The notes under the pieces: generated by a model
The model's input: the letters and a program-made list of their open reading frames with translations, nothing else
What the model was told of the DNA's origin: nothing
Databases searched by the model: none
NCBI RefSeq assembly: GCF_012272835.1
Contig: NZ_JAAWWK010000002.1
Coordinates: forward strand, 587,451 to 651,450
Direction of reading: 5' to 3'
Source of the DNA: Spongiibacter thalassae
Lineage (GTDB): Bacteria > Pseudomonadota > Gammaproteobacteria > Pseudomonadales > Spongiibacteraceae
DNA length: 64,000 nucleotides
Program-made: the position numbers and the translations under genes
Part shown: in pieces, positions 1 through 64,000 of the stretch
How positions within the stretch are numbered: position 1 is the first letter of the stretch
How the letters are laid out: every line of letters begins with the position of its first letter

Positions 1-342
1 GCATTGTTGGTGTGTGTCAGTAATGTGCAGTTAAGCCTGGACACGCGCCGACAGGAATATGCCCTGTTGCGAACGCTCGGTGCGGGAAACCGCTTCTTGC
101 GGGCTACGCTGTTTTTGGAGTTTGCGTTTCTTGGCGGATTGGCGGGATTGGTGGCGGCGGTGGGTGCCAATCTCTGTCTGGTCGCGCTGCAAATATGGGC
201 GCTGGATATGGCGCCCCGGGTTCATTTGTGGAGTTTTTTGTTTACGCCCCTGGCGAGCGCAGTGTTGGTTACTGTGCTCGCCGCAGGCTATGGGCGTCGA
301 TTACTGCGAACCCCTGCTGTGGCACTGCTGCGGGGGCGTTAG
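1..342 (+). CDS. FtsX-type ABC transporter permease, C-terminal part
   Basis: The reading frame is open from the first base of the window and ends at TAG 340-342, so only the last ~113 residues are present. They contain the typical end of a MacB/FtsX-fold permease: a basic cytoplasmic stretch (RRQEYALLRTLGA), two hydrophobic segments and a short basic tail ending LLRGR. The 'R..E.A.LR.LGA' motif followed by two transmembrane helices resembles the YbbP family, whose members pair with a YbbA-type ATPase. Those upstream genes are outside the window. Its stop overlaps the stop of the convergent TetR gene by a few bases. The family call is good; the substrate is unknown. Confidence 0.75.
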   Translation, partial: ALLVCVSNVQLSLDTRRQEYALLRTLGAGNRFLRATLFLEFAFLGGLAGLVAAVGANLCLVALQIWALDMAPRVHLWSFLFTPLASAVLVTVLAAGYGRRLLRTPAVALLRGR

Positions 343-1004
343 TCAATCGGGGGGTAGGGCGTTGCTTCTTTCGGCAGGGTAGCGATATCGGTGGGGTCTG
401 TGCACAGCCCGGCAATCATCATGCGCATGGACTTTTCCGCCTGCAAATCGAGGTCGCGGTGATAGCCGTAGGTATCGCCGTGATCCAGCATCAGCGTGGT
501 CACGCCATGTACCGCTGCCCAGATGGTGTGGGCGATAGATGCGACATCGTCGATGGGACGCAGTTCACCGTTGGCCAGTCCCCGTTCGACTCCGGAGCGC
601 ACCTTGTATATGGCCTCACGGCCCGCGGCAAAAAGCTCGGGATATTGATTACGGGGTTGCAACACTGGCCCGAACATCAAATGGAACATTTCGGTATGTT
701 CGCGGGCAAACTTGATATAGGCGAGGCCAAACATCAGCAGGCTTTGGTCTGCCCGGGGCTCGTTCTCGCTGGCTTTGCCGATTTCAAAAAAGCGCTTGAA
801 CCCCTCGACCGCCAGTGCGGCGAGCAGGGCATTCTTGTCGCGAAAATGACGGTAGGGGGCGGTTTGCGATACGCCGATTTCCCGCGCCAGGGCGCGCAGG
901 CTGAGGTCAGCAATGCCCCCTTCGACGAGGTGCTGCTCGGCAAGCTCCATGAGTTCATGGCGCAGATTGCCGTGGTGATAAGTAGATGTATTTGTCGATG
1001 CCAT
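339..1004 (-). CDS. TetR/AcrR family transcriptional regulator
   Basis: This 221-residue one-component regulator has an N-terminal helix-turn-helix (residues ~10-60; key stretch LSLRALAREIGVSQTAPYRHF) typical of TetR DNA-binding domains. An all-helical ligand/dimerisation domain of the WHG (TetR_C_33-like) type follows. An in-frame ATG exists 8 codons upstream at 1028, but the ATG at 1004 gives the usual short N-terminus (MASTNTSTYHHGNLR). It is convergent with the upstream permease and transcribed in the same direction as the antiporter gene to its right. The effector and target are not deducible. Confidence 0.85.
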   Translation of the reverse strand: MASTNTSTYHHGNLRHELMELAEQHLVEGGIADLSLRALAREIGVSQTAPYRHFRDKNALLAALAVEGFKRFFEIGKASENEPRADQSLLMFGLAYIKFAREHTEMFHLMFGPVLQPRNQYPELFAAGREAIYKVRSGVERGLANGELRPIDDVASIAHTIWAAVHGVTTLMLDHGDTYGYHRDLDLQAEKSMRMMIAGLCTDPTDIATLPKEATPYPPID

Positions 1005-1161
1005 GTGTTTACTTCTTGTGTTGCGCAAAGGTAATGTTGACAGTCATTCGCGCAATTGTCACCCCTTTCGATGAATTTCGCCTGTATTTCTGGTTGTTAA
1101 GCACACGTTTGCTGACAGCCGGGAAATGCCAAATACTGCCGCAGACGTGCGGCGGCTGAGG

Positions 1162-2883
1162 TCAGTCGTTACTGCCTGCACTGCGCAGGCCAATCTTGCG
1201 TACCTGTTCGCCATCCATTTCGGCGACGGTCCAGGTCATATTTTGCCAGGTAATATGGTCGCCCAGCACGGGGCGGTTGGACAGTTGGGTGGCGAGAAAT
1301 TCGCCGAGGCTCAGCTGGCGCTGTTCGTCGCTGATCGCCAGATTGTAAAGCTGCGCGATATCCGCCAGCCGTGCATCTGCCTGCAGAATAAAATCGCCGA
1401 AAAAGCGCATGTCCAGCCCGTGTTTTGGCGGTTCACTGAACAATTTGCCCAAGGCGGGCAGGTCGGCCTCGTGGCCGATGACGCAGAGAATATCGCCGCT
1501 GTTGAGTTGGGTGCTACCGCTGGGGTGCAGTAATTGCTGGTCGCGAAACAGGGCGGCGACACGGGTGTTGTCCGGCAAGTGGAGGTTACGCAGGGCTTTG
1601 CCGATGTACCACTTATCTTCAACCAGGGTATACACAAACAGCTCCCACTGACTGGTGCTGTGGACTTCCAGGCCAACCCGGGACACCGGTGCGGGGATGG
1701 AGGGCACGATCACGTCAGCTCGGCGTCCCGCCCAGCCGAGACTGCTGCCCTGAACCAGCAATGACACCAGAACAATGAAGAACGCGACATTAAAGTAGAG
1801 CTGAGCGTGATCCAGGCCCGCCATCATCGGGAAAATGGCAAGAATAATGGGTACCGCGCCGCGCAGGCCCACCCAGGAAATGAAAAACCGCTCGCGCATA
1901 TTAAAGCGCCGAAAGGGCAGCAAACTGCTGAAAACGGCGAGTGGCCGGGCGACGAAAATCATCCACAGTGCCAGTATCAGTGCCGGTAGTGCCACGGATA
2001 ACAGGGCGCTGGGGGTAATTAATAAACCGAGTACCAGGAACATACCGATCTGGCTCAGCCAGGCCAGCCCGTCGAACATATGGAGAATGCCGTGGCGGTT
2101 GCGTACCGGGCGGTTGCCCAGCAATAGACCGCAGAGATAGATGGCCAGAATGCCGCTGCCGCCGAGGGCGGTAGTGGTAGCGTAAATTATCAATCCGCCG
2201 CTAACCGCCAGTAAGGGATAGAGACCGTTGGCAAGGTTCATACGGTTTATCAACCGCCACAGTAAATAACCACCGCCGAAGCCCAGTGCAATCCCCAAAC
2301 CGAACTGCCACAGGAGATCGGCGACCAATAGCATACTGAAGCTGCTTCGGGAGGCGATAAGTTCGATGACGGTAATCGTCATAAACATGGCCATCGGGTC
2401 GTTACTGCCCGATTCAATTTCGAGGGTGGCGCCCACCCGCTCGTTAAGACCACGTCCACCCAGCAGTGAAAATACCGCTGCGGCATCGGTTGAGGCGACG
2501 ATACTGCCAATCAGCAGGCCCTCAATCCAACGCAGCTCGAACAGCCAAACAGCCGCGAGCCCGGTAAGTGCCGCGGTCACCAAAACTCCGACGGTGGCCA
2601 GCGACAGAGCGGGCCACAGTGCCACTCGGAAACTGGCCATACGGGTGCGCATACCGCCGTCGAGCAGAATAATCGCTAACGCGAGGTTGCTGATAAGGTA
2701 GGCCAGTGGAAAATTGTCAAAGCGCAGGCCGACAGGGCCATCTTCACCGGCGAGCATGCCGACGCCCAGAAACAATACGAGAATGGGGACGCCCAAACGC
2801 GATGAAAACGAGCTCACGAGTATACTGACGGCGACGAGACTGGCGCCGATAAAGAACAGCGTATTGATGTAGGAGGCGTCCAC
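1162..2883 (-). CDS. nhaP2: Potassium/proton antiporter, CPA1 family (NhaP2/CvrA-like)
   Basis: A 573-residue inner-membrane antiporter. The first ~390 residues form a Na+/H+ exchanger-type domain with about a dozen hydrophobic segments, including a LLDGGMRT motif and the ESGSNDPMA motif with the ion-binding ND residues. A cytoplasmic TrkA-C (RCK_C) domain (~400-480) and a CorC/HlyC-like transporter-associated domain at the C-terminus follow. This three-part layout and the length match NhaP2/CvrA K+/H+ antiporters (E. coli CvrA 578 aa), which expel K+ and protect at low osmolarity. It stands alone on the minus strand. Confidence 0.88.
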
Positions 2884-2959
2884 GTCGAACCTTAATAACG
2901 ATTGCCGACGAATGCGGCGACCGGGGTAGTCTACCTTGAACGCCGCGAGGGTTCAGTCA

Positions 2960-3001
2960 AAAATGGTGAAACAGGCCCCCTGCGCAATGGCAAAGGGCCT
3001 G
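2960..3001 (-). terminator. Probable intrinsic terminator of the small lipoprotein gene
   Basis: Read on the minus strand, CAGGCCC (3001-2995) pairs with GGGCCTG (2978-2972). A T-rich stretch with an interrupted run of five T's follows. It lies about 45 bases beyond the stop of the lipoprotein gene at 3044 and before the antiporter start. The loop is long (16 nt), so the call is moderate. Confidence 0.5.
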
Positions 3002-3043
3002 TGTGGTTGTGCAGAGAATGGTGCTTTAGTCGAGACGATGACG

Positions 3044-3238
3044 TTAGTTGGTGGTGTGGTCGTCTATTTCGTCGCTGATTTCCTCGGCGCCCTCGTCAAA
3101 GCTTTCTGCAGTCTCTTCCATGGGGCCTTCGTCGCGGTCGCAGGCGGTCAGCAGGGACATACTACCCAGGCCGAGGGTGATCGCCAGTAGAAGGCGGCTA
3201 AGTGGCAATTTACGCAATAGGTCATTGATCGTCGTCAT
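3044..3238 (-). CDS. Small acidic lipoprotein of unknown function
   Basis: A 64-residue protein with a charged N-terminus, a hydrophobic stretch (LLLAITLGLGSMSLL) and a lipobox LTAC with Cys at residue 33. Signal peptidase II processing would leave a 32-residue mature peptide dominated by Glu and Asp (EETAESFDEGAEEISDEIDD). No known domain is recognisable. Its own terminator lies downstream and the fdxA terminator upstream, so it is probably a single-gene transcript. It may be an envelope-associated small lipoprotein; nothing further can be said. Confidence 0.7.
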   Translation of the reverse strand: MTTINDLLRKLPLSRLLLAITLGLGSMSLLTACDRDEGPMEETAESFDEGAEEISDEIDDHTTN

Positions 3239-3360
3239 AATTCAAAACACTCCTTGATAGTCGGTTCTGATGAACATCCGGGCATTGTTGTCCCAATGCT
3301 GTGACCGCGATTTGCTGGTAGCGTTCCACCGGGGATTTTCCGCTATTGAAACAGGGGCGA

Positions 3361-3390
3361 AAAAAAAACCGCTTGAAGCGGGTTTTTTTT
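3361..3390 (-). terminator. Intrinsic terminator of fdxA (bidirectional in form)
   Basis: An A8 run, the stem CCGCTT/AAGCGG with a 2-nt loop, and a T8 run make a symmetric hairpin that works on either strand. It lies 18 bases after the fdxA stop codon on the minus strand. Confidence 0.85.
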
Positions 3391-3407
3391 CGCGAACCAA
3401 GCCTCGC

Positions 3408-3731
3408 TCAGCGCTCGAGATATTGCAGCTTGCCCGGCTTGCCGGCCCACTCTTCAGCGTCGGCGGGAGCCTCTTTCATCTCTGTGATGTTTGGCCAGAT
3501 TTCCGCGAGTTCAGCGTTCAGCTCGAGGAATACCTGCTGATCTTCCGGCAGTTCATCCTCAGAGAAAATCGCTTCTACCGGGCATTCGGGCTCACACAGT
3601 GCACAGTCAATACATTCATCAGGATGAATGACCAGAAAGTTCGGGCCTTCGTAAAAACAGTCAACAGGACATACTTCTACGCAGTCAGTGTGTTTACACT
3701 TGATGCAATCTTCACCTACAACAAAAGTCAT
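3408..3731 (-). CDS. fdxA: 7Fe-8S ferredoxin FdxA
   Basis: A 107-residue soluble electron carrier of the Azotobacter ferredoxin I type. The first CxxxxxxCxxxCP pattern ([15 protein letters not shown]) supports the [3Fe-4S]/[4Fe-4S] arrangement. A second CxxCxxxCP ([12 protein letters not shown]) is followed by the long C-terminal tail typical of FdxA. The start MTFVV is the family start; a longer frame opens at 3770 but adds 13 unconserved residues. The chosen ATG has AGGGG about 9 bases upstream. It lies downstream of mutS in the same orientation, a pairing also seen in Pseudomonas. Confidence 0.95.
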
Positions 3732-3776
3732 TTTGGTCAGCCCCTTTACTCTCTGACTGTGAATCGACAAACGCGC

Positions 3777-3782
3777 ATTGTA
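3777..3782 (-). promoter_or_regulatory. Possible -10 element of fdxA
   Basis: On the minus strand TACAAT lies about 45 bases upstream of the fdxA ATG, within an AT-rich gap between mutS and fdxA. No good -35 hexamer is visible at 17 bases, so this is a tentative call. Confidence 0.35.
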
Positions 3783-3848
3783 ACACCAGCATAAAAAGTC
3801 GGTACAGTTTATGCGTTAACAATTATTCAGGTGTGTGTTATCTGTTTT

Positions 3849-6431
3849 TCAGGTTGATCCGCTGCTGAGCGACTTGAGTTCGTAGAGCAATGCCAGTGCC
3901 TCGCGGGGGCTTAGCCCGTCGGGGTCGATGCCCTGGAGTTTTTCCACCGCAGCGTGAGGCTCAACGATGCTGAACAGGTCCGGCTGGGGACCGCTGGTCA
4001 GCGGTTTCGCCGCTGTGCCGGGGTGTATGCTCTGATTTTCCAGCTCGTGCAATTTTTTGCGTGCGGCCTGAATGACCTTGTCGGGAATGCCGGCGAGCTT
4101 TGCGACCTGCAAGCCGTAGCTGCGGTTGGCCGGCCCCTCTTCAAGGCGGTGAAGGAAAACAATGTGGTCGTTATGCTCCTTTACCCCCAGATGCACATTC
4201 GCGGCTAATGGATAGCTGTCGGGGAGCACTGTCAGTTCGAAGTAGTGGGTGGCAAAGAGCGTAAAGGCGCGCACTCTGTCTGCCAGTTCTATGGCGCTGG
4301 CCCAGGCCAGCGACAGGCCGTCAAAGGTGCTGGTGCCGCGGCCGATTTCGTCCATAAGAATCAGACTGCGCTCGGTGGCGTTGTGCAGGATATTGGCGGT
4401 TTCAGTCATCTCCACCATAAAGGTAGAGCGCCCGCCGGCGAGGTCGTCGGAGGAGCCGATGCGGGTGAATATTTGATCGACAATGCTCAGTGTGGCACTT
4501 CGTGCGGGCACAAAACTGCCAATATGGGCGAGCAGGACGATAAGCGCTGTCTGACGCATATAGGTCGATTTACCGCCCATATTCGGCCCGGTGATAATCA
4601 GTGTGCGCCGCTCCTTGTCCAGTTGCAGATCGTTGGCGATAAAGGGTTCGTCGAGGACGCTTTCCACCACGGGGTGGCGACCCTGTTCGATGTGCATCAC
4701 GCCCTCGTCATTGAACTGCGGCTCGCAGAAATCCAGTTGCACCGCGCGTTCGGCCAGATTGCACAGGGCGTCCAGCTCGCAGATCGCATGGGCGGACATT
4801 TGCAAGGCGCCCAGGGCGTGGTTGAGTTCGTCGAGAAGCTGGTCGTAGAGGAACTTCTCTCTGGCCAGGGCGCGGCTTTTTGAGCTGAGCGCCTTGTCCT
4901 CAAACTCCTTCAATTCCGGGGTGATAAAGCGCTCGGCGTTTTTAAGTGTTTGGCGGCGGATATATTCCACCGGGGCCTTTTCCGCCTGCATTCGGCTGAT
5001 TTCAATGTAGTAGCCGTGCACACGGTTATAGCCGACTTTCAGGCTGCTCAGCCCGGTTTTTTCCCGCTCGCGAACCTCCATCTCCATAAGAAAAGCACCA
5101 GCGTCGGAACTCAGACTGCGCAGCTCGTCAAGCTCCTGATCGAAGCCGGGGGCGATAACGCCGCCGTCGCGGACGACCATAGGCGGATTCTCGATGACCG
5201 CCCGTTCCAGCAGCTCAGCGATGACCGGGAATTCGCTGATTGATGTGCTCAGTTCCCGCAGGTGGGGAAGTTCGATTTCCCGCAGGGTGGCCTGCAGTAG
5301 CGGCAGCACGGCCAGCGAGGCTTGCAGGCGGGACAGGTCGCGGGGGCGGGCGGAGCGCAGGGCGACCCGGGACAGAATCCGTTCGAGGTCGCCGATATGG
5401 CGCAGGTGTTCGCGCAGGGACTCGAAACGGTAATCTTCAATTAACAGGGCGATGCTATTGCGGCGGGCTTCGATCAGCTCTCGGTCGCGCAGTGGTCGAT
5501 GAAGCCAGCGTTTGAACAGGCGGCTACCCATGGCGGTCTGGCAGCGATCCAGCACCGAGGCCAGAGTGTTGTCGCTGCCGCCGCCGAGATTCACATCCAG
5601 TTCCAGGTTGCGCCGGGTGGCGGCGTCCATGGCAACGGCGCGGTCGCTGGATTCCAGTATCAGACGCTGGATATGGGGCAGCTCGCAGCGCTGGGTGTCC
5701 TTGACGTATTGCAGCAAACAGCCCGCGGCAGCAGTTGCCGCAGTCAGAGTGTCGCAGCCAAATCCCGCCAGATCCTGCACCTGAAAATGGCTGCACAACT
5801 GGCGATGGGCGGTATCGAAATCGAAGTCCCAGGGGGGCAGGGCGCGGCGGCCCGGCAAATCCGGCAGCCATTCGCCGCCAAAGTCCTCTGGCAGCAGCAG
5901 CTCAGCGGGGCGCAAACGTTGCAGTTCGCTGAGCAGGGCGGCTTCGCTGGCCAGTTCTGACACGGAAAAACGACCGCTGCTCATGTCGAACACCGCCAGC
6001 CCAAATATCGCTCCCTGCTGGCAGCAGGCGACCAGCAGATTGTCGCGGCGCTCGTCCAGCAGAGCCTCATCGCTGAGGGTGCCGGGGGTGACTATTCGGG
6101 CAACCTTGCGCTCCACGGGGCCTTTGCTGGTAGCGGGGTCGCCGACCTGTTCGCAGATGGCGACTGACACGCCCTGCTTGACCAGACGGGCCAGGTATCC
6201 TTCGGCGGCATGATAGGGCACACCGCACATGGGAATAGGTTCGCCGCCGGACTTACCCCGGGCGGTCAGCGTGATGTCCAGCAGTTCAGCGGCACGCTTG
6301 GCATCGTCAAAAAATAATTCGTAAAAATCACCCATGCGATAAAACAGCAGTTCGGTGGGGTGTTGTGCCTTGATTTTGAGAAACTGCTGCATCATTGGCG
6401 TGTGAGAAGCCAGGTCAACGCCTGCGTTCAT
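3849..6431 (-). CDS. mutS: DNA mismatch repair protein MutS
   Basis: An 860-residue mismatch sensor ATPase (E. coli 853 aa). The N-terminal mismatch-binding motif is present (GDFYELF, with the Phe-x-Glu wedge). The connector, lever and clamp follow, then the C-terminal ABC-type ATPase with Walker [10 protein letters not shown] and signature/Walker B region DEIGRGTST. The frame stays open to 6713, but the extra 94 residues are unconserved and would overlap the recA promoter and LexA box. The start MNAGVD at 6431 gives the family N-terminus ([16 protein letters not shown]). It is divergent from recA. Confidence 0.97.
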
Positions 6432-6571
6432 AGTGACAGATCTCCGTGCCGCGGGTCGCGGCTGATTCAGATACGCTTTTGCAAGGCAGAGAAGTTTACG
6501 GAATGCGCGGGTCACTGGCCAGTGACCAATTGTCGTGAACCGACTCTTGCGACTTTCCTGTAAAAAGGGGA

Positions 6572-6600
6572 TTGACAATTGGAGTGTATATACTGAGTAT
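6572..6600 (+). promoter_or_regulatory. recA promoter
   Basis: TTGACA at 6572-6577 is a perfect -35. A 17-base spacer places GAGTAT (6595-6600) at -10, and this overlaps the LexA operator. Transcription would start about 110 bases upstream of recA. Confidence 0.75.
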
Positions 6601-6608
6601 ATATACAG
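6593..6608 (+). promoter_or_regulatory. LexA (SOS) box upstream of recA
   Basis: CTG AGTATATATA CAG is an exact match to the gammaproteobacterial LexA consensus CTG-N10-CAG with an AT alternating core. The outer bases extend the symmetry (TACTG...CAGTA). It overlaps the recA -10 region, so LexA binding would block RNA polymerase until the SOS response. Confidence 0.93.
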
Positions 6609-6716
6609 TAATTTTAACAGTGGCGCTGGCGGCGGAGCAGCAGACCGAGCGAGTGGCCATTCAAGCAAATTTTCCACCCGCGCGGTATCGCGCGAATGCA
6701 AAAGGGTTAGCACATC

Positions 6717-7754
6717 ATGGATGCCAATAAGCAGAAAGCACTTGAATCGGCACTGAGCCAGATCGAGCGTCAGTTCGGCAAAGGCTCAATTATGAAAATG
6801 GGCGAAAGCTCCCGGGAAGTGATGCCGTCGGTGTCTACCGGCTCTCTGGGGCTGGATATCGCGCTGGGCATTGGCGGCCTGCCCTTTGGTCGTATCGTTG
6901 AGATCTATGGGCCGGAGTCCTCCGGCAAAACCACCCTGTGTCTACAGGTGATGGCCGAGGCGCAGAAGCTTGGCAAAACCGTTGCCATTGTCGATGCCGA
7001 GCACGCCCTCGACCCACAATATGCCGAAAAGCTTGGGGTGAATCTCGATGACCTGCTGGTGTCGCAGCCTGACACCGGTGAGCAGGCACTGGAAATTACC
7101 GATATGCTGGTACGCTCCGGCTCTGTGGACGTGATCGTTATTGACTCGGTGGCCGCCCTGGTGCCCAAGGCGGAAATTGAAGGGGATATGGGTGACTCCC
7201 ACGTTGGCCTGCAAGCTCGCTTGATGTCCCAGGCCCTGCGTAAGTTGACCGGCAGTATCAAACAGACCAATACCCTGGTGATCTTTATCAACCAGATTCG
7301 AATGAAGATCGGGGTAATGTTTGGCAACCCTGAAACAACCTCAGGTGGTAATGCCCTGAAATTTTACGCCTCAGTGCGGCTGGATATTCGCCGTACCGGT
7401 GCGGTAAAGGAAGGCGATGAGGTAGTGGGTAACGAAACCCGGGTCAAGGTGGTGAAAAACAAAGTGTCGCCGCCGTTTAAACAGGCCGAATTCCAGATTA
7501 TGTATGGCCGTGGAATATACCGGCTTGGTGAGGTGATCGACCTGGGGGTTAAGTTGGGCCTGGTGGATAAGTCCGGGGCGTGGTACGCCTATAAGGGCGA
7601 TAAAATTGGCCAGGGCAAGGCCAATGCATCCAAGTATCTGGCCGAGAACCCCGAAATTGCCAAGGAAATTGAAGGCAATATTCGCGAGCAATTACTGCCG
7701 AAACCCACTCCAAAAAAGACGGGCGCTGAAGAACCAGCCGAAAGTGAAAGCTAG
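6717..7754 (+). CDS. recA: Recombinase RecA
   Basis: A 345-residue strand-exchange protein and LexA co-protease. Near-canonical features include Walker [10 protein letters not shown], the [15 protein letters not shown] segment, loop L2 around [25 protein letters not shown], and an acidic C-terminal tail (EEPAESES). It is preceded by a LexA-controlled promoter and is divergent from mutS. recX, usually immediately downstream, lies 11.5 kb away at 19260 behind the pilU-like gene and the tad locus. Confidence 0.98.
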
Positions 7755-7860
7755 TCTTTCTCGATAAAGGGCTGCTCAGGCCCAATGGTGGCAAAGGGCG
7801 GCTTCCTTTTGCCGCCAAGGCGGTTACACCAAGCCAGCTACATCCTGCCAGTTAAACCCC

Positions 7861-7884
7861 GCCCCGCCTGGCAACAGGCGGGGC
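7861..7884. terminator. Strong GC hairpin between convergent recA and pilU-like gene
   Basis: GCCCCGCCTG / CAGGCGGGGC is a perfect 10-bp inverted repeat with a 4-nt loop, sited in the 204-base gap between the recA stop and the convergent pilU-like stop. No T-run follows on either side, so intrinsic termination is likely but not proven. Confidence 0.5.
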
Positions 7885-7958
7885 GATCTTCCGGTCTGAT
7901 TTTCGCGACACTATTTCCTGATGAGGTGTGCTGCCAGCGCGATGGGCGCGGCTGCCGC

Positions 7959-9122
7959 TTACACCGATGGGCTTTCATCCTCGTCTTCGATTTGCAGGCT
8001 GAATGAGGTCGGTTTACTGCGCTCTTCCCGCGTTGCGGGTTGTGCGTCGTCGGGAATCCCTCGACTGCTTTCCAGCTTGATTCTCAGGCGCAGGTTGTTG
8101 GCTGAGTCGGCGTTTTTGAGTGCTTCTTCAAAACTGATTTTTCCTTCTTCATAGAGCTTGAACAGCGCGGCGTCGAAGGTTTGCATGCCGAGATTTTCTG
8201 ACTTAGTCATAATCTCCTTTATGCTTTCCACTTCACCCTTGTGAATTGCCTGGGCGACGGTGGGGGTGCCCAGCAGAATCTCAATCGCGGCGCAGCGCTT
8301 ACCCTCTACCGTTGGCACCAAACGCTGCGAGACAAAGCATTTGAGGTTAAGGGAAAGGTCCAGCAATAACTGATGGCGTCGTTCCTCGGGGAAGAAGTTA
8401 ATAATTCGATCCAGGGCCTGGTTGGCGTTGTTGGCGTGCAGGGTGGAAATACACAGGTGGCCGGTTTCGGCGAAGGCAATGGCGTGTTCCATGGTTTCGC
8501 GGTCGCGGATCTCACCGATGAGGATCACATCGGGCGCCTGACGCAGTGTGTTCTTCAGAGCCTGGTGAAAGCTGCGTGTGTCTACGCCAATTTCCCGCTG
8601 ATTGATAATGCTGCGCTTGTGGCGGTGAACAAATTCAATGGGGTCTTCTATTGTAATAATATGCCCGCTGCTGTTGGTATTGCGGTGGTCAATCAGTGCG
8701 GCGAGAGACGTGGATTTTCCCGATCCGGTGGCGCCGACGAACAACACCAGACCACGCTTGGTCATAATGACTTCTTTTAAAATCGGCGGTAGACCCAGGG
8801 CGTCAACATTGGGGATGTCTGTGACAATATTCCGCGCGACAATGGAGATTTCATTGCGCTGCTTGAAAATATTGATGCGAAAGCGTCCGACATGGGGAAT
8901 GCTGTAAGCGAGGTTCATTTCCAGCTCGGTGTCGAATTCCTTGCGTTGTTCATCGTCCATAATGCCGTAGGCGATATCGCGGATATCACCGGGACCGAAG
9001 GGCTCCTTGTCGAGGGGTTTTAATTTGCCGTGGAATTTCGCACAGGGGGGCGCCCCGGTACTGAGAAAGAGGTCTGACCCGCCATTTTTGGCGAGTAGGG
9101 TCAGGTAATCGTTGAAAGTCAT
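7959..9122 (-). CDS. pilU: PilT/PilU-family type IV pilus retraction ATPase (PilU-like)
   Basis: A 387-residue hexameric secretion-type ATPase. An N-terminal PAS-like domain (GGSDLFLSTGAPP) precedes the RecA-like core. The core has Walker A GATGSGKST, the Asp box (ITIEDPIEFVH), Walker B (DVILIGEIRDRETM) and the His box (TLHANNANQALDRIINFFP). Length and wording are closest to PilU rather than PilT, and the PilT AIRNLIRE motif is absent. PilU assists retraction powered by PilT. No pilT or other type IVa genes are nearby; it is 121 bases from tadG, in the same direction as the tad operon. Confidence 0.85.
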   Translation of the reverse strand: MTFNDYLTLLAKNGGSDLFLSTGAPPCAKFHGKLKPLDKEPFGPGDIRDIAYGIMDDEQRKEFDTELEMNLAYSIPHVGRFRINIFKQRNEISIVARNIVTDIPNVDALGLPPILKEVIMTKRGLVLFVGATGSGKSTSLAALIDHRNTNSSGHIITIEDPIEFVHRHKRSIINQREIGVDTRSFHQALKNTLRQAPDVILIGEIRDRETMEHAIAFAETGHLCISTLHANNANQALDRIINFFPEERRHQLLLDLSLNLKCFVSQRLVPTVEGKRCAAIEILLGTPTVAQAIHKGEVESIKEIMTKSENLGMQTFDAALFKLYEEGKISFEEALKNADSANNLRLRIKLESSRGIPDDAQPATREERSKPTSFSLQIEDEDESPSV

Positions 9123-9243
9123 TGTTATCTTCTCGAACTGGCTAAACAGATTGACGGGGAGAGTGTCCTGTCATTCTGTTTAGCTTAGCGGCTTTTATCG
9201 GCCGGGGTCGAGAGCAGTGTGATATTTTCGACGGGTAGCAGCC

Positions 9244-11334
9244 TTACATCACCAGTTCGACCTTGTCGCTTTGACAGGTCATGCTCCCACCTACCTCGAC
9301 TTCTGCAAGGCTGACGCCCAGAGACTCGTGTATCTGGTCGAAGAGCGCGTTCACAACCGGTTCCAGCGTCGCGTTAATCGTCGCATTCATTGTGCTGGTC
9401 AAGGTGCTGGCGGCTGCGCCCATGGCGTCTGACACCGTGGCGAGGGTTGATTCGGTTGTCGGGTCGTAGAACACCAGTTCAAGGCCAAGCAAGCTGTCCT
9501 CGACGCCGTCTGAAATGCTGTTGGAGTACACCGATTGATAAGCGTCGTCGCTCAGGACATCACTGATTTCCGGCAGAAATTCGTCGCCACTGCTGTTGCT
9601 GTAATCCAGTGAGCCTTGCCCGGCCAGGTAGTTGCCGGTCATGCGAGCGCCTATGCCGCCGCCACTATAGGCAGTGCGCTCGGCTTGTGCGGCGTCGGTG
9701 GTCCAGCTGCCGTCGGCCCGGCGGTATTCGGTGGTGCAAGCGACGAGGAGTACGCAGGTCTTTCTCACCCTGACGCTGCCGATATCGATCAGTGGCAAGA
9801 TGGCCGGGTCAGGTTCGTCGTCGCCAAAGGCATTGTCGGCGGCGTCGTCGGTGGTGCTGCCAAATTCCCCGGCCATTACCTGTGCCGCGGAACTGCGAAC
9901 GCTGGTATTCAATTCCCTTTCAGTGCCTGAGGAATTACAGCTGTGGTTAGTCACTCGAGCGTCACCGGCTCCCCCCTGAACCAGAATGTCGAGCCGCGGA
10001 TTTTCAATAAACTTGACGTCGAGAACATCGCTCTCGGTGGTGCAGGGGCTGGTGATGCCGAGTGGACACAGATCGTCGGCGGAGCTGGGTGGACTGGCCC
10101 CAGACAGTGTGCTCAGTGCGCTGGACAGTGTACCAAGAAGGGGGTTGTTAATCAGCCCCTCAAGGGCGCTCAGTGCCGCGCCGGAAATAGGCAGGTCAAT
10201 GGCCGCAAAGGTGCGCAGCTGGGCAGTGCGAACATATATCGCGTCATTGCCGTTGGGATCTTCCGCAGCATGTGCCGGGTTACCAGTGTTCGCCAATATT
10301 GGCGGCTCGAGAATTTTTGTGCGAATGGAGACGTTGGCGAGGCCCAACAGGTTTTCGTCTATTTCCGGTGAAGTGCCGGAAGCTGCTGCGACATTTTGAA
10401 TAATACCCTGAACCAGTTGCATCGCTTGTAGATTGGTATCAAAGGCGGTATTGGGCGCGCCGATTTGTACGACCACAAGGTCTCTCAACGTGAGGTCGGT
10501 CACGCCGCCGGGAACGGCTGCAGCGATATCGTCCAATGCTGTTGCGGCATCAGCAAATCCGGCCTCGCCGGCGACGTCGGCAATGGCTTCAAGCAGTTCG
10601 TCAACAGGGATACTTGTAGTCATCGCGGTTTCGTACTCGCCGGAGGGAAGCCCCAGGGTGTCAGCCAGGTTGTCGAGTAAATCACGCAGGTTCACGGTTC
10701 CGCTGACCAAACCATTCCAGCCCGCTACACTCACACCGAGTGGATTGCCCAGCAGAGCCCCCAGTTGGTCATTGAGCAGGGATGAGCGGCTGAGGTCTAC
10801 ACTGGCCATGCTGCTGCGTATGCTCAGTGATGCCGTCGGTTGGCAGGCTTGGGCAACACCCGCGGGTTTGAGGTTGATCGTGCTGGGAATGCCCGGGCGC
10901 ACCAGTGCAAATATACTGGCGGTAACAACTTTGTTTAGCGTAACCCGCACACCGAAGCCGTTTTCGTCGACCACGAAGGTTTTGCTCTTGCTGCCATCTT
11001 CTGCGGTTTGGGTTTCTACGCGGCCAAGTTCTACGGTGATGTCTTCATCTCCACCGGGGAAATTATTCCGTTCCGGCGCGAGGACTTCCAGGGCGATAGC
11101 GCGACGCTCGGACTCCGTCAGTGTCTGATCGCGGCAGTACAGCAAGGCGGTTTCAAGTGCGGCTAAATCTGCCAGTTTTTGCGTTTGACGTTTTTCATAA
11201 AACAGCCGCCCGGTGTCGATTGTGACGACGAAAAAGGCAAGCAGGGCAGAGAGTAGAAACGCCGACATAATGGCGATTGCACCGCGCTGTTTGGACGGGC
11301 CTTCCTTAGCTGGTACTACTATCTGCCTGGTCAT
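9244..11334 (-). CDS. tadG: TadG-like Flp pilus assembly protein
   Basis: A 696-residue protein. The N-terminus has the TadE/TadG signature: KQRGAIAIMS followed by a ~20-residue hydrophobic helix and a DTGRLFYEKRQTQKLADLAALETA stretch. A very long, Ser/Thr/Asp-rich periplasmic region without obvious repeats or a von Willebrand domain follows. TadG-like proteins are anchored in the inner membrane and act in Tad pilus assembly as minor pseudopilin-like or scaffold factors. It is the last gene of the tad operon, 3 bases after the DUF3613 gene. Confidence 0.8.
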   Translation of the reverse strand: MTRQIVVPAKEGPSKQRGAIAIMSAFLLSALLAFFVVTIDTGRLFYEKRQTQKLADLAALETALLYCRDQTLTESERRAIALEVLAPERNNFPGGDEDITVELGRVETQTAEDGSKSKTFVVDENGFGVRVTLNKVVTASIFALVRPGIPSTINLKPAGVAQACQPTASLSIRSSMASVDLSRSSLLNDQLGALLGNPLGVSVAGWNGLVSGTVNLRDLLDNLADTLGLPSGEYETAMTTSIPVDELLEAIADVAGEAGFADAATALDDIAAAVPGGVTDLTLRDLVVVQIGAPNTAFDTNLQAMQLVQGIIQNVAAASGTSPEIDENLLGLANVSIRTKILEPPILANTGNPAHAAEDPNGNDAIYVRTAQLRTFAAIDLPISGAALSALEGLINNPLLGTLSSALSTLSGASPPSSADDLCPLGITSPCTTESDVLDVKFIENPRLDILVQGGAGDARVTNHSCNSSGTERELNTSVRSSAAQVMAGEFGSTTDDAADNAFGDDEPDPAILPLIDIGSVRVRKTCVLLVACTTEYRRADGSWTTDAAQAERTAYSGGGIGARMTGNYLAGQGSLDYSNSSGDEFLPEISDVLSDDAYQSVYSNSISDGVEDSLLGLELVFYDPTTESTLATVSDAMGAAASTLTSTMNATINATLEPVVNALFDQIHESLGVSLAEVEVGGSMTCQSDKVELVM

Positions 11335-11337
11335 GAT

Positions 11338-11607
11338 TTATTCGTCGCTGGTAAATGAATCATCAATAAAGGAAGCTGGAATCGGCTGCTTAAAACTGTC
11401 TACATAGCGCTTGTAGGCCGCTGCGCGAACTTTGCCACTGAGATGCTGTTCCGTACTGGAGGCGATTTCCCCGGAGCGCTGAGCGGCCAGGGCCCGTTGG
11501 GTGGCCGACATTTGGGAGGGCGCGTGGTGGGCGCTTGGTTGCGCCTGTACGACACCCGCAGCAAACAGGGCGCCGGCCAGCAGAAGGCTACTGATGTAAG
11601 TGTTCAT
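11338..11607 (-). CDS. DUF3613-like exported protein of the Tad locus
   Basis: An 89-residue protein with a signal peptide (ISSLLLAGALFAAGVVQAQ) and a short mature part ending RYVDSFKQPIPASFIDD. The pattern 'A..RY..SF..PIP..F' is what I recall for DUF3613 proteins, which sit in tad loci of Pseudomonas and relatives. Its ATG overlaps the tadD stop (ATGA), and it is followed at once by tadG. Its role in the pilus machine is unknown; a periplasmic accessory function is inferred from the position. Confidence 0.65.
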   Translation of the reverse strand: MNTYISSLLLAGALFAAGVVQAQPSAHHAPSQMSATQRALAAQRSGEIASSTEQHLSGKVRAAAYKRYVDSFKQPIPASFIDDSFTSDE

Positions 11608-12311
11608 AGATTAACGTCCTTTTTAATGGCGGGCTTTTGCGCCAGCGCGGGTTCTGCGAAACGGTTGGCTTTTTCCAACAGGGTGTTGAATTCGTTTTCG
11701 TCAATATTGTTGTTGCTGGCCATACGCATTGCCGTACGGCTATCGCCATCGAGAATCAGGCTCATCACCATATTGCGGATGGCAACCGGGTGACCGGGGT
11801 GCAATTGCAAGGCGGTCATAAACTCCCGTTGGGCGGCTTTGAAATCCTTCATTGCCAATAAGATAAAACCATAGTCATTGCGAATGTCCGCGCTGGTGGG
11901 AGCGAGGCGTCGCGCTTTGAGCATATGTTGGTGCGCAATGGCGAGATCGCCCCGGGTTGCCAGTATTTTGGCCATGCCTGAATGGCCAGCCGCCGTCATG
12001 CAGGTCAGGCTGAGGTCGCGATAGCTGTCGTAGGCATTGCCGAGGAGTCCGGTTTTACGTTGGGCCTCAGCGCGCAGCCACAATGCCCGAGGGCTGTTGT
12101 GAGCATCCCCTTCGAGGTGGGCGAGGGCCGAGTAAAACTGATCTTCTTCAATCAGGTTTTGTACCAGATCAAGATGCACCATTTGTTCTTTACTCAAACT
12201 GCCGTTGCAAGCACTGGCGGCTTGCCGGGGTGACTGATTGGTGGTCGACGCACAGGCACCGGTGAGTGTGAGAATACTCACCAGTGACAGCGTACCCAAA
12301 GCCTTGCGCAT
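11604..12311 (-). CDS. tadD: TadD, TPR lipoprotein of the Tad pilus system
   Basis: About 235 residues: a signal peptide with lipobox GAC, then tetratricopeptide repeats (for example a 'Y...G..L...KDF..A..EF..AL.L.P' unit at residues ~140-175). TadD lipoproteins are thought to help secretin assembly in the outer membrane. Two starts are possible: ATG at 12332, overlapping the tadC stop (TAATG), or ATG at 12311, which has AAGGAA 7 bases upstream. I chose the second because of the better ribosome binding site and the standard signal peptide MRKALG. Confidence 0.85.
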   Translation of the reverse strand: MRKALGTLSLVSILTLTGACASTTNQSPRQAASACNGSLSKEQMVHLDLVQNLIEEDQFYSALAHLEGDAHNSPRALWLRAEAQRKTGLLGNAYDSYRDLSLTCMTAAGHSGMAKILATRGDLAIAHQHMLKARRLAPTSADIRNDYGFILLAMKDFKAAQREFMTALQLHPGHPVAIRNMVMSLILDGDSRTAMRMASNNNIDENEFNTLLEKANRFAEPALAQKPAIKKDVNL

Positions 12312-12331
12312 TGTCGTTTCCTTGATATTCA

Positions 12332-13198
12332 TTAGCCACCCATACTTGTCAGGGCGCGACTGATTGACATCAGTCCCGGGCCGGCGATAACAATCAACAT
12401 TGCCGGGAAGAGAAACACCATCATGGCGATGGACATCTTGCCGGACATTTTGTTGACGTCTTCCTGCAAGTCCAGCCGCCGCCGGTTTTGCAAGAGTTTG
12501 TAAAGCTCGTCCAGCGCCTTGTCGATGCTGCCGCCAGTAATCGATTGCTGGCGAATCACGATCAGGTATTCCTTGAATCCCACTGCACTGCAGCTATTAA
12601 TCAGCTCGTACAGAGCGACTTCCTGGCTCTGGCCGGCTTCTATTTTGGTCACAGCCGAGCGCAGTTCCTGGGAGCAGGTTGGCGAAAGGTCGCGCAGCTC
12701 TTCACAGATAATGGACAAAGTGCGGGGGAGTGACAGGCCGACACGCCACAGCATACGGGTGGTCTGTGTCAGCATCAGGGTTTCCTGGTCCAGCCGCGCT
12801 TGCCGGGATTCGGCGATATTTTTCAGAATGACGTATGCAAAATAGGTGATCACGAAGAAGGCGAGTACGCTGCCACTCAGCGCCTGCACCATGTCCAGTC
12901 CACGATACAGACAGGCGCCGAAGGCTACTAATGTCAGGAATGCAATGGCAAGCAAGGCCGCCACCAAAGCTGTAACTTGATCTTCGGTACGAAACAGTCC
13001 GGCGCGGCGCAGAAGCTGCGACAAGGAGGCGAGGTGGGTGTTTTCTTCCCGCAGTTGGCGCCACACGTCCTTGGTGTCAAAGCGCATTTCTCGCGGCTTC
13101 TCTTCGCCGCTTTCGACGTGGGCGAGGGCGAGCAGCAGCACTGGTGCGGTACAGAGTACCAATGCGCCGATGATGAAGTAATAGTGATGGACTTCCAT
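12332..13198 (-). CDS. tadC: TadC, inner-membrane platform protein
   Basis: A 288-residue membrane protein with a type II secretion F (GspF) domain. It has hydrophobic segments near residues 5-25, ~80-130 and ~255-280, with a cytoplasmic helical domain between (LSLPRTLSIICEELRDLSPTCSQELRSAV...). TadB and TadC are thought to form the platform that couples the TadA ATPase to pilus assembly. Its ATG follows GGAGAACGTC, 9 bases after the tadB stop. Confidence 0.88.
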   Translation of the reverse strand: MEVHHYYFIIGALVLCTAPVLLLALAHVESGEEKPREMRFDTKDVWRQLREENTHLASLSQLLRRAGLFRTEDQVTALVAALLAIAFLTLVAFGACLYRGLDMVQALSGSVLAFFVITYFAYVILKNIAESRQARLDQETLMLTQTTRMLWRVGLSLPRTLSIICEELRDLSPTCSQELRSAVTKIEAGQSQEVALYELINSCSAVGFKEYLIVIRQQSITGGSIDKALDELYKLLQNRRRLDLQEDVNKMSGKMSIAMMVFLFPAMLIVIAGPGLMSISRALTSMGG

Positions 13199-13207
13199 GA
13201 CGTTCTC

Positions 13208-14068
13208 CTATTTACCGATACTGCTAATCATGCGTACCAGTACTATCACGCCGACAACCTGCAGGATGACTGCGCCCATGAGCATGCGTTGCCCGCTGGG
13301 GTCAGCCCACATACCCAGTAGAAAATCCGGATTGACGCCGAACATATAGGCGGCGATACCTGGCGGAAGCATGGCCAGCACAAAGGCGGTGACGCGAGTT
13401 TCCCCGGTCATAGCACTCAGCTCCCGCTTGCCCGCTTCGTCGAGACGCAAAATATCAACAATGTCATCGAGAATCGCGCGGATACTGCCACCGTATTGCT
13501 CGTTGATTCGAATCGCTGTCGCCAGCACGTTAAATTCGTGAAGCTTGGTTTGCTTGGCTTCCTTGTCGAAGGCCTGGTGCAGGTCGTAGCCCATATGAAC
13601 GCGACGAACCACCCGCCGCATGATAGTACCCAGCGGGCGCTCAAGGGTTTCCACTGAATCGGCAAAGGCGTTTTCGACGGAGATACCCGCAGACAGGCGT
13701 CGCGTGACTTGGTTGACAAAGGAGGGAAGCTGCTCAAGCATTTTTGCCCGGCGCCTATTGCCGACAAATTTCACCGCCAGAATCAGCAGGCCCGCGCAGG
13801 CAAAGGCGGCAACGCCGCCAAACTGCAGGGGCAGTGCTAGCAGGCTAAGCAGAGCGCAGGCTGCGGCGATCGACAGAGAGACATAGATGATAACCGGAGG
13901 TAGCTCCACACCATTGGCCGCCAGGTAGTCGGTGATAAAAAGGGGCACCTTGGCATTGGTGTCGCTGGGCAGTGCCTCGGATTCCAGCACGGGTTCCTCG
14001 CCGCTGACAAGCACAAAGAGGACAAAGGCCAGTCCGATAGAGAGCAACATTATGGCTATCCAGAACAT
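13208..14068 (-). CDS. tadB: TadB, inner-membrane platform protein
   Basis: 286 residues. An N-terminal transmembrane helix is followed by two central helices (~65-100), then a GspF-domain cytoplasmic segment with the F-domain motif (QLPSFVNQVTRRLSAGISVENAF...) and a C-terminal pair of helices. The partner gene tadC follows immediately and tadA precedes it. Length and topology are those of TadB. The start has GGGAG 8 bases upstream. Confidence 0.9.
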   Translation of the reverse strand: MFWIAIMLLSIGLAFVLFVLVSGEEPVLESEALPSDTNAKVPLFITDYLAANGVELPPVIIYVSLSIAAACALLSLLALPLQFGGVAAFACAGLLILAVKFVGNRRRAKMLEQLPSFVNQVTRRLSAGISVENAFADSVETLERPLGTIMRRVVRRVHMGYDLHQAFDKEAKQTKLHEFNVLATAIRINEQYGGSIRAILDDIVDILRLDEAGKRELSAMTGETRVTAFVLAMLPPGIAAYMFGVNPDFLLGMWADPSGQRMLMGAVILQVVGVIVLVRMISSIGK

Positions 14069-14083
14069 TATGGTTCTCCCTGT

Positions 14084-15328
14084 CTAGGATACGTCGTCGA
14101 ACAACGATACTGTCGCGTGTTGTACTTCGACCAGTTCCTTGTGAACGAAGTCGTAGCGGAAGTGCTCCTTTAATCCCACGCGATCGTTTTCAATGACCAG
14201 TTCGCAAATTTGCAGCACGCAGCGGTGGCCATCGGGCTTGCGACCGATATGTACGATCATATCGAGGGCACTGGCTATCATCTTCAGGATCAGTTCGCTC
14301 GAGCCCTTGAAGCCCGACATGCCAACCATCATTTCCAGACGGGTCAGCGCATCTTCGGCAGAATTGGCGTGAACAGTGCTCATCGAACCGCTGTGTCCGG
14401 TGTTCATCGCCTGCAGCATATCGACTACTTCACCGCCGCGGCTTTCACCAACGATAATTCGGTCTGGCCGCATACGCAGGGCGTTTTTTACCAGTTCCCG
14501 TGCACTGATCTCGCCGACCCCTTCGTTGTTTTCCGGCCGGGTTTCCAGGCGCACAACATGGGTATTGCGCAGCTGTAATTCTGCGGCATCTTCAATGGTG
14601 ACGATGCGCTCGGTGGCGGGAATGTATTGGCTGAGTATGTTGAGCAGGGTAGTTTTACCCGAGCCGGTGGCACCGCTGATCAGAATATTGGTGCGATTGG
14701 CGACCTTGTCGGTTAAAAACTCCAGGGCGCGCTCGGTAATGGAGCCGCCCGCCATCAATTCCTGAGCGGTCAGCGGGTCCTTGCGGAATTTCCTGATGGA
14801 CAGGCAGGGGCCGTCCAGCGCCAGCGGCGGCACGATGGCGTTGATACGACTGCCATCGGCCAGCCGTCCATCTACGATGGGACTGGACTCGTCGATACGG
14901 CGGCCCAGTGGTGAAATCATGCGGCGGATTACCCGCAGCACATGGCGGTCGTCGAGAAAGCGCATCTGCGCCTGCTCGAGTACACCGCGGCGCTCGACAA
15001 AGATTTTGCGGGGGCCGTTGATCAGAATGTCGTTGACGTCAGGGTCTTCCAGCAGGGCCTGTAGGGGGCCATAGCCTGTAATTTCGTTAATCAGCTCTTT
15101 TTCCAGTAAATCGAATTGATCCCGGCCAATATTCATTTCGTAAATACGGCTGAACTGACGCATATAGGCGCCCACCGCTTCTTCCAGCTTTTTCTCGTTG
15201 TCATCGTAGATAATATTGTCATCTTCGATGCGGTCGATAACGAAGCGGTGCAGGGTTGCCTTGAGGTTTTCGTAGTCGTCAACCTGAGGGAGTTGCACTT
15301 TAGAGCTTCTGCGATCAATTAGTCTCAT
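14084..15328 (-). CDS. tadA: TadA/CpaF assembly ATPase
   Basis: A 414-residue cytoplasmic secretion ATPase. An N-terminal helical domain precedes the CpaF core: a GYGPLQALLEDPDVNDILINGP segment, Walker A GATGSGKTT, the Asp box VTIEDAAELQL, Walker B region (RPDRIIVGESRGGEVVDMLQAMNTGHSGSMSTVHANS) and arginine fingers. It powers Flp pilus extension, and in several species retraction. Only 35 bases separate it from rcpA, leaving no room for the tadZ/cpaE gene normally placed here. Confidence 0.93.
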   Translation of the reverse strand: MRLIDRRSSKVQLPQVDDYENLKATLHRFVIDRIEDDNIIYDDNEKKLEEAVGAYMRQFSRIYEMNIGRDQFDLLEKELINEITGYGPLQALLEDPDVNDILINGPRKIFVERRGVLEQAQMRFLDDRHVLRVIRRMISPLGRRIDESSPIVDGRLADGSRINAIVPPLALDGPCLSIRKFRKDPLTAQELMAGGSITERALEFLTDKVANRTNILISGATGSGKTTLLNILSQYIPATERIVTIEDAAELQLRNTHVVRLETRPENNEGVGEISARELVKNALRMRPDRIIVGESRGGEVVDMLQAMNTGHSGSMSTVHANSAEDALTRLEMMVGMSGFKGSSELILKMIASALDMIVHIGRKPDGHRCVLQICELVIENDRVGLKEHFRYDFVHKELVEVQHATVSLFDDVS

Positions 15329-15363
15329 GTCAATGTACTCCTGAGTCCCGGACCCGTGCGCGG

Positions 15364-16692
15364 CTAGTTGGCAAAACCGACATCGGATTTCCTTGACCCG
15401 GTGGTCGCTTGGTGTGTCTCCGGCTTGTCCATGTCGCGAAACAGCATGTCGGTGAAAGACGGGCTGTAGTGCCGGTAGGTGTCACCGGGCATTTCGGGGA
15501 GGGGCGCATCCTTGGCGATGGGCTTGACCAAATGGGGGGTGACGATCATCAGCAGTTCCTTGTCGTCCTGCTCGAAGCGCGACGAGCGAAACAGGGCGCC
15601 GAGAATGGGGATGTCGCCCAGGCCGGGTACGCGGTCAGCGTTGTTAAAGGTGTTGCGGCTGACCAACCCACTGATAATAAAGCTTTCACCGGGTGCGAGT
15701 TGTATTGAAGTATCGGTGCGGCGCACGCGCAATGCGGGCACAGACACGCCGCCTGAGGCTACACCGCTGCTGAAATCCAGGTCGCTGACTTCCGGCGCCA
15801 CCTTCAGCATGATGCTGTCTTCGCTAAGCACCGTTGGCGTGATGTGCAGACGTACACCGAACTCCTTGTACTCGATCTGCACCTGACCATCGCGGTTGGA
15901 AATGGGGTATGGGAATTCACCTCCGGCGAGGAAGGTCGCCGTTTGCCCGGATAGCGCCACCAGAGAGGGTTCAGCCAGGGTGTAGGCATAGCCATTCTGG
16001 GACAGGGCATTAATGGTGGCGCTAAAGCCGTTTCTGGCGTGGCCGACTAATATCGAAGAGGCGTCACCCCCGGCAACGGTATTGCCGATCAGCGCGCCCA
16101 CAGGGCCGGCTCCGCTGAGCAAGCCGAGCAGGTTATTGTTGCCCAGTGCCACGGAGCTGTCTCCACCGATGTAGGCCAAGGCACTGCCCACCTGTTTCAG
16201 TTGTGAGCGGCTGTACTCGACGATGCGTATGTCCGTTTGCACCTGAATCGCCCCTCGCTGGCTGGTATTGTCCAGGGCTTTCTCGCCGCTGGCGCTGAGC
16301 AGCTGGTCGTGTTGCATCAGCGAGCTGGTGCGGCCTTCGATGCTCACGCTCTGGCCGACAGCGTCGATGGCGACACCATTGGCACTCGACAGAGGGATTT
16401 GCGGCACCACGTCGATGCGAAATTCAGTGGGTTCGCTGCTGCCTTGCCACAGCAGCAGTGCAGTAGAGCCGACATTCTTCGCGGTAATCAAAAACTCGCG
16501 AGAGTTCAGCACCTTTAGGGTGGCAATTTCCGGGCGGCCAATCGCACTGCGCTTGACGCTGTACTTCGTGCTCAGCATGTGCTGTTCACCAGGGGTCAGG
16601 CGCAGGGTTTTATAGGGTTCTGCAAAAGCGCTTTCGGACGGGATGCTGCACAGGAAACCCAGCACCAGCGCGATCAGAAATCCTTGTTTCAT
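15364..16692 (-). CDS. rcpA: RcpA/CpaC outer-membrane secretin
   Basis: About 442 residues. A cleaved signal peptide (MKQGFLIALVLGFLCSIPSESAFA) precedes the pilus-assembly N-domain (residues ~25-100; 'V.R.AIG.P.IA...V...REFLITAKN.G.T.L..W'). The secretin domain follows, with VALSGQTATFLAGGEFPYPI and a conserved LL(M)IVTPHLV end. It forms the outer-membrane channel of the Tad pilus. The frame opens 13 codons earlier at 16731, but the ATG at 16692 gives a clean signal peptide and has CGGAG upstream. Confidence 0.9.
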   Translation of the reverse strand: MKQGFLIALVLGFLCSIPSESAFAEPYKTLRLTPGEQHMLSTKYSVKRSAIGRPEIATLKVLNSREFLITAKNVGSTALLLWQGSSEPTEFRIDVVPQIPLSSANGVAIDAVGQSVSIEGRTSSLMQHDQLLSASGEKALDNTSQRGAIQVQTDIRIVEYSRSQLKQVGSALAYIGGDSSVALGNNNLLGLLSGAGPVGALIGNTVAGGDASSILVGHARNGFSATINALSQNGYAYTLAEPSLVALSGQTATFLAGGEFPYPISNRDGQVQIEYKEFGVRLHITPTVLSEDSIMLKVAPEVSDLDFSSGVASGGVSVPALRVRRTDTSIQLAPGESFIISGLVSRNTFNNADRVPGLGDIPILGALFRSSRFEQDDKELLMIVTPHLVKPIAKDAPLPEMPGDTYRHYSPSFTDMLFRDMDKPETHQATTGSRKSDVGFAN

Positions 16693-16730
16693 GGTTGATA
16701 CTCCGTATCGATTAACTGATATGCGAGGCA

Positions 16731-17630
16731 TTACTTCGGCACCCGTATCGTTTCAACTTTATCGCCGTTGTAAACATACACGGATTTAGGCGGCGGTGGT
16801 GGCTTGAAGCCGGTGACTTCACGCATCAGTGTGGCCTTGTCGTCAATTTCCGTGCCGCGGTCGGCTATGGCGCTCTCTCCGGACGCGTCGTCCTGTGCCA
16901 GACGCTCGTCGTCGCCAATGGCAATCAGGCGCAAGTCGCCGCTGCGTTCAGCCAGGATCAGACGATTGACGTCGTCCAGCTCGACCTCCAGCACTGCCGA
17001 CTTACTGCGCTTTCCGCTGTCTTTATCGTTGTTTGACTTGCTCTTGCCATCCTCGCCGGACAGCGGTTCGCGCTCGCCATCCAGGCTCGCGCCAAAGGCC
17101 AGCAGTCGCACATTTTTCAGCACGCGGCGAGACATGCTGCGGTTAAGGGTTTCCTTGCTCGCGCGGGTGGTAAAGATGACATCGACATAATCGCCGGGTT
17201 TAAGGAAGCCGCCGGTGCCGATTACCTCATCTACTTTGATCGCAACGGCGCGGTGGCCCGCTGAAATCTGCGTGGTCAAGGTTGCAGCGGCATCAAAGTC
17301 AGTGGCGCGTACCGGCGAACCCTTGGCGATATCGTGGGTGGGGCGGGTTCCCACCAGGTCGGCAATTTTGCTGAAGCCATTGTCGATAGTCACCGGGTAG
17401 GGCACCACGAGCAGATCTTCCTCGGTGATGACCTCACCTTCAAGCAGGTTTTTGTTCGCAACCACCAGTTTTTGGGCGTAGGTGTACGAACCGGCCTCAC
17501 TGACCGTGGATTGTGCGGCGCGGGCCTGGCGTTGGCTATCTTCCTGGCTAATCCTGTAGCCAATCACCCCCATGATAATCGCGCTGATAATAAGCAGCGC
17601 GGCGATGATTTTCAGGGTCCTTGCTTGCAT
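16731..17630 (-). CDS. rcpC: RcpC/CpaB Flp pilus assembly protein
   Basis: 299 residues. An N-terminal signal anchor (LKIIAALLIISAIIMGVIGY) and an SAF/RcpC domain (VVVANKNLLEGEVITEEDL..., then GHRAVAIKVDEVIGTGGFLKPGDYVDVI) are present, followed by a C-terminal tail. A highly charged Ser/Lys/Asp insertion (EDGKSKSNNDKDSGKRSKS) interrupts the domain near residues 195-215. RcpC is a periplasmic partner of the RcpA secretin. It ends just before the rcpA ribosome binding site. Confidence 0.88.
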   Translation of the reverse strand: MQARTLKIIAALLIISAIIMGVIGYRISQEDSQRQARAAQSTVSEAGSYTYAQKLVVANKNLLEGEVITEEDLLVVPYPVTIDNGFSKIADLVGTRPTHDIAKGSPVRATDFDAAATLTTQISAGHRAVAIKVDEVIGTGGFLKPGDYVDVIFTTRASKETLNRSMSRRVLKNVRLLAFGASLDGEREPLSGEDGKSKSNNDKDSGKRSKSAVLEVELDDVNRLILAERSGDLRLIAIGDDERLAQDDASGESAIADRGTEIDDKATLMREVTGFKPPPPPKSVYVYNGDKVETIRVPK

Positions 17631-17851
17631 AGGGCGATCCTTTTTATGCAGTCAAAAGTAATTGTTGGTGAGCGATACAGCGACTCGGTTCAAATGCCAA
17701 CAGCAATCCCGACGCTGTTTCACTAATAATAGCCGTCGTGTCGTTGGGGGTTCATTGTGGTAGATACGTATACTAGCAGGGAATTTCTCCCTGGCTCGGG
17801 GTTGAGGGGCAGGAGTGGGGCTGTCAGCCGAAGAGATTGTCATTTTTGTCA
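17631..17851 (-). other. 221-base gap between tadE and rcpC
   Basis: It separates the tadE stop from the rcpC start inside an otherwise compact operon. Reading frames here are short and lack codon structure or family similarity. I see no clear terminator; a promoter for the rcpC-tadG part is possible, but I cannot point to good hexamers. Confidence 0.4.
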
Positions 17852-18292
17852 CTACATCCGCAGGCTCGCTTTACCGACCAGTTCAGCGGGAAGGCGCGGC
17901 ACTTCGCCAAACACAGGCAGGTTCAGCGAGGGAATCAGTGGGCCCGCACTCAATCGGACTGTGCAAAGATTTTCCGGGGTGCATGAGAAAAAGTCGTCGC
18001 CGCTGGTGGCTTCGGTGACATAAGTGACCGATAACCAGCTCAAAGTGGCCTCGACCTGTTCCTTGACCTTGGGTTCCAGCTCTTCCGGAGTGCAAGTTCC
18101 GTCGCAGGGGTGGGCAAGGGCGGCGCGCAGAGCCTCTTCGCTGGCATAGGTGAAACTTTGCAGAACGAGAAACGCCAGCCCGTAGGCGATCATGGCGTAG
18201 ACAATGCCCAGAAATACCGGAAAGACAAACGCAAATTCTATTGCGACGGCTCCCGACTGGTAATGACGAAGACCTTCTCTTAAGCCTGACAT
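17852..18292 (-). CDS. tadE: TadE-like pseudopilin
   Basis: A 146-residue protein with the TadE motif near the N-terminus (QSGAVAIEFAFVFPVFLGIVYAMIAYGLAFLVLQSFTYASEEALRAA): a short basic leader, a prepilin-like G/AVAIEF site and one hydrophobic helix. TadE is a minor pseudopilin matured by the TadV peptidase and needed for Flp pilus formation. The mature part has cysteines (HPCDGTCT, FSCTPENLC) that could form disulfides. Here it sits between tadV and rcpC instead of next to tadG. Confidence 0.82.
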   Translation of the reverse strand: MSGLREGLRHYQSGAVAIEFAFVFPVFLGIVYAMIAYGLAFLVLQSFTYASEEALRAALAHPCDGTCTPEELEPKVKEQVEATLSWLSVTYVTEATSGDDFFSCTPENLCTVRLSAGPLIPSLNLPVFGEVPRLPAELVGKASLRM

Positions 18293-18396
18293 TTCCTGAT
18301 CCTTTTTTTGGCTACCGCGGAGCGTTCAGCTGGCGTGGCAGGCATCGGTGCCCTGAATACCTTCCTTATGACTCGCCTGGTGTGCTGTGCTGAACC

Positions 18397-18873
18397 CTAA
18401 AACATGTAGAGCAGGGTGCAGCCGATTGCTATCGCAGTGCCAAGGGGCAAGCCAGAGTCGGCACGTGGGCCTCCATGGTATAAGGGGGTGTTGCTTGGTG
18501 ATTCTCGGGGAACTTCGCCGCCCGAACCGGCGTGCAATGTATTGGTCAAGCGCGTTTGGACCGTCAGTGCGATCAGCACAGTGGCGACGCCACTCGCAAA
18601 TACTATTAACAACTCCATGCTGTTCCACAGCGGGCTGACGGCGACCATCAGCTTTACGTCCCCGGCTCCTACGAGACCCCTTAGGTAGCCAGGAAGTGTA
18701 AGTGCCAAACCAATCAGCAGGTTTAAGAGCAGTGTTGTCGCATCTGTGTTCGGGTTGTTAAATGCCGAAAGTGCCGCAGTGCAGATTAACACTAAAACCA
18801 GTTGATTGGGTATTCGGCGCTGCTGCCAGTCTATTACCGCGATGATCCAAAGAACAAGCGTCGCGCCGAGCAT
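18397..18873 (-). CDS. tadV: TadV/CpaA prepilin peptidase (A24 family)
   Basis: A 158-residue inner-membrane aspartic protease. The two catalytic Asp motifs are visible: IDWQQRRIPN near residue 15 and GAGDVKL near residue 70. Hydrophobic helices surround them, and a Gly/Ser/Pro-rich loop precedes the last helix. It would cleave the Flp prepilin and TadE. It lies directly downstream of flp, the usual position. The ribosome binding site is weak. Confidence 0.88.
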   Translation of the reverse strand: MLGATLVLWIIAVIDWQQRRIPNQLVLVLICTAALSAFNNPNTDATTLLLNLLIGLALTLPGYLRGLVGAGDVKLMVAVSPLWNSMELLIVFASGVATVLIALTVQTRLTNTLHAGSGGEVPRESPSNTPLYHGGPRADSGLPLGTAIAIGCTLLYMF

Positions 18874-18890
18874 GCTACTTCAACAACGTA

Positions 18891-19091
18891 CTATTCTACC
18901 TGCATCTTGCCTGCAATAGAGTTGAAGGACTTGTTGATACCTTTGTCTGTGCCAGTGCCGCTACCGAGCAGGCCAATGGCAGCAACCAGAATGACAACCA
19001 GCAAGCCGGCCATAATGGCGTATTCGATGGCACTTGCTCCACGCTCGTCGTTGTGGAAGGTTTTAACTGCGTTACGCATTTGCTTTAACAT
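18891..19091 (-). CDS. flp: Flp-type major pilin
   Basis: A 66-residue prepilin. The leader ends in ERG, followed by ASAIEYAIMAGLLVVILVAAIGLLG. This gives the Flp cleavage site G|ASAIEY with the essential Glu at +5 and adjacent Tyr. The hydrophobic helix and a short Gly/Lys/Ser tail complete a typical Flp subunit. It is the first gene of the leftward tad operon, with GGAG 10 bases before the ATG. It is divergent from recX across a 168-base gap that must hold the operon promoter, but no convincing sigma-70 or sigma-54 hexamers stand out. Confidence 0.95.
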   Translation of the reverse strand: MLKQMRNAVKTFHNDERGASAIEYAIMAGLLVVILVAAIGLLGSGTGTDKGINKSFNSIAGKMQVE

Positions 19092-19259
19092 GATATCGCT
19101 CTCCGCGGGTTGTTTGGGCTGGGCCTACATTCGTTGTTGGCTTGGTGTTACTTTCGGCGTTACACAGCGGGATTAAAATAAGTAATTGCCGCAGTTCGTG
19201 CTTACTATAAGATGGAAGTTACGACTCGTTATTCTAGTTATGAGAAAAATATTTCCTAA

Positions 19260-19688
19260 ATGACTGATTTAAAAAAGAAAGTGAGAGATAGCGCAATTCG
19301 CTACCTCTCACTTAGAGAATATACGAAATTTGAACTATGTCGCAAATTAAATGTGAAGTTTCCTGGGTTAGAGCTTGAAGTTGCCGCCGAAATCGATTTT
19401 TTGGCAAGCAAGGGGTGGCAATCCGACGCGCGATTTGCAGAGTCGTTTCTGCGGCATCGTGCCGCGTCTGGATTTGGGCCCAGGCGGATTCGCCAGGAGA
19501 TGAGATCCAAGGGGCTGGCCGACGAGGAGGCGGACCGCGCGTTTGCGGAGTGCGAGATCGATTGGTCTGCCCGGCGCAGTGAGGTGTGCCTGAAAAAATT
19601 CGGTGTGCTCGACAGCGATGACCGCGCACTTAAGGCGAAAATAGCCCGATTTCTGCAATACCGAGGATTTGAGTTGGGCTGGGAATAG
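19260..19688 (+). CDS. recX: Regulatory protein RecX
   Basis: A 142-residue helical protein that binds RecA filaments and limits their activity. RecX features are the N-terminal 'AIRYLSLREYTKFELCRKL' helix pair, the central 'FAESFLRHRAASGFGPRRIRQEM..KG' motif and the C-terminal 'KIARFLQYRGF' repeat. Normally it is co-transcribed with recA. Here it is separated from recA by pilU and the tad operon, so it needs its own promoter, and no LexA box is visible upstream. The start ATG has only a weak GAGAAA ribosome binding site. Confidence 0.93.
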   Translation: MTDLKKKVRDSAIRYLSLREYTKFELCRKLNVKFPGLELEVAAEIDFLASKGWQSDARFAESFLRHRAASGFGPRRIRQEMRSKGLADEEADRAFAECEIDWSARRSEVCLKKFGVLDSDDRALKAKIARFLQYRGFELGWE

Positions 19689-19730
19689 AGTTCTGTGCGT
19701 ATTTGTTCGAGCTGCTAAACTCTGGGCAGT

Positions 19731-19736
19731 TATAAT
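19731..19736 (+). promoter_or_regulatory. Possible -10 element before the Spy-like gene
   Basis: A perfect TATAAT lies 36 bases upstream of the ATG of the Spy-like gene. No good -35 is seen at the right distance, so the promoter call is tentative. Confidence 0.4.
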
Positions 19737-19771
19737 TTTCGGCTGGGCCGTTCGTGGGAGATAAGTTGTTT

Positions 19772-20176
19772 ATGTTAAGCAGGGCGTTGATTTTCGCAGG
19801 TTTTTTTTGGGTGTTTTCAGTACAAGGTGCGGTTGCGCAGGAGGATCATGCGGCGGCCTATCAGGCGCTCGCCGCGCAATTGAACCTCAGCGAGCAGCAA
19901 CAACAGCAAGTTCGTCAGCTGATTAATGCCTATGCGGAAAAAGTTGGCGCATTGCAGCAGCGCACCGCTGAGCTTAGAACCGAGATGCAACACGTACAAT
20001 TGGATACCCTGAAAAAGTCTGACATTAAACGAATGAGTCAGAGCGCGGGTTCAGTGGCCGCGCGCCACACTGGAGCGGTATTGCAAACCCAGTTGGATTT
20101 CTACAATTTGCTTAATACTTCGCAAAAACGGGAATACCTGCGGCTGCGTAAAGAGGGTCGTGTCGGCGGGGGATAG
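19772..20176 (+). CDS. Spy/CpxP-like periplasmic protein
   Basis: 134 residues. A signal peptide (RALIFAGFFWVFSVQGAVAQ) is followed by an almost wholly helical, Gln-rich mature protein with LNLSEQQQQQVRQLI..Y and a second helix ending LLNTSQKREYLRLRKE. The 'L.LS..Q...' and '..Q...Y..LR' helices are reminiscent of LTxxQ (Spy/CpxP) periplasmic chaperone or sensor proteins. An in-frame GTG at 19754 is an alternative start. Helix order and several residues match the N-terminal domain of the giant protein at 23172, while the nucleotidase gene follows here as a separate frame after 89 bases. The relationship is seen in the sequence; chaperone or sensor function is inference. Confidence 0.7.
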   Translation: MLSRALIFAGFFWVFSVQGAVAQEDHAAAYQALAAQLNLSEQQQQQVRQLINAYAEKVGALQQRTAELRTEMQHVQLDTLKKSDIKRMSQSAGSVAARHTGAVLQTQLDFYNLLNTSQKREYLRLRKEGRVGGG

Positions 20177-20265
20177 TGGCTGTTTTCTGCCAATCTTCGA
20201 ATTTGATTTTTAGTTGTTGCGCCCCGTCAGGTCGTTGAGCTGAGTGCAGGGCAGAGGGTTTTGCT

Positions 20266-22917
20266 ATGAAAGCATATCGAACGACGATGTTGGGGGTGAT
20301 GGCTGCCGTCGTACTTACGTCCTGTGGTGGGGGCGGAGGCGGCGGTGGTGCCAGCGTTGAGGAAGAGTCAGGAATAGAGGCGTTCAATGTTGCCGCCGGG
20401 CAAGCGCAAACGGTCAGCTTTGCTGGTGGTGGTGGCGAACTGGCGCTGCCTGCGACGGCGATTGCGGAGCCGTTAAGCATGGAAGTTGCCGTGGATGAGG
20501 AGATGCCCGAGGGCGGCATGTCCCCCGCTTATCGGCTTTCTCCGGAAACCTATGAACTGGCTTCTCCATCTACCCTGAGTATTGCTGTGCCCGAGTCGGC
20601 GCAGAACGGAGCGCGATTTGTCATTGCCCGCCAGGAGGGGGATAGCTGGCGACCCTTGCTGAGTTCCTTCCGCAATGGTGATCGCATCGAAGCCAGTATC
20701 ACTGAACTCGGCGCCTATGTGCTCACAGAGGTGCCTGCCCTGGCGGCGAGCAAAAGTATCGGGCCGGCCTGTACCGAGGTGGCGGAGCAAGAGCTGCGCT
20801 TTACTCACGTGGCAGACTTACACGCCCGATATGGCACAGCGGATCAGTTGTATAGCCGCATCAGGTACTTTCATGACCAGGTCTTGCTGGAGAACCCCTA
20901 TGCGGTACTGACGAATGGTGGCGATGACTTTGAAAAGGGCAGTGTCGCTGAGCTGCTGTCTCAGGGTGTGGCAACCGTTGAGGCAACCCAGGCAATGGGT
21001 TTCGATGTACGGGTGGTGGGGAACCATGATTTCGCCTGGGGCAGTGATATTTTGCTGGAGTACAGTAAAGACGAGCGTGCCGAGGTGATTTCAAGCAATA
21101 CCCTCTATCGCGGTAGCGAAGAGGGTTTTGCTGGGAAGGACATCGTTGCGCTGCAAGTGGGGTGCTTGAAGGTCGGCTTCTTCGGAATGACCTCGACGCC
21201 GTGGAATGAGTTTGACGAACCGCTGGAAGAAGACCCGATTCCCGACTTTTTGCCTGATGTGGAAATGAATTGGCACTGGCAGCAGATTGCCAGGGGCGCG
21301 GTCTACCAGTATCGCGATCAGGTGGACGTGCTGGTCATGCTAAGTCACCTGGGGAAAGGTCTGGACGAGGAGATCGCACAGCAAACACCGGGGATAGACC
21401 TTGTGCTGGGTGGGCACTCCCATGGTGGTGTCAGTACATCGGTGAGTGGCGACGCGATCGTCGTACAGCCTGATTTTTACGCTGACGGCCTCAGTGATAT
21501 TCGGCTGCGATATTCCCTGACGACGGGGCAAAGGCTGGATTATTCGGTGACTAACGTAGAAGTGCGGGATGTCCCCGGGGTCGATGCCACGGTCGCGGCA
21601 GCGATTGACGATATTATGCAACGTCACGCTCCCGAGGCGCGCGCCGAGATTTCAATATCCGAGAATTACCTGACCACCGATGAAATTATTGATGTCGCTG
21701 CCCGGGCGGCACTGTTTCATCACAATGCCGATGCCGTCTTCATGGCGCCCAATGGCGTGAATGATTTTGATCGTTGGCTGCCCGGTACATTGACCCAGGA
21801 AAGTTTTCATCGCGCAATTTCGGTGGAGCGCCAGCCTGCTGATACTCCGGGGTTCACCGGATTCTATGCGGTGACGGTTAGCTTCGCCGAACTGCAGCAG
21901 ATGTTGAGTGCTCAGCCTGATTGGCGCACGGCAATGCGCGAAGGCTTGTCCGATGCAGCACCGATCAAGGTGGTGTTACAAAAAGCGCCAGCGTTGAATA
22001 TATCCACATTTTTCCCGGGGTTGAGTGATCGCAGCGCTGAATTTTTGTCGGAGGCCTGGGAGAGCCTGGATACCTACGCGCGCCATCGCACCTCCCAATG
22101 TTTGCATATTGATACCGATACCCGCTTGTACAGTTGTGACCCGGACACTCTGACGACCGTGTGGCAGTTCAGTGAGGGGAGTACTCCCTTTGCGGCTAGC
22201 CTCGGAGGCTCTGAATTGAGCTTTTTCTCGCCGAGCGGTGGCACCGGCAGTGCGGACATCAGCAGCTTTGGTACGGCCACAGACTTTGGCATTGCGCCGC
22301 TTCCGGATGGTGATTCAGTGCTGTTGTCATTTGGTGCTTACGCTTTCGATGAGGGGGTGGAGCTTCGCCGAAATGTGGCTAACAACGGTGACTACGCTGA
22401 GCAGGGGCTGCTGTCCGATTACACCCTGGTGTTCGATGTGTTTTGGCCGACCGCCAGTCACGGTAAGTATCGCGCAGTGTTGCAGACCAATGTTGCCAAT
22501 GACGACGACGCCGATATCTTTTTTGATAATTCAACAGAGGGCAGGCTGGGTATTGCCACGAGCGGACTGTCCTACTTCGGAGAGTTTCAGCCGGAAACCT
22601 GGCATCGTGTCGCCTTGGTGTTTTATGCCGGTACCACGGAGGGAAGTCTGAAAATCTACCACAACGGCGAGCTTGTAGGAGAAAAACGCGACGGTGATAC
22701 CGATGCCCGCTGGGCGATGTCGGAAGTCGCATTGCTCTTGACAGATAACTCCAATGAAACCGAGGCGGGATACCTGAATGCGCTGTTGTTCGCCGGGCGG
22801 CCCTACACAGACGACGAGATCAAGGCCCTGGGTGGGCCATCTCGGCAGTTGCTGCCTTCTCAGGATACCCAGTCGGTGCAGGCGCGAATTCGCCGACACA
22901 TGGGTGAAGGGGGCTAA
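20266..22917 (+). CDS. Lipoprotein metallophosphoesterase/5'-nucleotidase-like protein with LamG domain (copy 1)
   Basis: 883 residues. A lipobox LTSC at residue 20 is followed by a poly-Gly linker, so it is probably lipid-anchored. Next come a beta-rich domain (~35-165), a calcineurin-type phosphoesterase (~180-430), a domain in the position of the 5'-nucleotidase C-terminal domain (~460-620) and a LamG/concanavalin-like domain (~625-860). Metal motifs are ADLHAR, NGGDD, GNHDF, SHLG and GGHSHG, a full set. The usual NGG-R substrate motif of 5'-nucleotidases is replaced (NGVNDFDRW), so the substrate may be unusual. It follows the Spy-like gene and ends in a strong terminator. Confidence 0.82.
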   Translation: MKAYRTTMLGVMAAVVLTSCGGGGGGGGASVEEESGIEAFNVAAGQAQTVSFAGGGGELALPATAIAEPLSMEVAVDEEMPEGGMSPAYRLSPETYELASPSTLSIAVPESAQNGARFVIARQEGDSWRPLLSSFRNGDRIEASITELGAYVLTEVPALAASKSIGPACTEVAEQELRFTHVADLHARYGTADQLYSRIRYFHDQVLLENPYAVLTNGGDDFEKGSVAELLSQGVATVEATQAMGFDVRVVGNHDFAWGSDILLEYSKDERAEVISSNTLYRGSEEGFAGKDIVALQVGCLKVGFFGMTSTPWNEFDEPLEEDPIPDFLPDVEMNWHWQQIARGAVYQYRDQVDVLVMLSHLGKGLDEEIAQQTPGIDLVLGGHSHGGVSTSVSGDAIVVQPDFYADGLSDIRLRYSLTTGQRLDYSVTNVEVRDVPGVDATVAAAIDDIMQRHAPEARAEISISENYLTTDEIIDVAARAALFHHNADAVFMAPNGVNDFDRWLPGTLTQESFHRAISVERQPADTPGFTGFYAVTVSFAELQQMLSAQPDWRTAMREGLSDAAPIKVVLQKAPALNISTFFPGLSDRSAEFLSEAWESLDTYARHRTSQCLHIDTDTRLYSCDPDTLTTVWQFSEGSTPFAASLGGSELSFFSPSGGTGSADISSFGTATDFGIAPLPDGDSVLLSFGAYAFDEGVELRRNVANNGDYAEQGLLSDYTLVFDVFWPTASHGKYRAVLQTNVANDDDADIFFDNSTEGRLGIATSGLSYFGEFQPETWHRVALVFYAGTTEGSLKIYHNGELVGEKRDGDTDARWAMSEVALLLTDNSNETEAGYLNALLFAGRPYTDDEIKALGGPSRQLLPSQDTQSVQARIRRHMGEGG

Positions 22918-22948
22918 TTCCGTACCTTAAATCATTCAAGCCATTGAA

Positions 22949-22977
22949 AACCCGGCGTGTGCGCGCCGGGTTTTTTT
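22949..22977 (+). terminator. Intrinsic terminator after nucleotidase copy 1
   Basis: CCCGGCG / CGCCGGG with a 6-nt loop, preceded by A's and followed by seven T's, 32 bases after the stop codon. It separates the two paralogues into different transcripts. Confidence 0.93.
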
Positions 22978-23094
22978 ATGTCCTGGTGTTTCCGTGGTGC
23001 GGTGCAGTGGGAGTGGTGGAGAGAGTGGGGCGCGAGAACGGAGTCATTGTTAAACATTTATCCGTCTGGAGATCATGTTGGTGCTAGATGTACG

Positions 23095-23100
23095 TATAGT
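23095..23100 (+). promoter_or_regulatory. Possible -10 element for nucleotidase copy 2
   Basis: TATAGT 72 bases upstream of the GTG start, in the 195 bases between the copy-1 terminator and copy 2. No convincing -35 is seen, so this is tentative. Confidence 0.3.
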
Positions 23101-23171
23101 GACACGGCGCAGAGAGTGATAAAAGTAGAGGATAGGGCGCTCGTGTCCTCTAAAAACAGGCGGTAAAAACG

Positions 23172-26100
23172 GTGCAAAGAATAGCGATAGCAATGCTGTT
23201 TATCGTGGGTATTCTGGTCGCTTCGACCAGAAGCTATGCCAGTGCGATAGAGGGTTTGAATACATTGAAGGCTGAGCTGCAGCTCAGCGCGGATCAGATG
23301 GCATCGGCACAACTGCTGATCGACGATTACGAGCAACAGGTTGCCGCGTTAACCGGTGATGGACAAGTATTGCGCGATCAGATGAACCGAATGGATTTGG
23401 GCACACTCGTCGACAGCGATGCCGTGGAGTTCGGAAATCAGACCGCAGCCAGCACCGCGGCCCACACCAGTTGGGTGATTGAGGCACAGCTGGGGTTTTA
23501 CCGCTTATTGGATTCCAGTCAGCAACAGCAGTACACCGCCTTGCGTCGCCGCTGGGCAGATGAGGGAAGTGCGCCGGATTTGCCGCTGGGCAACTGGCCG
23601 GTGCTCTGTACCTACGAATTTTTGCACTGTGAGCCAGGGGTGATTGCCCCACCGCCCGATCCTGAACCCGAGCCCGATCCGGCCCCGGAAAGCTTTACTG
23701 TGTCGGCGGGAGTCGAACAGGACATTGCCTTTGCCGATGGGAGCGGCAGCCTCACCTTCAGCGAACATGCCCTTACAGATACCCTCGATCTGGAAATTGG
23801 CCAGTCCAGCCAGTATTCGGCGGAAGAACTGCGCTCGGTAGCCTTTCTTCTTGGCCCGCTGACTCAGGATCTGCATAGCCCCTCGGCGTTGAGCCTCGCA
23901 GTGCCAGCGTCGGCCGGCCCGAATGATCGCCTGGTTGTCGCGCGGTTTGAGGATGGCCGTTGGCGACCGCTGTTAAGTTCGGTGCGCGAAAACGATCGTG
24001 TGGTGGCCAGTATCACCGAGCTGGGTATTTATGGCGTCATCGCATTGCCTGCGCCTGTGGTCGCCCGTCAGGTCGGCCCAGCCTGCGACGCTGGCTCCCA
24101 GGAACAGGACCTGCGCTTTCTCCATGTTGCCGATCTTCATGCCCGCTACGGCAGCGAAGAGCAGCTGTATCCCCGCTTGAAGCAATATCATCGCGATGTG
24201 TTGCTGGAAAGTCCCTACACCCTGTTTACCAATGGCGGAGACGATTTTGAAAAGGGCAGCGTCGCAGAGCAATTGTCAGCAGGGGCGGCGACAGTGGAAG
24301 CGACCCAGGCACTTGGCTTTGATGTGCGGGTGATCGGCAACCATGAGTTTGCCTGGGGAAGCGACCAGCTATTGGCTCACAGCCAGGACCCTGTCGCCCA
24401 GGTGCTGAGCAGTAATACCCTGTATCGCGGCGATCAAGTCGGCTACGCAGGCAGGGACTTTGTGGTGCTCCAGGTTGGCTGTTTGAAAGTGGGCTTCTTC
24501 GGCATGACCTCGGTGCCCTGGAATGAACTTGACGAACAGGAAAAACACGATCCTATTCCCAACTTCCTGCCCGATGTTGAAATGAATTGGCACTGGGAAC
24601 AGATCGCCAAAGGGGCTGTGTATCAATATGCCGATCAGGTCGATGTACTGGTTATGCTAAGTCATCTCGGGGTGGGCAAAGACACCCGTATTCTCGAAGC
24701 CAATGCCGATATAGATGTCGCCCTTGGTGGGCACACCCACGGAGGTATCGAGAATATCGTTACCGCCAACGGCAATCTGGTGGTACAGCCTGATTTCTAC
24801 GGCGACGGTCTGACTGATATCCGTCTGCGCTATTCGCTGGCGAGTAAAACCCTGAGCATCGACAATGTGGCGAACATCGACACCAAGGACATCGACGGTG
24901 TCGATGAGGAAGTGGCGGCGGCCATCGACGATATTATGGCCCGCTATGCACCGGAAGCCGATGTTGAAATCGCCATTGCGGAAACCAGCCCCACCGAGGC
25001 CGAAGTGGCGTCGCTGGCCGCCAGGGCCGCTCTTTACCACCACAATGCGGATGCGGTAATGGTGCTGCCTGACACGGTGACCGGCGAGTGGTCGGCGGGC
25101 ACGCTGACTCAGGAACACTTTATGCGGGCTATCACCGTGGAGCGTCAGCCAGCGGATACTCCTGGCTTCACTGGCTTCTATGCCATTACCGTAACGATGG
25201 CGGAGCTGGAGGCAATGCTTGCGGCGCAACCGGACTGGCCGTCTGCGCTGAAGGAGGGCGTTGTCGAGGGTGAGGCCCTGACTCTGGTGTTGCAAAAAGG
25301 CCCGGCGTTGAACCTGCCCTTGTTTTTTCCCACGATCGCCGACCGGGAAGCGCACTTCCTGTCGGAAGCCTGGGAGAGCCTCGAAGCCTATGGCCGTTAT
25401 CGAACCGCCCAATGCCAGCATATCGACACGGATACCCGCCTGTTTGGCTGCGACCCGGATACCTTGACCACCGTGTGGCAATTCAACGATGGCGCGATGC
25501 CGTTGACCCCTGACTATGGCCCTTCGCGACTGGCTTACTATTCGCCAAATGGGGGGAATGGCAGCGAGAATGATACGGCGTTCGGCACTACCGACGAGCT
25601 GGGAATTCCGGCGATTCCCGGAGGCACCGCCACAGTGATGGCCTTTGGGGATTATTCCCCGGATGAAGGGCTGGAGTTGATCACGAATGTACCGGCCAAT
25701 GGCGATTACGCGGCCCTTGGCAAGCTGTCAGACTATACGCTGGTATTCGATATTCTCTGGCCCCAGGAAAGCGACTTTGCCTGGCGGGGCGTACTGCAAA
25801 CCTCGCCCACCAATGCCAATGACGGGGATATATTCTTCAGAAATCGCGCCGCAGGCGGAGTGGGTATCTCAACCAGCGGCTCCTCCTACTACGGGGCCTT
25901 TGAACCGGATGTCTGGCACCGGGTCGCCCTGGTATTTACCGCTGGTGAACAGGGTAGTTTCAAGGTCTTCCACAATGGCGTTTTGATCGGCACCAAACGG
26001 GCTGGCGATATTACCGAGCGCTGGGCTCTGTCGCCGACGGCGTTACTGCTTACCGACAATTCCTACGAGACGCAGATCGGCTATCTCAACGCGCTGTTGT

Positions 26101-26222
26101 TCTCCGGGCGGGCGTTCAGAGACAGCGAAATCGAAGCGCTGGGAGGAGTATCTACCCTGTTGGCACCGGACACCAATACCACTACGGCAACCACTCGGGT
26201 GCAGCAACACAGCGGCCAGTGA
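23172..26222 (+). CDS. Spy-like domain fused to metallophosphoesterase/5'-nucleotidase-LamG protein (copy 2)
   Basis: 1016 residues, GTG start with AGGCGG 8 bases upstream. The signal peptide (IAIAMLFIVGILVASTRSYAS) lacks a lipobox, so the protein is likely periplasmic or secreted. Residues ~27-135 match the separate Spy-like protein at 19772. A Pro/Glu/Asp linker (PPPDPEPEPDPAPE) follows, then the same four-domain architecture as copy 1: beta domain, phosphoesterase (ADLHAR, NGGDD, GNHEF, SHLG, GGHTHG), 5'-nucleotidase C-terminal-like domain and LamG. Long blocks in the phosphoesterase part are nearly identical between the copies (GCLKVGFFGMTS.PWNE, FLPDVEMNWHW). GNHD in copy 1 is GNHE here; both are acceptable in this superfamily. 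Confidence 0.82.
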   Translation: MQRIAIAMLFIVGILVASTRSYASAIEGLNTLKAELQLSADQMASAQLLIDDYEQQVAALTGDGQVLRDQMNRMDLGTLVDSDAVEFGNQTAASTAAHTSWVIEAQLGFYRLLDSSQQQQYTALRRRWADEGSAPDLPLGNWPVLCTYEFLHCEPGVIAPPPDPEPEPDPAPESFTVSAGVEQDIAFADGSGSLTFSEHALTDTLDLEIGQSSQYSAEELRSVAFLLGPLTQDLHSPSALSLAVPASAGPNDRLVVARFEDGRWRPLLSSVRENDRVVASITELGIYGVIALPAPVVARQVGPACDAGSQEQDLRFLHVADLHARYGSEEQLYPRLKQYHRDVLLESPYTLFTNGGDDFEKGSVAEQLSAGAATVEATQALGFDVRVIGNHEFAWGSDQLLAHSQDPVAQVLSSNTLYRGDQVGYAGRDFVVLQVGCLKVGFFGMTSVPWNELDEQEKHDPIPNFLPDVEMNWHWEQIAKGAVYQYADQVDVLVMLSHLGVGKDTRILEANADIDVALGGHTHGGIENIVTANGNLVVQPDFYGDGLTDIRLRYSLASKTLSIDNVANIDTKDIDGVDEEVAAAIDDIMARYAPEADVEIAIAETSPTEAEVASLAARAALYHHNADAVMVLPDTVTGEWSAGTLTQEHFMRAITVERQPADTPGFTGFYAITVTMAELEAMLAAQPDWPSALKEGVVEGEALTLVLQKGPALNLPLFFPTIADREAHFLSEAWESLEAYGRYRTAQCQHIDTDTRLFGCDPDTLTTVWQFNDGAMPLTPDYGPSRLAYYSPNGGNGSENDTAFGTTDELGIPAIPGGTATVMAFGDYSPDEGLELITNVPANGDYAALGKLSDYTLVFDILWPQESDFAWRGVLQTSPTNANDGDIFFRNRAAGGVGISTSGSSYYGAFEPDVWHRVALVFTAGEQGSFKVFHNGVLIGTKRAGDITERWALSPTALLLTDNSYETQIGYLNALLFSGRAFRDSEIEALGGVSTLLAPDTNTTTATTRVQQHSGQ

Positions 26223-26262
26223 GTATTTGTTGAAGGGACCCCGGAGCGGCTGCGTCGGGTCA

Positions 26263-26306
26263 GCCCTCCAGGGGGAGGGCATTCTGGCCTCCCTTGATGG
26301 GGAGGC
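26263..26306. terminator. Two GC hairpins between convergent genes
   Basis: GCCCTCC/GGAGGGC (26263-26280) and GCCTCCC/GGGAGGC (26287-26306) lie back to back in the 112-base gap between copy 2 and the convergent protease gene. Neither has a T-run, so they may terminate or stabilise 3' ends. Confidence 0.4.
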
Positions 26307-26334
26307 GTGGGACAGGTCGTCTGACTATTGCAAC

Positions 26335-29280
26335 CTATTGCAACTTTTGTACGCTGAAACCCTGTTCGCTTGTCCAGCTTGAGAGGGTTTTCAGCTTGCT
26401 GTCGCTGCTTATCACCGCAAGGCTTGGCTCGACATCCTTCAAATAGGTGGCGGTGACCCGTTTCAGGTCGTCACCGGTCACCGCCAGTACTCTGCGACGG
26501 AAGCGGCGCCGTTCCTCTATACCGCGACCAAAAAGGTTGCTGTGAAAGTCCTGTTTTGCCTCACCTGCCGGTGAACCCGGTTTATCGATACTGCTGACTA
26601 CCCCCAGAATTGCCTGTTCCAGCGCGTCGTCGCTCACCGTGGTGTCGAGCATCCAGTCGATCGACGCGGTAAAGTCTGCCAGGGTTTCCTGCAGGCGCGG
26701 GTCGCGATAGGAGTAGAAGCGGAAGGCGGCGATATTGGAGTCCTGGGAGGCTCCGCCACCGTAGGCGCCACCTTGCTCGCGGATGCTGCGATGCAGAATA
26801 CCGTTGCGCAGGTACACAGCCAGCACACTCAGGATCGGTGCGTCGGGGTGGTCTGAGGGCACAGTAGGATAGGCACTGGCGCAGAAATTGACCTGGGAAT
26901 TGGCGGCCCAGAATTCCCTGCGCACCTCGCGCACCGCCGGTTGGCTCAGTGTGCCCTGGCCGCCGCCATTGCCAAAGGGTCCCCATACCGACTCCAGTGC
27001 GAAGGTGTGCTGTTGCAGGGCCTCGTCTTCGGCGATCAGCAGCAGCTGGCGAGGGCCGTTGAGGATCTTTTGGTGAAGTCCGGCAAGGGTGTCGGCGAGA
27101 TTGCTCAGTTCACCGCTGTCTTTCACCCCGTTGGCCAGAGTTTTCAACGCGCGAATTCCCGGTAGGCCACTGAGCTGTTGCTGCAACTGTGCGGTGGGGC
27201 TCATGCCGGCACTCGCAGCGGCCATCGCGAGTCCGTGGCCATTGCCGGTAATAGAGGCTTCGCGGCGGGCGCGCAGTTGCGTCACGATATCGGCAATACG
27301 CTCGTGCTCATTGAAACGCAGAGCCTGCATGGTATCGCGCATCAACTCACTCTGCGCTACAGCGTTGCGCAGCAGGGCCTTGGAGGTCAACACCAGGTAG
27401 GCCTTGAAAGCCTGTTCGTCGCTGATATCGCCACGCATGGTGGTATAGGCAGAAATGCCCCCGCATACCGCCGCCTGGCGGTCCTGAACCTGCAGGTAGT
27501 CGTCATCGCCAAGGCCGAGCTCGGTGATGAGTTGGGTGTACACCGGCAGCAGCGCAATTTCGGCGTCGTTCAGGTCGGGCATTTCGACCAATAGTTGCTG
27601 ATAAATCAGGCCGTTGGTGCCCCGCGCATAGGCGGTATAGGGCAGCTCGCCAAATTGCCCGGCAAAACTGGTCAGCGCCGGGGTGTCCAGCGGCACGTCT
27701 TCAAGCCCGACCTTGGGCAGAATACTCTCATCTTCGACCATGGCCTGGCGTTCCAGCAGCGCGTTGGTCTGGTCGATAATCGCTTGTTTTTGCTCCGGGC
27801 TCAGAGAAGCCTTGATGGCCGCCAGGCGTTGTTGTTCAGCTTTTTCGGCGCGCTGTTGATACTGGGTGTCAGGGCGCAGCACCAGAGTGACGCGGTGGCT
27901 GTTGTCCAGCAGGGCGCGGATAAGCGACGGAATGTAGTCGGGGTCTTTGATATTTTCCCGTAGTTCCGCCAGGGCGGGGTCGAGGTTGAGCACTTCCGTG
28001 GGGTTGCCGCGATGGGTGGCGCTGCCAATGGCATTGAGAATTAACTGTAAGCCATAGGGGTAGGAGTCGCCGCTGATTTCCCGTTGCTGCAGCTCCAGTT
28101 GATGCAACACCGCTTCGACCTTGTGCTGTTCCACGCCGACTTCGGCGATATTTTTCAGGGTGTCGAGGATCAGGGCTTCCACTGCGTCGCGCTTGTCGGG
28201 GTCGCTGCCCTCCACGCCACAGGCAAACACCATCTCCTTCATCGAGTCTTCCAAGCCACACATGGGAGACGGTGAGCTGCCAAGATCAGTGGTTTCCAGC
28301 GCTTGCAACAGGGGGCTGGAGCTGTTGTCGAGCAACACTCCCGCCAGCAGTTGCGCCTCGAGCTGGGCGCGCAAGTTGGTGCTGTTGCCCAGCAGCCAGC
28401 CCACGACGATATGGGTCTTGCCCTCGCAGCCCTCGTCCTCCGGCACGGGGTAGCACTCTTCAACCCGAATCGGGGCGTGGTAGCGTTTTTCGTCGGGTAC
28501 GGCGATCACCTCGGGCAGGGCGTCGAACTCCGCCAGCGCCAAGGTTTCAAATTTGTGTTGGTGCTCTCTGGCGGAAATGTCACCAAAGGTCATAAATACC
28601 GCGTTGCTTGGGTGATAGTGGCTGCGGTAGAAGTCCTGCAGCTGATCGTAGCTGAGGTCGGGAATCGCCTCCGGGTCGCCGCCGCTGTTGTAATGGTAGG
28701 TGACATTGGGGAACAGATACTTACTCAGGGTTTGCCAGAGCTGGCTGTTCACCGAACTCATTGCGCCCTTCATTTCGTTGAAGACGACACCTTTGAACAC
28801 CAGGTCTGAATCCGGGTTGCCGGGTTCACTGAACTCCAGACGATGGCCTTCCTGGGCAAAATCCAGGGGGTGTAGCCGGGAGAAAAAGACCGCGTCCAGG
28901 TACACCTGCAACAGGTTGTCGAAATCCTTGCGGTTGCTGCTGGCAAAGGGATATGCGGTCCAGTCGGAGCTGGTAAAGGCGTTCATAAAGCTGTTGAGCG
29001 AACGCCGGATCATCATAAAAAACGGATCGCGAATCGGGTATTTGCGGCTGCCGCACAGGGCGGTATGCTCGAGTATATGGGCGACACCGGTGGAGTCTTC
29101 GGGCACCGTGCGCAGCGATACCAGAAACACATTTTCCGGGTTGTCTGCGGCGATATGGTAGTGGCTGGCGCCGGTCTTGCGATGGCGGTATTCGGCGAGA
29201 TTTACGCCCAGCGCCTCGATATCGGTACTATTGATAAGCTCGAAGCTGGCGTCGGGGGTGGTGTCAAAAAGCGGTTTCAT
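26335..29280 (-). CDS. M16C zinc metalloprotease, PreP-like
   Basis: 981 residues in four M16 half-domains. The inverted zinc motif HxxEH is present (HILEHTALCGSRKYP), with the downstream Glu in the family position. The MIRRSLNSFMNAFTSSDWTAYPFAS segment is characteristic of the presequence-protease/M16C subfamily. These enclosed-chamber peptidases degrade short unstructured peptides. There is no clear signal peptide, so it is likely cytoplasmic. It could recycle peptides brought in by the Opp-type transporter encoded at 32-38 kb, but that is only a neighbourhood guess. Confidence 0.9.
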   Translation of the reverse strand: MKPLFDTTPDASFELINSTDIEALGVNLAEYRHRKTGASHYHIAADNPENVFLVSLRTVPEDSTGVAHILEHTALCGSRKYPIRDPFFMMIRRSLNSFMNAFTSSDWTAYPFASSNRKDFDNLLQVYLDAVFFSRLHPLDFAQEGHRLEFSEPGNPDSDLVFKGVVFNEMKGAMSSVNSQLWQTLSKYLFPNVTYHYNSGGDPEAIPDLSYDQLQDFYRSHYHPSNAVFMTFGDISAREHQHKFETLALAEFDALPEVIAVPDEKRYHAPIRVEECYPVPEDEGCEGKTHIVVGWLLGNSTNLRAQLEAQLLAGVLLDNSSSPLLQALETTDLGSSPSPMCGLEDSMKEMVFACGVEGSDPDKRDAVEALILDTLKNIAEVGVEQHKVEAVLHQLELQQREISGDSYPYGLQLILNAIGSATHRGNPTEVLNLDPALAELRENIKDPDYIPSLIRALLDNSHRVTLVLRPDTQYQQRAEKAEQQRLAAIKASLSPEQKQAIIDQTNALLERQAMVEDESILPKVGLEDVPLDTPALTSFAGQFGELPYTAYARGTNGLIYQQLLVEMPDLNDAEIALLPVYTQLITELGLGDDDYLQVQDRQAAVCGGISAYTTMRGDISDEQAFKAYLVLTSKALLRNAVAQSELMRDTMQALRFNEHERIADIVTQLRARREASITGNGHGLAMAAASAGMSPTAQLQQQLSGLPGIRALKTLANGVKDSGELSNLADTLAGLHQKILNGPRQLLLIAEDEALQQHTFALESVWGPFGNGGGQGTLSQPAVREVRREFWAANSQVNFCASAYPTVPSDHPDAPILSVLAVYLRNGILHRSIREQGGAYGGGASQDSNIAAFRFYSYRDPRLQETLADFTASIDWMLDTTVSDDALEQAILGVVSSIDKPGSPAGEAKQDFHSNLFGRGIEERRRFRRRVLAVTGDDLKRVTATYLKDVEPSLAVISSDSKLKTLSSWTSEQGFSVQKLQ

Positions 29281-29336
29281 ACAGTCCTGTTTAATTGTGG
29301 CGTACCGGCGGATTGAGTGCAGATAAGCGCGGGTTG

Positions 29337-30146
29337 TCAGTGTTGCTCCGGAGATGCCTCAACGGGCGAAAGCTTTGGCAACGTAAACCTTATACGGTGG
29401 ATATTGGGCCACAGTTTGCCGGTTACAAGCCAGCTGCCGTCGTTGGCGTCGTAGGCGATGCCATTCAACACCGCTTCTTCGTGCAGGCCCGGTGGCACCA
29501 GCGCAGATAAATCCAGTCTGGCTATTACCATGCCACTGTGCGCTGAAATAATAAATACCTCGGTGGACTTCCAGCGATTGGCCAGAATATAGGGGCCGTG
29601 GCATTCCAGTTCGTTCAATTTGTCTACCGGGCCGTTTTGGTCGCGCACCCTGAGGCTGCCCAGCGCTGCAAAGGTCTTCGGGTCGCGCCACTGCAAGGTG
29701 GCGCTACCGTCGCTCATGACCAGCCGATCTTTCTGAGCACACAGCCCCCACCCATGCCCGGCATAACGGTGTTTTTCCAGCAGTGTGAAACTGTGGGGGT
29801 CGAGTACAAACAACATGCCCTCCCGCCAGCTCAGCAGGTACAGTCGGCCGCGATAAAAGGTCAGCCCCTCGGCAAAAAACCAGTCGGGCAGGGCAACCCC
29901 GCGCAGATCCTTCGGGATGGTGGTATCGGGTGGAAAGGGTGACGACAGTACCCGTGAGCGACCGTACAGGCCACTGCTCTCGTAGAGGCGACCCTGAAAC
30001 AACTCCAGCCCCTGGGTGAATACCGAATCAATATGGGGGTAGGACGCCACCAGGGTGTAGTCCAGACGCGGACTGGCGGCGTAGCTTGATGGACTGCCAA
30101 GGCTGAAAAGCAGGGCTATGCCGGCGGTGAACAGTCTATGTATCAT
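29337..30146 (-). CDS. Glutaminyl-peptide cyclotransferase (plant/bacterial type)
   Basis: 269 residues with a signal peptide (LFTAGIALLFSLGSPSSYA) and a five-bladed beta-propeller of the glutamine cyclotransferase family. Hallmarks are FTQGLELFQGRLYESSGLYGRS near the N-terminus, FFAEGLTFYRGRLYLLSWREG, and LNELECHGPYILANRWKST. The enzyme converts N-terminal Gln of exported peptides to pyroglutamate. It lies upstream of the M16C gene in the same orientation with a 56-base gap, so the two may be co-transcribed. Confidence 0.88.
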   Translation of the reverse strand: MIHRLFTAGIALLFSLGSPSSYAASPRLDYTLVASYPHIDSVFTQGLELFQGRLYESSGLYGRSRVLSSPFPPDTTIPKDLRGVALPDWFFAEGLTFYRGRLYLLSWREGMLFVLDPHSFTLLEKHRYAGHGWGLCAQKDRLVMSDGSATLQWRDPKTFAALGSLRVRDQNGPVDKLNELECHGPYILANRWKSTEVFIISAHSGMVIARLDLSALVPPGLHEEAVLNGIAYDANDGSWLVTGKLWPNIHRIRFTLPKLSPVEASPEQH

Positions 30147-30229
30147 TACATGTCTGCCTTTTTGTAAGGCCCCCTTGAGTCTAAAACCTGCCCTGTACGG
30201 GCAAACTTACAGGGAGTCGGCGGTAATTC

Positions 30230-32293
30230 CTAGCGTCTATGCCGGCTGAGGTCGCGGATAATAAAACGTGCCGGGCTCAAGGCCTCGCTCAGATGCCGCG
30301 GTAGCGGCCGGGCTTCACCGCAAAGGTAACTGGCCAGTAACTCAGCGGCCATCGGCGTTGAGGTCAAACCTCGTGAACCGTGGGCCACGTTGATATACAG
30401 ATTGGCGTGATAGCGGCCAGGGCGGCCGACGGTGAGCCGGGCATCCTTGCGCAGGCTGGCGAAATCGCGATCGAAGGCGGCGGTGTCGGGCAGCGCGCCA
30501 ACGATGGGCATATAGTCCGGGCTGGCGCAGCGCAGTGCCGCCCGGCCGCCGATCACCTCGGTGTCGTCGGCGATGACCGCGCTATCCAGAGCGCGCAGTT
30601 TGCGCAAATTGTCATGGTGTTCGGCGTCACTGAGTGCCGTGCTGTCGTCATTGAGGTTAAAACTGGCGCCGATGCAGTAGTGATCCGCTATCGGGGGCGC
30701 GATATAGCCATCATGGCAGATGACGGTGGCCGGTGGTTTCAATACCGCGTCGGCCGGCAAATAACTCAGTTGTCCGCGAATTTTACGCAGGGGCAAGTAA
30801 TCACTGTATGGAAACTTGGCGGCGTCGTGGCTGTTGGCAATCACCACCGCGTCGCTTTGAAACTGAGTATCGCCGCAGTCGATTTTCCAACCCTGAGATG
30901 TAGCGCGAAGGGATAGTGCCGCCTTGCAGTGGTGAACAGTTATATCGGGGTGCTGGGTATAGGCGGCGCAGAGACTGGTCGGAGAGATCCAGCCCGCGCC
31001 CGGGTAGAACAGCCCTGGGCGATCTATCGCCAAACCGGCAAGGGCGGAGGCGCTGGCGGCGTCCAGCGATTTAACCCAATGCTGGTCCGCCATGACCTCC
31101 GCGACGCGCCGGTATAGCTCTGCTTCCCGCTCACTGCCCGGCAGCTGCAATACTCCGCAAAAATCATGAATAAAGTCACGGCGGTGGGCAAGCTGGCGGT
31201 AGTGGTGCAGGGCGTACAAAAAACTGTGCAGGGTAAACTGGTTCAAGGCGCCGGCTTCCGGCGACAGTTTGGTGTAAAGAATGCCCTGGGGATTGCCCGA
31301 TGCACCAGTGGCCAGTGTTGGCCCCCGCTCGAGCAATTGAACCTGGATGCCGCGCTCTGCCAGCGCCCAGGCGGTGCTGCAGCCCGCCAGGCCACCGCCG
31401 ATGACGATAACGCTGCGAACGCTGCCGCGGCTTTGGGGCTGATGCCAGGCGACGGCGCCTTTGCGCGGCGGCAGCGGCGGGGCGGGGGAGCCGTCGTCTG
31501 CACCGACGAATTCTCCGCAAAGCATTTCCCGCTTGCGGCCAAAGCCCTTGACCTTGCGCACAGAAAACCCGGCGGCGCGGAGGCCCCGCTTTACGACCCC
31601 GGCGCTGGTAAAGGTGGCAAAGGTAGCGCCGTCGCGGCTTAAATATTGCATTGCGGCAAACAGGGCCTGCTGCCACATTTCCGGGTTACTTGCCGGGGCA
31701 AAACCGTCGAGAAACCAGGCATCAACCACCCGATTGGTGGTGGCGCCGGGCGGATCGTCGCTGTTCGAGGGTTGTAGTGCTGGGTATTCGGTGTCGAGTA
31801 GCGCGGGCAGGTTCTCAACGATATCGCCGAACAACAGATCCAGACACACCCGATGGTCGTGCAAGTTGCGGCGATGGTGGCCCGGCAATAAGGGGGGATA
31901 AAGCTCCTGGAGAAGGTTGGACAGGGTTGCCAGAGCCGGCCAGTGGCCGTGGGAAATTTGTAAATCCTGCGGCGTTAATGGATGCTTTTCACTGGAAATA
32001 TAGTGTAATGTCCAGTTTGCAGGGGCGCATTGCTGCCACAACTGCCAGGCCAGCAGAAAATTCAGGCCAGTACCAAAGCCGGACTCGCAAATAGTGAATC
32101 TTCCGGGACATTGCGGGTCAAGGTTTTGCCAGCGTTGCGCCAACTGATTGTGTTGTAAAAATACGTACTGGCTTTCGGCCAGGCCGTCATCCCTGGAAAA
32201 ATAGACGTCGCCATACGCCTCGGCGCAGGGAATACCGTCCTCCCAGCTGAGAGTGGCGCTTTGGATAAAATAAGGATTGTCGCGGTGTTCCAA
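30230..32293 (-). CDS. mnmC: Bifunctional tRNA modification enzyme MnmC
   Basis: 687 residues that complete the mnm5s2U34 modification of tRNA. The N-terminal half is an S-adenosylmethionine methyltransferase (ESGFGTGLNFLLAWQLW; DAWFLDGFAPASNPEMW). The C-terminal half is a FAD-dependent oxidoreductase starting at the dinucleotide motif VIGGGLAGCSTAWALAERG. The order and length match E. coli MnmC (668 aa). The start appears to be TTG at 32293 (family motif DVYFSRDDGLAE at ~28), with AGG about 9 bases upstream. It is divergent from the transporter operon. Confidence 0.92.
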   Translation of the reverse strand: MEHRDNPYFIQSATLSWEDGIPCAEAYGDVYFSRDDGLAESQYVFLQHNQLAQRWQNLDPQCPGRFTICESGFGTGLNFLLAWQLWQQCAPANWTLHYISSEKHPLTPQDLQISHGHWPALATLSNLLQELYPPLLPGHHRRNLHDHRVCLDLLFGDIVENLPALLDTEYPALQPSNSDDPPGATTNRVVDAWFLDGFAPASNPEMWQQALFAAMQYLSRDGATFATFTSAGVVKRGLRAAGFSVRKVKGFGRKREMLCGEFVGADDGSPAPPLPPRKGAVAWHQPQSRGSVRSVIVIGGGLAGCSTAWALAERGIQVQLLERGPTLATGASGNPQGILYTKLSPEAGALNQFTLHSFLYALHHYRQLAHRRDFIHDFCGVLQLPGSEREAELYRRVAEVMADQHWVKSLDAASASALAGLAIDRPGLFYPGAGWISPTSLCAAYTQHPDITVHHCKAALSLRATSQGWKIDCGDTQFQSDAVVIANSHDAAKFPYSDYLPLRKIRGQLSYLPADAVLKPPATVICHDGYIAPPIADHYCIGASFNLNDDSTALSDAEHHDNLRKLRALDSAVIADDTEVIGGRAALRCASPDYMPIVGALPDTAAFDRDFASLRKDARLTVGRPGRYHANLYINVAHGSRGLTSTPMAAELLASYLCGEARPLPRHLSEALSPARFIIRDLSRHRR

Positions 32294-32338
32294 GTTGGGC
32301 CTGCAAAAGCTGAGGAAAAAGCGGGCTACATTGTAGCA

Positions 32339-33970
32339 GTGTTTCCCGGGGCTATCGCCAGGCTCTCCGCCACCCTCCGGCAGCTTCTGTTACTGGTTTT
32401 GTGCCTGCTGCCGGCGCTGTCTGGTCACGCCGCGGCGGTCGACCCGGTTGACCAACGCATTACTCTGGCGCTGGCGACGGAACCGCCTACCTTGAACTCG
32501 AGCATTGCCACCGACTCAATTGGCAGCTTTGTGCTGTCCCACCTCATGGAAGGGCTGTTGCGCTACGGACCAGGGGGTGAACTGGAGGGCGGGGTCGCCG
32601 AGCGCTGGCAGCTGGAGGAGTCCGGTGCGCGGTTTTGGTTGCGTAGCGATGCCCGCTGGAGCGACGGCAAGCCGGTCACCGCCCACGACTTTGTTTTTGC
32701 CTGGCGCCATGCCCTGAAACCCGCTACGGCCTCCCAGTACGCGTTTATCTTCTTCCCCATCAAAAATGCCGAGGCGATTCAAGCCGGCCAGCTACCCGCA
32801 AACACGCTGGGTGTTCGCGCCGTGTCAGAGCGGGAATTGGTGGTGGAATTTGCCCGGCCCTGCCCGTATTTTCTCAGCCTGACGGCATTTATGACGTTTA
32901 TGCCATTGCGTGAAGACGCCGTGGAAAAGTGGGGGCGAGCCTACGCCGCCGATGCCGACAAAATGTTGGTCAATGGCGCTTTTACCCTTAATAAATGGGT
33001 TCACGGTGCCCACCTTCGCTTGCGCAAAAACCGCCATTACTGGGACCGCGACAGCGTCAAAATTCGGGAGATCGATCTGCCCTATATCACCTCGGATCCC
33101 AGCGCCCAGTTCAATCTGTTCCGCGACGGCCAAATCGCGCTGGCCAACCTCGATACTGGCTTGCTCGATGAAGCGGTAAAGCGCGGTCATCCCATTCACC
33201 ACTTTCACACCGGCGCGCTTTATTTCCTCGAATTCAACTTTCGCGAGGGGCGGGTAACGGGTAATTACTATTTCCGCAAAGCCCTGCAATACATTATTGA
33301 TCCGGCCACGCTGGTGAATAAAATTATTGGCCTGCCCGGAGTGTTGCCCGCCTATTCACTGTTTCCAATGACGGTGCGCGGTGTGGCGGCGCCGTTTCGC
33401 GAGGAATATCCTGAAATGCGGGTCAAGGCCGACATCGCCCTGGCGCGACGCTACCTCGCGCGGGCGAAAAAAGAGCTGGGTCTGGAGGCGTTCCCGCCGT
33501 TGATGTTGTTGGTTGGGGACAGTCCCCGAGCACTGCAGGAGGCGGAGTACTACCAATATGTCCTGCAGCAGGGCCTGGGCCTGGAAGTGCGTATTGACCA
33601 ACAGGTGTTTAAACAGCGGCTGGAGAAAATGCGTCGGGGAGACTTTGATATTGTGGCCGCCGCCTGGGGGCCGGATTACGATGATATTATGACCTTTGCC
33701 GATTTGTTCGCGTCATGGAACGACAACAATCGCGGGCGCTACCATAATCCGGCCTACGACTACTGGGTGAGTCTCGCCCAGCAGAGCAGCGACCCGGTAG
33801 AGCGGTTTGAAGCCATGGCCCGCTTGCAGAATATTGTCACTGAGGATGTACCGATTTTGCCGACCTATGAGAACGGCGCGTTGTATGTGCAACACCCTAT
33901 GTTAAAGGGCGTGCGACGCAATGTTTTTGGTGGTGACCCCAGCTTTCGCTTTGCATGGATTGAACGCTAG
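32339..33970 (+). CDS. oppA: Oligopeptide ABC transporter substrate-binding protein
   Basis: About 543 residues from GTG 32339. A signal peptide (RLSATLRQLLLLVLCLLPALSGHAAA) precedes the SBP family 5 fold, with 'ITLALATEPPTLNSSIATDSIGSFVLSHLMEGLLRYGPGGELEGGVAERW' and the C-terminal 'AWGPDYDDIMTFADLFASWNDNNRGRYHNPAYD'. Such proteins capture oligopeptides in the periplasm. The frame is open to 32261, but that overlaps the divergent mnmC start and adds non-signal residues. The exact start is uncertain because GAGGAA lies 20 bases upstream. It is the first gene of an oppABCDF-type operon. Confidence 0.87.
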   Translation: MFPGAIARLSATLRQLLLLVLCLLPALSGHAAAVDPVDQRITLALATEPPTLNSSIATDSIGSFVLSHLMEGLLRYGPGGELEGGVAERWQLEESGARFWLRSDARWSDGKPVTAHDFVFAWRHALKPATASQYAFIFFPIKNAEAIQAGQLPANTLGVRAVSERELVVEFARPCPYFLSLTAFMTFMPLREDAVEKWGRAYAADADKMLVNGAFTLNKWVHGAHLRLRKNRHYWDRDSVKIREIDLPYITSDPSAQFNLFRDGQIALANLDTGLLDEAVKRGHPIHHFHTGALYFLEFNFREGRVTGNYYFRKALQYIIDPATLVNKIIGLPGVLPAYSLFPMTVRGVAAPFREEYPEMRVKADIALARRYLARAKKELGLEAFPPLMLLVGDSPRALQEAEYYQYVLQQGLGLEVRIDQQVFKQRLEKMRRGDFDIVAAAWGPDYDDIMTFADLFASWNDNNRGRYHNPAYDYWVSLAQQSSDPVERFEAMARLQNIVTEDVPILPTYENGALYVQHPMLKGVRRNVFGGDPSFRFAWIER

Positions 33971-34917
33971 TGCTGTTTTATATCGCGCGCCGCCTGCTCT
34001 TTGCCGCCTTTACCATTTGGTTTATCGCGACGGCGACATTTTTCGCGATGCACGCCGTGCCCGGCGACCCCCTCACGCAGGAAAAGGCGATGTCCCCGGC
34101 AGTGCGCGCCCAGCTGGAGGCCCGATACGGCCTGGATAAGCCCCTCGACGAGCAGTACCTGTTGTTCCTGGGCAATATGTTGCGCGGGGATTTTGGTATT
34201 TCCTTTACCCAGGAGAACCGGCGGGTCAACGATATTATCCGCGAGCATTTTCCTATTTCGGCGACCCTGGGCCTGGCGGCGATTCTCATCGCTCTGGTGG
34301 GCGGCGTTGCCGCAGGCAGTGTCGCGGCCCATTTCCGCAATCGCTGGCCGGACCGGGCGGTGATCTTCGCCGTGATTGCAGCAATCTCCCTGCCGGGTTT
34401 TGTGATCGCGGCAATGGCCCAGTTGCTGATTGTGCGTCTCAATAGCGCGGTAGACAGCACCTGGCTGCCGGTCGCTGGCTGGGGTGGGGTCGAACACGTG
34501 TGGATACCTGCCCTGGTGCTCGGTTTGGGCACGATGGCCTATTTAAGCCGCCTGATGCGGGCGTCGATGCTGGAGGTGCTGAGCAGCGACTATGTGCTGG
34601 CTGCCCGTTCCAGGGGTATTGGTCCCTGGCGTCTGTTCTGGGGACACCAGCTGCGCAATGCGATTTTACCGGTGGTAACCGAGCTGGGGCCGTCGATCGC
34701 GGCGATCACCACCGGGGGGTTTGTCGTCGAATTAATCTTCGCGATACCCGGTCTGGGGCGCTACTTTGTGCAGGCGGTGCAGCAGCTGGACTACACCGTG
34801 ATTATGGGCACCACCGTGTTCTACGGGGCGTTTCTGGTGATCGTGGTAATGCTGGTGGATATCAGCTACGGCATTATCGACCCCCGCATTCGCCTGACCT
34901 CGGGGCGCCGCCGATGA
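33970..34917 (+). CDS. oppB: Oligopeptide ABC transporter permease, OppB type
   Basis: 315 residues, GTG start overlapping the oppA stop (TAGTG). It has a typical OppB/DppB layout: N-terminal helix (ARRLLFAAFTIWFIATATFFAMHAVPGDP), the domain with RYGLDKPLDEQY, five further helices, and the EAA-like coupling loop (AARSRGIGPWRLFWGHQLRNAILPVVTELG). It forms the channel together with OppC. Confidence 0.92.
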   Translation: MLFYIARRLLFAAFTIWFIATATFFAMHAVPGDPLTQEKAMSPAVRAQLEARYGLDKPLDEQYLLFLGNMLRGDFGISFTQENRRVNDIIREHFPISATLGLAAILIALVGGVAAGSVAAHFRNRWPDRAVIFAVIAAISLPGFVIAAMAQLLIVRLNSAVDSTWLPVAGWGGVEHVWIPALVLGLGTMAYLSRLMRASMLEVLSSDYVLAARSRGIGPWRLFWGHQLRNAILPVVTELGPSIAAITTGGFVVELIFAIPGLGRYFVQAVQQLDYTVIMGTTVFYGAFLVIVVMLVDISYGIIDPRIRLTSGRRR

Positions 34918-36215
34918 CCATTCCGGTTTTTCGTTTCGCTCCCTGGCAACCCGCCGAGCAGCAGCTGGATCACATTGCGCCAGCGCCGCTGCCGAGCCCC
35001 TTCACCCCCAGCGTGGTGTTGGCGAGTGTCGCGGTGCTGCTGTTGCTGTGTTTTGTCTCCGTAGGGCCGCTGTTGTGGCCGCAGAGCCACTCCACCCAGT
35101 GGCTATCGCAGGTGTCGTTGGGCCCGACGACGGCGCGGGCGGCCAAAGTGGTACGTGACGAAGGCCTGTGGCGGCCCCATGGTGACGTGCGGTCGTTGCG
35201 GGTCGCAGACGCCAATACCGAGCGGGTGCGCTTACATTGGCCTGCGCTGCCGGAGGTAAAACGCTACCAGCTCTATCGGGGCAGTGGACTCGACGCAGGA
35301 CTGGGTCTGCCGCTGGCGATCAGTAGCACCCCTTATTACGAAGATCGCCTGCAATTACGCCGCGCGCTGTACCGCTATAGCATTGCCGACGCGGATACCG
35401 GGTTATTATTATTCTCGGTGGAAGTGCGTCCCCAACAGGCTATTTCAGAGTTTGAGGCCCGCCTTCAGGGTTTGATTGTCGGTCACAAAACGACACTGCC
35501 CAGTACAATTATGTTACCTGCCCACCCCCTTGGTACCGATGCGCTGGGCCGGGATATTTTGGCGCGTCTGATGGCGGGCGGAGCGACATCGCTATTCGTC
35601 GGGGTAGTGGCGCCGCTGCTGTTTATCTCTCTGGGCTGTATTCTGGGGGCGATTGCCGGGTATGCCGGTGGGGTTGTCGATCAGGCGATTATGCGGCTGG
35701 CTGACTTTGTCGTGGCGCTGCCCTTTTTGCTCTTTATGATTTTGTTCAGAGTGGCTTTCGGAATTGGGCCCGGTGAAAACGGAATCGCGCCGTTGATACT
35801 GGCGATGCTGGTGCTGAGTTGGCCGAGCAGTGCGCGGCTGGTCAGGGGGCAGGTCCTGGCGCTGAAGGGGCAGCCCTATGTCGAGTCGGCGCTGCTGTCA
35901 GGCTTGAGTACGGCCGCCATATTGGCGCGGCATATTTTACCCAATGTGCTGCCGATTATTCTGGTGGCCTTCAGCTTTGCCATTCCCCAGGCGATATTTA
36001 CCGAGGCCTTTCTGTCCTTTATCGGCATGGGGGTGTCGCCGCCGAGTACCTCGTGGGGGGCAATGTGTAACGACGGCATCAAAACCCTGCTCAGTCACCC
36101 ACGACACATGCTGTTGCCCGCGCTGTTTATCAGTATCTCGGTGCTGGCCTTCAATATTCTTGGCGATGCGCTGCGGGATATCAGTGATCGTCGCAGTGGT
36201 GGGGTCGGGCGATGA
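34914..36215 (+). CDS. oppC: Oligopeptide ABC transporter permease, OppC type, with inserted FN3-like periplasmic domain
   Basis: 433 residues, markedly longer than the ~300 of usual OppC. ATG overlaps the oppB stop (ATGA). TM1 is at ~33-53 and a regular OppC core starts at LGTDALGRDILARLMAGG (~207), with coupling loop ALKGQPYVESALLSGLSTAAILARHILPN. Between them lies an extra ~120-residue periplasmic segment. Its central part (residues ~92-172) reads like a fibronectin type III domain: VRLHWPALPEVKRYQLYRGSG ... TPYYEDRLQLRRALYRYSIADADTG. A longer frame open from 34500 is an artefact inside oppB. The insert might bind the substrate-binding protein or the peptidoglycan. Confidence 0.88.
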   Translation: MTIPVFRFAPWQPAEQQLDHIAPAPLPSPFTPSVVLASVAVLLLLCFVSVGPLLWPQSHSTQWLSQVSLGPTTARAAKVVRDEGLWRPHGDVRSLRVADANTERVRLHWPALPEVKRYQLYRGSGLDAGLGLPLAISSTPYYEDRLQLRRALYRYSIADADTGLLLFSVEVRPQQAISEFEARLQGLIVGHKTTLPSTIMLPAHPLGTDALGRDILARLMAGGATSLFVGVVAPLLFISLGCILGAIAGYAGGVVDQAIMRLADFVVALPFLLFMILFRVAFGIGPGENGIAPLILAMLVLSWPSSARLVRGQVLALKGQPYVESALLSGLSTAAILARHILPNVLPIILVAFSFAIPQAIFTEAFLSFIGMGVSPPSTSWGAMCNDGIKTLLSHPRHMLLPALFISISVLAFNILGDALRDISDRRSGGVGR

Positions 36216-37192
36216 GTTTGCTGGAAGTCGAAAATCTGTCGCTGCATATTGGAGCCCTGCACGCTCTGCGAGGGGTTTCCTTCAGCCTTGATGCCGGGGA
36301 ATGTCGCGCTCTGGTTGGGGAATCGGGCTGCGGTAAGTCGCTCACCGCGATGAGCCTGCTCGGGCTGACTCCCCCTGGGGCGGTGTTCCATGCCGATGCC
36401 TTCACCCTCGCGGGCGAGGTCCTGCCTGCTCAGGGTAGTCCTGCCTGGCGTCGGCACCGGGGCGCTGACATCGCGATGATTTTCCAAAATCCGATGACGG
36501 CGTTAAACCCCACGCAGACCGTTGGCGCACAGTTGGCCGAGTCCTTCGTGCTGCATCGAAATCTGGGACGGCGGGAGGCAATGACGGCAGCGGTAGCGCT
36601 GCTGGAGCGCCTGGCAATTCCGCAGCCGGCGCAGCGCGCCGCCCAATACCCCTTTGAGTTCTCCGGCGGTATGTTGCAGCGGGTGATGATCGCCATGGCG
36701 GTGGCCTGCCGACCGAAACTGTTGATTGCCGATGAGCCGACGACGGCGCTGGATGTGACGGTGCAGGCGGAGGTGCTTACCCTGTTGGCGGAATTACAGC
36801 GAGAACAGGGCACAGCGCTGCTGTTTATTACCCACGACCTTGGCGTGGTGGCAGAGATTGCCGACAGCGTCACCGTGATGTATGCCGGCGAGAGTGTTGA
36901 ATCCGGCTCGGTGGCACAGATATTCAATCGCACTGCACACCCATACAGCGCGGCGTTGCGGGCCGCAGTACCCAGTCTTAAACAGGACCGACGACCGGAG
37001 GGCATTGTTGGCAGTCCACCGGATTTGCGCCGGGAGGTAACTGGTTGCGCCTTTGCCCCGCGCTGTCGCCAGCGCATGGCAATATGTGAAGACACAGTGC
37101 CGGAGTTTCAATGTGGAGAGGGGCAGCGAGTACGTTGCTGGCGTTGGCATCCGGACCATCCCCTGCGCTGGCGGGAGGCCGAAAATGGCTGA
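36212..37192 (+). CDS. oppD: Oligopeptide ABC transporter ATP-binding protein, OppD type
   Basis: 326 residues, ATGA overlap with oppC. Walker A GESGCGKS, Q-loop IFQNPMTALNP, signature FSGGMLQRV, Walker B LLIADEPTTALD and H-loop FITHDLG are all intact. The C-terminal oligopeptide-transporter extension has a Cys cluster (CAFAPRCRQRMAIC ... C) that in DppD/OppD relatives binds an Fe-S cluster. It pairs with OppF. Confidence 0.94.
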   Translation: MSLLEVENLSLHIGALHALRGVSFSLDAGECRALVGESGCGKSLTAMSLLGLTPPGAVFHADAFTLAGEVLPAQGSPAWRRHRGADIAMIFQNPMTALNPTQTVGAQLAESFVLHRNLGRREAMTAAVALLERLAIPQPAQRAAQYPFEFSGGMLQRVMIAMAVACRPKLLIADEPTTALDVTVQAEVLTLLAELQREQGTALLFITHDLGVVAEIADSVTVMYAGESVESGSVAQIFNRTAHPYSAALRAAVPSLKQDRRPEGIVGSPPDLRREVTGCAFAPRCRQRMAICEDTVPEFQCGEGQRVRCWRWHPDHPLRWREAENG

Positions 37193-38189
37193 GCGCCTGG
37201 TGTCAATGAGGGGCTTGAGTTGCCATTTTCCCGCCGCCGAGGCTGGCGTGAAGCTCGCCGCTGTGGACGCTGTCGACCTGGATATTTACGCCGGGGAAAT
37301 TCTGGGTCTGGTGGGTGAGAGCGGTTCGGGGAAGTCAACACTGGGGCGAATGCTGGCGGGTCTGCAACAGCCGAGTGCAGGTACCCTGCGTTTTCACGGC
37401 GAGAGTGATGCCGGTCGTGCCCGCATCTCTTCTGTGCAAATGGTATTTCAAGACAGCTACGCCAGTCTGAATCCGCGGCGGCGTATTATCGACAGTTTGA
37501 TGGAGCCGCTGGGGGTTGCCCGGGTCAGTACCCGCGACAAGTTAAGCAAAGCGGCCAAATGGCTTGAGCGGGTGGGGCTGAGCCGCGATGCGGGTGAGCG
37601 TTTTCCCCATGAGTTATCCGGCGGCCAGCGCCAGCGTGTCGGCATAGCCCGGGCCTTTATTGCCGAACCGCGACTGGTGGTGTGTGATGAAGCGGTGTCG
37701 GCCCTTGATGTGTCAGTCCAGGCGCAAATTATCAACTTATTGCAGGATATCCAGCGGGACAGCGGTACGGCTATCGTATTTATCGCCCACGATCTGGCGG
37801 TGGTGCGCAGCCTGGCGGATCGCACCGCGGTGATGTATCTGGGGGAGATTGTCGAGCTGGGCAGCAGCGCGCAGGTGTTCTCCCGCCCCTTGCACCCCTA
37901 TACTCGCAATTTGCTGGCGGCTCACCCCGAGGCAGAGTTGAACTCCCAGGGGCGGCATCGACGCAAGGTTGCACCGGCGCAGGAGCGCCGTTTGCCCTTG
38001 AGCAACGACAGCGGCTGCCGCTATGCCCCGCGCTGCTCGCTGGCAAAACCCTTCTGTCTGCGCACGCCCCCGGCTCTGGCTGTCAGCGAGGCGGGCAGTG
38101 AGGTCGCCTGTCATCGCCTGAGGGAGATCGAGCAATACCTTGCGTCGAGGGCGGCGAAAGCTCACGACGACGAATCATCAATTTTGTAA
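37185..38189 (+). CDS. oppF: Oligopeptide ABC transporter ATP-binding protein, OppF type
   Basis: 334 residues. Walker A GESGSGKS, Q-loop VFQDSYASLNP, signature LSGGQRQRV, Walker B LVVCDEAVSALD and H-loop IAHD are present. The C-terminal Cys-containing extension ends CRYAPRCSLAKPFC. The frame opens earlier at 37053, but the ATG at 37185 has GGGAGG 7 bases upstream and gives the family N-terminus. It overlaps the oppD end by 8 bases, so the five transporter genes form one tightly coupled operon. Confidence 0.94.
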   Translation: MAERLVSMRGLSCHFPAAEAGVKLAAVDAVDLDIYAGEILGLVGESGSGKSTLGRMLAGLQQPSAGTLRFHGESDAGRARISSVQMVFQDSYASLNPRRRIIDSLMEPLGVARVSTRDKLSKAAKWLERVGLSRDAGERFPHELSGGQRQRVGIARAFIAEPRLVVCDEAVSALDVSVQAQIINLLQDIQRDSGTAIVFIAHDLAVVRSLADRTAVMYLGEIVELGSSAQVFSRPLHPYTRNLLAAHPEAELNSQGRHRRKVAPAQERRLPLSNDSGCRYAPRCSLAKPFCLRTPPALAVSEAGSEVACHRLREIEQYLASRAAKAHDDESSIL

Positions 38190-38220
38190 TTGGGCCGTAT
38201 GGCCGCTATGGAAGTGGTAA

Positions 38221-38682
38221 ATGAACGTAAAAATAGAAATTCCCGCGCTGATGGTAATGGCGTCTGCACTGCTTAAATCGCGAATCGTTGACGCCCAGCG
38301 GGTAGTTGGCAAGCAGTATTTCCGCGAGCTGGAAAAGGGCAATCCGGTGCTTTTGTCCGACGTGAAACTGGAAGATAACTCGACAATGCGTTTCAGCCTG
38401 TCGATGAATACCGAGGAATTCCGTGGGCCGTTAAATTTCAGCGCGTTTCGCAATCAGGTAATAATGCTGATTGATACCTACGCCAAGTTTCTTGAAACCG
38501 AGCAGGAGCCTCGGGTCATGAGCGACGACGGCAATGTGCAGCACGTGATTTTTGTGCCAGTAATCAGTCAGATGCAGAACAATCTCAATGCGCTGGTGAT
38601 GGCGTTTGAACAACGCAATAACGCCGAGATACGTCTACAATTGATGTTCGTGGACCCCGAGCAGTTCGTCGCGAAGGGGTAA
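38221..38682 (+). CDS. Conserved-looking protein of unknown function
   Basis: 153 residues, no signal peptide or transmembrane helix. I do not recognise a family. It looks soluble and mixed alpha/beta (for example MRFSLSMNTEEFRGPLNFSAFRNQVIMLIDTYAKFL and VIFVPVISQMQNNLNALVMAFEQR). The ATG follows GGAAGTGG and lies 31 bases after oppF, so it may be the last gene of the transporter transcript. It precedes fadD, which has its own likely promoter. Confidence 0.7.
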   Translation: MNVKIEIPALMVMASALLKSRIVDAQRVVGKQYFRELEKGNPVLLSDVKLEDNSTMRFSLSMNTEEFRGPLNFSAFRNQVIMLIDTYAKFLETEQEPRVMSDDGNVQHVIFVPVISQMQNNLNALVMAFEQRNNAEIRLQLMFVDPEQFVAKG

Positions 38683-38688
38683 GCAGTG

Positions 38689-38717
38689 TTGACAGTGAAC
38701 ACAAATCTCGCTAGTTT
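38689..38717 (+). promoter_or_regulatory. Probable fadD promoter
   Basis: TTGACA at 38689-38694, a 17-base spacer, then TAGTTT at 38712-38717. A 96-base leader remains before the TTG start of fadD. The -35 is perfect and the -10 weak. Confidence 0.5.
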
Positions 38718-38813
38718 GCCGAAATTGCGCGCGGTTCTTTAGGCACTCGACCAGAGCTCTGGCTTCGGGACTGTTAACCGCGTAAATAACAAAAACACCG
38801 TTAGGGGGCGACC

Positions 38814-40514
38814 TTGTCTGAGTCACAACAGCAAATTGCAGAAATCATCAAAGCTGCGCGGGAGCGTATTGGCCTGTCCAATGAGGTTGATCTGGGAGAG
38901 TTTCCCAACCTCGTGGGCATGTTTAACTACTGCGTAACAACCTACGCCGACAAACCAGCGGTGACCTGCCTGGGGGCAACCCTGACCTACGGTGACCTCG
39001 ACCGTCTGTCCCGTCAGTTTGCGGCCTACCTGCTGGAAGACAGCGGCTTGCAGCCCGGCGACCGCATTGCGATCCAGATGCCCAATATTCTGCAATATCC
39101 GGTGGTGCTGTTCGGTGCGCTGCGTGCCGGTATGATTGTGGTGAACACCAACCCGTTGTACAGCGAACGTGAGCTGAAACACCAGCTTGTCGACTCCGGT
39201 GCCAAGGCCATTGTGGTGCTGGCGAATATTGCCAAAATCGCCAGCGTGGTGGTGCCTGATACCGGCGTCACCCAAGTCATTGTCACCGAAGTCGGCGACT
39301 TGCACCCTACGTTCAAGCGTCATCTGATTAACAAGGCGCTGAAGTATGTGAAAAAAGAAGTGCCTGCGGTGAAGTTCAAGTCTTCGATCAGCTTTTTGAA
39401 AGCGCTTGCCAAGGGTAAGGGTAAAAAAGTGGTCGATGCCTCACCGGATGCCGAATCCCTGGCCCTGCTGCAATACACCGGTGGCACCACAGGTGTGTCC
39501 AAGGGCGCGATGATCAGTCATCGCAACCTGATGGCGAACGTGCTGCAAAGCCGCGAAAATTTCTACAGCTATGGCCTCGAAGCGGGCAAAGAGTCGTTTA
39601 TTGCGCCGTTGCCGCTCTACCATATTTACTCGTTCATGCTGGCCTTTGTGGTTATGCTGCAGGGCAATCGCTCCATTTTGATACCGAATCCCCGCGACCT
39701 GGACAGCGTTATCAAGGAAATGAAGCGCAATACCTGGAGCGGCATGAGCGGCATCAATACGCTGTTTGTTCAGCTGTGCAAGCATCCTGAATTCCCCAAG
39801 CTTGATTTTTCCAACCTGAAAGTGACCCTTTCAGGGGGCATGGCGTTGACGGCGGGGGCCGCCAAAACCTGGAAAGATGTGACCGGTGCCGAAATTTACG
39901 AGGGCTACGGCCTGACCGAAACTTCGCCGGTGGTTTCTATTAACCCCGGTGGCGCGAATCAGGTGGGCACCATTGGTTTGCCCTTGCCGGGTACAGAAGT
40001 GCGTCTGGTGGACGACGACGGCAACGATGTGCCCCTGGGTGAACGCGGTGAGCTGTGCATTCGTGGTCCACAGGTGATGATGGGCTACTGGCAGCGTCCT
40101 GACGAAACCGATAAAACCATCAAGGACGGTTGGCTGTACACTGGTGATGTGGCGGTGGTGCAGGACGACGGCTACCTGAAAATTGTCGATCGCAAGAAAG
40201 ATATGATTCTGGTGTCCGGCTTTAATGTCTACCCCAACGAAATTGAAGATGTGCTCAGCGCCCACCCGAATATCGCCGAGTGCGCGGCCATTGGTGTGCC
40301 GGATGAAAAATCCGGTGAGGCGGTGAAAATCTTTGTGGCACCGAAGTCGGGTACCATTGATGAAGCGGAATTGAAGGAATTTTTGCGCGATCGCCTGACC
40401 GGCTATAAAATGCCGCGCTATATCGAGGTTCGTGATGAGCTGCCCAAAACCAATGTGGGTAAGGTATTGCGCCGTACACTGCGCGACGAGGAGCTGGCGA
40501 AACGGGCTAGCTGA
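38814..40514 (+). CDS. fadD: Long-chain fatty acid-CoA ligase FadD
   Basis: 566 residues of the AMP-forming ANL superfamily. The P-loop-like motif YTGGTTGVSKGAMISHRN, the GYGLTETSPVVS motif and the C-terminal DGWLYTGDVAVVQDDGYLKIVDRKKDMI with the hinge are present. A VGKVLRRTLRD C-terminus contains the catalytic Lys. It activates exogenous fatty acids for beta-oxidation or lipid synthesis. The start is TTG with a strong AGGGGGCG 4 bases upstream. Confidence 0.92.
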   Translation: MSESQQQIAEIIKAARERIGLSNEVDLGEFPNLVGMFNYCVTTYADKPAVTCLGATLTYGDLDRLSRQFAAYLLEDSGLQPGDRIAIQMPNILQYPVVLFGALRAGMIVVNTNPLYSERELKHQLVDSGAKAIVVLANIAKIASVVVPDTGVTQVIVTEVGDLHPTFKRHLINKALKYVKKEVPAVKFKSSISFLKALAKGKGKKVVDASPDAESLALLQYTGGTTGVSKGAMISHRNLMANVLQSRENFYSYGLEAGKESFIAPLPLYHIYSFMLAFVVMLQGNRSILIPNPRDLDSVIKEMKRNTWSGMSGINTLFVQLCKHPEFPKLDFSNLKVTLSGGMALTAGAAKTWKDVTGAEIYEGYGLTETSPVVSINPGGANQVGTIGLPLPGTEVRLVDDDGNDVPLGERGELCIRGPQVMMGYWQRPDETDKTIKDGWLYTGDVAVVQDDGYLKIVDRKKDMILVSGFNVYPNEIEDVLSAHPNIAECAAIGVPDEKSGEAVKIFVAPKSGTIDEAELKEFLRDRLTGYKMPRYIEVRDELPKTNVGKVLRRTLRDEELAKRAS

Positions 40515-40532
40515 TTGATCGCAGCACAAGCA

Positions 40533-40559
40533 AGGGCGCCTGAGGGCGCCCTTTTTTTT
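40533..40559 (+). terminator. Intrinsic terminator after fadD
   Basis: AGGGCGCC / GGCGCCCT with a short loop (TGAG region) followed by eight T's, 19 bases after the fadD stop. Confidence 0.9.
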
Positions 40560-40602
40560 GGCTTTTCGCCGGGTCTGGTGAAGAGCCATCATTTGGAGAA
40601 CT

Positions 40603-43600
40603 ATGTCTGCCGCAGAATGGGACACGATTAGCCGCCAGATCGAGCAGTGCTACCTGCCGGATCGCTGGCCACTTCGGCAACACTTGCAACGTTTGCGCCG
40701 CCGGAGTGAAGGTGACGAGGCACTGGCGGAGTCGCTGGCGGAATTGCAGCGGCGTATGGCGCAGTCGCAGGCCAGGGTTGAGCGGCGCCGAGCCGGTGTC
40801 CCCAACATTAGCTATCCCCCAAACTTGCCAGTGAGCGAGCGGCTGGAGGATATCCGCGCGGCGATTGAAGGGCATCAGGTGGTGGTACTTGCCGGAGCGA
40901 CCGGCTCGGGCAAAACCACGCAAATTCCCAAACTGTGTTTGCAAATGGGCCGGGGAGTGAGCGGCATGATTGCCCACACCCAGCCGCGGCGGCTGGCGGC
41001 CAGAACAGTGGCGGAACGGATCGCTGACGAACTCGGTACGCGAGTCGGTGAGGCCGTGGCCTATCAGGTGCGGTTTCAGGACGTCAGTTCTGACGACAGT
41101 TATATCAAGCTGATGACCGATGGGATTTTGCTGGCGGCGATTCAGCAGGACCGGTATCTCAATCAGTACGACACCATCATTATCGACGAGGCCCATGAGC
41201 GCAGTCTGAACATCGATTTTCTGCTGGGCTATCTGAAAACCCTGCTGCCGAAGCGGCCCGACCTCAAGATCATTATCACCTCGGCGACGATCGACCTTGA
41301 ACGGTTTTCAGCCCACTTCGACAATGCGCCGGTGATTGAAGTGTCCGGGCGAACCTTCCCGGTGGAATATCGCTATCGCCCGCTGGAGGAGTTGAGCGCC
41401 GAGCAGGATCTTGGCGTAGGCATTGAATCTACGCTGCGAGAGTTGATGGCCGAAGGGGCTCACCAACGGGGTGATACCCTGGTATTCCTCAGTGGTGAGC
41501 GTGAAATTCGCGAAACCGCCAGGCATTTGCGCAATGCCGAATTGCCCGGGGCAGACATTTTACCGTTATACGCGCGACTCAGTGCCGGTGAGCAACAGCG
41601 GATTTTTGATACCTCCAAGCGCCGGGGGTGGCGGGTGGTGTTGGCCACCAACGTTGCCGAAACCTCGCTGACAGTGCCGGGTATACACTATGTGATCGAT
41701 GCCGGAACGGCCCGCATCAGTCGCTACAGCGTGCGCAGCAAGGTGCAGCGCCTGCCCATCGAACCGATTTCCCAGGCCAGCGCCAATCAGCGCTCGGGTC
41801 GCTGTGGTCGCCTGGCGCCGGGTATTGCTTACCGGCTATACAGCGAAGACGATTTTGAGCGCCGCCCGGCCTTTACCGAACCGGAAATCCAGCGTACCAA
41901 CCTCGCCGCGGTGATTTTGCAGATGCTCCAGCTTGGGCTGGGGGATATTCGCAAATTCCCCTTTGTTGACCCGCCAGACTCCCGCTTTGTCCGTGACGGC
42001 TACGCCCTGTTGCAGGAGCTGGGCGCGGTGGAGAATGAAAAGCTCACGCCGCTGGGGCGTCAACTGGGCAAGTTCCCGGTAGATCCCCGCATTGGTCGCC
42101 TGCTGTTGGCGGCGGCGGAGAAGGGCTGTCTGAACGAAATGCTGATTATCGCCAGTGCGCTGAGTATTCAGGATCCCCGTGAACGCCCCGCCGATAAGCA
42201 GCAAGCCGCCGACGAGAAGCACCGCCGCTTCTGGCATGAACAGTCAGATTTTATGGCCTTTGTTTCACTGTGGGAGTACGCCGAAGAGCAGCGTCAGGCG
42301 CTCAGCGCCAATCAGTGGCAGAAGCTGTGCAAGCGGGAATTTCTCAGTTGGATGCGCATGCGCGAGTGGCGGGAGGTTCACCACCAACTGCGCCTGATGG
42401 CGCGGCAGATGAAACTCAAGGTGAATACAGAACCCGCCGATTATGCCAGCGTTCATCAGGCGTTGTTACCGGGATTTCTCGGCCAGATTGCCAACCGCGC
42501 TGAGGCTCGGGAGTATCTGGGCGCACGCAATCGCTCACTGCGTATTTTTCCCGGCTCGTCGTTGCGCAAAAAAACGCCGCCTTGGATAGTGGCCGCCGAA
42601 TTGGCGGAAACCTCCCAATTGTTTGCTCGCTGTGTTGCCGCGATTGAGCCGGAGTGGCTGTTTGGTATCAACGACAGCCTGCTGAAACGCCATTACCATG
42701 AGCCGCGCTGGCAGGCGCGTACAGGCCGGGTGATGGCCTATGAACAGACCCTGCTTTACGGTCTGTGTATTCGCGATCGCCACCGAGTGCATTACGGACC
42801 GATTGACCCGGTGGTGTCCCGGGAAATACTGATCCGCGAAGCGCTGGTTGAGGGGCGCTACCGGGGCAAGGCCGCGTTTTTTGCCCACAACCGCCGGCTC
42901 ATCGCCGAAGTGGCCGAAATGGAAGACAAGGCCCGACGCCGGGACATGCTGGTGTCGGACGAGGAGTTGTTCCGTTATTACGATGAGCGGATTCCCGCAG
43001 GGATAACGACTGCCAAGCAGCTGGAATCCTGGCTGAAAAAGTCTGCTGACCGCGATCTGCTGAAAATGTCCAGGGGCGATGTGATGCGCCAACTGGAATC
43101 GGTTGACGGCGCGCAGTTCCCCGACACGATGACAGCGGGGGGGATTCAGCTTGCACTGGAATACCGCTTTGAACCGGGGCACCCGGAAGACGGTGTCAGT
43201 GTGCGCCTGCCATTGAAGTACCTGCACAGTATTCCCGACGGGCGCTTTCACTGGTTGGTGCCGGGTCTGCTGCGGGAGAAATGTATAGCCCTGGTAAAGG
43301 CCCTGCCCAAGGCGCAGCGCAAGCAATTGGTGCCGGTGCCGGATTATGTAGACCGGGCCTTATCGCGGATGCGACCCAGTGACGAACCCCTGCTGCCAGC
43401 GCTGGCGGCGCGTCTCAGTCAGCTGAGTGATGTGGCTATTGATCTGTCAGCCTGGGCAGAGGCCGAGATTGACGATTACTACCGCGCCAATATCAAGGTG
43501 CTGGATGAAACTGGCAAGGTGCTGGAGCAGGGGCGCGATATGCGCCGTCTGCGAGAGGTGTTGGCCGATGCGGTGCAGCGCAGCATCGCCGAGGAGAGCG

Positions 43601-44499
43601 CCGACCAGTTTGACCGGCAGGTGCTCCATGAGTGGACGATACCCGAGCTGCCGGTTGAGCATCAATTCAAACAGGCCGGTGCCACTCTGACGGCATACCC
43701 CTGTCTGCGGGATCTCGGTGATGGGGTGGAATTGGGCTTGGCGGAAACCCTGGATGAGGCGACCGCGCTCAGCGAGCGCGGGGTGCTGCGTTTGTTGTTG
43801 CTGCGCTTGCCCCAGCAGGTGAAAACACTGCGCGGCAATCTGTTTCGCGACAATGCCATTCAGCTGCAATTTGCTGCGACGGGACAGGATAAGGCCCGCT
43901 GGCTGGAAAATTGTTTATTGGTCGCCGCGCGCTCGGTGTTTTTAACCGAGGGCACGAGATTGCCGAGAACCGAAGACGAGTTCGATAAAATATGGCAGGC
44001 GGGGCGGGCCAATTTCCACGATCAGGCCCAGGCCTACGGCGAATTATTGAAGCGCATCCTGGCGCATTTTTCGTCGATTAAACGACGCCTGAAAAAACTG
44101 AATAGCCTGAGCTGGATTCACAGCATTAATGATATTCAGCACCAGCTGGCGGGATTGTTTCAGGAGGATTTTATCTGCCGGGTCGATGGGGACATTCTTG
44201 CCGAATATCCCCGATACCTGGCGGCAATCGAAGAGCGTCTCGACAAACTCGACGGTCATTATCAACGCGATCGGCAGTGCACGCTAGTGGTGGAGCCACT
44301 GCAACAGCAATGCGACGCGCTGTTGGAACGATCGCCGGAGTTGTGGCAAAAATCCCCCTTATTGCGAGAATATCGCTGGCTGCTGGAGGAGTTACGTGTC
44401 TCCCTTTTCGCTCAGCGACTGGGCACCAAACAATCGGTGTCAGAAAAACGCCTCAAGCAATTGTGGAAAGAACTTCAGCAGGATGTAACATTCAGTTAG
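40603..44499 (+). CDS. hrpA: ATP-dependent RNA helicase HrpA
   Basis: 1298 residues, the normal HrpA size. It is a DEAH-box helicase with motif I GATGSGKTTQ, motif Ia TQPRRLAA, motif II DEAH, motif III SAT, motif V TNVAETSLTVPG and motif VI QRSGRCGR. HA2 and OB-fold domains follow, then a long C-terminal HrpA-specific region. In E. coli it acts in mRNA processing and in rescue of stalled ribosomes. The ATG follows GGAG and a terminator separates it from fadD, so it is likely monocistronic. Confidence 0.94.
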   Translation: MSAAEWDTISRQIEQCYLPDRWPLRQHLQRLRRRSEGDEALAESLAELQRRMAQSQARVERRRAGVPNISYPPNLPVSERLEDIRAAIEGHQVVVLAGATGSGKTTQIPKLCLQMGRGVSGMIAHTQPRRLAARTVAERIADELGTRVGEAVAYQVRFQDVSSDDSYIKLMTDGILLAAIQQDRYLNQYDTIIIDEAHERSLNIDFLLGYLKTLLPKRPDLKIIITSATIDLERFSAHFDNAPVIEVSGRTFPVEYRYRPLEELSAEQDLGVGIESTLRELMAEGAHQRGDTLVFLSGEREIRETARHLRNAELPGADILPLYARLSAGEQQRIFDTSKRRGWRVVLATNVAETSLTVPGIHYVIDAGTARISRYSVRSKVQRLPIEPISQASANQRSGRCGRLAPGIAYRLYSEDDFERRPAFTEPEIQRTNLAAVILQMLQLGLGDIRKFPFVDPPDSRFVRDGYALLQELGAVENEKLTPLGRQLGKFPVDPRIGRLLLAAAEKGCLNEMLIIASALSIQDPRERPADKQQAADEKHRRFWHEQSDFMAFVSLWEYAEEQRQALSANQWQKLCKREFLSWMRMREWREVHHQLRLMARQMKLKVNTEPADYASVHQALLPGFLGQIANRAEAREYLGARNRSLRIFPGSSLRKKTPPWIVAAELAETSQLFARCVAAIEPEWLFGINDSLLKRHYHEPRWQARTGRVMAYEQTLLYGLCIRDRHRVHYGPIDPVVSREILIREALVEGRYRGKAAFFAHNRRLIAEVAEMEDKARRRDMLVSDEELFRYYDERIPAGITTAKQLESWLKKSADRDLLKMSRGDVMRQLESVDGAQFPDTMTAGGIQLALEYRFEPGHPEDGVSVRLPLKYLHSIPDGRFHWLVPGLLREKCIALVKALPKAQRKQLVPVPDYVDRALSRMRPSDEPLLPALAARLSQLSDVAIDLSAWAEAEIDDYYRANIKVLDETGKVLEQGRDMRRLREVLADAVQRSIAEESADQFDRQVLHEWTIPELPVEHQFKQAGATLTAYPCLRDLGDGVELGLAETLDEATALSERGVLRLLLLRLPQQVKTLRGNLFRDNAIQLQFAATGQDKARWLENCLLVAARSVFLTEGTRLPRTEDEFDKIWQAGRANFHDQAQAYGELLKRILAHFSSIKRRLKKLNSLSWIHSINDIQHQLAGLFQEDFICRVDGDILAEYPRYLAAIEERLDKLDGHYQRDRQCTLVVEPLQQQCDALLERSPELWQKSPLLREYRWLLEELRVSLFAQRLGTKQSVSEKRLKQLWKELQQDVTFS

Positions 44500-44699
44500 C
44501 GTGCTCGTCAGTAGTGTGTAAAGGGGGATATTTGCGAGCTGCGGCTTGTGTTGTCTTCTTTAACAGCTAAATTAAGACTGTCTGAAATCCGGGGGTCGTG
44601 ATAACCACGTAATAGGTGGCGAGATCACTGACTACCAATATTTCGATAGTGAACCGTGATCTATCAATGGCGATTCCCGCCGCCCAAGGAGAAACTACT
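44500..44699 (+). other. 200-base intergenic region upstream of the bufferin-like operon
   Basis: It must hold the promoter of the EGKCG cluster. A 13-base inverted repeat CGTG-ATAAC-CACG (44597-44609) lies ~90 bases upstream of the ATG and could be an operator. No clear sigma-70 hexamers are seen. Related clusters are often under ECF sigma control, which would fit, but I cannot assign the motif. Confidence 0.35.
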
Positions 44700-45107
44700 A
44701 TGGCGTCATTTTCAAAAAAACCGCTGGCTACCGCGTTCAGTGCCGCGCTGCTTGCCACCGCAATCACTCCCGCAATGGCCGACAGCAACCCCTTTGCAGC
44801 AAACCAACTTTCCGGTGGCTACGACCTGAGCAACTCAATGGGTAATTCCGACAAGGCTGAGAAGAGCGAAGCCAAGTGCGGAGAGGGTAAGTGCGGCGAA
44901 GGTAAATGTGGTGCCGAGAAAAAAGCCGCGAAGGAAGGTAAATGTGGCGAAGGCAAATGCGGCGAAGGTAAGTGTGGTGCCGAGAAAAAAGCCGTGAAGG
45001 AAGGCAAGTGTGGCGAAGGGAAGTGCGGTGAAGGTAAGTGTGGCGCCGATAAAGCGGCCAAGGCTGTTAAAGAAGGCAAATGTGGTGAGGGTAAATGCGG
45101 CCACTAG
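44700..45107 (+). CDS. hvfA: Bufferin/HvfA-like RiPP precursor with EGKCG repeats
   Basis: 135 residues. The N-terminus is a Sec signal peptide (KKPLATAFSAALLATAITPAMA). A short spacer (DSNPFAANQLSGGYDLSNSMGNS) leads into a Cys-rich C-terminus with ten EGKCG pentapeptides and one EAKCG. They are arranged as three ~22-residue units (three motifs, then A-E/D-K..A..K) plus a final pair. Known relatives (HvfA/bufferins) are modified at the EGKCG cysteines by an MNIO enzyme and bind copper in the periplasm. The start at 44700 follows AAGGAG; the frame open from 44616 is upstream sequence. Codons for the last motif also supply the ribosome binding site of the next gene. Confidence 0.9.
   Translation: MASFSKKPLATAFSAALLATAITPAMADSNPFAANQLSGGYDLSNSMGNSDKAEKSEAKCGEGKCGEGKCGAEKKAAKEGKCGEGKCGEGKCGAEKKAVKEGKCGEGKCGEGKCGADKAAKAVKEGKCGEGKCGH
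44868..45104 (+). repeat. EGKCG-coding tandem repeat
   Basis: Eleven 15-base units encoding E(G/A)KCG occur in clusters of three, three, three and two, separated by AEKKAAK-like linkers. Synonymous codons vary (GGC/GGT/GGG, AAA/AAG, TGC/TGT), so the repeat is maintained at protein level. It is part of the precursor gene. Confidence 0.9.
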
Positions 45108-45946
45108 TTGACCTGCCTGCACAGAGTGCAGGCCTCGGTTTACGGCGCGCCCTGTTGGGCGCGTTTGACGATCTGGAGCCGGGGCAGTTGGACTTTATCG
45201 AGGTCGCACCGGAAAACTGGATTGGCCTCGGTGGCCGTTACGGGCGTGCTTTTGCCCGTCTGGCAGAACGCTACCCGGTTACGCTGCACGGTCTGAGTCT
45301 GAATATTGGCGGTTTTGCTCCCCTTGATAGCCAGTTGATTGATGACATTGCGGCGTTCATCAAAAAATTCGATTGCAAACTATACAGTGAGCACCTGACC
45401 TATTGTGGCGATGAAGGTCACCTCTACGATTTAATGCCCATTCCCTTTACTGAAGAGGCGGTGAAACACGTCGCCGCTCGGGTGAGGGAAGTGCAGGACC
45501 GTCTCGGTCAACAGATTCTGCTGGAAAATGCCTCCTACTATGCGGCTCCGGCGCAGCAAATGTCCGAGGTGGAATTTATTACAGCAGTACTCAGTGAAGC
45601 CGATTGCGGCTTGTTGCTCGACGTCAACAATATCTACGTCAACAGCATTAATCATCGCTACGACCCCTATGAGTTTTTGCGTGCACTACCCCTGGACCGG
45701 GCTGCTTATATTCATATCGCCGGCCATTACGTAGAAGCCGAGGATTTACGTGTCGACACCCACGGCACTGCAGTGATCGACCCGGTCTGGCAACTGCTGG
45801 ATGTGGCCTATGCGCACTGTGGGCCACTGCCGACATTGCTGGAGCGCGATTTCAATTTTCCGACCATGGCCGAGCTGATGACAGAGGTCGATGACATTCG
45901 CCGCGCCCAGATGGTGACCCGTGCCAACATGGCAGCGGGGAATTGA
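45095..45946 (+). CDS. hvfB: MNIO-family (DUF692) multinuclear non-heme iron oxidase, HvfB/BufB-like
   Basis: 283 residues with a TIM-barrel fold of the DUF692/MbnB family. Putative iron ligands are visible along the barrel: LHGLSLNIGG, LYSEHL, LLLDVNNIYVN, IHIAGH, VDTHG and LLERDFNFP. These enzymes oxidise Cys residues of RiPP precursors into thiooxazole- or oxazolone-type groups. The ATG lies inside the last EGKCG codons of the precursor gene (13-base overlap), indicating tight translational coupling. Confidence 0.93.
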   Translation: MRPLVDLPAQSAGLGLRRALLGAFDDLEPGQLDFIEVAPENWIGLGGRYGRAFARLAERYPVTLHGLSLNIGGFAPLDSQLIDDIAAFIKKFDCKLYSEHLTYCGDEGHLYDLMPIPFTEEAVKHVAARVREVQDRLGQQILLENASYYAAPAQQMSEVEFITAVLSEADCGLLLDVNNIYVNSINHRYDPYEFLRALPLDRAAYIHIAGHYVEAEDLRVDTHGTAVIDPVWQLLDVAYAHCGPLPTLLERDFNFPTMAELMTEVDDIRRAQMVTRANMAAGN

Positions 45947-45947
45947 T

Positions 45948-46691
45948 ATGGCGCTACCGACTTTTCAGTCAAGCCAGCGAGAACTTACCCGCTACCTGCG
46001 CGACCCCGAAGCCCATTCCGGGCCGAAGGGAGTGGAAGCCCGTCGCCTGGCAATTTACCGCGACCTGTTCTTTAAAAATATCGAGGGTTTTCTCAGCAGT
46101 GGCTTTCCGGTGTGTCGCAGCCTCTATAGCGACAGTGAGTGGGTTGCGCTGGTGCGGGACTTTATGCGCAGCCACCGGTGCCAAAGTCCGTATTTTCTGA
46201 AAATCGCCGAGGAATTTATCGACTTCCTGCAAAATGAGCGCCGCAGCGATAGCGACCCGGAATTCCTGGAAGAGCTGGCCCATTACGAGTGGGTGGAGCT
46301 GGCGCTGGATGTTGCCGAGGAAGACTTACCCTCCGCCAAGCCGCTGCCGGAGTCCCTGCTGGCAGCACCGTTGAAGCTATCGCCGCTGGCCTGGCCGTTG
46401 AGCTATCGCTACCCGGTGCACAAGCTCGGCCCGGGATTTCGCCCGGAGGCACCGCCGGCGACACCAACCTGTATTGTGGTCTATCGCAACCGCCACGACA
46501 GCGTGCAGTTTATGGAGGTCAATCCGGTCACTGCGCGCTTGCTGTCCCTGCTCGATAGCAGTGACTGCGCCTTCGATGCGCTGCAGCAGCTGGCTGCGGA
46601 ATTGTCGACAGATGCCGGAGCGTTAACAGATTTTGCCGCAGATTTGCTGCAAAACTTGTTCGCTGCCGATATTATCTACCGCGCAGAATAG
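45948..46691 (+). CDS. hvfC: DUF2063 partner protein, HvfC/BufC-like
   Basis: 247 residues. The N-terminal ~95 residues carry the DUF2063 pattern (RLAIYRDLFFKNIEGFLSSGFPVCRSLYSDSEW). The rest follows the family (YEWVELALDVAEEDLP... PTCIVVYRNRHDSVQFMEVNP). Members are annotated as putative DNA-binding proteins, but alongside MNIO enzymes they act as the substrate-recognition partner. The ATG at 45948 follows the hvfB stop by one base; an earlier in-frame ATG at 45921 would overlap. No DoxX-type hvfD/E gene follows. Confidence 0.88.
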   Translation: MALPTFQSSQRELTRYLRDPEAHSGPKGVEARRLAIYRDLFFKNIEGFLSSGFPVCRSLYSDSEWVALVRDFMRSHRCQSPYFLKIAEEFIDFLQNERRSDSDPEFLEELAHYEWVELALDVAEEDLPSAKPLPESLLAAPLKLSPLAWPLSYRYPVHKLGPGFRPEAPPATPTCIVVYRNRHDSVQFMEVNPVTARLLSLLDSSDCAFDALQQLAAELSTDAGALTDFAADLLQNLFAADIIYRAE

Positions 46692-46775
46692 CCTTGGCCA
46701 GAAGTTCGGGAATGCCGCGCCTTGGTGGTGCTGGTATTTAACAAGGCTTCAAGTATAGTGAAGGTGTATCTTCAT

Positions 46776-47549
46776 ATGAGAACTCTGACAACAATGGCTT
46801 TGCCCCTTTCCCTGAGTTGCGTGCCGTTATTTCGCCGCGCCGTTTTCACCCTGATGTGCCTGGTACCTGTGGTTGCGTTTGCCGCTGAAAGTGAAAAGGT
46901 GCTGGGGGATCCCCGAGACCCTTGGGAAGGGCTGAATCGTCATATCTTCGCCTTTAATGAAGTGGCCGACGCCTATGTGGCACGCCCCCTGGCCAAGGGC
47001 TATCAGGCGGTGACACCGTCGCTGGTGGATCAGGGCCTGGCGAATATGTTTAACAATATCGGCGAGGTCAAAAACTTCGGCAACGATCTGTTGCAAGGCA
47101 ATATTGGCGACGCGGTGGTTGATTTGACCCGCTTTGTGGTGAATACCACAGTGGGCGTGGTGGGATTTTTCGATGTGGCTGCCCACCTTGGGCTGGAGCG
47201 GGAGTCTGAGGACTTCGGCCAGACACTGGCGGTTTGGGGTGTTGGCCCAGGGCCTTATATCGTGCTGCCGCTGCTTGGGCCGAGCACCCTGCGCGATGGC
47301 AGTGGCCGAGTCGTAGACAGTTTTACGTCGTTGACCCGGGATATTGACCCGCTCAGTGCCGAGTTGGCAGTGTCGGGGCTCGATCTCATACAAACCCGTG
47401 CAGCCTTGCTGAATGCCGATGAGCTGGTGAGTGGTGACAAGTACACCTTCCTCAAGGATGTGTATCTGCAGCGGCGCGAGTTTTTGATAAACGACGGCCA
47501 GTTGCAGGACAGCTTCGGCGATGAGGACTTCGAATCCTTTGATTTCTAA
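46776..47549 (+). CDS. mlaA: MlaA/VacJ-like phospholipid transport protein
   Basis: 257 residues. The MlaA fold is recognised by DPWEGLNRHIFAFNEVADAYVARPLAKGY near the N-terminus, the central RFVVNTTVGVVGFFDVA, and GQTLAVWGVGPGPYIVLPLLGPSTLRDG. MlaA removes mislocalised phospholipids from the outer membrane outer leaflet. Usually it is a lipoprotein; here the leader (AVFTLMCLVPVVAFAAES) fits signal peptidase I, and no good lipobox is seen. The ATG at 46776 has GAAGGTG 9 bases upstream. It has an acidic Phe/Asp tail (GDEDFESFDF). Confidence 0.88.
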   Translation: MRTLTTMALPLSLSCVPLFRRAVFTLMCLVPVVAFAAESEKVLGDPRDPWEGLNRHIFAFNEVADAYVARPLAKGYQAVTPSLVDQGLANMFNNIGEVKNFGNDLLQGNIGDAVVDLTRFVVNTTVGVVGFFDVAAHLGLERESEDFGQTLAVWGVGPGPYIVLPLLGPSTLRDGSGRVVDSFTSLTRDIDPLSAELAVSGLDLIQTRAALLNADELVSGDKYTFLKDVYLQRREFLINDGQLQDSFGDEDFESFDF

Positions 47550-47624
47550 CGGTATCGAGGTTGATGTGAATCCTGCACAGTATTGCAACTTGCCAATACC
47601 TCGGGGGGTGAGTAAAAAGGCGCA

Positions 47625-48806
47625 ATGACAAGACCCCTTCGTCATCGCCTGTTACTGGTTCAGCAGGACGATGCCATTCACCAACAACTCCTCGCCGCGC
47701 TGGAATCTCTGGGCGTTGAAGCGCTGTGCGTGGCCGATCCCGACCAGGCACTGCTGAGCTTTCAGGAAGAGGATGTCGATATCGTGATGATCGATATCGA
47801 CCTGCCGGGCGGGCGCGGGATCAGCCTACTCGACGACATGGCGGCAGACCCCCGGGAGTTGCCGCTGATCGGTGTGTCGCGCCGCACCAGTCTGGCCGAT
47901 GTGGTGGCGGCGGTGCGTCACGGGGCGACAGACTACCTGTTGCTGCCGCCGGAAAGCCCTACAGTTATCAGTCATGCCCTCAGTCGCGCCATGGAGCGCT
48001 GTGAACTCAAGCGGGAAAACCTCGCCTATCGCACCAAGCTGGAAAATGCCAACCGGGATTTACTGGAGAGCTTGACCCACCTGCAGCAGGATCAGCAGGC
48101 AGGGAAGCACGTTCAGCAACTGTTGTTGCCCGATACCCCCAAAGAAATTCACGCCTACCGCTTTTGCCATTTTATTCTGCCCTCGCTGTACCTGAGTGGC
48201 GATTTTGTCGATTATTTTCTGGTGGGCGACGACCATGCGGCGTTTTTTGTGGCGGATGTGTCGGGCCACGGCGCCAGTTCAGCCTTTGTTACGGTGTTTC
48301 TGAAAAACCTGTTTGCTCGCAAGCGCAGCGACTTTCTGCATCGGGGGTCTACGGCGATTCTGTCTCCGGCAAAAATGCTGGCGATTGCCAATGCGGAGTT
48401 GCTGGAAATGGGCATTGGCAAACACGTTACGATGTGTGTCGGCGTGTTTGACCTCAAATGCCATCAGTTGAGCTATTCGGTGGCGGGGCACCTTCCTGCG
48501 CCCGTACTGGCGACCGAGGGCAAGGCGGAGTTTCTTCCCGAGCACGATATGCCGGTGGGGCTATTTGCCGATGCGCGCTTTACCGACCATATGATCGCGT
48601 TTCCACCGGGCGCCGTGCTTACTCTGTTCTCGGATGGTATATTAGAGGTTATTGATAAAGGAAACCTCGAGGAGAAAGAGCAGGCATTGTTAAACTTACT
48701 CAGTGCCGGACAGTCTACCTCTAATGAACTCGTTGACGCCTTTGGGCTCACTAGCGTGAGCGAAGCGCCGGACGATATCGCGATTTTAGTTGTCTGCAGG
48801 TTATAG
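47625..48806 (+). CDS. Response regulator with PP2C/RsbU-type phosphatase domain (HsbR-like)
   Basis: 393 residues. An N-terminal receiver domain (~5-125) has the acidic pair (QQDD) and phospho-acceptor Asp in IDIDLPGG. A coiled linker (~125-165) precedes a SpoIIE/PP2C Ser/Thr phosphatase (~170-390) with SGDFVDYF, VADVSGHG and LFSDGILEV. The receiver's conserved Lys before Pro is replaced (YLLLPPE). The STAS gene follows immediately, so it likely dephosphorylates that anti-anti-sigma-type partner. It resembles Pseudomonas HsbR but lacks its extra kinase domain. Confidence 0.85.
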   Translation: MTRPLRHRLLLVQQDDAIHQQLLAALESLGVEALCVADPDQALLSFQEEDVDIVMIDIDLPGGRGISLLDDMAADPRELPLIGVSRRTSLADVVAAVRHGATDYLLLPPESPTVISHALSRAMERCELKRENLAYRTKLENANRDLLESLTHLQQDQQAGKHVQQLLLPDTPKEIHAYRFCHFILPSLYLSGDFVDYFLVGDDHAAFFVADVSGHGASSAFVTVFLKNLFARKRSDFLHRGSTAILSPAKMLAIANAELLEMGIGKHVTMCVGVFDLKCHQLSYSVAGHLPAPVLATEGKAEFLPEHDMPVGLFADARFTDHMIAFPPGAVLTLFSDGILEVIDKGNLEEKEQALLNLLSAGQSTSNELVDAFGLTSVSEAPDDIAILVVCRL

Positions 48807-48810
48807 GCTG

Positions 48811-49299
48811 ATGCAACCAGGAAAAATACTGGTCGCCGAGCAAGACGGCTCCTTCGTCATCAAATTGGTGGGCGATGTGCGGCTGACATTGTGTACGACG
48901 ATGGATGAATTTTTTGACGAAATGCTGGGCACCAGCGGTTTTGTCAGTGTCGTGGTGGATTTGGCTGATGCGAGTAATATCGACAGCACCACTCTGGGTT
49001 TACTCGCCAAGTTGGCGATCAAAGCCAAGCAGCGTTTTGCTTATACGCCGCTTATTCTGTCAACCAACCCCGATATCACTCGAGTGCTTGAAAGCATGGG
49101 CTTCGATCGGGTGTTCCGCATTCGCGAAGAACCCTTGTGCACCGATGAAGACCTGGGTGAGCTGCCGGTTCTTCCCGACAGCGAGGACCGTGTGTGCAAG
49201 CGAGTGCTTGAGGCCCACCGGGTACTGATGGGCATGAACGAGAGCAACCGGGCCAAGTTCCGCGAATTGGTGTCATTGCTTGAAGGACAGTGCTTCTAG
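48811..49299 (+). CDS. STAS-domain anti-sigma factor antagonist (HsbA-like)
   Basis: 162 residues. The STAS domain (~5-110) has the regulatory Ser in NIDSTTLGLLAK, the usual phosphorylation site. A C-terminal helical extension (~110-162) has no known domain. It starts 4 bases after the phosphatase gene stop, so the two form a partner-switching pair. No serine kinase/anti-sigma gene is visible next to them. The stop codon lies inside a 14-base tandem repeat. Confidence 0.85.
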   Translation: MQPGKILVAEQDGSFVIKLVGDVRLTLCTTMDEFFDEMLGTSGFVSVVVDLADASNIDSTTLGLLAKLAIKAKQRFAYTPLILSTNPDITRVLESMGFDRVFRIREEPLCTDEDLGELPVLPDSEDRVCKRVLEAHRVLMGMNESNRAKFRELVSLLEGQCF

Positions 49300-49340
49300 G
49301 ACAGTGCTTCCAGGGCAGTGCTTCCAGGACAGTGCCAGGA
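49285..49340. repeat. 14-base tandem repeat across the STAS gene stop codon
   Basis: GGACAGTGCTTC(T/C)A is repeated at 49285, 49299 and 49313, with a partial fourth copy (GGACAGTGCC) at 49327. The first copy carries the last codons and the TAG stop. Confidence 0.85.
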
Positions 49341-49368
49341 TAGTCCACGAAGGTTGCGCGGGCCCGGG

Positions 49369-49809
49369 CTAGTGCCCGGTTGCCGACAGCTTTGCGCGGA
49401 TGTAGTCGGTGTGGGGCAGATAGATCAGGTCTGATATTTTGCGAATCAGATGCTCCTCGTATTTATCAATGACTCCGTCTACCGCCGCAACTTCCCACAG
49501 CGCCTTGACCAAGGCATATTTTTCCTCGTTATTACAATTGTCGTTTATATAGCGTGTAAAGGGGTACAGCGAGGTGCTGTCAGCGCTGCGTTGTTCGGCG
49601 CGCTGCATAAATTCATCCAGCGTCGCCGGCTCGACCCTATACCGCTGAGCCATCAGGTGGCGGATTTTTGTAAGTTCCTGGGCGTGTTGTTCGTAATCGG
49701 ATTTACTCACTTCCAGTAGCAGGGCCGCCGCAGCAAGTTCGGCAGTGATGTCTTCAGCCTGGGTATCGGCGCTGTCTGCGTCGAATAATTGTTTTAGAAA
49801 GTCCAGCAT
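49369..49809 (-). CDS. TerB-like protein
   Basis: 146 residues, all-helical, cytoplasmic. The TerB/DjlA-N pattern is visible: 'DITAELAAAALLLEVSKSDYEQHAQELTKIRHLM' and the second repeat 'EEKYALVKALWEVAAVDGVIDKYEEHLIRKISDLIYL', each with acidic metal-binding-like positions. TerB proteins bind divalent metal and occur in stress systems; a specific role is unknown. The ATG overlaps the talB stop (TGATG), so it is the last gene of a dusA-talB transcript. Confidence 0.8.
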   Translation of the reverse strand: MLDFLKQLFDADSADTQAEDITAELAAAALLLEVSKSDYEQHAQELTKIRHLMAQRYRVEPATLDEFMQRAEQRSADSTSLYPFTRYINDNCNNEEKYALVKALWEVAAVDGVIDKYEEHLIRKISDLIYLPHTDYIRAKLSATGH

Positions 49810-50759
49810 CACTTCGCCCAGGTGTTCAGCAGGTGTTCGAGCTTTTGTTGGTCGGCGGCAAAGGCGCGGATGCCCTCGGCCAGCTTTTCGGTGGCCATGG
49901 GGTCCTCGTTAAGAGCCCAGCGAAAGGTCGATTCATCCAGGATCAGTTTATCGTGCTTAGTGGTGACCGTATCCGCCGACAGCGCCCGTTGCAGCTTGCC
50001 CTGATCGTCGCTTAGCTGTTCCAGTAGGGCCGGGCTGATGGTCAGTCGGTCGCAACCGGCCAGGGCTTCGATCTCGCCGGTGTTGCGAAAGCTGGCGCCC
50101 ATGACCACCGTGGGATAGTTGTGCTGCTTGTAGTAGTGGTAAATGGCGGTCACCGACTGGACGCCGGGGTCTTGCTGAGGGTGTTCTACCTTCATCCCGT
50201 GGGCGACATGCCAGTCGAGGATGCGGCCAACAAAGGGAGAAATCAGGGTGGCACCTGCCTCGGCGCAGGCCGCGGCCTGGGCCAGGGAAAACAGCAGGGT
50301 GAGGTTGCACTCGATACCCTGTTTTTCCAGTTCTGCGGCAGCCTGTATACCCTCCCAGGTAGATGCGATCTTGATAAGCAGCCGATCCTTGCTGATGCCC
50401 GCCTGTTCATACAGGGCGACAATGTGCAGGGCTTCTTCGATGGTGGCGCGGGTGTTGAAAGACAGCCGGGCATCGACTTCGGTGGAAACTTTGCCGGGGA
50501 CAATGCCGCAGATTTCCTTGCCTATCGCCACTGCCAGCTCCATGCTGGCCTGTTTCAGGGTGCTTGCATCATCGGCTTTTACCGTGCGCGCGACAATATT
50601 GTCGATCAACGCGCGATACTGGGGAAGCTCCGCGGCCTTGAGTATCAGCGATGGGTTGGTGGTCGCGTCCTGGGGAGTAAAGCGGCGAATGGCTTCGATG
50701 TCACCGGTGTCGGCAACGACATCGGTCATTGCTTTTAATTGTTCTAGCTTGCTGCTCAT
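49809..50759 (-). CDS. talB: Transaldolase
   Basis: 316 residues, the TalA/TalB size. TIM barrel with Schiff-base Lys in [11 protein letters not shown] (residue ~131), the [11 protein letters not shown]-terminal motif and the C-terminal '[15 protein letters not shown]'-type helix. It transfers dihydroxyacetone units in the pentose phosphate pathway. It is 27 bases after dusA in the same orientation. Confidence 0.95.
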
Positions 50760-50786
50760 TGTTACATCCTGTGTTGAATTCTAATG

Positions 50787-51812
50787 TCAATGCTGGGCCG
50801 CGCGTTGCTGTTGGTATTCCTCGCTGCGTTGCTGGGCGCTCACCACGTAATTCAGCGCGGCTTCGAGGGTGTCAGTGCCCGCTTCCGCTGTGTTGGCGTT
50901 CTCGCTCAGGTGGCGGCGAAATTGCCTGGCGCCAGGGCAGCCATTGAACAGGCCCAGCATATGTCGAGTGATATGATGCAGCCGAGTTCCCTGGCCCAGC
51001 TCCTGCTCGATATAGGGATACATTCGGCGCACCACCTCTACGCGGCTGGGCGGGGTGCCCGCCTGCTGGTATATCTTGTTATCAACCTCCGCCAATTGGT
51101 AGGGGTTTTGGTAGATGCTGCGCCCCAACATACTGCCATCGACCTGTGACAAATGCGATACGGCGTCGTCGATGGCATTGATGCCGCCGTTGATAACCAC
51201 CTCCATCGTGGGGAAGTCGCGTTTCAATTGATACACCATCGGGTAATTCAGTGGCGGTATCTCCCGGTTTTCCTTGGGGCTGAGCCCCTGTAGCCAGGCT
51301 TTGCGGGCGTGAACAATGACGGTGCCGCAGCCAGCGTCGGCCAGCTGGCCAACAAAGTCGCGCAGCGGGCCGTAGCCCTCCTGGTCGTCGATGCCGATGC
51401 GATGCTTTACGGTGATGGGCAGGGTGCCGGTGTCGAGCATGGCCTTCACGCAGTCGGCGACCAGGTCAGGTCTGGCCATCAGACAGGCGCCGAAAAATCC
51501 GTTCTGAACTCGATCTGAGGGGCAGCCACAGTTCAGGTTGACCTCGTCATAGCCCCATTCTGCTGCGAGCTTCGTCGCCTGCACGAGGGCGGCGGGGTCG
51601 CTGCCGCCCAGCTGCAGCGCCACCGGGTGTTCGATGTCGCTGAACTGGAGGTGACGGTGCTGATCGCCATGGAGCAGGGCGCCGGTAGTGACCATTTCGG
51701 TATACAGTACGGCGTGGCGGCTCAGCTGCCGCCAGAATACTCGGCAATGTCGGTCAGACCAGTCCAGCATGGGTGCCACACAGAAACGGCGGTCGAGATC
51801 AGGTGTGGCCAT
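50787..51812 (-). CDS. dusA: tRNA-dihydrouridine(20/20a) synthase DusA
   Basis: 341 residues. Flavin-dependent reductase with N-terminal RRFCVAPMLDWSDRHCR-type motif and catalytic Cys in NLNCGCPSDRVQNGFFGACLM. FMN-binding residues lie around VKHRIGIDD and INGGI, and the C-terminal tRNA-binding helical domain includes HITRHMLGLFNGCPGARQFRRHLSE. It modifies U20/U20a in the D-loop. It is divergent from gltX. Confidence 0.94.
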   Translation of the reverse strand: MATPDLDRRFCVAPMLDWSDRHCRVFWRQLSRHAVLYTEMVTTGALLHGDQHRHLQFSDIEHPVALQLGGSDPAALVQATKLAAEWGYDEVNLNCGCPSDRVQNGFFGACLMARPDLVADCVKAMLDTGTLPITVKHRIGIDDQEGYGPLRDFVGQLADAGCGTVIVHARKAWLQGLSPKENREIPPLNYPMVYQLKRDFPTMEVVINGGINAIDDAVSHLSQVDGSMLGRSIYQNPYQLAEVDNKIYQQAGTPPSRVEVVRRMYPYIEQELGQGTRLHHITRHMLGLFNGCPGARQFRRHLSENANTAEAGTDTLEAALNYVVSAQQRSEEYQQQRAAQH

Positions 51813-51854
51813 GTAATTCCTCTGGAGTGGGTGAATCTTTTATCCCGGGGGCCG

Positions 51855-51860
51855 TATAAT
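51855..51860 (+). promoter_or_regulatory. Likely -10 element of gltX
   Basis: A perfect TATAAT sits 64 bases upstream of the gltX ATG, embedded in a GGCC-N7-GGCC context (GGCCGTATAATGGCC). A weak -35 at best (TGAATC). Confidence 0.5.
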
Positions 51861-51923
51861 GGCCGCCAACTGAGCGCCTGGGGCGCATAAACGTCAATTG
51901 TAACAAATGGAAGCCAACACTCC

Positions 51924-53420
51924 ATGACCGTTCGTACTCGTATTGCACCTTCTCCCACCGGCGACCCCCACGTCGGCACTGCCTATATTGCCCTGTTTAA
52001 CTACTGCTTTGCGAAAAGTCAGGGCGGCGAATTTCTGTTGCGAATAGAAGACACCGACCAGCAGCGGTCTACGCCGGAATCGGAACAGGCCATTCTCGAC
52101 TCACTGCGTTGGTTGGGGCTGGATTGGGATGAGGGTCCGGATGTCGGCGGTGCCTGTGGTCCCTATCGTCAGAGTGAGCGCAGTGAGATTTACCGGGAGC
52201 ACTGCGAAAAGCTGATCGAGCAAGGTCTGGCTTTTCGCTGCTACCGCACTGCGGAGGAACTCAATGAGATGCGTGACGCCCGCCGAGAAGCGGGATTGCA
52301 CAGCGCATTGAAGCCCTCTGATTTGCGTTTGGCGGAGGACGAGGTTGAGCGCCGCGAGGCCGCTGGAGCGCCCTATGTGATTCGCATGGTAGTGCCCGAA
52401 GACGATGGTCGCTGCGAAATTGACGATATGCTGCGGGGCAAGGTCGAGCTGGACTGGTCTCAGGTTGATGCTCAGATACTGCTCAAGTCAGATGGTCTGC
52501 CGACCTACCATCTGGCCAATGTCGTGGATGACCACCTGATGGGGATCACCCATGTATTGCGCGGAGAGGAGTGGTTGAACTCTGCCCCCAAGCACAAGCT
52601 GTTATACCAGTACTTTGGATGGGAAATGCCGGTGTTATGTCACCTGCCGCTGTTGCGTAACCCGGACAAAAGTAAATTGAGCAAACGCAAAAACCCCACC
52701 AGTATTTTGTATTACAAGCGTATGGGATTCTTGCCCGAGGCGCTGCTCAATTACCTGGGGCGTATGGGCTGGAGCATGCCCGACGAGAGCGAAAAATTCA
52801 GCCTGGCGACAATGCTGGAACACTTTGATATTCAGCGTGTGAGCCTCGGTGGTCCCATTTTCGATGTGGATAAGCTGCGTTGGCTGAATGGTCTGTGGAT
52901 GCGGGAGGATTTCAGTGACGACGAACTCATCGACCGCATGCAGGCCTGGGCGCTTAATCGCGACACCCTGAAAAACTTGCTGCCCCATCTGAAACCTCGC
53001 GTCGAGGTATTTACTGATATTGCTCCCCTCGCGGCGTTTTTCCTGTCGGGGATGCTGCCCATTACCAGGGAAAGTTTTAACGGCTGCGCGCTGGATGAGG
53101 AGGAGTTGGTGTCGGCCCTGCAATGCTGTGTGTGGCGTCTAGAGGCGGAGCAGGACTGGCAGCGGGACACTCTGTTTGCCGCAGTGAAGGCCCTGGCTGA
53201 TGGTTTGGGTATCAAACTCAAGGACTTTATGCCGCCGCTGTTTATCGCTATTGCGGGTACAACATCGTCGATTTCGGTGGTCGATTCCATGGCCTTGCTG
53301 GGGCCGGAAATGACCCGCGCGCGCCTGCGCTTTGCCGTTGACTGCCTTGGTGGTGTTGGCAAAAAACGCTTGAAAAAACTGGAAAAACGCTACGAGCAGG
53401 CATTGAGCGCCGAAGGCTGA
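51924..53420 (+). CDS. gltX: Glutamate-tRNA ligase
   Basis: 498 residues, class I synthetase. HIGH-equivalent motif [13 protein letters not shown] and KMSKS-equivalent [10 protein letters not shown] are intact. The C-terminal anticodon-binding domain continues to [13 protein letters not shown]. It charges tRNA-Glu. It is divergent from dusA and precedes a tRNA-Ala gene. Confidence 0.96.
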
Positions 53421-53483
53421 GCGGGGGAGAAAAGGCTCATTGCGTACGAACGACGATTTTTTTAATTTACTTAAAAAATCGTG

Positions 53484-53512
53484 TTGACAAGGGGGGGCGC
53501 TGACTTTAACAT
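53484..53512 (+). promoter_or_regulatory. Promoter of the tRNA-Ala gene
   Basis: TTGACA at 53484-53489, a 17-base spacer containing a G7 run, then TAACAT at 53507-53512, ending about 15 bases before the tRNA. A GC-rich discriminator (GCGCAGCC) follows, as expected for a stable-RNA promoter. Confidence 0.75.
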
Positions 53513-53526
53513 GCGCAGCCTCTTTC

Positions 53527-53602
<76 letters not shown>

Positions 53603-53611
53603 AAATAGAAG

Positions 53612-53636
53612 AACCGCCTTAACCGGCGGTTTTTTT
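53612..53636 (+). terminator. Terminator of the tRNA-Ala gene
   Basis: AACCGCC / GGCGGTT with a 6-nt loop and a T-run, 10 bases after the tRNA. Confidence 0.92.
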
Positions 53637-53758
53637 ATGTCCGGCGTTTTTGTCGCCGCCGGGTACAGATAAATCATCAGGGGCGGGCATCCATGGTCGC
53701 TACTGCCTATAATCAGCTCTGGTAGCAGATCGACGAGCCGTGTTTTGGAGGCAATAAC

Positions 53759-54037
53759 ATGTCAACTATTGCGCTAAGTCAGCGTCACAGCAAGAACCCT
53801 GATGAGGTTCGCGAGATGCTGAATCAATTGGCCGAGAAACTGGATCAGCGCTATGACCTCAAGTCGCGCTGGTTAAGTGACAGCCAGCTAGAGCTTCAGC
53901 GCAGCGGCGTCAAGGGTCGGCTGACCTTGACCGGCAGCGAAGTGAAGGTCGAGATCAAGCTCGGTATGTTGATGTCGCCCTTCAAAAGCAAAATTCAGGA
54001 CGAAATTTCCCGCGCGATGGCGGAAAAACTCGCCTAA
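53759..54037 (+). CDS. Polyhydroxyalkanoic acid system family protein
   Basis: 92 residues, no signal peptide. It matches the PHA_gran_rgn family: 'HSKNPDEVREMLNQLAEKLDQRYDLKSRWLSDSQLELQRSGVKGRLTLTGSEVKVEIKLGMLMSPFKSKIQDEI'. Members accompany polyhydroxyalkanoate metabolism and may bind the granule surface. The start is preceded by TGGAGG. No pha genes are seen nearby, so its role is inferred only from the family. Confidence 0.85.
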   Translation: MSTIALSQRHSKNPDEVREMLNQLAEKLDQRYDLKSRWLSDSQLELQRSGVKGRLTLTGSEVKVEIKLGMLMSPFKSKIQDEISRAMAEKLA

Positions 54038-54156
54038 GCCCTACCGGTGAGCGAGTCTCGCCGAGTGGTGATGACAAGACTTTGCTTTCTTGGGGGATTT
54101 TTTTTATTTTTTGCACTCTAAGCACTGATATATCGTGACGAGGAGTTCGACGCCCT

Positions 54157-55545
54157 ATGCAGCAAGGTCAAGGTAGACAATCCCTGAGATATTTTTTTAG
54201 CGGCACACGAGCGATGTGTGTCGCGCTGGTGTTTCTACTGGCCCAGCCGAGCCTGGCATTGTTGCCGGGGGTGCTGGGGGGTGGCGAGAAAATGCCGAGT
54301 CTTGCGCCAATGCTCAAGACGGTAAACCCCGCAGTAGTCAATATCTCGACCTTCACCACCCAGCGCGTGCAACAGAACCCACTGTTGAACGACCCCTTCT
54401 TTCGCCATTTTTTCAATGTGCCTCAGCAGCAAATGCAGCCCAGGCAGCGGCGTACCCAGAGCGCGGGCTCTGGTGTCATAATTGATGCCAAAAATGGCAC
54501 GGTGCTGACCAATCATCACGTGGTGGCCGGTGCCGACGAGATTATGGTAGCCATGGAGGACGGGCGCAGCTTCAAGGCGACATTATTAGGGGCCGACCCC
54601 GATGTTGATATCGCCGTACTTAAAATTGAGGCGAAAAATCTGGTTGATGTTCGTCTGGCGAACTCCGATCAGCTGGAGGTCGGTGACTTCGTTCTTGCTA
54701 TCGGCAACCCCTTTGGTTTGGGTCAGACGGTCACCACCGGTATTGTCAGTGCGCTGGGACGAACCGGTCTCGGCATCGAGGGCTATGAAAACTTTATTCA
54801 GACCGACGCCTCTATCAACCCGGGTAATTCCGGCGGGGCATTGGTCAACCTGCGTGGAGAGTTAGTCGGCATCAATACGGCTATTCTTGCGCCGTCCGGT
54901 GGCAATGTGGGCATTGGTTTTGCCATACCCACCAATATGGCGATGGCCAGTGTTGAGCAGATTCTTGAGCACGGTGAAGTCAGTCGCGGCCAGCTTGGCG
55001 TGATTATCCAGGATTTAACCCCTGAGCTGGCGGAGGCGTTTTCGATTTCAGAGCGCACCCGTGGGGCGGTGGTGGCCGAGGTGCAGCCCGGCTCTGCGGC
55101 GGAGAAGGCTGGTCTCAAGGCGGGAGACGTGGTGATCGAGGCGGCGGGCAAGGCCGTTATCAGTTCAGCTCAGCTGCGTACGGCAATTGGTCTGCGTCGG
55201 GCCGGTGACAAGGTGACGTTGAAGGTGCTGCGCGATGGCAAAACCCTGTCGTTGAAGGCCGTGCTGGGCGAGGTCGAAACCTCGGTGTCAGCGGATGCCG
55301 GTATTCACCCATTGCTCGAGGGTGTGGCACTGTCGGACGACGAGGGCGGCGTGAAAGTGACCCAGGTCAAAGCCGATGCGCCGGCGGCGGACAAATTGCG
55401 GGCGGGTGATCTGATTGTGTCGGTCAACCAGCGTCGAGTGCAAAATGTTGCCGAGTTCAGAAAATATGCATCCCAGAGTGAAAATGGCATGCTGCTGCGG
55501 GTGATCCGCGGGCGTTATGCTACCTGGGTTGTGCTGAAGGGCTAG
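54157..55545 (+). CDS. degQ: Do-family periplasmic serine protease (DegQ/MucD-like)
   Basis: 462 residues. A signal peptide precedes the trypsin-like domain, whose triad residues are visible: His in NHHVVAGADE, Asp in DPDVDIAVLK and Ser in INPGNSGGAL. Two PDZ domains follow (~275-365 and ~370-460). It degrades and chaperones misfolded envelope proteins. An acidic linker rather than a Q-linker separates the parts. It is probably under envelope-stress control, but no sigma-E promoter could be assigned. The start ATG has AGGAG 11 bases upstream. Confidence 0.92.
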   Translation: MQQGQGRQSLRYFFSGTRAMCVALVFLLAQPSLALLPGVLGGGEKMPSLAPMLKTVNPAVVNISTFTTQRVQQNPLLNDPFFRHFFNVPQQQMQPRQRRTQSAGSGVIIDAKNGTVLTNHHVVAGADEIMVAMEDGRSFKATLLGADPDVDIAVLKIEAKNLVDVRLANSDQLEVGDFVLAIGNPFGLGQTVTTGIVSALGRTGLGIEGYENFIQTDASINPGNSGGALVNLRGELVGINTAILAPSGGNVGIGFAIPTNMAMASVEQILEHGEVSRGQLGVIIQDLTPELAEAFSISERTRGAVVAEVQPGSAAEKAGLKAGDVVIEAAGKAVISSAQLRTAIGLRRAGDKVTLKVLRDGKTLSLKAVLGEVETSVSADAGIHPLLEGVALSDDEGGVKVTQVKADAPAADKLRAGDLIVSVNQRRVQNVAEFRKYASQSENGMLLRVIRGRYATWVVLKG

Positions 55546-55616
55546 TCGCTGCGCTTGCTACGCGGCCGGGAATGTCGCGGGTATTTGGCCTGCGAACAGG
55601 GCAGGAGGTTCTCGTT

Positions 55617-56228
55617 ATGAACAAATTTCGTTCATTGGTGTTCGGGGTGTTGGTCGCAGTATTGCTGTTTGGCTGTGCAGATCTGCCCGTCAACACTGAC
55701 TATGCGGTGGACTACAATTTCAGCCAGATAAACAGTTATGGCTGGCTGCCGGGGCCGGAAGCGAAAGGGGGGAGTGCCACCGACCTGCACAATACCGAGT
55801 TGATGCATGTGCGCTATATGGCGGCGATTAACCAGCAGTTGGGGTTAAAGGGCCTGCAGTTGCGCAATGCGACCGACAAACCCGATGTGCTGGTGGTCTA
55901 TCATTTGGGCAGCAAGGATAAAACCGTCGTCGATAGTTTCGGTTCCTGGTATTCCCATTTTGGCTATTATCCGTGTTATCACTGCGACCATCGCCCCGGC
56001 TTCGGCCATATGCACTTCCACGAGAGCGATCTGTGGGTGCGCGAGTTCACCGAGGACAGTGTCGTCATCGACATTATTGAGGCCGAGTCGCGCAAAATGC
56101 TCTGGCGGGGCAGTGTTCAACGAATTCAGCCGGTGCTGCAGACCCCCGAAGAACGCAATGCCTATGTCAGCGAAACTGTGGCGGCAATTCTGGCCGCCTT
56201 TCCGCCGGGGAGTCGGCAAGGGGAGTAG
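55617..56228 (+). CDS. DUF4136 domain lipoprotein
   Basis: 203 residues. Signal peptide with lipobox LFGC (residue ~19), followed by a DUF4136 pattern: 'DYAVDYNFSQINSYGWLPG' at the N-terminus and 'VIDIIEAESRKMLWRGSVQR' near the C-terminus. A His/Tyr/Cys-rich insertion (YYPCYHCDHRPGFGHMHFHES) at ~118-140 could bind metal. The frame opens at 55572, but ATG 55617 has GGAGG 7 bases upstream. Function unknown. Confidence 0.82.
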   Translation: MNKFRSLVFGVLVAVLLFGCADLPVNTDYAVDYNFSQINSYGWLPGPEAKGGSATDLHNTELMHVRYMAAINQQLGLKGLQLRNATDKPDVLVVYHLGSKDKTVVDSFGSWYSHFGYYPCYHCDHRPGFGHMHFHESDLWVREFTEDSVVIDIIEAESRKMLWRGSVQRIQPVLQTPEERNAYVSETVAAILAAFPPGSRQGE

Positions 56229-56316
56229 AAATTTAGCGTGCTTGTCCCTTGCATGTGGCAGGTCTTTCCACGACAATAGCGCCCCTCGATGAGACGTCGT
56301 TTTGTCGGTCTGCTAT

Positions 56317-56430
56317 GGTGGTCCTTCCGGTCCCCTCGCAACGATAGATAGCAAACCCCGCCAGGCCCGGAAGGGAGCAACGGTAGTTATCAACTCGTGT
56401 GCCGGGGTGTGGCTGGTTGGACTGCCACCC
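56317..56430 (+). ncRNA. ffs: 4.5S RNA (bacterial SRP RNA)
   Basis: About 114 bases. The conserved domain IV is exact in pattern: CCAGGCCCGGAAGGGAGCAACGG with GGAA tetraloop and asymmetric loop. The 3' side carries GTGTGCCGGGGTG, and the outer stem pairs GGTGGTCC with GGACTGCCACC. It lies upstream of dnaX as in Pseudomonas. With Ffh it targets inner-membrane proteins. Ends are estimated from the outer stem. Confidence 0.92.
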
Positions 56431-56535
56431 AAATCCCTATCTCTGTGATTCCCCGGCTATTTTTGCCCGTTGCACCATGTTTATGTCGCTGCGGCGCTAG
56501 TGTATCCTTGCAGCTTGAATTCAAGAGATGTTTCG

Positions 56536-58686
56536 ATGAGCTATCAGGTTCTGGCGCGCAAGTGGCGGCCCAAGAGTTTTCGCGATATGGCTGGGCAAAG
56601 CCATGTGCTGAAAGCCCTTATTAATGCCCTCGATCACGACCGTTTGCATCACGCTTATCTGTTTACTGGCACCCGGGGTGTCGGTAAAACAACCATTGCC
56701 CGAATCCTGGTGCGCTGCCTGAACTGTGAACATGGGGTCAGCTCAGAGCCCTGTGGTCAGTGTTCCTCCTGTGTGGCAATCAATGAGGGGCGCTTTGTTG
56801 ACCTTATTGAAGTCGATGCGGCCTCCCGAACCAAGGTTGAGGACACCCGCGAGCTGCTGGACAACGTGCAGTACAGCCCGACTCAGGGGCGTTACAAGGT
56901 TTACCTGATAGACGAAGTCCACATGTTGAGTACCAGCAGTTTCAATGCCCTGCTGAAGACTCTGGAAGAGCCGCCACCCCACGTCAAGTTTCTGCTGGCC
57001 ACCACCGACCCGCAGAAGATTCCTGCCACCATCCTCTCCCGTTGTTTGCAGTTCAGTTTGAAAAATCTGAGCCCCGAGCGGGTGGTGGACTACCTGAAAG
57101 TCATTCTCGACAAGGAAATGGTGAGCTACGAGGAGCCGGCGCTGTGGCTACTCGGTCGCGCGGCAGATGGCAGTATGCGCGATGCCCTCAGCCTGACCGA
57201 CCAGGCGATCGCCTTTGGTTCGGGCAAGCTCGGTGAGCACGATGTTCGGCAGATGCTGGGCACCATTGACCACGGCGCGGTATATCGTATTGTCGAGGCA
57301 CTGATAGCCGCCGATGCCCCGGGCTTACTCAATGTGGTTGCCGAACTGGCTGAGCTGGGAGCCGATTTTGCCGGCGTCGCGAGTGAGCTGCTGGTGGTGT
57401 TGCACCGTCTGGCGATTGCCCAGACCCTGCCTGATGGCCTGGACAACAGTCTCGGCGACCGTCAGCGGCTACTTGAGCTGGCCGGGCAATTGTCTGCCGA
57501 AGAGGTGCAGTTCTATTACCAAATGACTTTGGTAGGACGGCGTGACCTGGGCTTGGCGCCGGACCTGCGCAGCGGCCTGGAAATGCTGCTGCTGAGATTG
57601 CTCGCTTTTAAACCCGAGGGAGTGGTGGCGCCGCCGGTTGTTGCCCTTCCCGGTGGTAGTCAGGCGGCGGGGGCTGCCCCTTCGGCAAAAAAGTCGCCGA
57701 CTAGTGTCGCAGCTGCGGTCGATGCACCGGGCCCGTTGACAGGCGCTGGTCAAGAACCGGCGCCACCCTCGAAGCCAGAGCCGATAGCCCCTGCGGCTAT
57801 TCAGGAGCCCTCAGCGGAGGCTATTCAAGAGCCCTCGGCGACAGCTGCTCAGCAGGAACCTGCAGCAGTGGCGGCGCACGCGAGCCCCCCGTCGCCATCG
57901 GCAAGCGATGTGCCGGCGGCAACCGGGCAACACACTGGCAGCGCCAAGGCGGATACTACAGCACCTTCTGTGCCGATGGCCGCTGTACAAGCCACGCCGC
58001 AGGAAAGCCCAGCGGCGGTGCCGCAATCAACTTCCCCGGCCGATGACCTCGACACGGATACCGATGATCACGGCGACGACTTGAGTGAGTACGAGCAGTA
58101 TATGCAAAGCGCGGACGCCGCCTTTGCCGAGAAAATGCCGACCCTGGGGGAGCCGGATGAGCCTGCTGCGGTTGCCACAGAGAGGCTTGCCTCCGAGCAT
58201 GCGACGGCTGCAACCACGCCAGATGGAGCCGCTGAACCCGCCGAGGCGATACCGTTGCCGCGCGAAAGCGGCGCAAAACTGGCCTTTGATGCCCTGACGG
58301 TCGATACCTGGCGCGAGCAGTTTGCCAATTTTGAATTGCCGGGAATGCTGGGCAGTATCGCCTCCCATTGCCAGATCGCTGGCGGGGACGGAGAGCGTTT
58401 GGAGTTCCAAATAGCCCAGGACAACGCCACTCTGCTGAATGATCGACATGTAGAGCGCCTGGCGGAGCATTTGAGCGATTACTTCGAGCGCAAACTCAAA
58501 GTCACCATTACCATTGCTGACGTCGCTGAGGAAACCCCGGCGGAATACCGTGAGCGGCAATTGCAGCTCAGGTTGGCGGAGGCGCGGGCGGCTATTGAAT
58601 TAGACCCTGTTGTACAGCAGATTATTAATGATTTTGGCGCGGAAATTGAGCCTGAGTCGCTGCGCCTGACCTCGACGAGGATATGA
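56536..58686 (+). CDS. dnaX: DNA polymerase III subunit tau (and gamma by frameshift)
   Basis: 716 residues. The clamp loader ATPase has Walker [10 protein letters not shown], a four-Cys zinc module (C..C..C..C around [19 protein letters not shown]), DEVHMLS and the sensor region; domains I-III end near residue 370. A ~200-residue Ala/Pro/Glu-rich linker and a C-terminal tau-specific part follow. At codons 385-386 lies the slippery heptamer A AAA AAG. Slippage to -1 gives Val-Ala-Asp-stop, predicting a ~389-residue gamma protein ending right after domain III. The earlier in-frame ATG at 56470 is within upstream sequence. It is the first of a coupled block with ybaB, recR and rnd. Confidence 0.95.
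57687..57704 (+). other. Programmed -1 ribosomal frameshift site in dnaX
   Basis: The slippery heptamer A AAA AAG is at 57687-57693, in phase for -1 slippage (0 frame GCA AAA AAG). In the -1 frame GTC GCC GAC TAG follows, with the stop at 57702-57704. The site has the same core and phase as E. coli dnaX, and its location right after domain III fits. A G-rich stretch (57669-57673) ~13 bases upstream might act as Shine-Dalgarno-like stimulator; downstream pairing is weak. Confidence 0.8.
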
Positions 58687-59012
58687 AAATGAAAGCAGAT
58701 CTAAACGATTTAATGAAAAAAGCCGGCGAAATGCAGGAAAAAATGCAAAAAGCCCAGGAAGAACAGGCCAAAAAAGAGGTCACCGGCGAAGCGGGTGCGG
58801 GCATGGTGAAAGTGACCATGAACGGCCGTCACGATGTTCGTCGAGTACAGATTGACGACAGCCTGATGTCGGAAGACAAAGAGATGCTGGAAGACTTGTT
58901 GGCCGCTGCAGTCAATGATGCGGTGCGCAAGGTTGAGGCCAATAACCAGGGCCAGATGGGCGATATTCTTGCCGGCATGGGTATGCCCGGCGGCTTCAAG
59001 ATGCCGTTCTGA
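58683..59012 (+). CDS. ybaB: YbaB/EbfC nucleoid-associated protein
   Basis: 109 residues. The family pattern is clear: an N-terminal Lys/Glu/Gln coiled helix ([34 protein letters not shown]), then [28 protein letters not shown] and a FKMPF end. It binds DNA and compacts it locally. ATGA overlap with the dnaX stop; a second ATG at 58689 is an alternative start. It is translationally coupled to recR through TGATG. Confidence 0.95.
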
Positions 59013-59614
59013 TGGCGAATTTCAGCCCGCTGATCGACGAATTGATCGAGGCGCTTCGCTGTTTGCCGGGGGTCGGGCCGAAATCCGCCCAGCGGATGAG
59101 TTTTCAGTTGCTGGAGCGCAATCGCGGCGGCGCCGAGCGCTTGGCCAATGCCCTGCAGCGGGCGGTGGACCAGGTGGGACATTGCCGCAGCTGCCGCACC
59201 TTGACCGAGCATGAAGAGTGCCGAATTTGCAGTGACAGCCGCCGGGACAGCTCGACGATCTGCGTAGTTGAATCGCCGGCGGATGTGTTGGCCTTTGAGC
59301 AAGGGGGCGACTATCGCGGCTTGTATTTTGTGTTGATGGGGCATCTCTCGCCGATCGACGGCATCGGCCCTGAAGAGCTGGGGGTTGACCGCCTGCTGGA
59401 AAGGGTGAAAACACTCTCGGTCCAGGAACTGATTCTGGCGACGAACCCTACCGTTGAAGGTGAAGCGACGGCATTTTATCTGGCCGAGGAAATGCGCCGT
59501 TTGGGCGTGTCTGTCAGCCGCATCGCCCACGGTGTACCGCTGGGCGGTGAGTTGGAGTACGTCGACAGTGGAACCTTGGCTCACGCATTGAAGGGGCGCC
59601 AGCGCTTTGAGTGA
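59012..59614 (+). CDS. recR: Recombination protein RecR
   Basis: 200 residues. Helix-hairpin-helix start ([15 protein letters not shown]), a four-Cys zinc finger ([16 protein letters not shown]), the Toprim domain ([26 protein letters not shown]) and the C-terminal [17 protein letters not shown]. It acts with RecO in RecA loading on gaps. Start overlaps the ybaB stop. Confidence 0.96.
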
Positions 59615-60713
59615 TATGTACGAGTATATCGACACCCAGAGCGGGCTGGATCAGGCCTGTGCAGTATGGGCGAGCGCAGAGTTTCTGGCGCTGGATACCG
59701 AGTTTATTCGCCGTGATACGTTTTTCCCGATAGCGGGCCTGGTACAGGTCGGCGCGCTGGGAAAATTGTATCTGGTAGACCCCCTCGCTATCACCGACTG
59801 GGGACGCTTTGCCCAGCTGCTGGAGAACCCGGAGCTGGTCAAGGTATTACACTCCTGTAGCGAAGACCTCGAGGTGTTCGACCGGCTTTGCGGCGCGGTG
59901 CCCAGCCCCTTGCTGGACACCCAGATTGGCGCGGCGATGGCGGGCTGGGGCGATGGCCTCAGCTACCAGAAACTGGTGCTACACAGCCTGGATATCCATG
60001 TCGAGAAGGGGGAAACCCGCTCGGATTGGCTGCAGCGTCCGCTCACTGACAGCCAATGCCACTACGCTGCGCTGGACGTTGAATATTTGCAGCAAATTTA
60101 CCCCCGGCTTCGCGCGCAGCTTATACAGCAAGGGCGCTTGCACTGGTGGGAAGAAGACTGCGCCGGACTGATTCGGCAAGCCAAAAGCCCTGCGCCCTGG
60201 TCGGAGTACTACCGGCGCAACAAATCGCTGTGGAAACTTGACGGACGCCAGCGCCGTGCCCTGCAGCTCGTCTGCGAGTGGCGTGAGGGTGAGGCACGCG
60301 CTCGGGATATTCCCCGTGGCCGGGTGATAAAGGATCCCGCGTGCTTTGAGCTGGCGCGGCGGCTGCCGACCTCTTCGGGGCAGATGGCGGCGATCAAGGA
60401 TATTCCGCCGTCGGCCATAAGGCGCTATGGTGACCACCTGCTGGCCCTGATTGAACAAGCCGTAGACAGTGCGGGGGATACCTGGCCCGAGGAGGGCGAA
60501 CGCCCCCTCAGCAGTGGGCAAAATGCGTTGCTTAAACAGCTGCGGGAATATTGTGAAAAGCGGGCCGAAAGTCTGGCCATACCGGTGTCGGTACTGGCCC
60601 GCAAACGGGATTTTGAAGACCTGATACGGGGCGTAGCGCCGCAGGGGTTGTCGGGGTGGCGTGAGTCGGTGATCGCCCGGGATTTGCTGAAAGTTATTGA
60701 GGACATACGGTGA
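59607..60713 (+). CDS. rnd: Ribonuclease D
   Basis: 368 residues. DEDDy 3'-5' exonuclease: [25 protein letters not shown] and [13 protein letters not shown] hold the catalytic residues. HRDC domains follow ([32 protein letters not shown]). It trims tRNA and other small RNA 3' ends. Start may be TTG 59607 (AAGGGG 10 bases upstream, overlapping recR) or ATG 59616 just after the recR stop; the family N-terminus does not decide. Confidence 0.93.
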
Positions 60714-60982
60714 CCAGAATTATCTGTACGGTGTATCGCAGTGCGAGTCACGAGGGCATGTACCTCTACGTCAGAAAATCCGAGGAATTGTCGCGGGTGC
60801 CAGAGGATCTGCGCAAGCGCTTTGGCAAGGCAGAGTTGGCGATGACTCTGCTGTTGGAAGAGGGTAAAAAACTTGCCCGTGCCGAGGTGCCCAAGGTGAT
60901 GGCGGCGATTGAAGAAAAGGGTTTTTACCTGCAGTTGCCGCCGCCCCGGGAGGCACCGTTGCAGCCCCGCGAAGACAGATGA
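60710..60982 (+). CDS. ycgL: YcgL domain protein
   Basis: 90 residues, GTG start in GTGA overlap with rnd stop. YcgL pattern: 'ICTVYRSASHEGMYLYVRKSEELSRVPEDLRKRFGKAELAMTLLLEEGKKLARAEVPKVMAAIEEKGFYLQLPPP'. Small cytoplasmic protein, function unknown. Pairing with ycgN and rnd is as in Pseudomonas. Confidence 0.92.
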   Translation: MTRIICTVYRSASHEGMYLYVRKSEELSRVPEDLRKRFGKAELAMTLLLEEGKKLARAEVPKVMAAIEEKGFYLQLPPPREAPLQPREDR

Positions 60983-61431
60983 TTAGCCCGCGCTACCGTC
61001 CTTTCTGGGAGGTAAAGTCCCTGGGCGAGATGAACGACGCCGAATGGGAGGCGCTCTGCGACGGCTGCGGCCGCTGCTGCCTGCACAAGCTGGAAGATGA
61101 AGACAGCGGTGAACTGTACTACACCGACATCGCCTGTCGGCAGCTGGATACCAGTGCCTGCCAATGCAAGGATTACCGTCATCGGCTAAGTCGAGTGCCG
61201 GATTGCCTCGATATTCGCCGCGCGCCGGCGGAAGTGTTCTCATGGTTGCCGCGCAGTTGCGCTTATCGCCAACTGCATGAGGGGCGGCCGCTGGAACCCT
61301 GGCACCCGCTGGTGTCCGGTGATGGGGAAACTGTGCATCGTGCGGGGATTTCGGTGCGTGGACGCTGTGCCAATGAACTGGATGCGGCGGAAACTGATTA
61401 TCAGGAACGGATAATCCATTGGATAGAATAG
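60979..61431 (+). CDS. ycgN: YcgN family (UPF0260) cysteine cluster protein
   Basis: 150 residues with the family Cys pattern: CDGCGRCCLHKLED, then CRQLDTSACQCKDY and SRVPDCLDI. The conserved 'PF W' start (YRPFWEVKSLGEMNDAEWEALC) is present. It is likely a metal-binding protein; Cys spacing resembles the Fe-S/zinc cluster family CxxxCxxCC. ATGA overlap with ycgL. Confidence 0.92.
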   Translation: MISPRYRPFWEVKSLGEMNDAEWEALCDGCGRCCLHKLEDEDSGELYYTDIACRQLDTSACQCKDYRHRLSRVPDCLDIRRAPAEVFSWLPRSCAYRQLHEGRPLEPWHPLVSGDGETVHRAGISVRGRCANELDAAETDYQERIIHWIE

Positions 61432-61439
61432 GGTGTTGA

Positions 61440-61916
61440 ATGATTGATTCTGGCGACTACATGCTGGCGTGGCAGGTTTATATGGGCTGCGGTGTTGCCG
61501 CAACGCTGTTTTGGGGGCTATTGCTGCGGGTTTACCGCTTCGGTGCCTTCCGTTTCTGGCTGTTTCTGTCAGTCGCCTGCCTGGTGTTGACTCCCTGGCA
61601 CCATCCCGATGTGCAGGGCATTTGGGTGCCCGCGCTGCTTGGCGCGTTATTAACCATTATGACCGACGGTGTGGAGTCGGCGCTGCCGGCGCTTATCATC
61701 ATTGGCGGCGGTCAACTGGCGGCATTGGCGATAGCCATCGCGGCGGCGATAATGGTGCCTTCGGCGGCGAAGGCTTCGGGGCAGGGCAGTGATGAGGGTT
61801 CGACGCCGTCACCTGAGGCGAAGTCCTCAGCTTCGGTCAACGCCTCGACCAAGGCGAAGAAGGCGCCAGCCAAGACCGAATCCCGTATCGAGCCGAAATT
61901 TACTCCTCCTGCCTAA
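61440..61916 (+). CDS. Small inner-membrane protein of unknown function
   Basis: 158 residues. Three or four hydrophobic segments (residues ~10-28, ~36-52, ~60-78, ~84-105) are followed by an Ala/Ser/Lys/Pro-rich cytoplasmic tail (~106-158). I recognise no family. It starts 9 bases after ycgN and is probably the last gene of the dnaX-ycgN block. Confidence 0.65.
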   Translation: MIDSGDYMLAWQVYMGCGVAATLFWGLLLRVYRFGAFRFWLFLSVACLVLTPWHHPDVQGIWVPALLGALLTIMTDGVESALPALIIIGGGQLAALAIAIAAAIMVPSAAKASGQGSDEGSTPSPEAKSSASVNASTKAKKAPAKTESRIEPKFTPPA

Positions 61917-62032
61917 CCGGTTGTTACCAGGGGGTCGTTAGCGTTCACCCCGCATTGGGGCCAGAAGGGAGATTTCGCTCGGGAATCGTGGCAAAATTAA
62001 AAACCAGTTCTGTTCCCGCCAGCGGTCTTGGC

Positions 62033-62038
62033 TATAAT
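62033..62038 (+). promoter_or_regulatory. Likely -10 element of the FHA gene
   Basis: TATAAT, perfect, 74 bases upstream of the probable TTG start at 62112. No clear -35 hexamer. It lies inside the longer frame that opens at 62028, an argument against that start. Confidence 0.5.
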
Positions 62039-62111
62039 CAATGAGATTGGCAGCAATCGAGCAGCCTGGACGCTGAATAGATTGGCGAAGGGGCGCATCA
62101 GGGAGACGCAG

Positions 62112-62915
62112 TTGCTCAAGTTAGTCGCGGTGGTCGGTGGAGACGAATTTTCGCTGAGCGGAACTGAGGTATCAGTGGGCCGGGAATCGGGTAATGATAT
62201 TGTTATCCACCACGATCTGCTCTCGCGCAAACATGCCAGATTCACCATTAACGGTGGCGAGTGTGTGATCGAGGACCTCGGGTCTACCAACGGCACTTAT
62301 GTCAACAACCGCCAGATTAGCCAGCCGGCTACCCTCAAAATCGGTGATGTGGTCAAATTCGGCAAGCAGGCCTTCTATCTCGCCGCCGACGACAACGAAC
62401 AGCAAACCATTCTTGCATCGCGCTTGCCCCAGCTGTCCGCCTCGGATGGCGGCTGTGTGGTGATCGATGAACACGACGACCACACTTCATTTCAGCAGTC
62501 CTACCATCTTCCCCAGGGGTGGGGAAACGATGTGCCGAGTCACGAGCGCTACTCGAAAGAGTCTGTAGACAAGTTGCTGAAAGGCATTCTTGCCTCCAAG
62601 GGGCCGATTCCTGACCTCGCCATTATTGTCTATATCACCCAGCGCAAGCCTCAACTATTCGGTGTGTCGCGGACCAAGGGCGACGGCGTTTGGCCGATTG
62701 GTCGCGAACAGGGCTGTAAAATACGGATTGATGACCCCAGCATTTCCAAACACCACGCCAATCTGACCTATAAAAATGGTATGTGGGGGCTGGAGGATGC
62801 GGGCTCGACCAATGGAATCAGAGTCAACAATGAAATTCGCAGTGGAATGGCGATAAAGGACGGCGGGTTTGCCAAGTTGGGGCGCGCTGAAATATTGTTC
62901 CGAACATTAAAATAA
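62112..62915 (+). CDS. Double FHA-domain protein
   Basis: About 267 residues, TTG start with GGGAG 7 bases upstream. Two forkhead-associated domains are visible. The first (residues ~1-95) has GRESGNDIVIHHDLLSRKHA and LGSTNGTYVNN. The second (~190-265) has GREQGCKIRIDDPSISKHHA and AGSTNGIRVNN. The linker (~105-175) is hydrophilic, with a 'LPQGWGNDVPSHERYSKESVDKLL' segment. FHA domains bind phosphothreonine, so a Ser/Thr kinase partner is likely elsewhere. The caspase-like lipoprotein gene follows after 63 bases. Confidence 0.88.
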   Translation: MLKLVAVVGGDEFSLSGTEVSVGRESGNDIVIHHDLLSRKHARFTINGGECVIEDLGSTNGTYVNNRQISQPATLKIGDVVKFGKQAFYLAADDNEQQTILASRLPQLSASDGGCVVIDEHDDHTSFQQSYHLPQGWGNDVPSHERYSKESVDKLLKGILASKGPIPDLAIIVYITQRKPQLFGVSRTKGDGVWPIGREQGCKIRIDDPSISKHHANLTYKNGMWGLEDAGSTNGIRVNNEIRSGMAIKDGGFAKLGRAEILFRTLK

Positions 62916-62978
62916 TCTATCAGGCGGTGCTTGCCAGAGGCAGGAAGCCGGGCGACGCCGTGCAGAGGAGGCATCAGC

Positions 62979-64000
62979 ATGCGAGATAACTGTGGCTTGA
63001 ACCGTAGACCGACCGCTATAGGGGGGGGCAAGACCCTGCTGGCGCTGATAAGTGCCGCGCTGCTGGGTGCCTGTGCCGGGCCTCAGCAAGACAGCGCGGG
63101 CCTGCCGCCGGACAGTGAAGACATGATTGCTGGTCTGTATATCGTCGATTGTCTGTTGCCGGGACAGATTCGAAAACTGGGGGCAATGACCTACCAGACT
63201 CCGCGGCGACCGGTAAAAACCACGGCGGCAGACTGCAATATCCGCGGTGGTGAATACGTGGCCTATGATCGGGCAAATTATAAAACTGCGCTAAAGGTGT
63301 GGTTGCCCAGCGCGGAGGCCGGCGATCCCAAGGCTCAGGTCAGCGTTGGTGAAATTTTCGAAAATGGCCTTGGCACCGAACCCAACTATGAAATGGCGGC
63401 GTTCTGGTATGCCAAGGCCGCTGAGCAGGGCGACAAAACAGCCCAGTTCAATCTGGGCACGCTCTACGAGCAGGGCAAGGGCGTTGAGCAAAACAAGCTC
63501 AAGGCGCTGAATCTCTACCGTGAGGCCTGGGGGCTGCCCGAGGACAGTCTGATGTATCAAGCCACCGCACAGAAGGAACAGGAGGCCCTGCGCGCCAGTC
63601 TCGAGTCGCAACTCAAGTCCAAGGACGCCCAGCTCAAGCTGCTGGAGTCCCAGCTGCAATCACTGCGTTCCAAATTGAAAGCCGCCAAGGCCCGTGGCGC
63701 CAGCCCCGAGCTAGCTACCGCGGCTGACGAACTCAATACCTTGTCGGAACTTGTTACCACACTTAAAAATGACCGGGTTGCGGTTGCCGAGCAGCTCAGC
63801 GCGATTCCGAAACTGCGCACACCTGTGGCCAAGTTGAGAACGCCGGAGGCCGGGGTGAAGCAGCGTACCCCTGGCGTGTTTGAAGCCGCTTCCAGCGACG
63901 GTGTTGAAGTGGTGCGCGGCGAGTCATTGAGTTTTGAGGGAACGAACTTTGGCCGCTACTATGCGCTGGTCATTGGTAACCGTAATTATTCGGCACTGGA
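62979..64000 (+). CDS. Sel1-repeat/coiled-coil lipoprotein with caspase-like domain (partial)
   Basis: The frame is open to the window end: ~340 residues visible, C-terminus missing. The signal peptide has a lipobox LGAC (Cys ~31). Sel1/TPR-type repeats follow (~98-170; 'AEAGDPKAQVSVGEIFENGLGTEPNYEMAAFWYAKAAEQGDKTAQFNLGTLYEQGKGV'). Next is a long coiled coil (~185-270; ALRASLESQLKSKDAQLKLLESQL), then the start of a peptidase C14/caspase-like fold (YYALVIGNRNYSAL). Catalytic His and Cys would lie outside the window. A G8 run lies in the signal-peptide coding region. GAGGAGGC precedes the ATG. Confidence 0.8.
   Translation, partial: MRDNCGLNRRPTAIGGGKTLLALISAALLGACAGPQQDSAGLPPDSEDMIAGLYIVDCLLPGQIRKLGAMTYQTPRRPVKTTAADCNIRGGEYVAYDRANYKTALKVWLPSAEAGDPKAQVSVGEIFENGLGTEPNYEMAAFWYAKAAEQGDKTAQFNLGTLYEQGKGVEQNKLKALNLYREAWGLPEDSLMYQATAQKEQEALRASLESQLKSKDAQLKLLESQLQSLRSKLKAAKARGASPELATAADELNTLSELVTTLKNDRVAVAEQLSAIPKLRTPVAKLRTPEAGVKQRTPGVFEAASSDGVEVVRGESLSFEGTNFGRYYALVIGNRNYSAL

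Follow-up and report, generated by a model that had tools for sequence, protein, structure and literature searches.

A Spy-like gene and two phosphoesterase genes

The window, the whole 64,000-nucleotide stretch of DNA that was analyzed, carries on its plus strand a gene for a small Spy-like protein followed by two related phosphoesterase genes. The upstream neighbor of the Spy gene is recX-like (19260–19688, plus strand; Pfam RecX_HTH1/2/3). The Spy gene itself (19772–20176, plus strand) is an open frame of 134 codons for an exported 134-residue protein that matches the LTXXQ family (PF07813, E 1.6e-7). Copy 1 (20266–22917, plus strand; 883 codons) encodes an 883-residue lipoprotein phosphoesterase with a LamG-like C terminus, and copy 2 (23172–26222, plus strand; 1016 codons) encodes a fused protein of 1016 residues. 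A gene for a PreP-like M16C peptidase, identified by Pfam, converges on copy 2 from downstream (26335–29280, minus strand). The two copies are separated by a terminator-like hairpin with a T-run (22946–22977, plus strand). Folding of a 53-nt stretch gave −23.1 kcal/mol with a z of −3.43, and 0 of 200 shuffles were equally stable. The hairpin was not among the seven matches of a pattern scan for terminators, a number that equals chance (7.3 expected), and a pattern scan reported no promoter-like site upstream of copy 2. Composition analysis, in which the fused-body rows were disregarded because they were read out of frame, gave no sign of recent foreign origin.

The two bodies have the same domain order: a beta-rich N-domain, a metallophosphatase domain, a divergent 5'-nucleotidase-type C-domain, and a LamG/ConA-like domain. 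In copy 1, the lipobox Cys20 codon is at 20323–20325 (MKAYRTTMLGVMAAVVLTSC), the metallophosphatase domain spans 20794–21426 (PF00149, residues 177–387, E 1e-10), and the LamG/ConA-like module, which aligns with a module of a GDPD protein, spans 22147–22860 (all plus strand; PF13385, E 3.1e-4, 21.4 bits, below the cut-off of 27.6). The fused protein, likewise on the plus strand, begins with a Spy-like domain (residues ~27–130, 23250–23561) recognized by pairwise alignment and PF07813. It continues with a linker with a Pro/Glu/Asp-rich end (23562–23684), where the other bodies have a lipobox and a Gly-rich or short tether, and then with the N-domain (23685–24065), the metallophosphatase domain (24099–24806; PF00149, E 2.9e-8), the C-domain (24807–25406; structure matches reach residue ~745), and the LamG/ConA-like module (25464–26171), which is placed by alignment A4, the whole-protein Pfam scan having returned no LamG match for this protein. 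PF00149 matched 10 of 10 bodies, LamG Pfam models matched 8 of 10, and PF02872 matched none of the 10 C-domains.

Alignments A2 and A3 were the input for structures and profiles. Confidence in the fused-protein model is low overall (mean pLDDT 58.9; Spy part mostly below 60), too low for positioning the hairpin relative to the body. Residues 311–597 of this model superimpose on human CD73 with 270 residues aligned at 3.0 Å (Z 24). Residues 171–300 are predicted as strands, with pLDDT of 74–91 per ten-residue block. The PDB profile search with this N-domain returned no significant match; three of its eight matches were ankyrin (E 0.064, 0.43, and 0.92, all non-significant), and the domain is perhaps ZU5-like. 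The four-domain body proposed in the sequence-only reading fits the Pfam, structure, and alignment evidence.

The same reading described the locus as split and fused versions of one system, and the homology it proposed is borne out for both parts. The 134-residue protein and residues 32–126 of the fused protein are identical at 39 of 96 positions (41%; E 6e-16 in a single comparison), which disposes of the possibility that the Spy parts lack significant similarity. The bodies are identical at 494 of 846 positions (58%, E 0), and the near-identical blocks FEKGSVAE, GCLKVGFFGMTS, and FLPDVEMNWHW are present in both. The proposed difference in anchoring was also recovered. Read by eye, copy 1 has the lipobox LTSC, whereas copy 2 lacks a lipobox and begins with what resembles a signal peptidase I site, SYA|SA. 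The lipobox Cys is aligned in 9 of 10 bodies (copy 1 and eight others; by eye) and is missing only from the fused one, so the fused copy has probably lost lipid anchoring.

The remaining two reading frames at the copy 2 junction contain no lipoprotein signal; hence the fusion is not accounted for by a mere frameshift. An assembly or frameshift artefact joining two genes would fit a fusion known from one genome only, but the lack of a lipoprotein signal in both other frames and the codon usage of the whole copy 2 gene, which resembles that of the window genes, make this explanation extremely improbable.

The Spy-like domain within and outside the fusion

The small protein shares an LTXXQ match, a signal peptide, and helices with the Spy/CpxP/CnrX family (PF07813). 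It scored 32.4 bits against the curated PF07813 cut-off of 24.3, and 25.9 bits against the NCBIfam Spy equivalog NF007769, far under the cut-off of 174. Its structure model is helical (mean pLDDT 84.7), and Foldseek ranked Spy and CnrX first (E at least 0.049) and CpxP 25th, with no match at or below 0.001. The fused version differs from this family in being acidic and part of a 1016-residue enzyme. The net charge of the aligned Spy core, which is not a surface charge, is −7 in the fused protein, compared to +6 in the small protein and +2 to +7 in 18 standalone relatives. The client-binding surface of the Spy chaperone proper is mainly positive, according to PMC9122904. Given the core charge of −7 against +2 to +7 in the standalone relatives, canonical Spy chaperoning by the fused domain appears doubtful. 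The fused hairpin is most likely an export leader, a spacer, or an oligomerization element rather than a general chaperone; the spacer or oligomerization role taken separately is a tentative assignment, somewhat short of even odds.

A neutral fusion, in which the Spy-like part is a captured and decaying export signal, overlaps with this explanation and gives the hairpin no role. It would account for the inverted core charge, for the longest branch of the Spy tree (5.98, of unsure placement), and for a PF07813 score of 22.2 bits, below cut-off, when the fused protein was scanned whole (27.2 bits in the genome scan). However, the domain retains the L-S-x-x-Q stretch as well as the columns F-Y-x-x-L, which are invariant in a 15-row alignment, and the frame is open across 1016 codons. 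We consider neutral decay unlikely but not negligible.

No second fusion of an LTXXQ domain to a phosphoesterase was seen among the genome matches listed or among the open-licence PMC papers listed. Among those matches, frames with LTXXQ were at most 377 residues long in the class sample, where the fused gene itself ranks below the LTXXQ matches listed, and at most 512 residues in the order sample except for the 1022 of this genome. The open-licence PMC papers listed also included no report of a Spy-phosphoesterase-LamG architecture and none that joins LTXXQ with a phosphoesterase, and a search for Spy domain fusions turned up one unrelated paper, in agreement with the earlier remark that this architecture is not known from described systems.

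Active site and superfamily placement of the bodies

The metal-site motifs D-x-H, GD, GNH, SH, and GHxH are retained in 15 of 15 members, and the true metal-site motif of the fused copy is at residue 321. The bodies are predicted with good confidence to be two-metal phosphoesterases. They share the fold of the metallophosphatase and C-domains and the metal-site motifs with UshA, CpdB, and CD73, but differ in their signatures and fall below the NCBIfam cut-offs. All 15 members read GNH[DE][FY]A, and the window proteins GNH[DE]FA, where UshA reads GNHEFD and SoxB reads GHWEFT. The Asp of GNHEFD is presumably the aspartate of the catalytic dyad. UshA/CD73 5'-nucleotidases use an Asp-His dyad, according to PMC8475336; all 15 members retain the His and have an Ala at the position of the Asp in GNHEFD. 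The motif N[SGA]G[GS][IL]R occurs in 0 of 15 members, compared to 6 of 8 GNHEFD relatives and 0 of 13 GHWEFT relatives. The 5'-nucleotidase C-domain PF02872 carries a motif of the N-x-G-G-[IL]-R type. Identity as a UshA/CD73 5'-nucleotidase was rejected on the Ala, the lack of a PF02872 match, and the missing motif, and the bodies probably act on something other than a nucleotide bound in the manner of the 5'-nucleotidases.

SoxB identity was rejected as well. All 10 bodies match three NCBIfam models, among which the thiosulfohydrolase model TIGR04486 gave the lowest E value (6.9e-24), but the window proteins score only 70.7 and 56.1 bits against its cut-off of 550. Among the 13 relatives with GHWEFT, all six that were scanned are SoxB above the cut-off (701–856 bits). 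Judged by these comparisons, the body forms a divergent branch of the UshA/SoxB superfamily, and the change in its active-site signature leads one to expect a different reaction or different substrates.

The branch was found in Spongiibacteraceae, and its two-domain core also in four Deltaproteobacteria/Myxococcales MAGs. The order sample comprised 390 genomes (E 0.001, at most two candidates scored per genome); its best match beyond the family was a two-domain core in genome G158 (30% identity, residues 176–609), the others being weaker and partial. The class sample comprised 369 genomes (E 1e-20, again at most two candidates per genome), and the sole other match there was the LamG part of a protein in G427, and a query with the module alone again returned only G427. 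The C-terminal ConA-like module of this GDPD-LamG protein is 32% identical to that of the fused protein, whereas its catalytic domain is a glycerophosphodiesterase (PF03009), unlike the window bodies. A pattern scan of genome contigs returned eight loci; its recall may be limited, since it missed the bodies of G007, G016, and G017.

Relatives and the origin of the fusion

The sequence-only reading took the fusion and the adjacent genes as a Rosetta stone for Spy and phosphoesterase working together, and this part is mostly unsupported by the relatives. The genus sample consisted of 18 genomes, that of the window and 17 others. The Spy gene lies at a single locus behind recX in 18 of 18, with recX on the same strand and within ~1.5 kb in all 17 others; in 16 of these 17, prep comes next after Spy or after Spy plus enzyme, and it is not in the G011 stretch. 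The phosphoesterase is present in 7 of the 18 and absent from 11, one of which (G014) is only 84% complete; the G012 match was left out of the enzyme genomes because it is a SoxB (842.6 bits). Spy and enzyme are adjacent in two of the seven other enzyme genomes, the sister species G008 and G009 (S. marinus pair), and in the remaining five no Spy gene lies beside the copy 1 orthologue, an outcome that the sequence-only reading had itself named as counting against it. These two and the window are the only genus genomes with the enzyme between recX-spy and prep. Litorivivens, another genus (G018), has two tandem enzyme copies and no LTXXQ protein above cut-off. Enzyme neighbors elsewhere are RND efflux and aconitase genes (G016), DUF1214 and SulP (G017), MFS and LysR (G005), and SDR, amidohydrolase, and GNAT (G018); a shared operon partner was sought among ten neighbors from these four genomes, G007 being left out, and none was found.

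In a partnership, Spy would be dedicated to the phosphoesterase as its chaperone or activator, acting in trans for copy 1 and in cis for copy 2. It has in its favor the genuine fusion in one genome and the identical order in three, with Spy-enzyme spacings of 89 bp in the window and 109 and 108 bp in the S. marinus pair. Electrostatic binding would be possible as well, since the standalone Spy proteins are basic and the nine unfused bodies acidic, with net charges of −52 to −71 (−83 for the fused protein). Against it stand the rarity of the adjacency, the many genomes with Spy and no enzyme, the Litorivivens enzymes with no LTXXQ protein, and the acidic core of the fused Spy. We regard a dedicated partnership as improbable, and since the Spy gene usually occurs without the enzyme in relatives, the fusion looks like an isolated event of this genome and not proof of partnership. 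The locus is thus a worked example of gene neighborhood and domain fusion suggesting a partnership that relatives do not bear out.

The best overall explanation, to which we assign a probability of roughly 70%, is that the enzyme arrived beside a resident Spy and that one tandem copy was fused to a Spy-like domain; its historical part is the most secure. By parsimony, Spy would have been at the locus before the enzyme. A gene for an exported metallophosphoesterase lipoprotein would then have settled directly 3' of spy in the recX-spy-prep locus of the window genome and the S. marinus pair. In a tandem copy, the lipoprotein signal and tether would have been replaced by the Spy signal peptide, the helical hairpin, and the Pro-rich linker, and the resulting protein would act as a two-metal phosphoesterase, soluble in the periplasm or secreted. 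The order and similar spacing common to the window and the S. marinus pair count against enzyme arrival followed by a one-off fusion, and could mean selection for adjacency. More speculatively, the bodies might represent a third UshA/SoxB active-site class, marked by GNH[DE][FY]A and the lack of a nucleotide-binding motif and acting on a non-nucleotide phosphoester, perhaps on surface glycans or lipids recognized by the LamG module that is also found on a glycerophosphodiesterase, with the Spy hairpin of this species recast from a basic chaperone into an acidic cis-module, thereby releasing the enzyme from the membrane.

The trees have no direction and do not distinguish gain from loss of the enzyme. 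The body tree is discordant with a four-protein species tree, placing G016 with copy 1 (90/92) and G018a with G017 (95/95), and adding a distant outgroup dissolves the branching order of copy 1, copy 2, and G016. For the Spy parts, the AU test did not discriminate (p 0.31). The copy 1 and copy 2 bodies as sisters were marginally rejected (AU test, p 0.028); copy 2 may therefore predate the split from G016 or have been acquired separately.

Split and fused proteins

The sequence-only reading described a 134-residue Spy-like protein (19772-20176, +) and a separate 883-residue lipoprotein phosphoesterase body (20266-22917, +), together copy 1, beside a fused 1016-residue protein (23172-26222, +), copy 2. 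All three open reading frames were found at these coordinates, and the kinship of the copies held: 494 of 846 aligned body residues are identical, and the 134-residue protein matches the N-terminus of the 1016-residue protein with 41% identity across 96 residues (E 6e-16). Both Spy-like parts belong to Pfam LTXXQ, the fused part only narrowly. A structure model of the 134-residue protein, built from 15 relatives, has a mean pLDDT of 84.7 and helices at residues 19-36, 41-73, 82-112, and 116-127. Spy and CnrX structures took the top ranks in a Foldseek search with this model at E 0.049 and up, later rows include unrelated helical proteins, and no match reached E 0.001 or better. Because of these E values and unrelated rows, the predicted fold supports the Spy-like assignment rather than deciding it. 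No further match to copy 1 was detected at E 0.001 in the 4.4-Mb source genome beyond copies 1 and 2.

Fold and active site of the body

Fold comparison of the fused-protein model matched both 5'-nucleotidase domains (residues about 310-745), and the model superposed on CD73 over 270 residues at 3.0 A with Z 24. Full-length rows gave an rmsd near 15 A, which in our view reflects a different relative orientation of the two domains. The metal-site motifs are retained in 15/15 members, namely ten bodies, one protein from genome G158, which lies outside the family, and four proteins from MAGs, 92-96% alike across their last 400 residues. The MAG cores (L007-L010) carry the same active-site signature as the bodies without the N-domain or LamG, and are preceded by an apparent twin-arginine leader. 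In genome G427 of the class sample, a glycerophosphodiesterase (L065:1462-3039) shares the C-terminal LamG/ConA-like module of the window phosphoesterases.

In alignments, an Ala in the bodies stands opposite the Asp of GNHEFD, which we take to be the dyad Asp. Type-I 5'-nucleotidases are described as using an Asp-His dyad (PMC8475336), and changing His117 of CpdB is reported to nearly abolish most activities (PMC7922932). The order contributed 21 further relatives, of which 8 have GNHEFD and 13 have GHWEFT. The nucleotide-binding motif N[SGA]G[GS][IL]R occurs in 6/8 GNHEFD relatives, 0/13 GHWEFT relatives, and 0/15 members. All six GHWEFT proteins scanned scored over the cut-off as SoxB, and two of four GNHEFD proteins as UshA. 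By these tests, the body is neither UshA nor SoxB. Spongiibacter appears as ushA-like positive and cpdB-like negative in a published listing (PMC10454023).

The Spy locus and spread of the enzyme

An LTXXQ protein over the cut-off is present in 18/18 genus genomes examined. In 17/17 other genus genomes the Spy gene lies on the same strand as a recX-like gene, at most about 1.5 kb away, and a PreP-like peptidase gene comes next in 16/17 (in G008 and G009 with the enzyme in between); it is absent from the G011 stretch examined. In the window this usual convergent neighbor is an M16C peptidase gene (26335-29280, -). A Tad/Flp-pilus-like gene run (11604-18873, -) also borders the recX-spy locus; its scanned genes include Pfam secretin, TadE, and A24 prepilin peptidase, and homologues occur in genus stretches.

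Among the 18 genus genomes, only the window genome, G008, and G009 have the enzyme between Spy and PreP. The locus has no enzyme in 15/17 others, including G017, which nests within the clade of those three, so by parsimony a Spy locus without the enzyme is ancestral. Full-length bodies were found in 7/18 genus genomes, plus two in tandem in G018 (Litorivivens; L045:8019-13596), which the tree does not group as sisters. G012 gave the eighth genus match, which is SoxB. No Spy was detected in the 17-19 kb stretches around the enzyme in G005, G007, G016, G017, and G018, and G018 has no LTXXQ protein over the cut-off. Samples of the order (390 genomes, E 0.001) and class (369 genomes, E 1e-20), each scoring no more than two candidates per genome, gave no further full-length body. 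A pattern scan, whose recall may be limited, returned four family members and four Deltaproteobacteria/Myxococcales MAG proteins with the two-domain core only. The earlier proposal that Spy and the phosphoesterase are working partners fares poorly, as this wider genome pattern argues against an obligate partnership.

The tree of four flanking proteins is (G000,(G017,(G008,G009))), G000 being the window genome, with supports of 99-100. In the body tree, G016 pairs with copy 1 (90/92) and one G018 body (G018a) with G017 (95/95), and grouping copies 1 and 2, G008, G009, and G017 in a single clade is rejected (p 1.5e-66). The forks around copy 1 collapse when a distant outgroup is added. Transfer is the simplest reading of the spread of the enzyme, which may have arrived at the Spy locus in one event or two.

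The fusion

Gene fusions are described as strong yet noisy guides to function (PMC4921024); this one was seen in a single genome and belongs to a divergent branch of the enzyme. The best Spy tree groups the fused domain, by far its longest branch, with the Spys of G000, G017, G008, and G009 (88/96, not strong). A stable hairpin with a T-run separates copies 1 and 2, and a pattern scan reported no promoter-like site upstream of copy 2. Unlike the nine other bodies, copy 2 lacks a lipobox and has a Spy-type signal, hairpin, and linker in its place. The product is predicted to be a soluble exported two-metal phosphoesterase, and its hairpin is perhaps a spacer or oligomerizer, a guess we hold at somewhat under even odds. 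The Spy core of the fused domain has a net charge of -7 versus +2 to +7 in 18 standalone proteins. The concave surface with which E. coli Spy binds its clients is described as mainly positive (PMC9122904); judged by core net charge, it is therefore doubtful that the fused domain acts as a canonical holdase. The unfused bodies are acidic, with net charges of -52 to -71. The window also encodes tRNA-Ala (GGC) at 53527-53602 and a bacterial small SRP RNA at 56325-56421.
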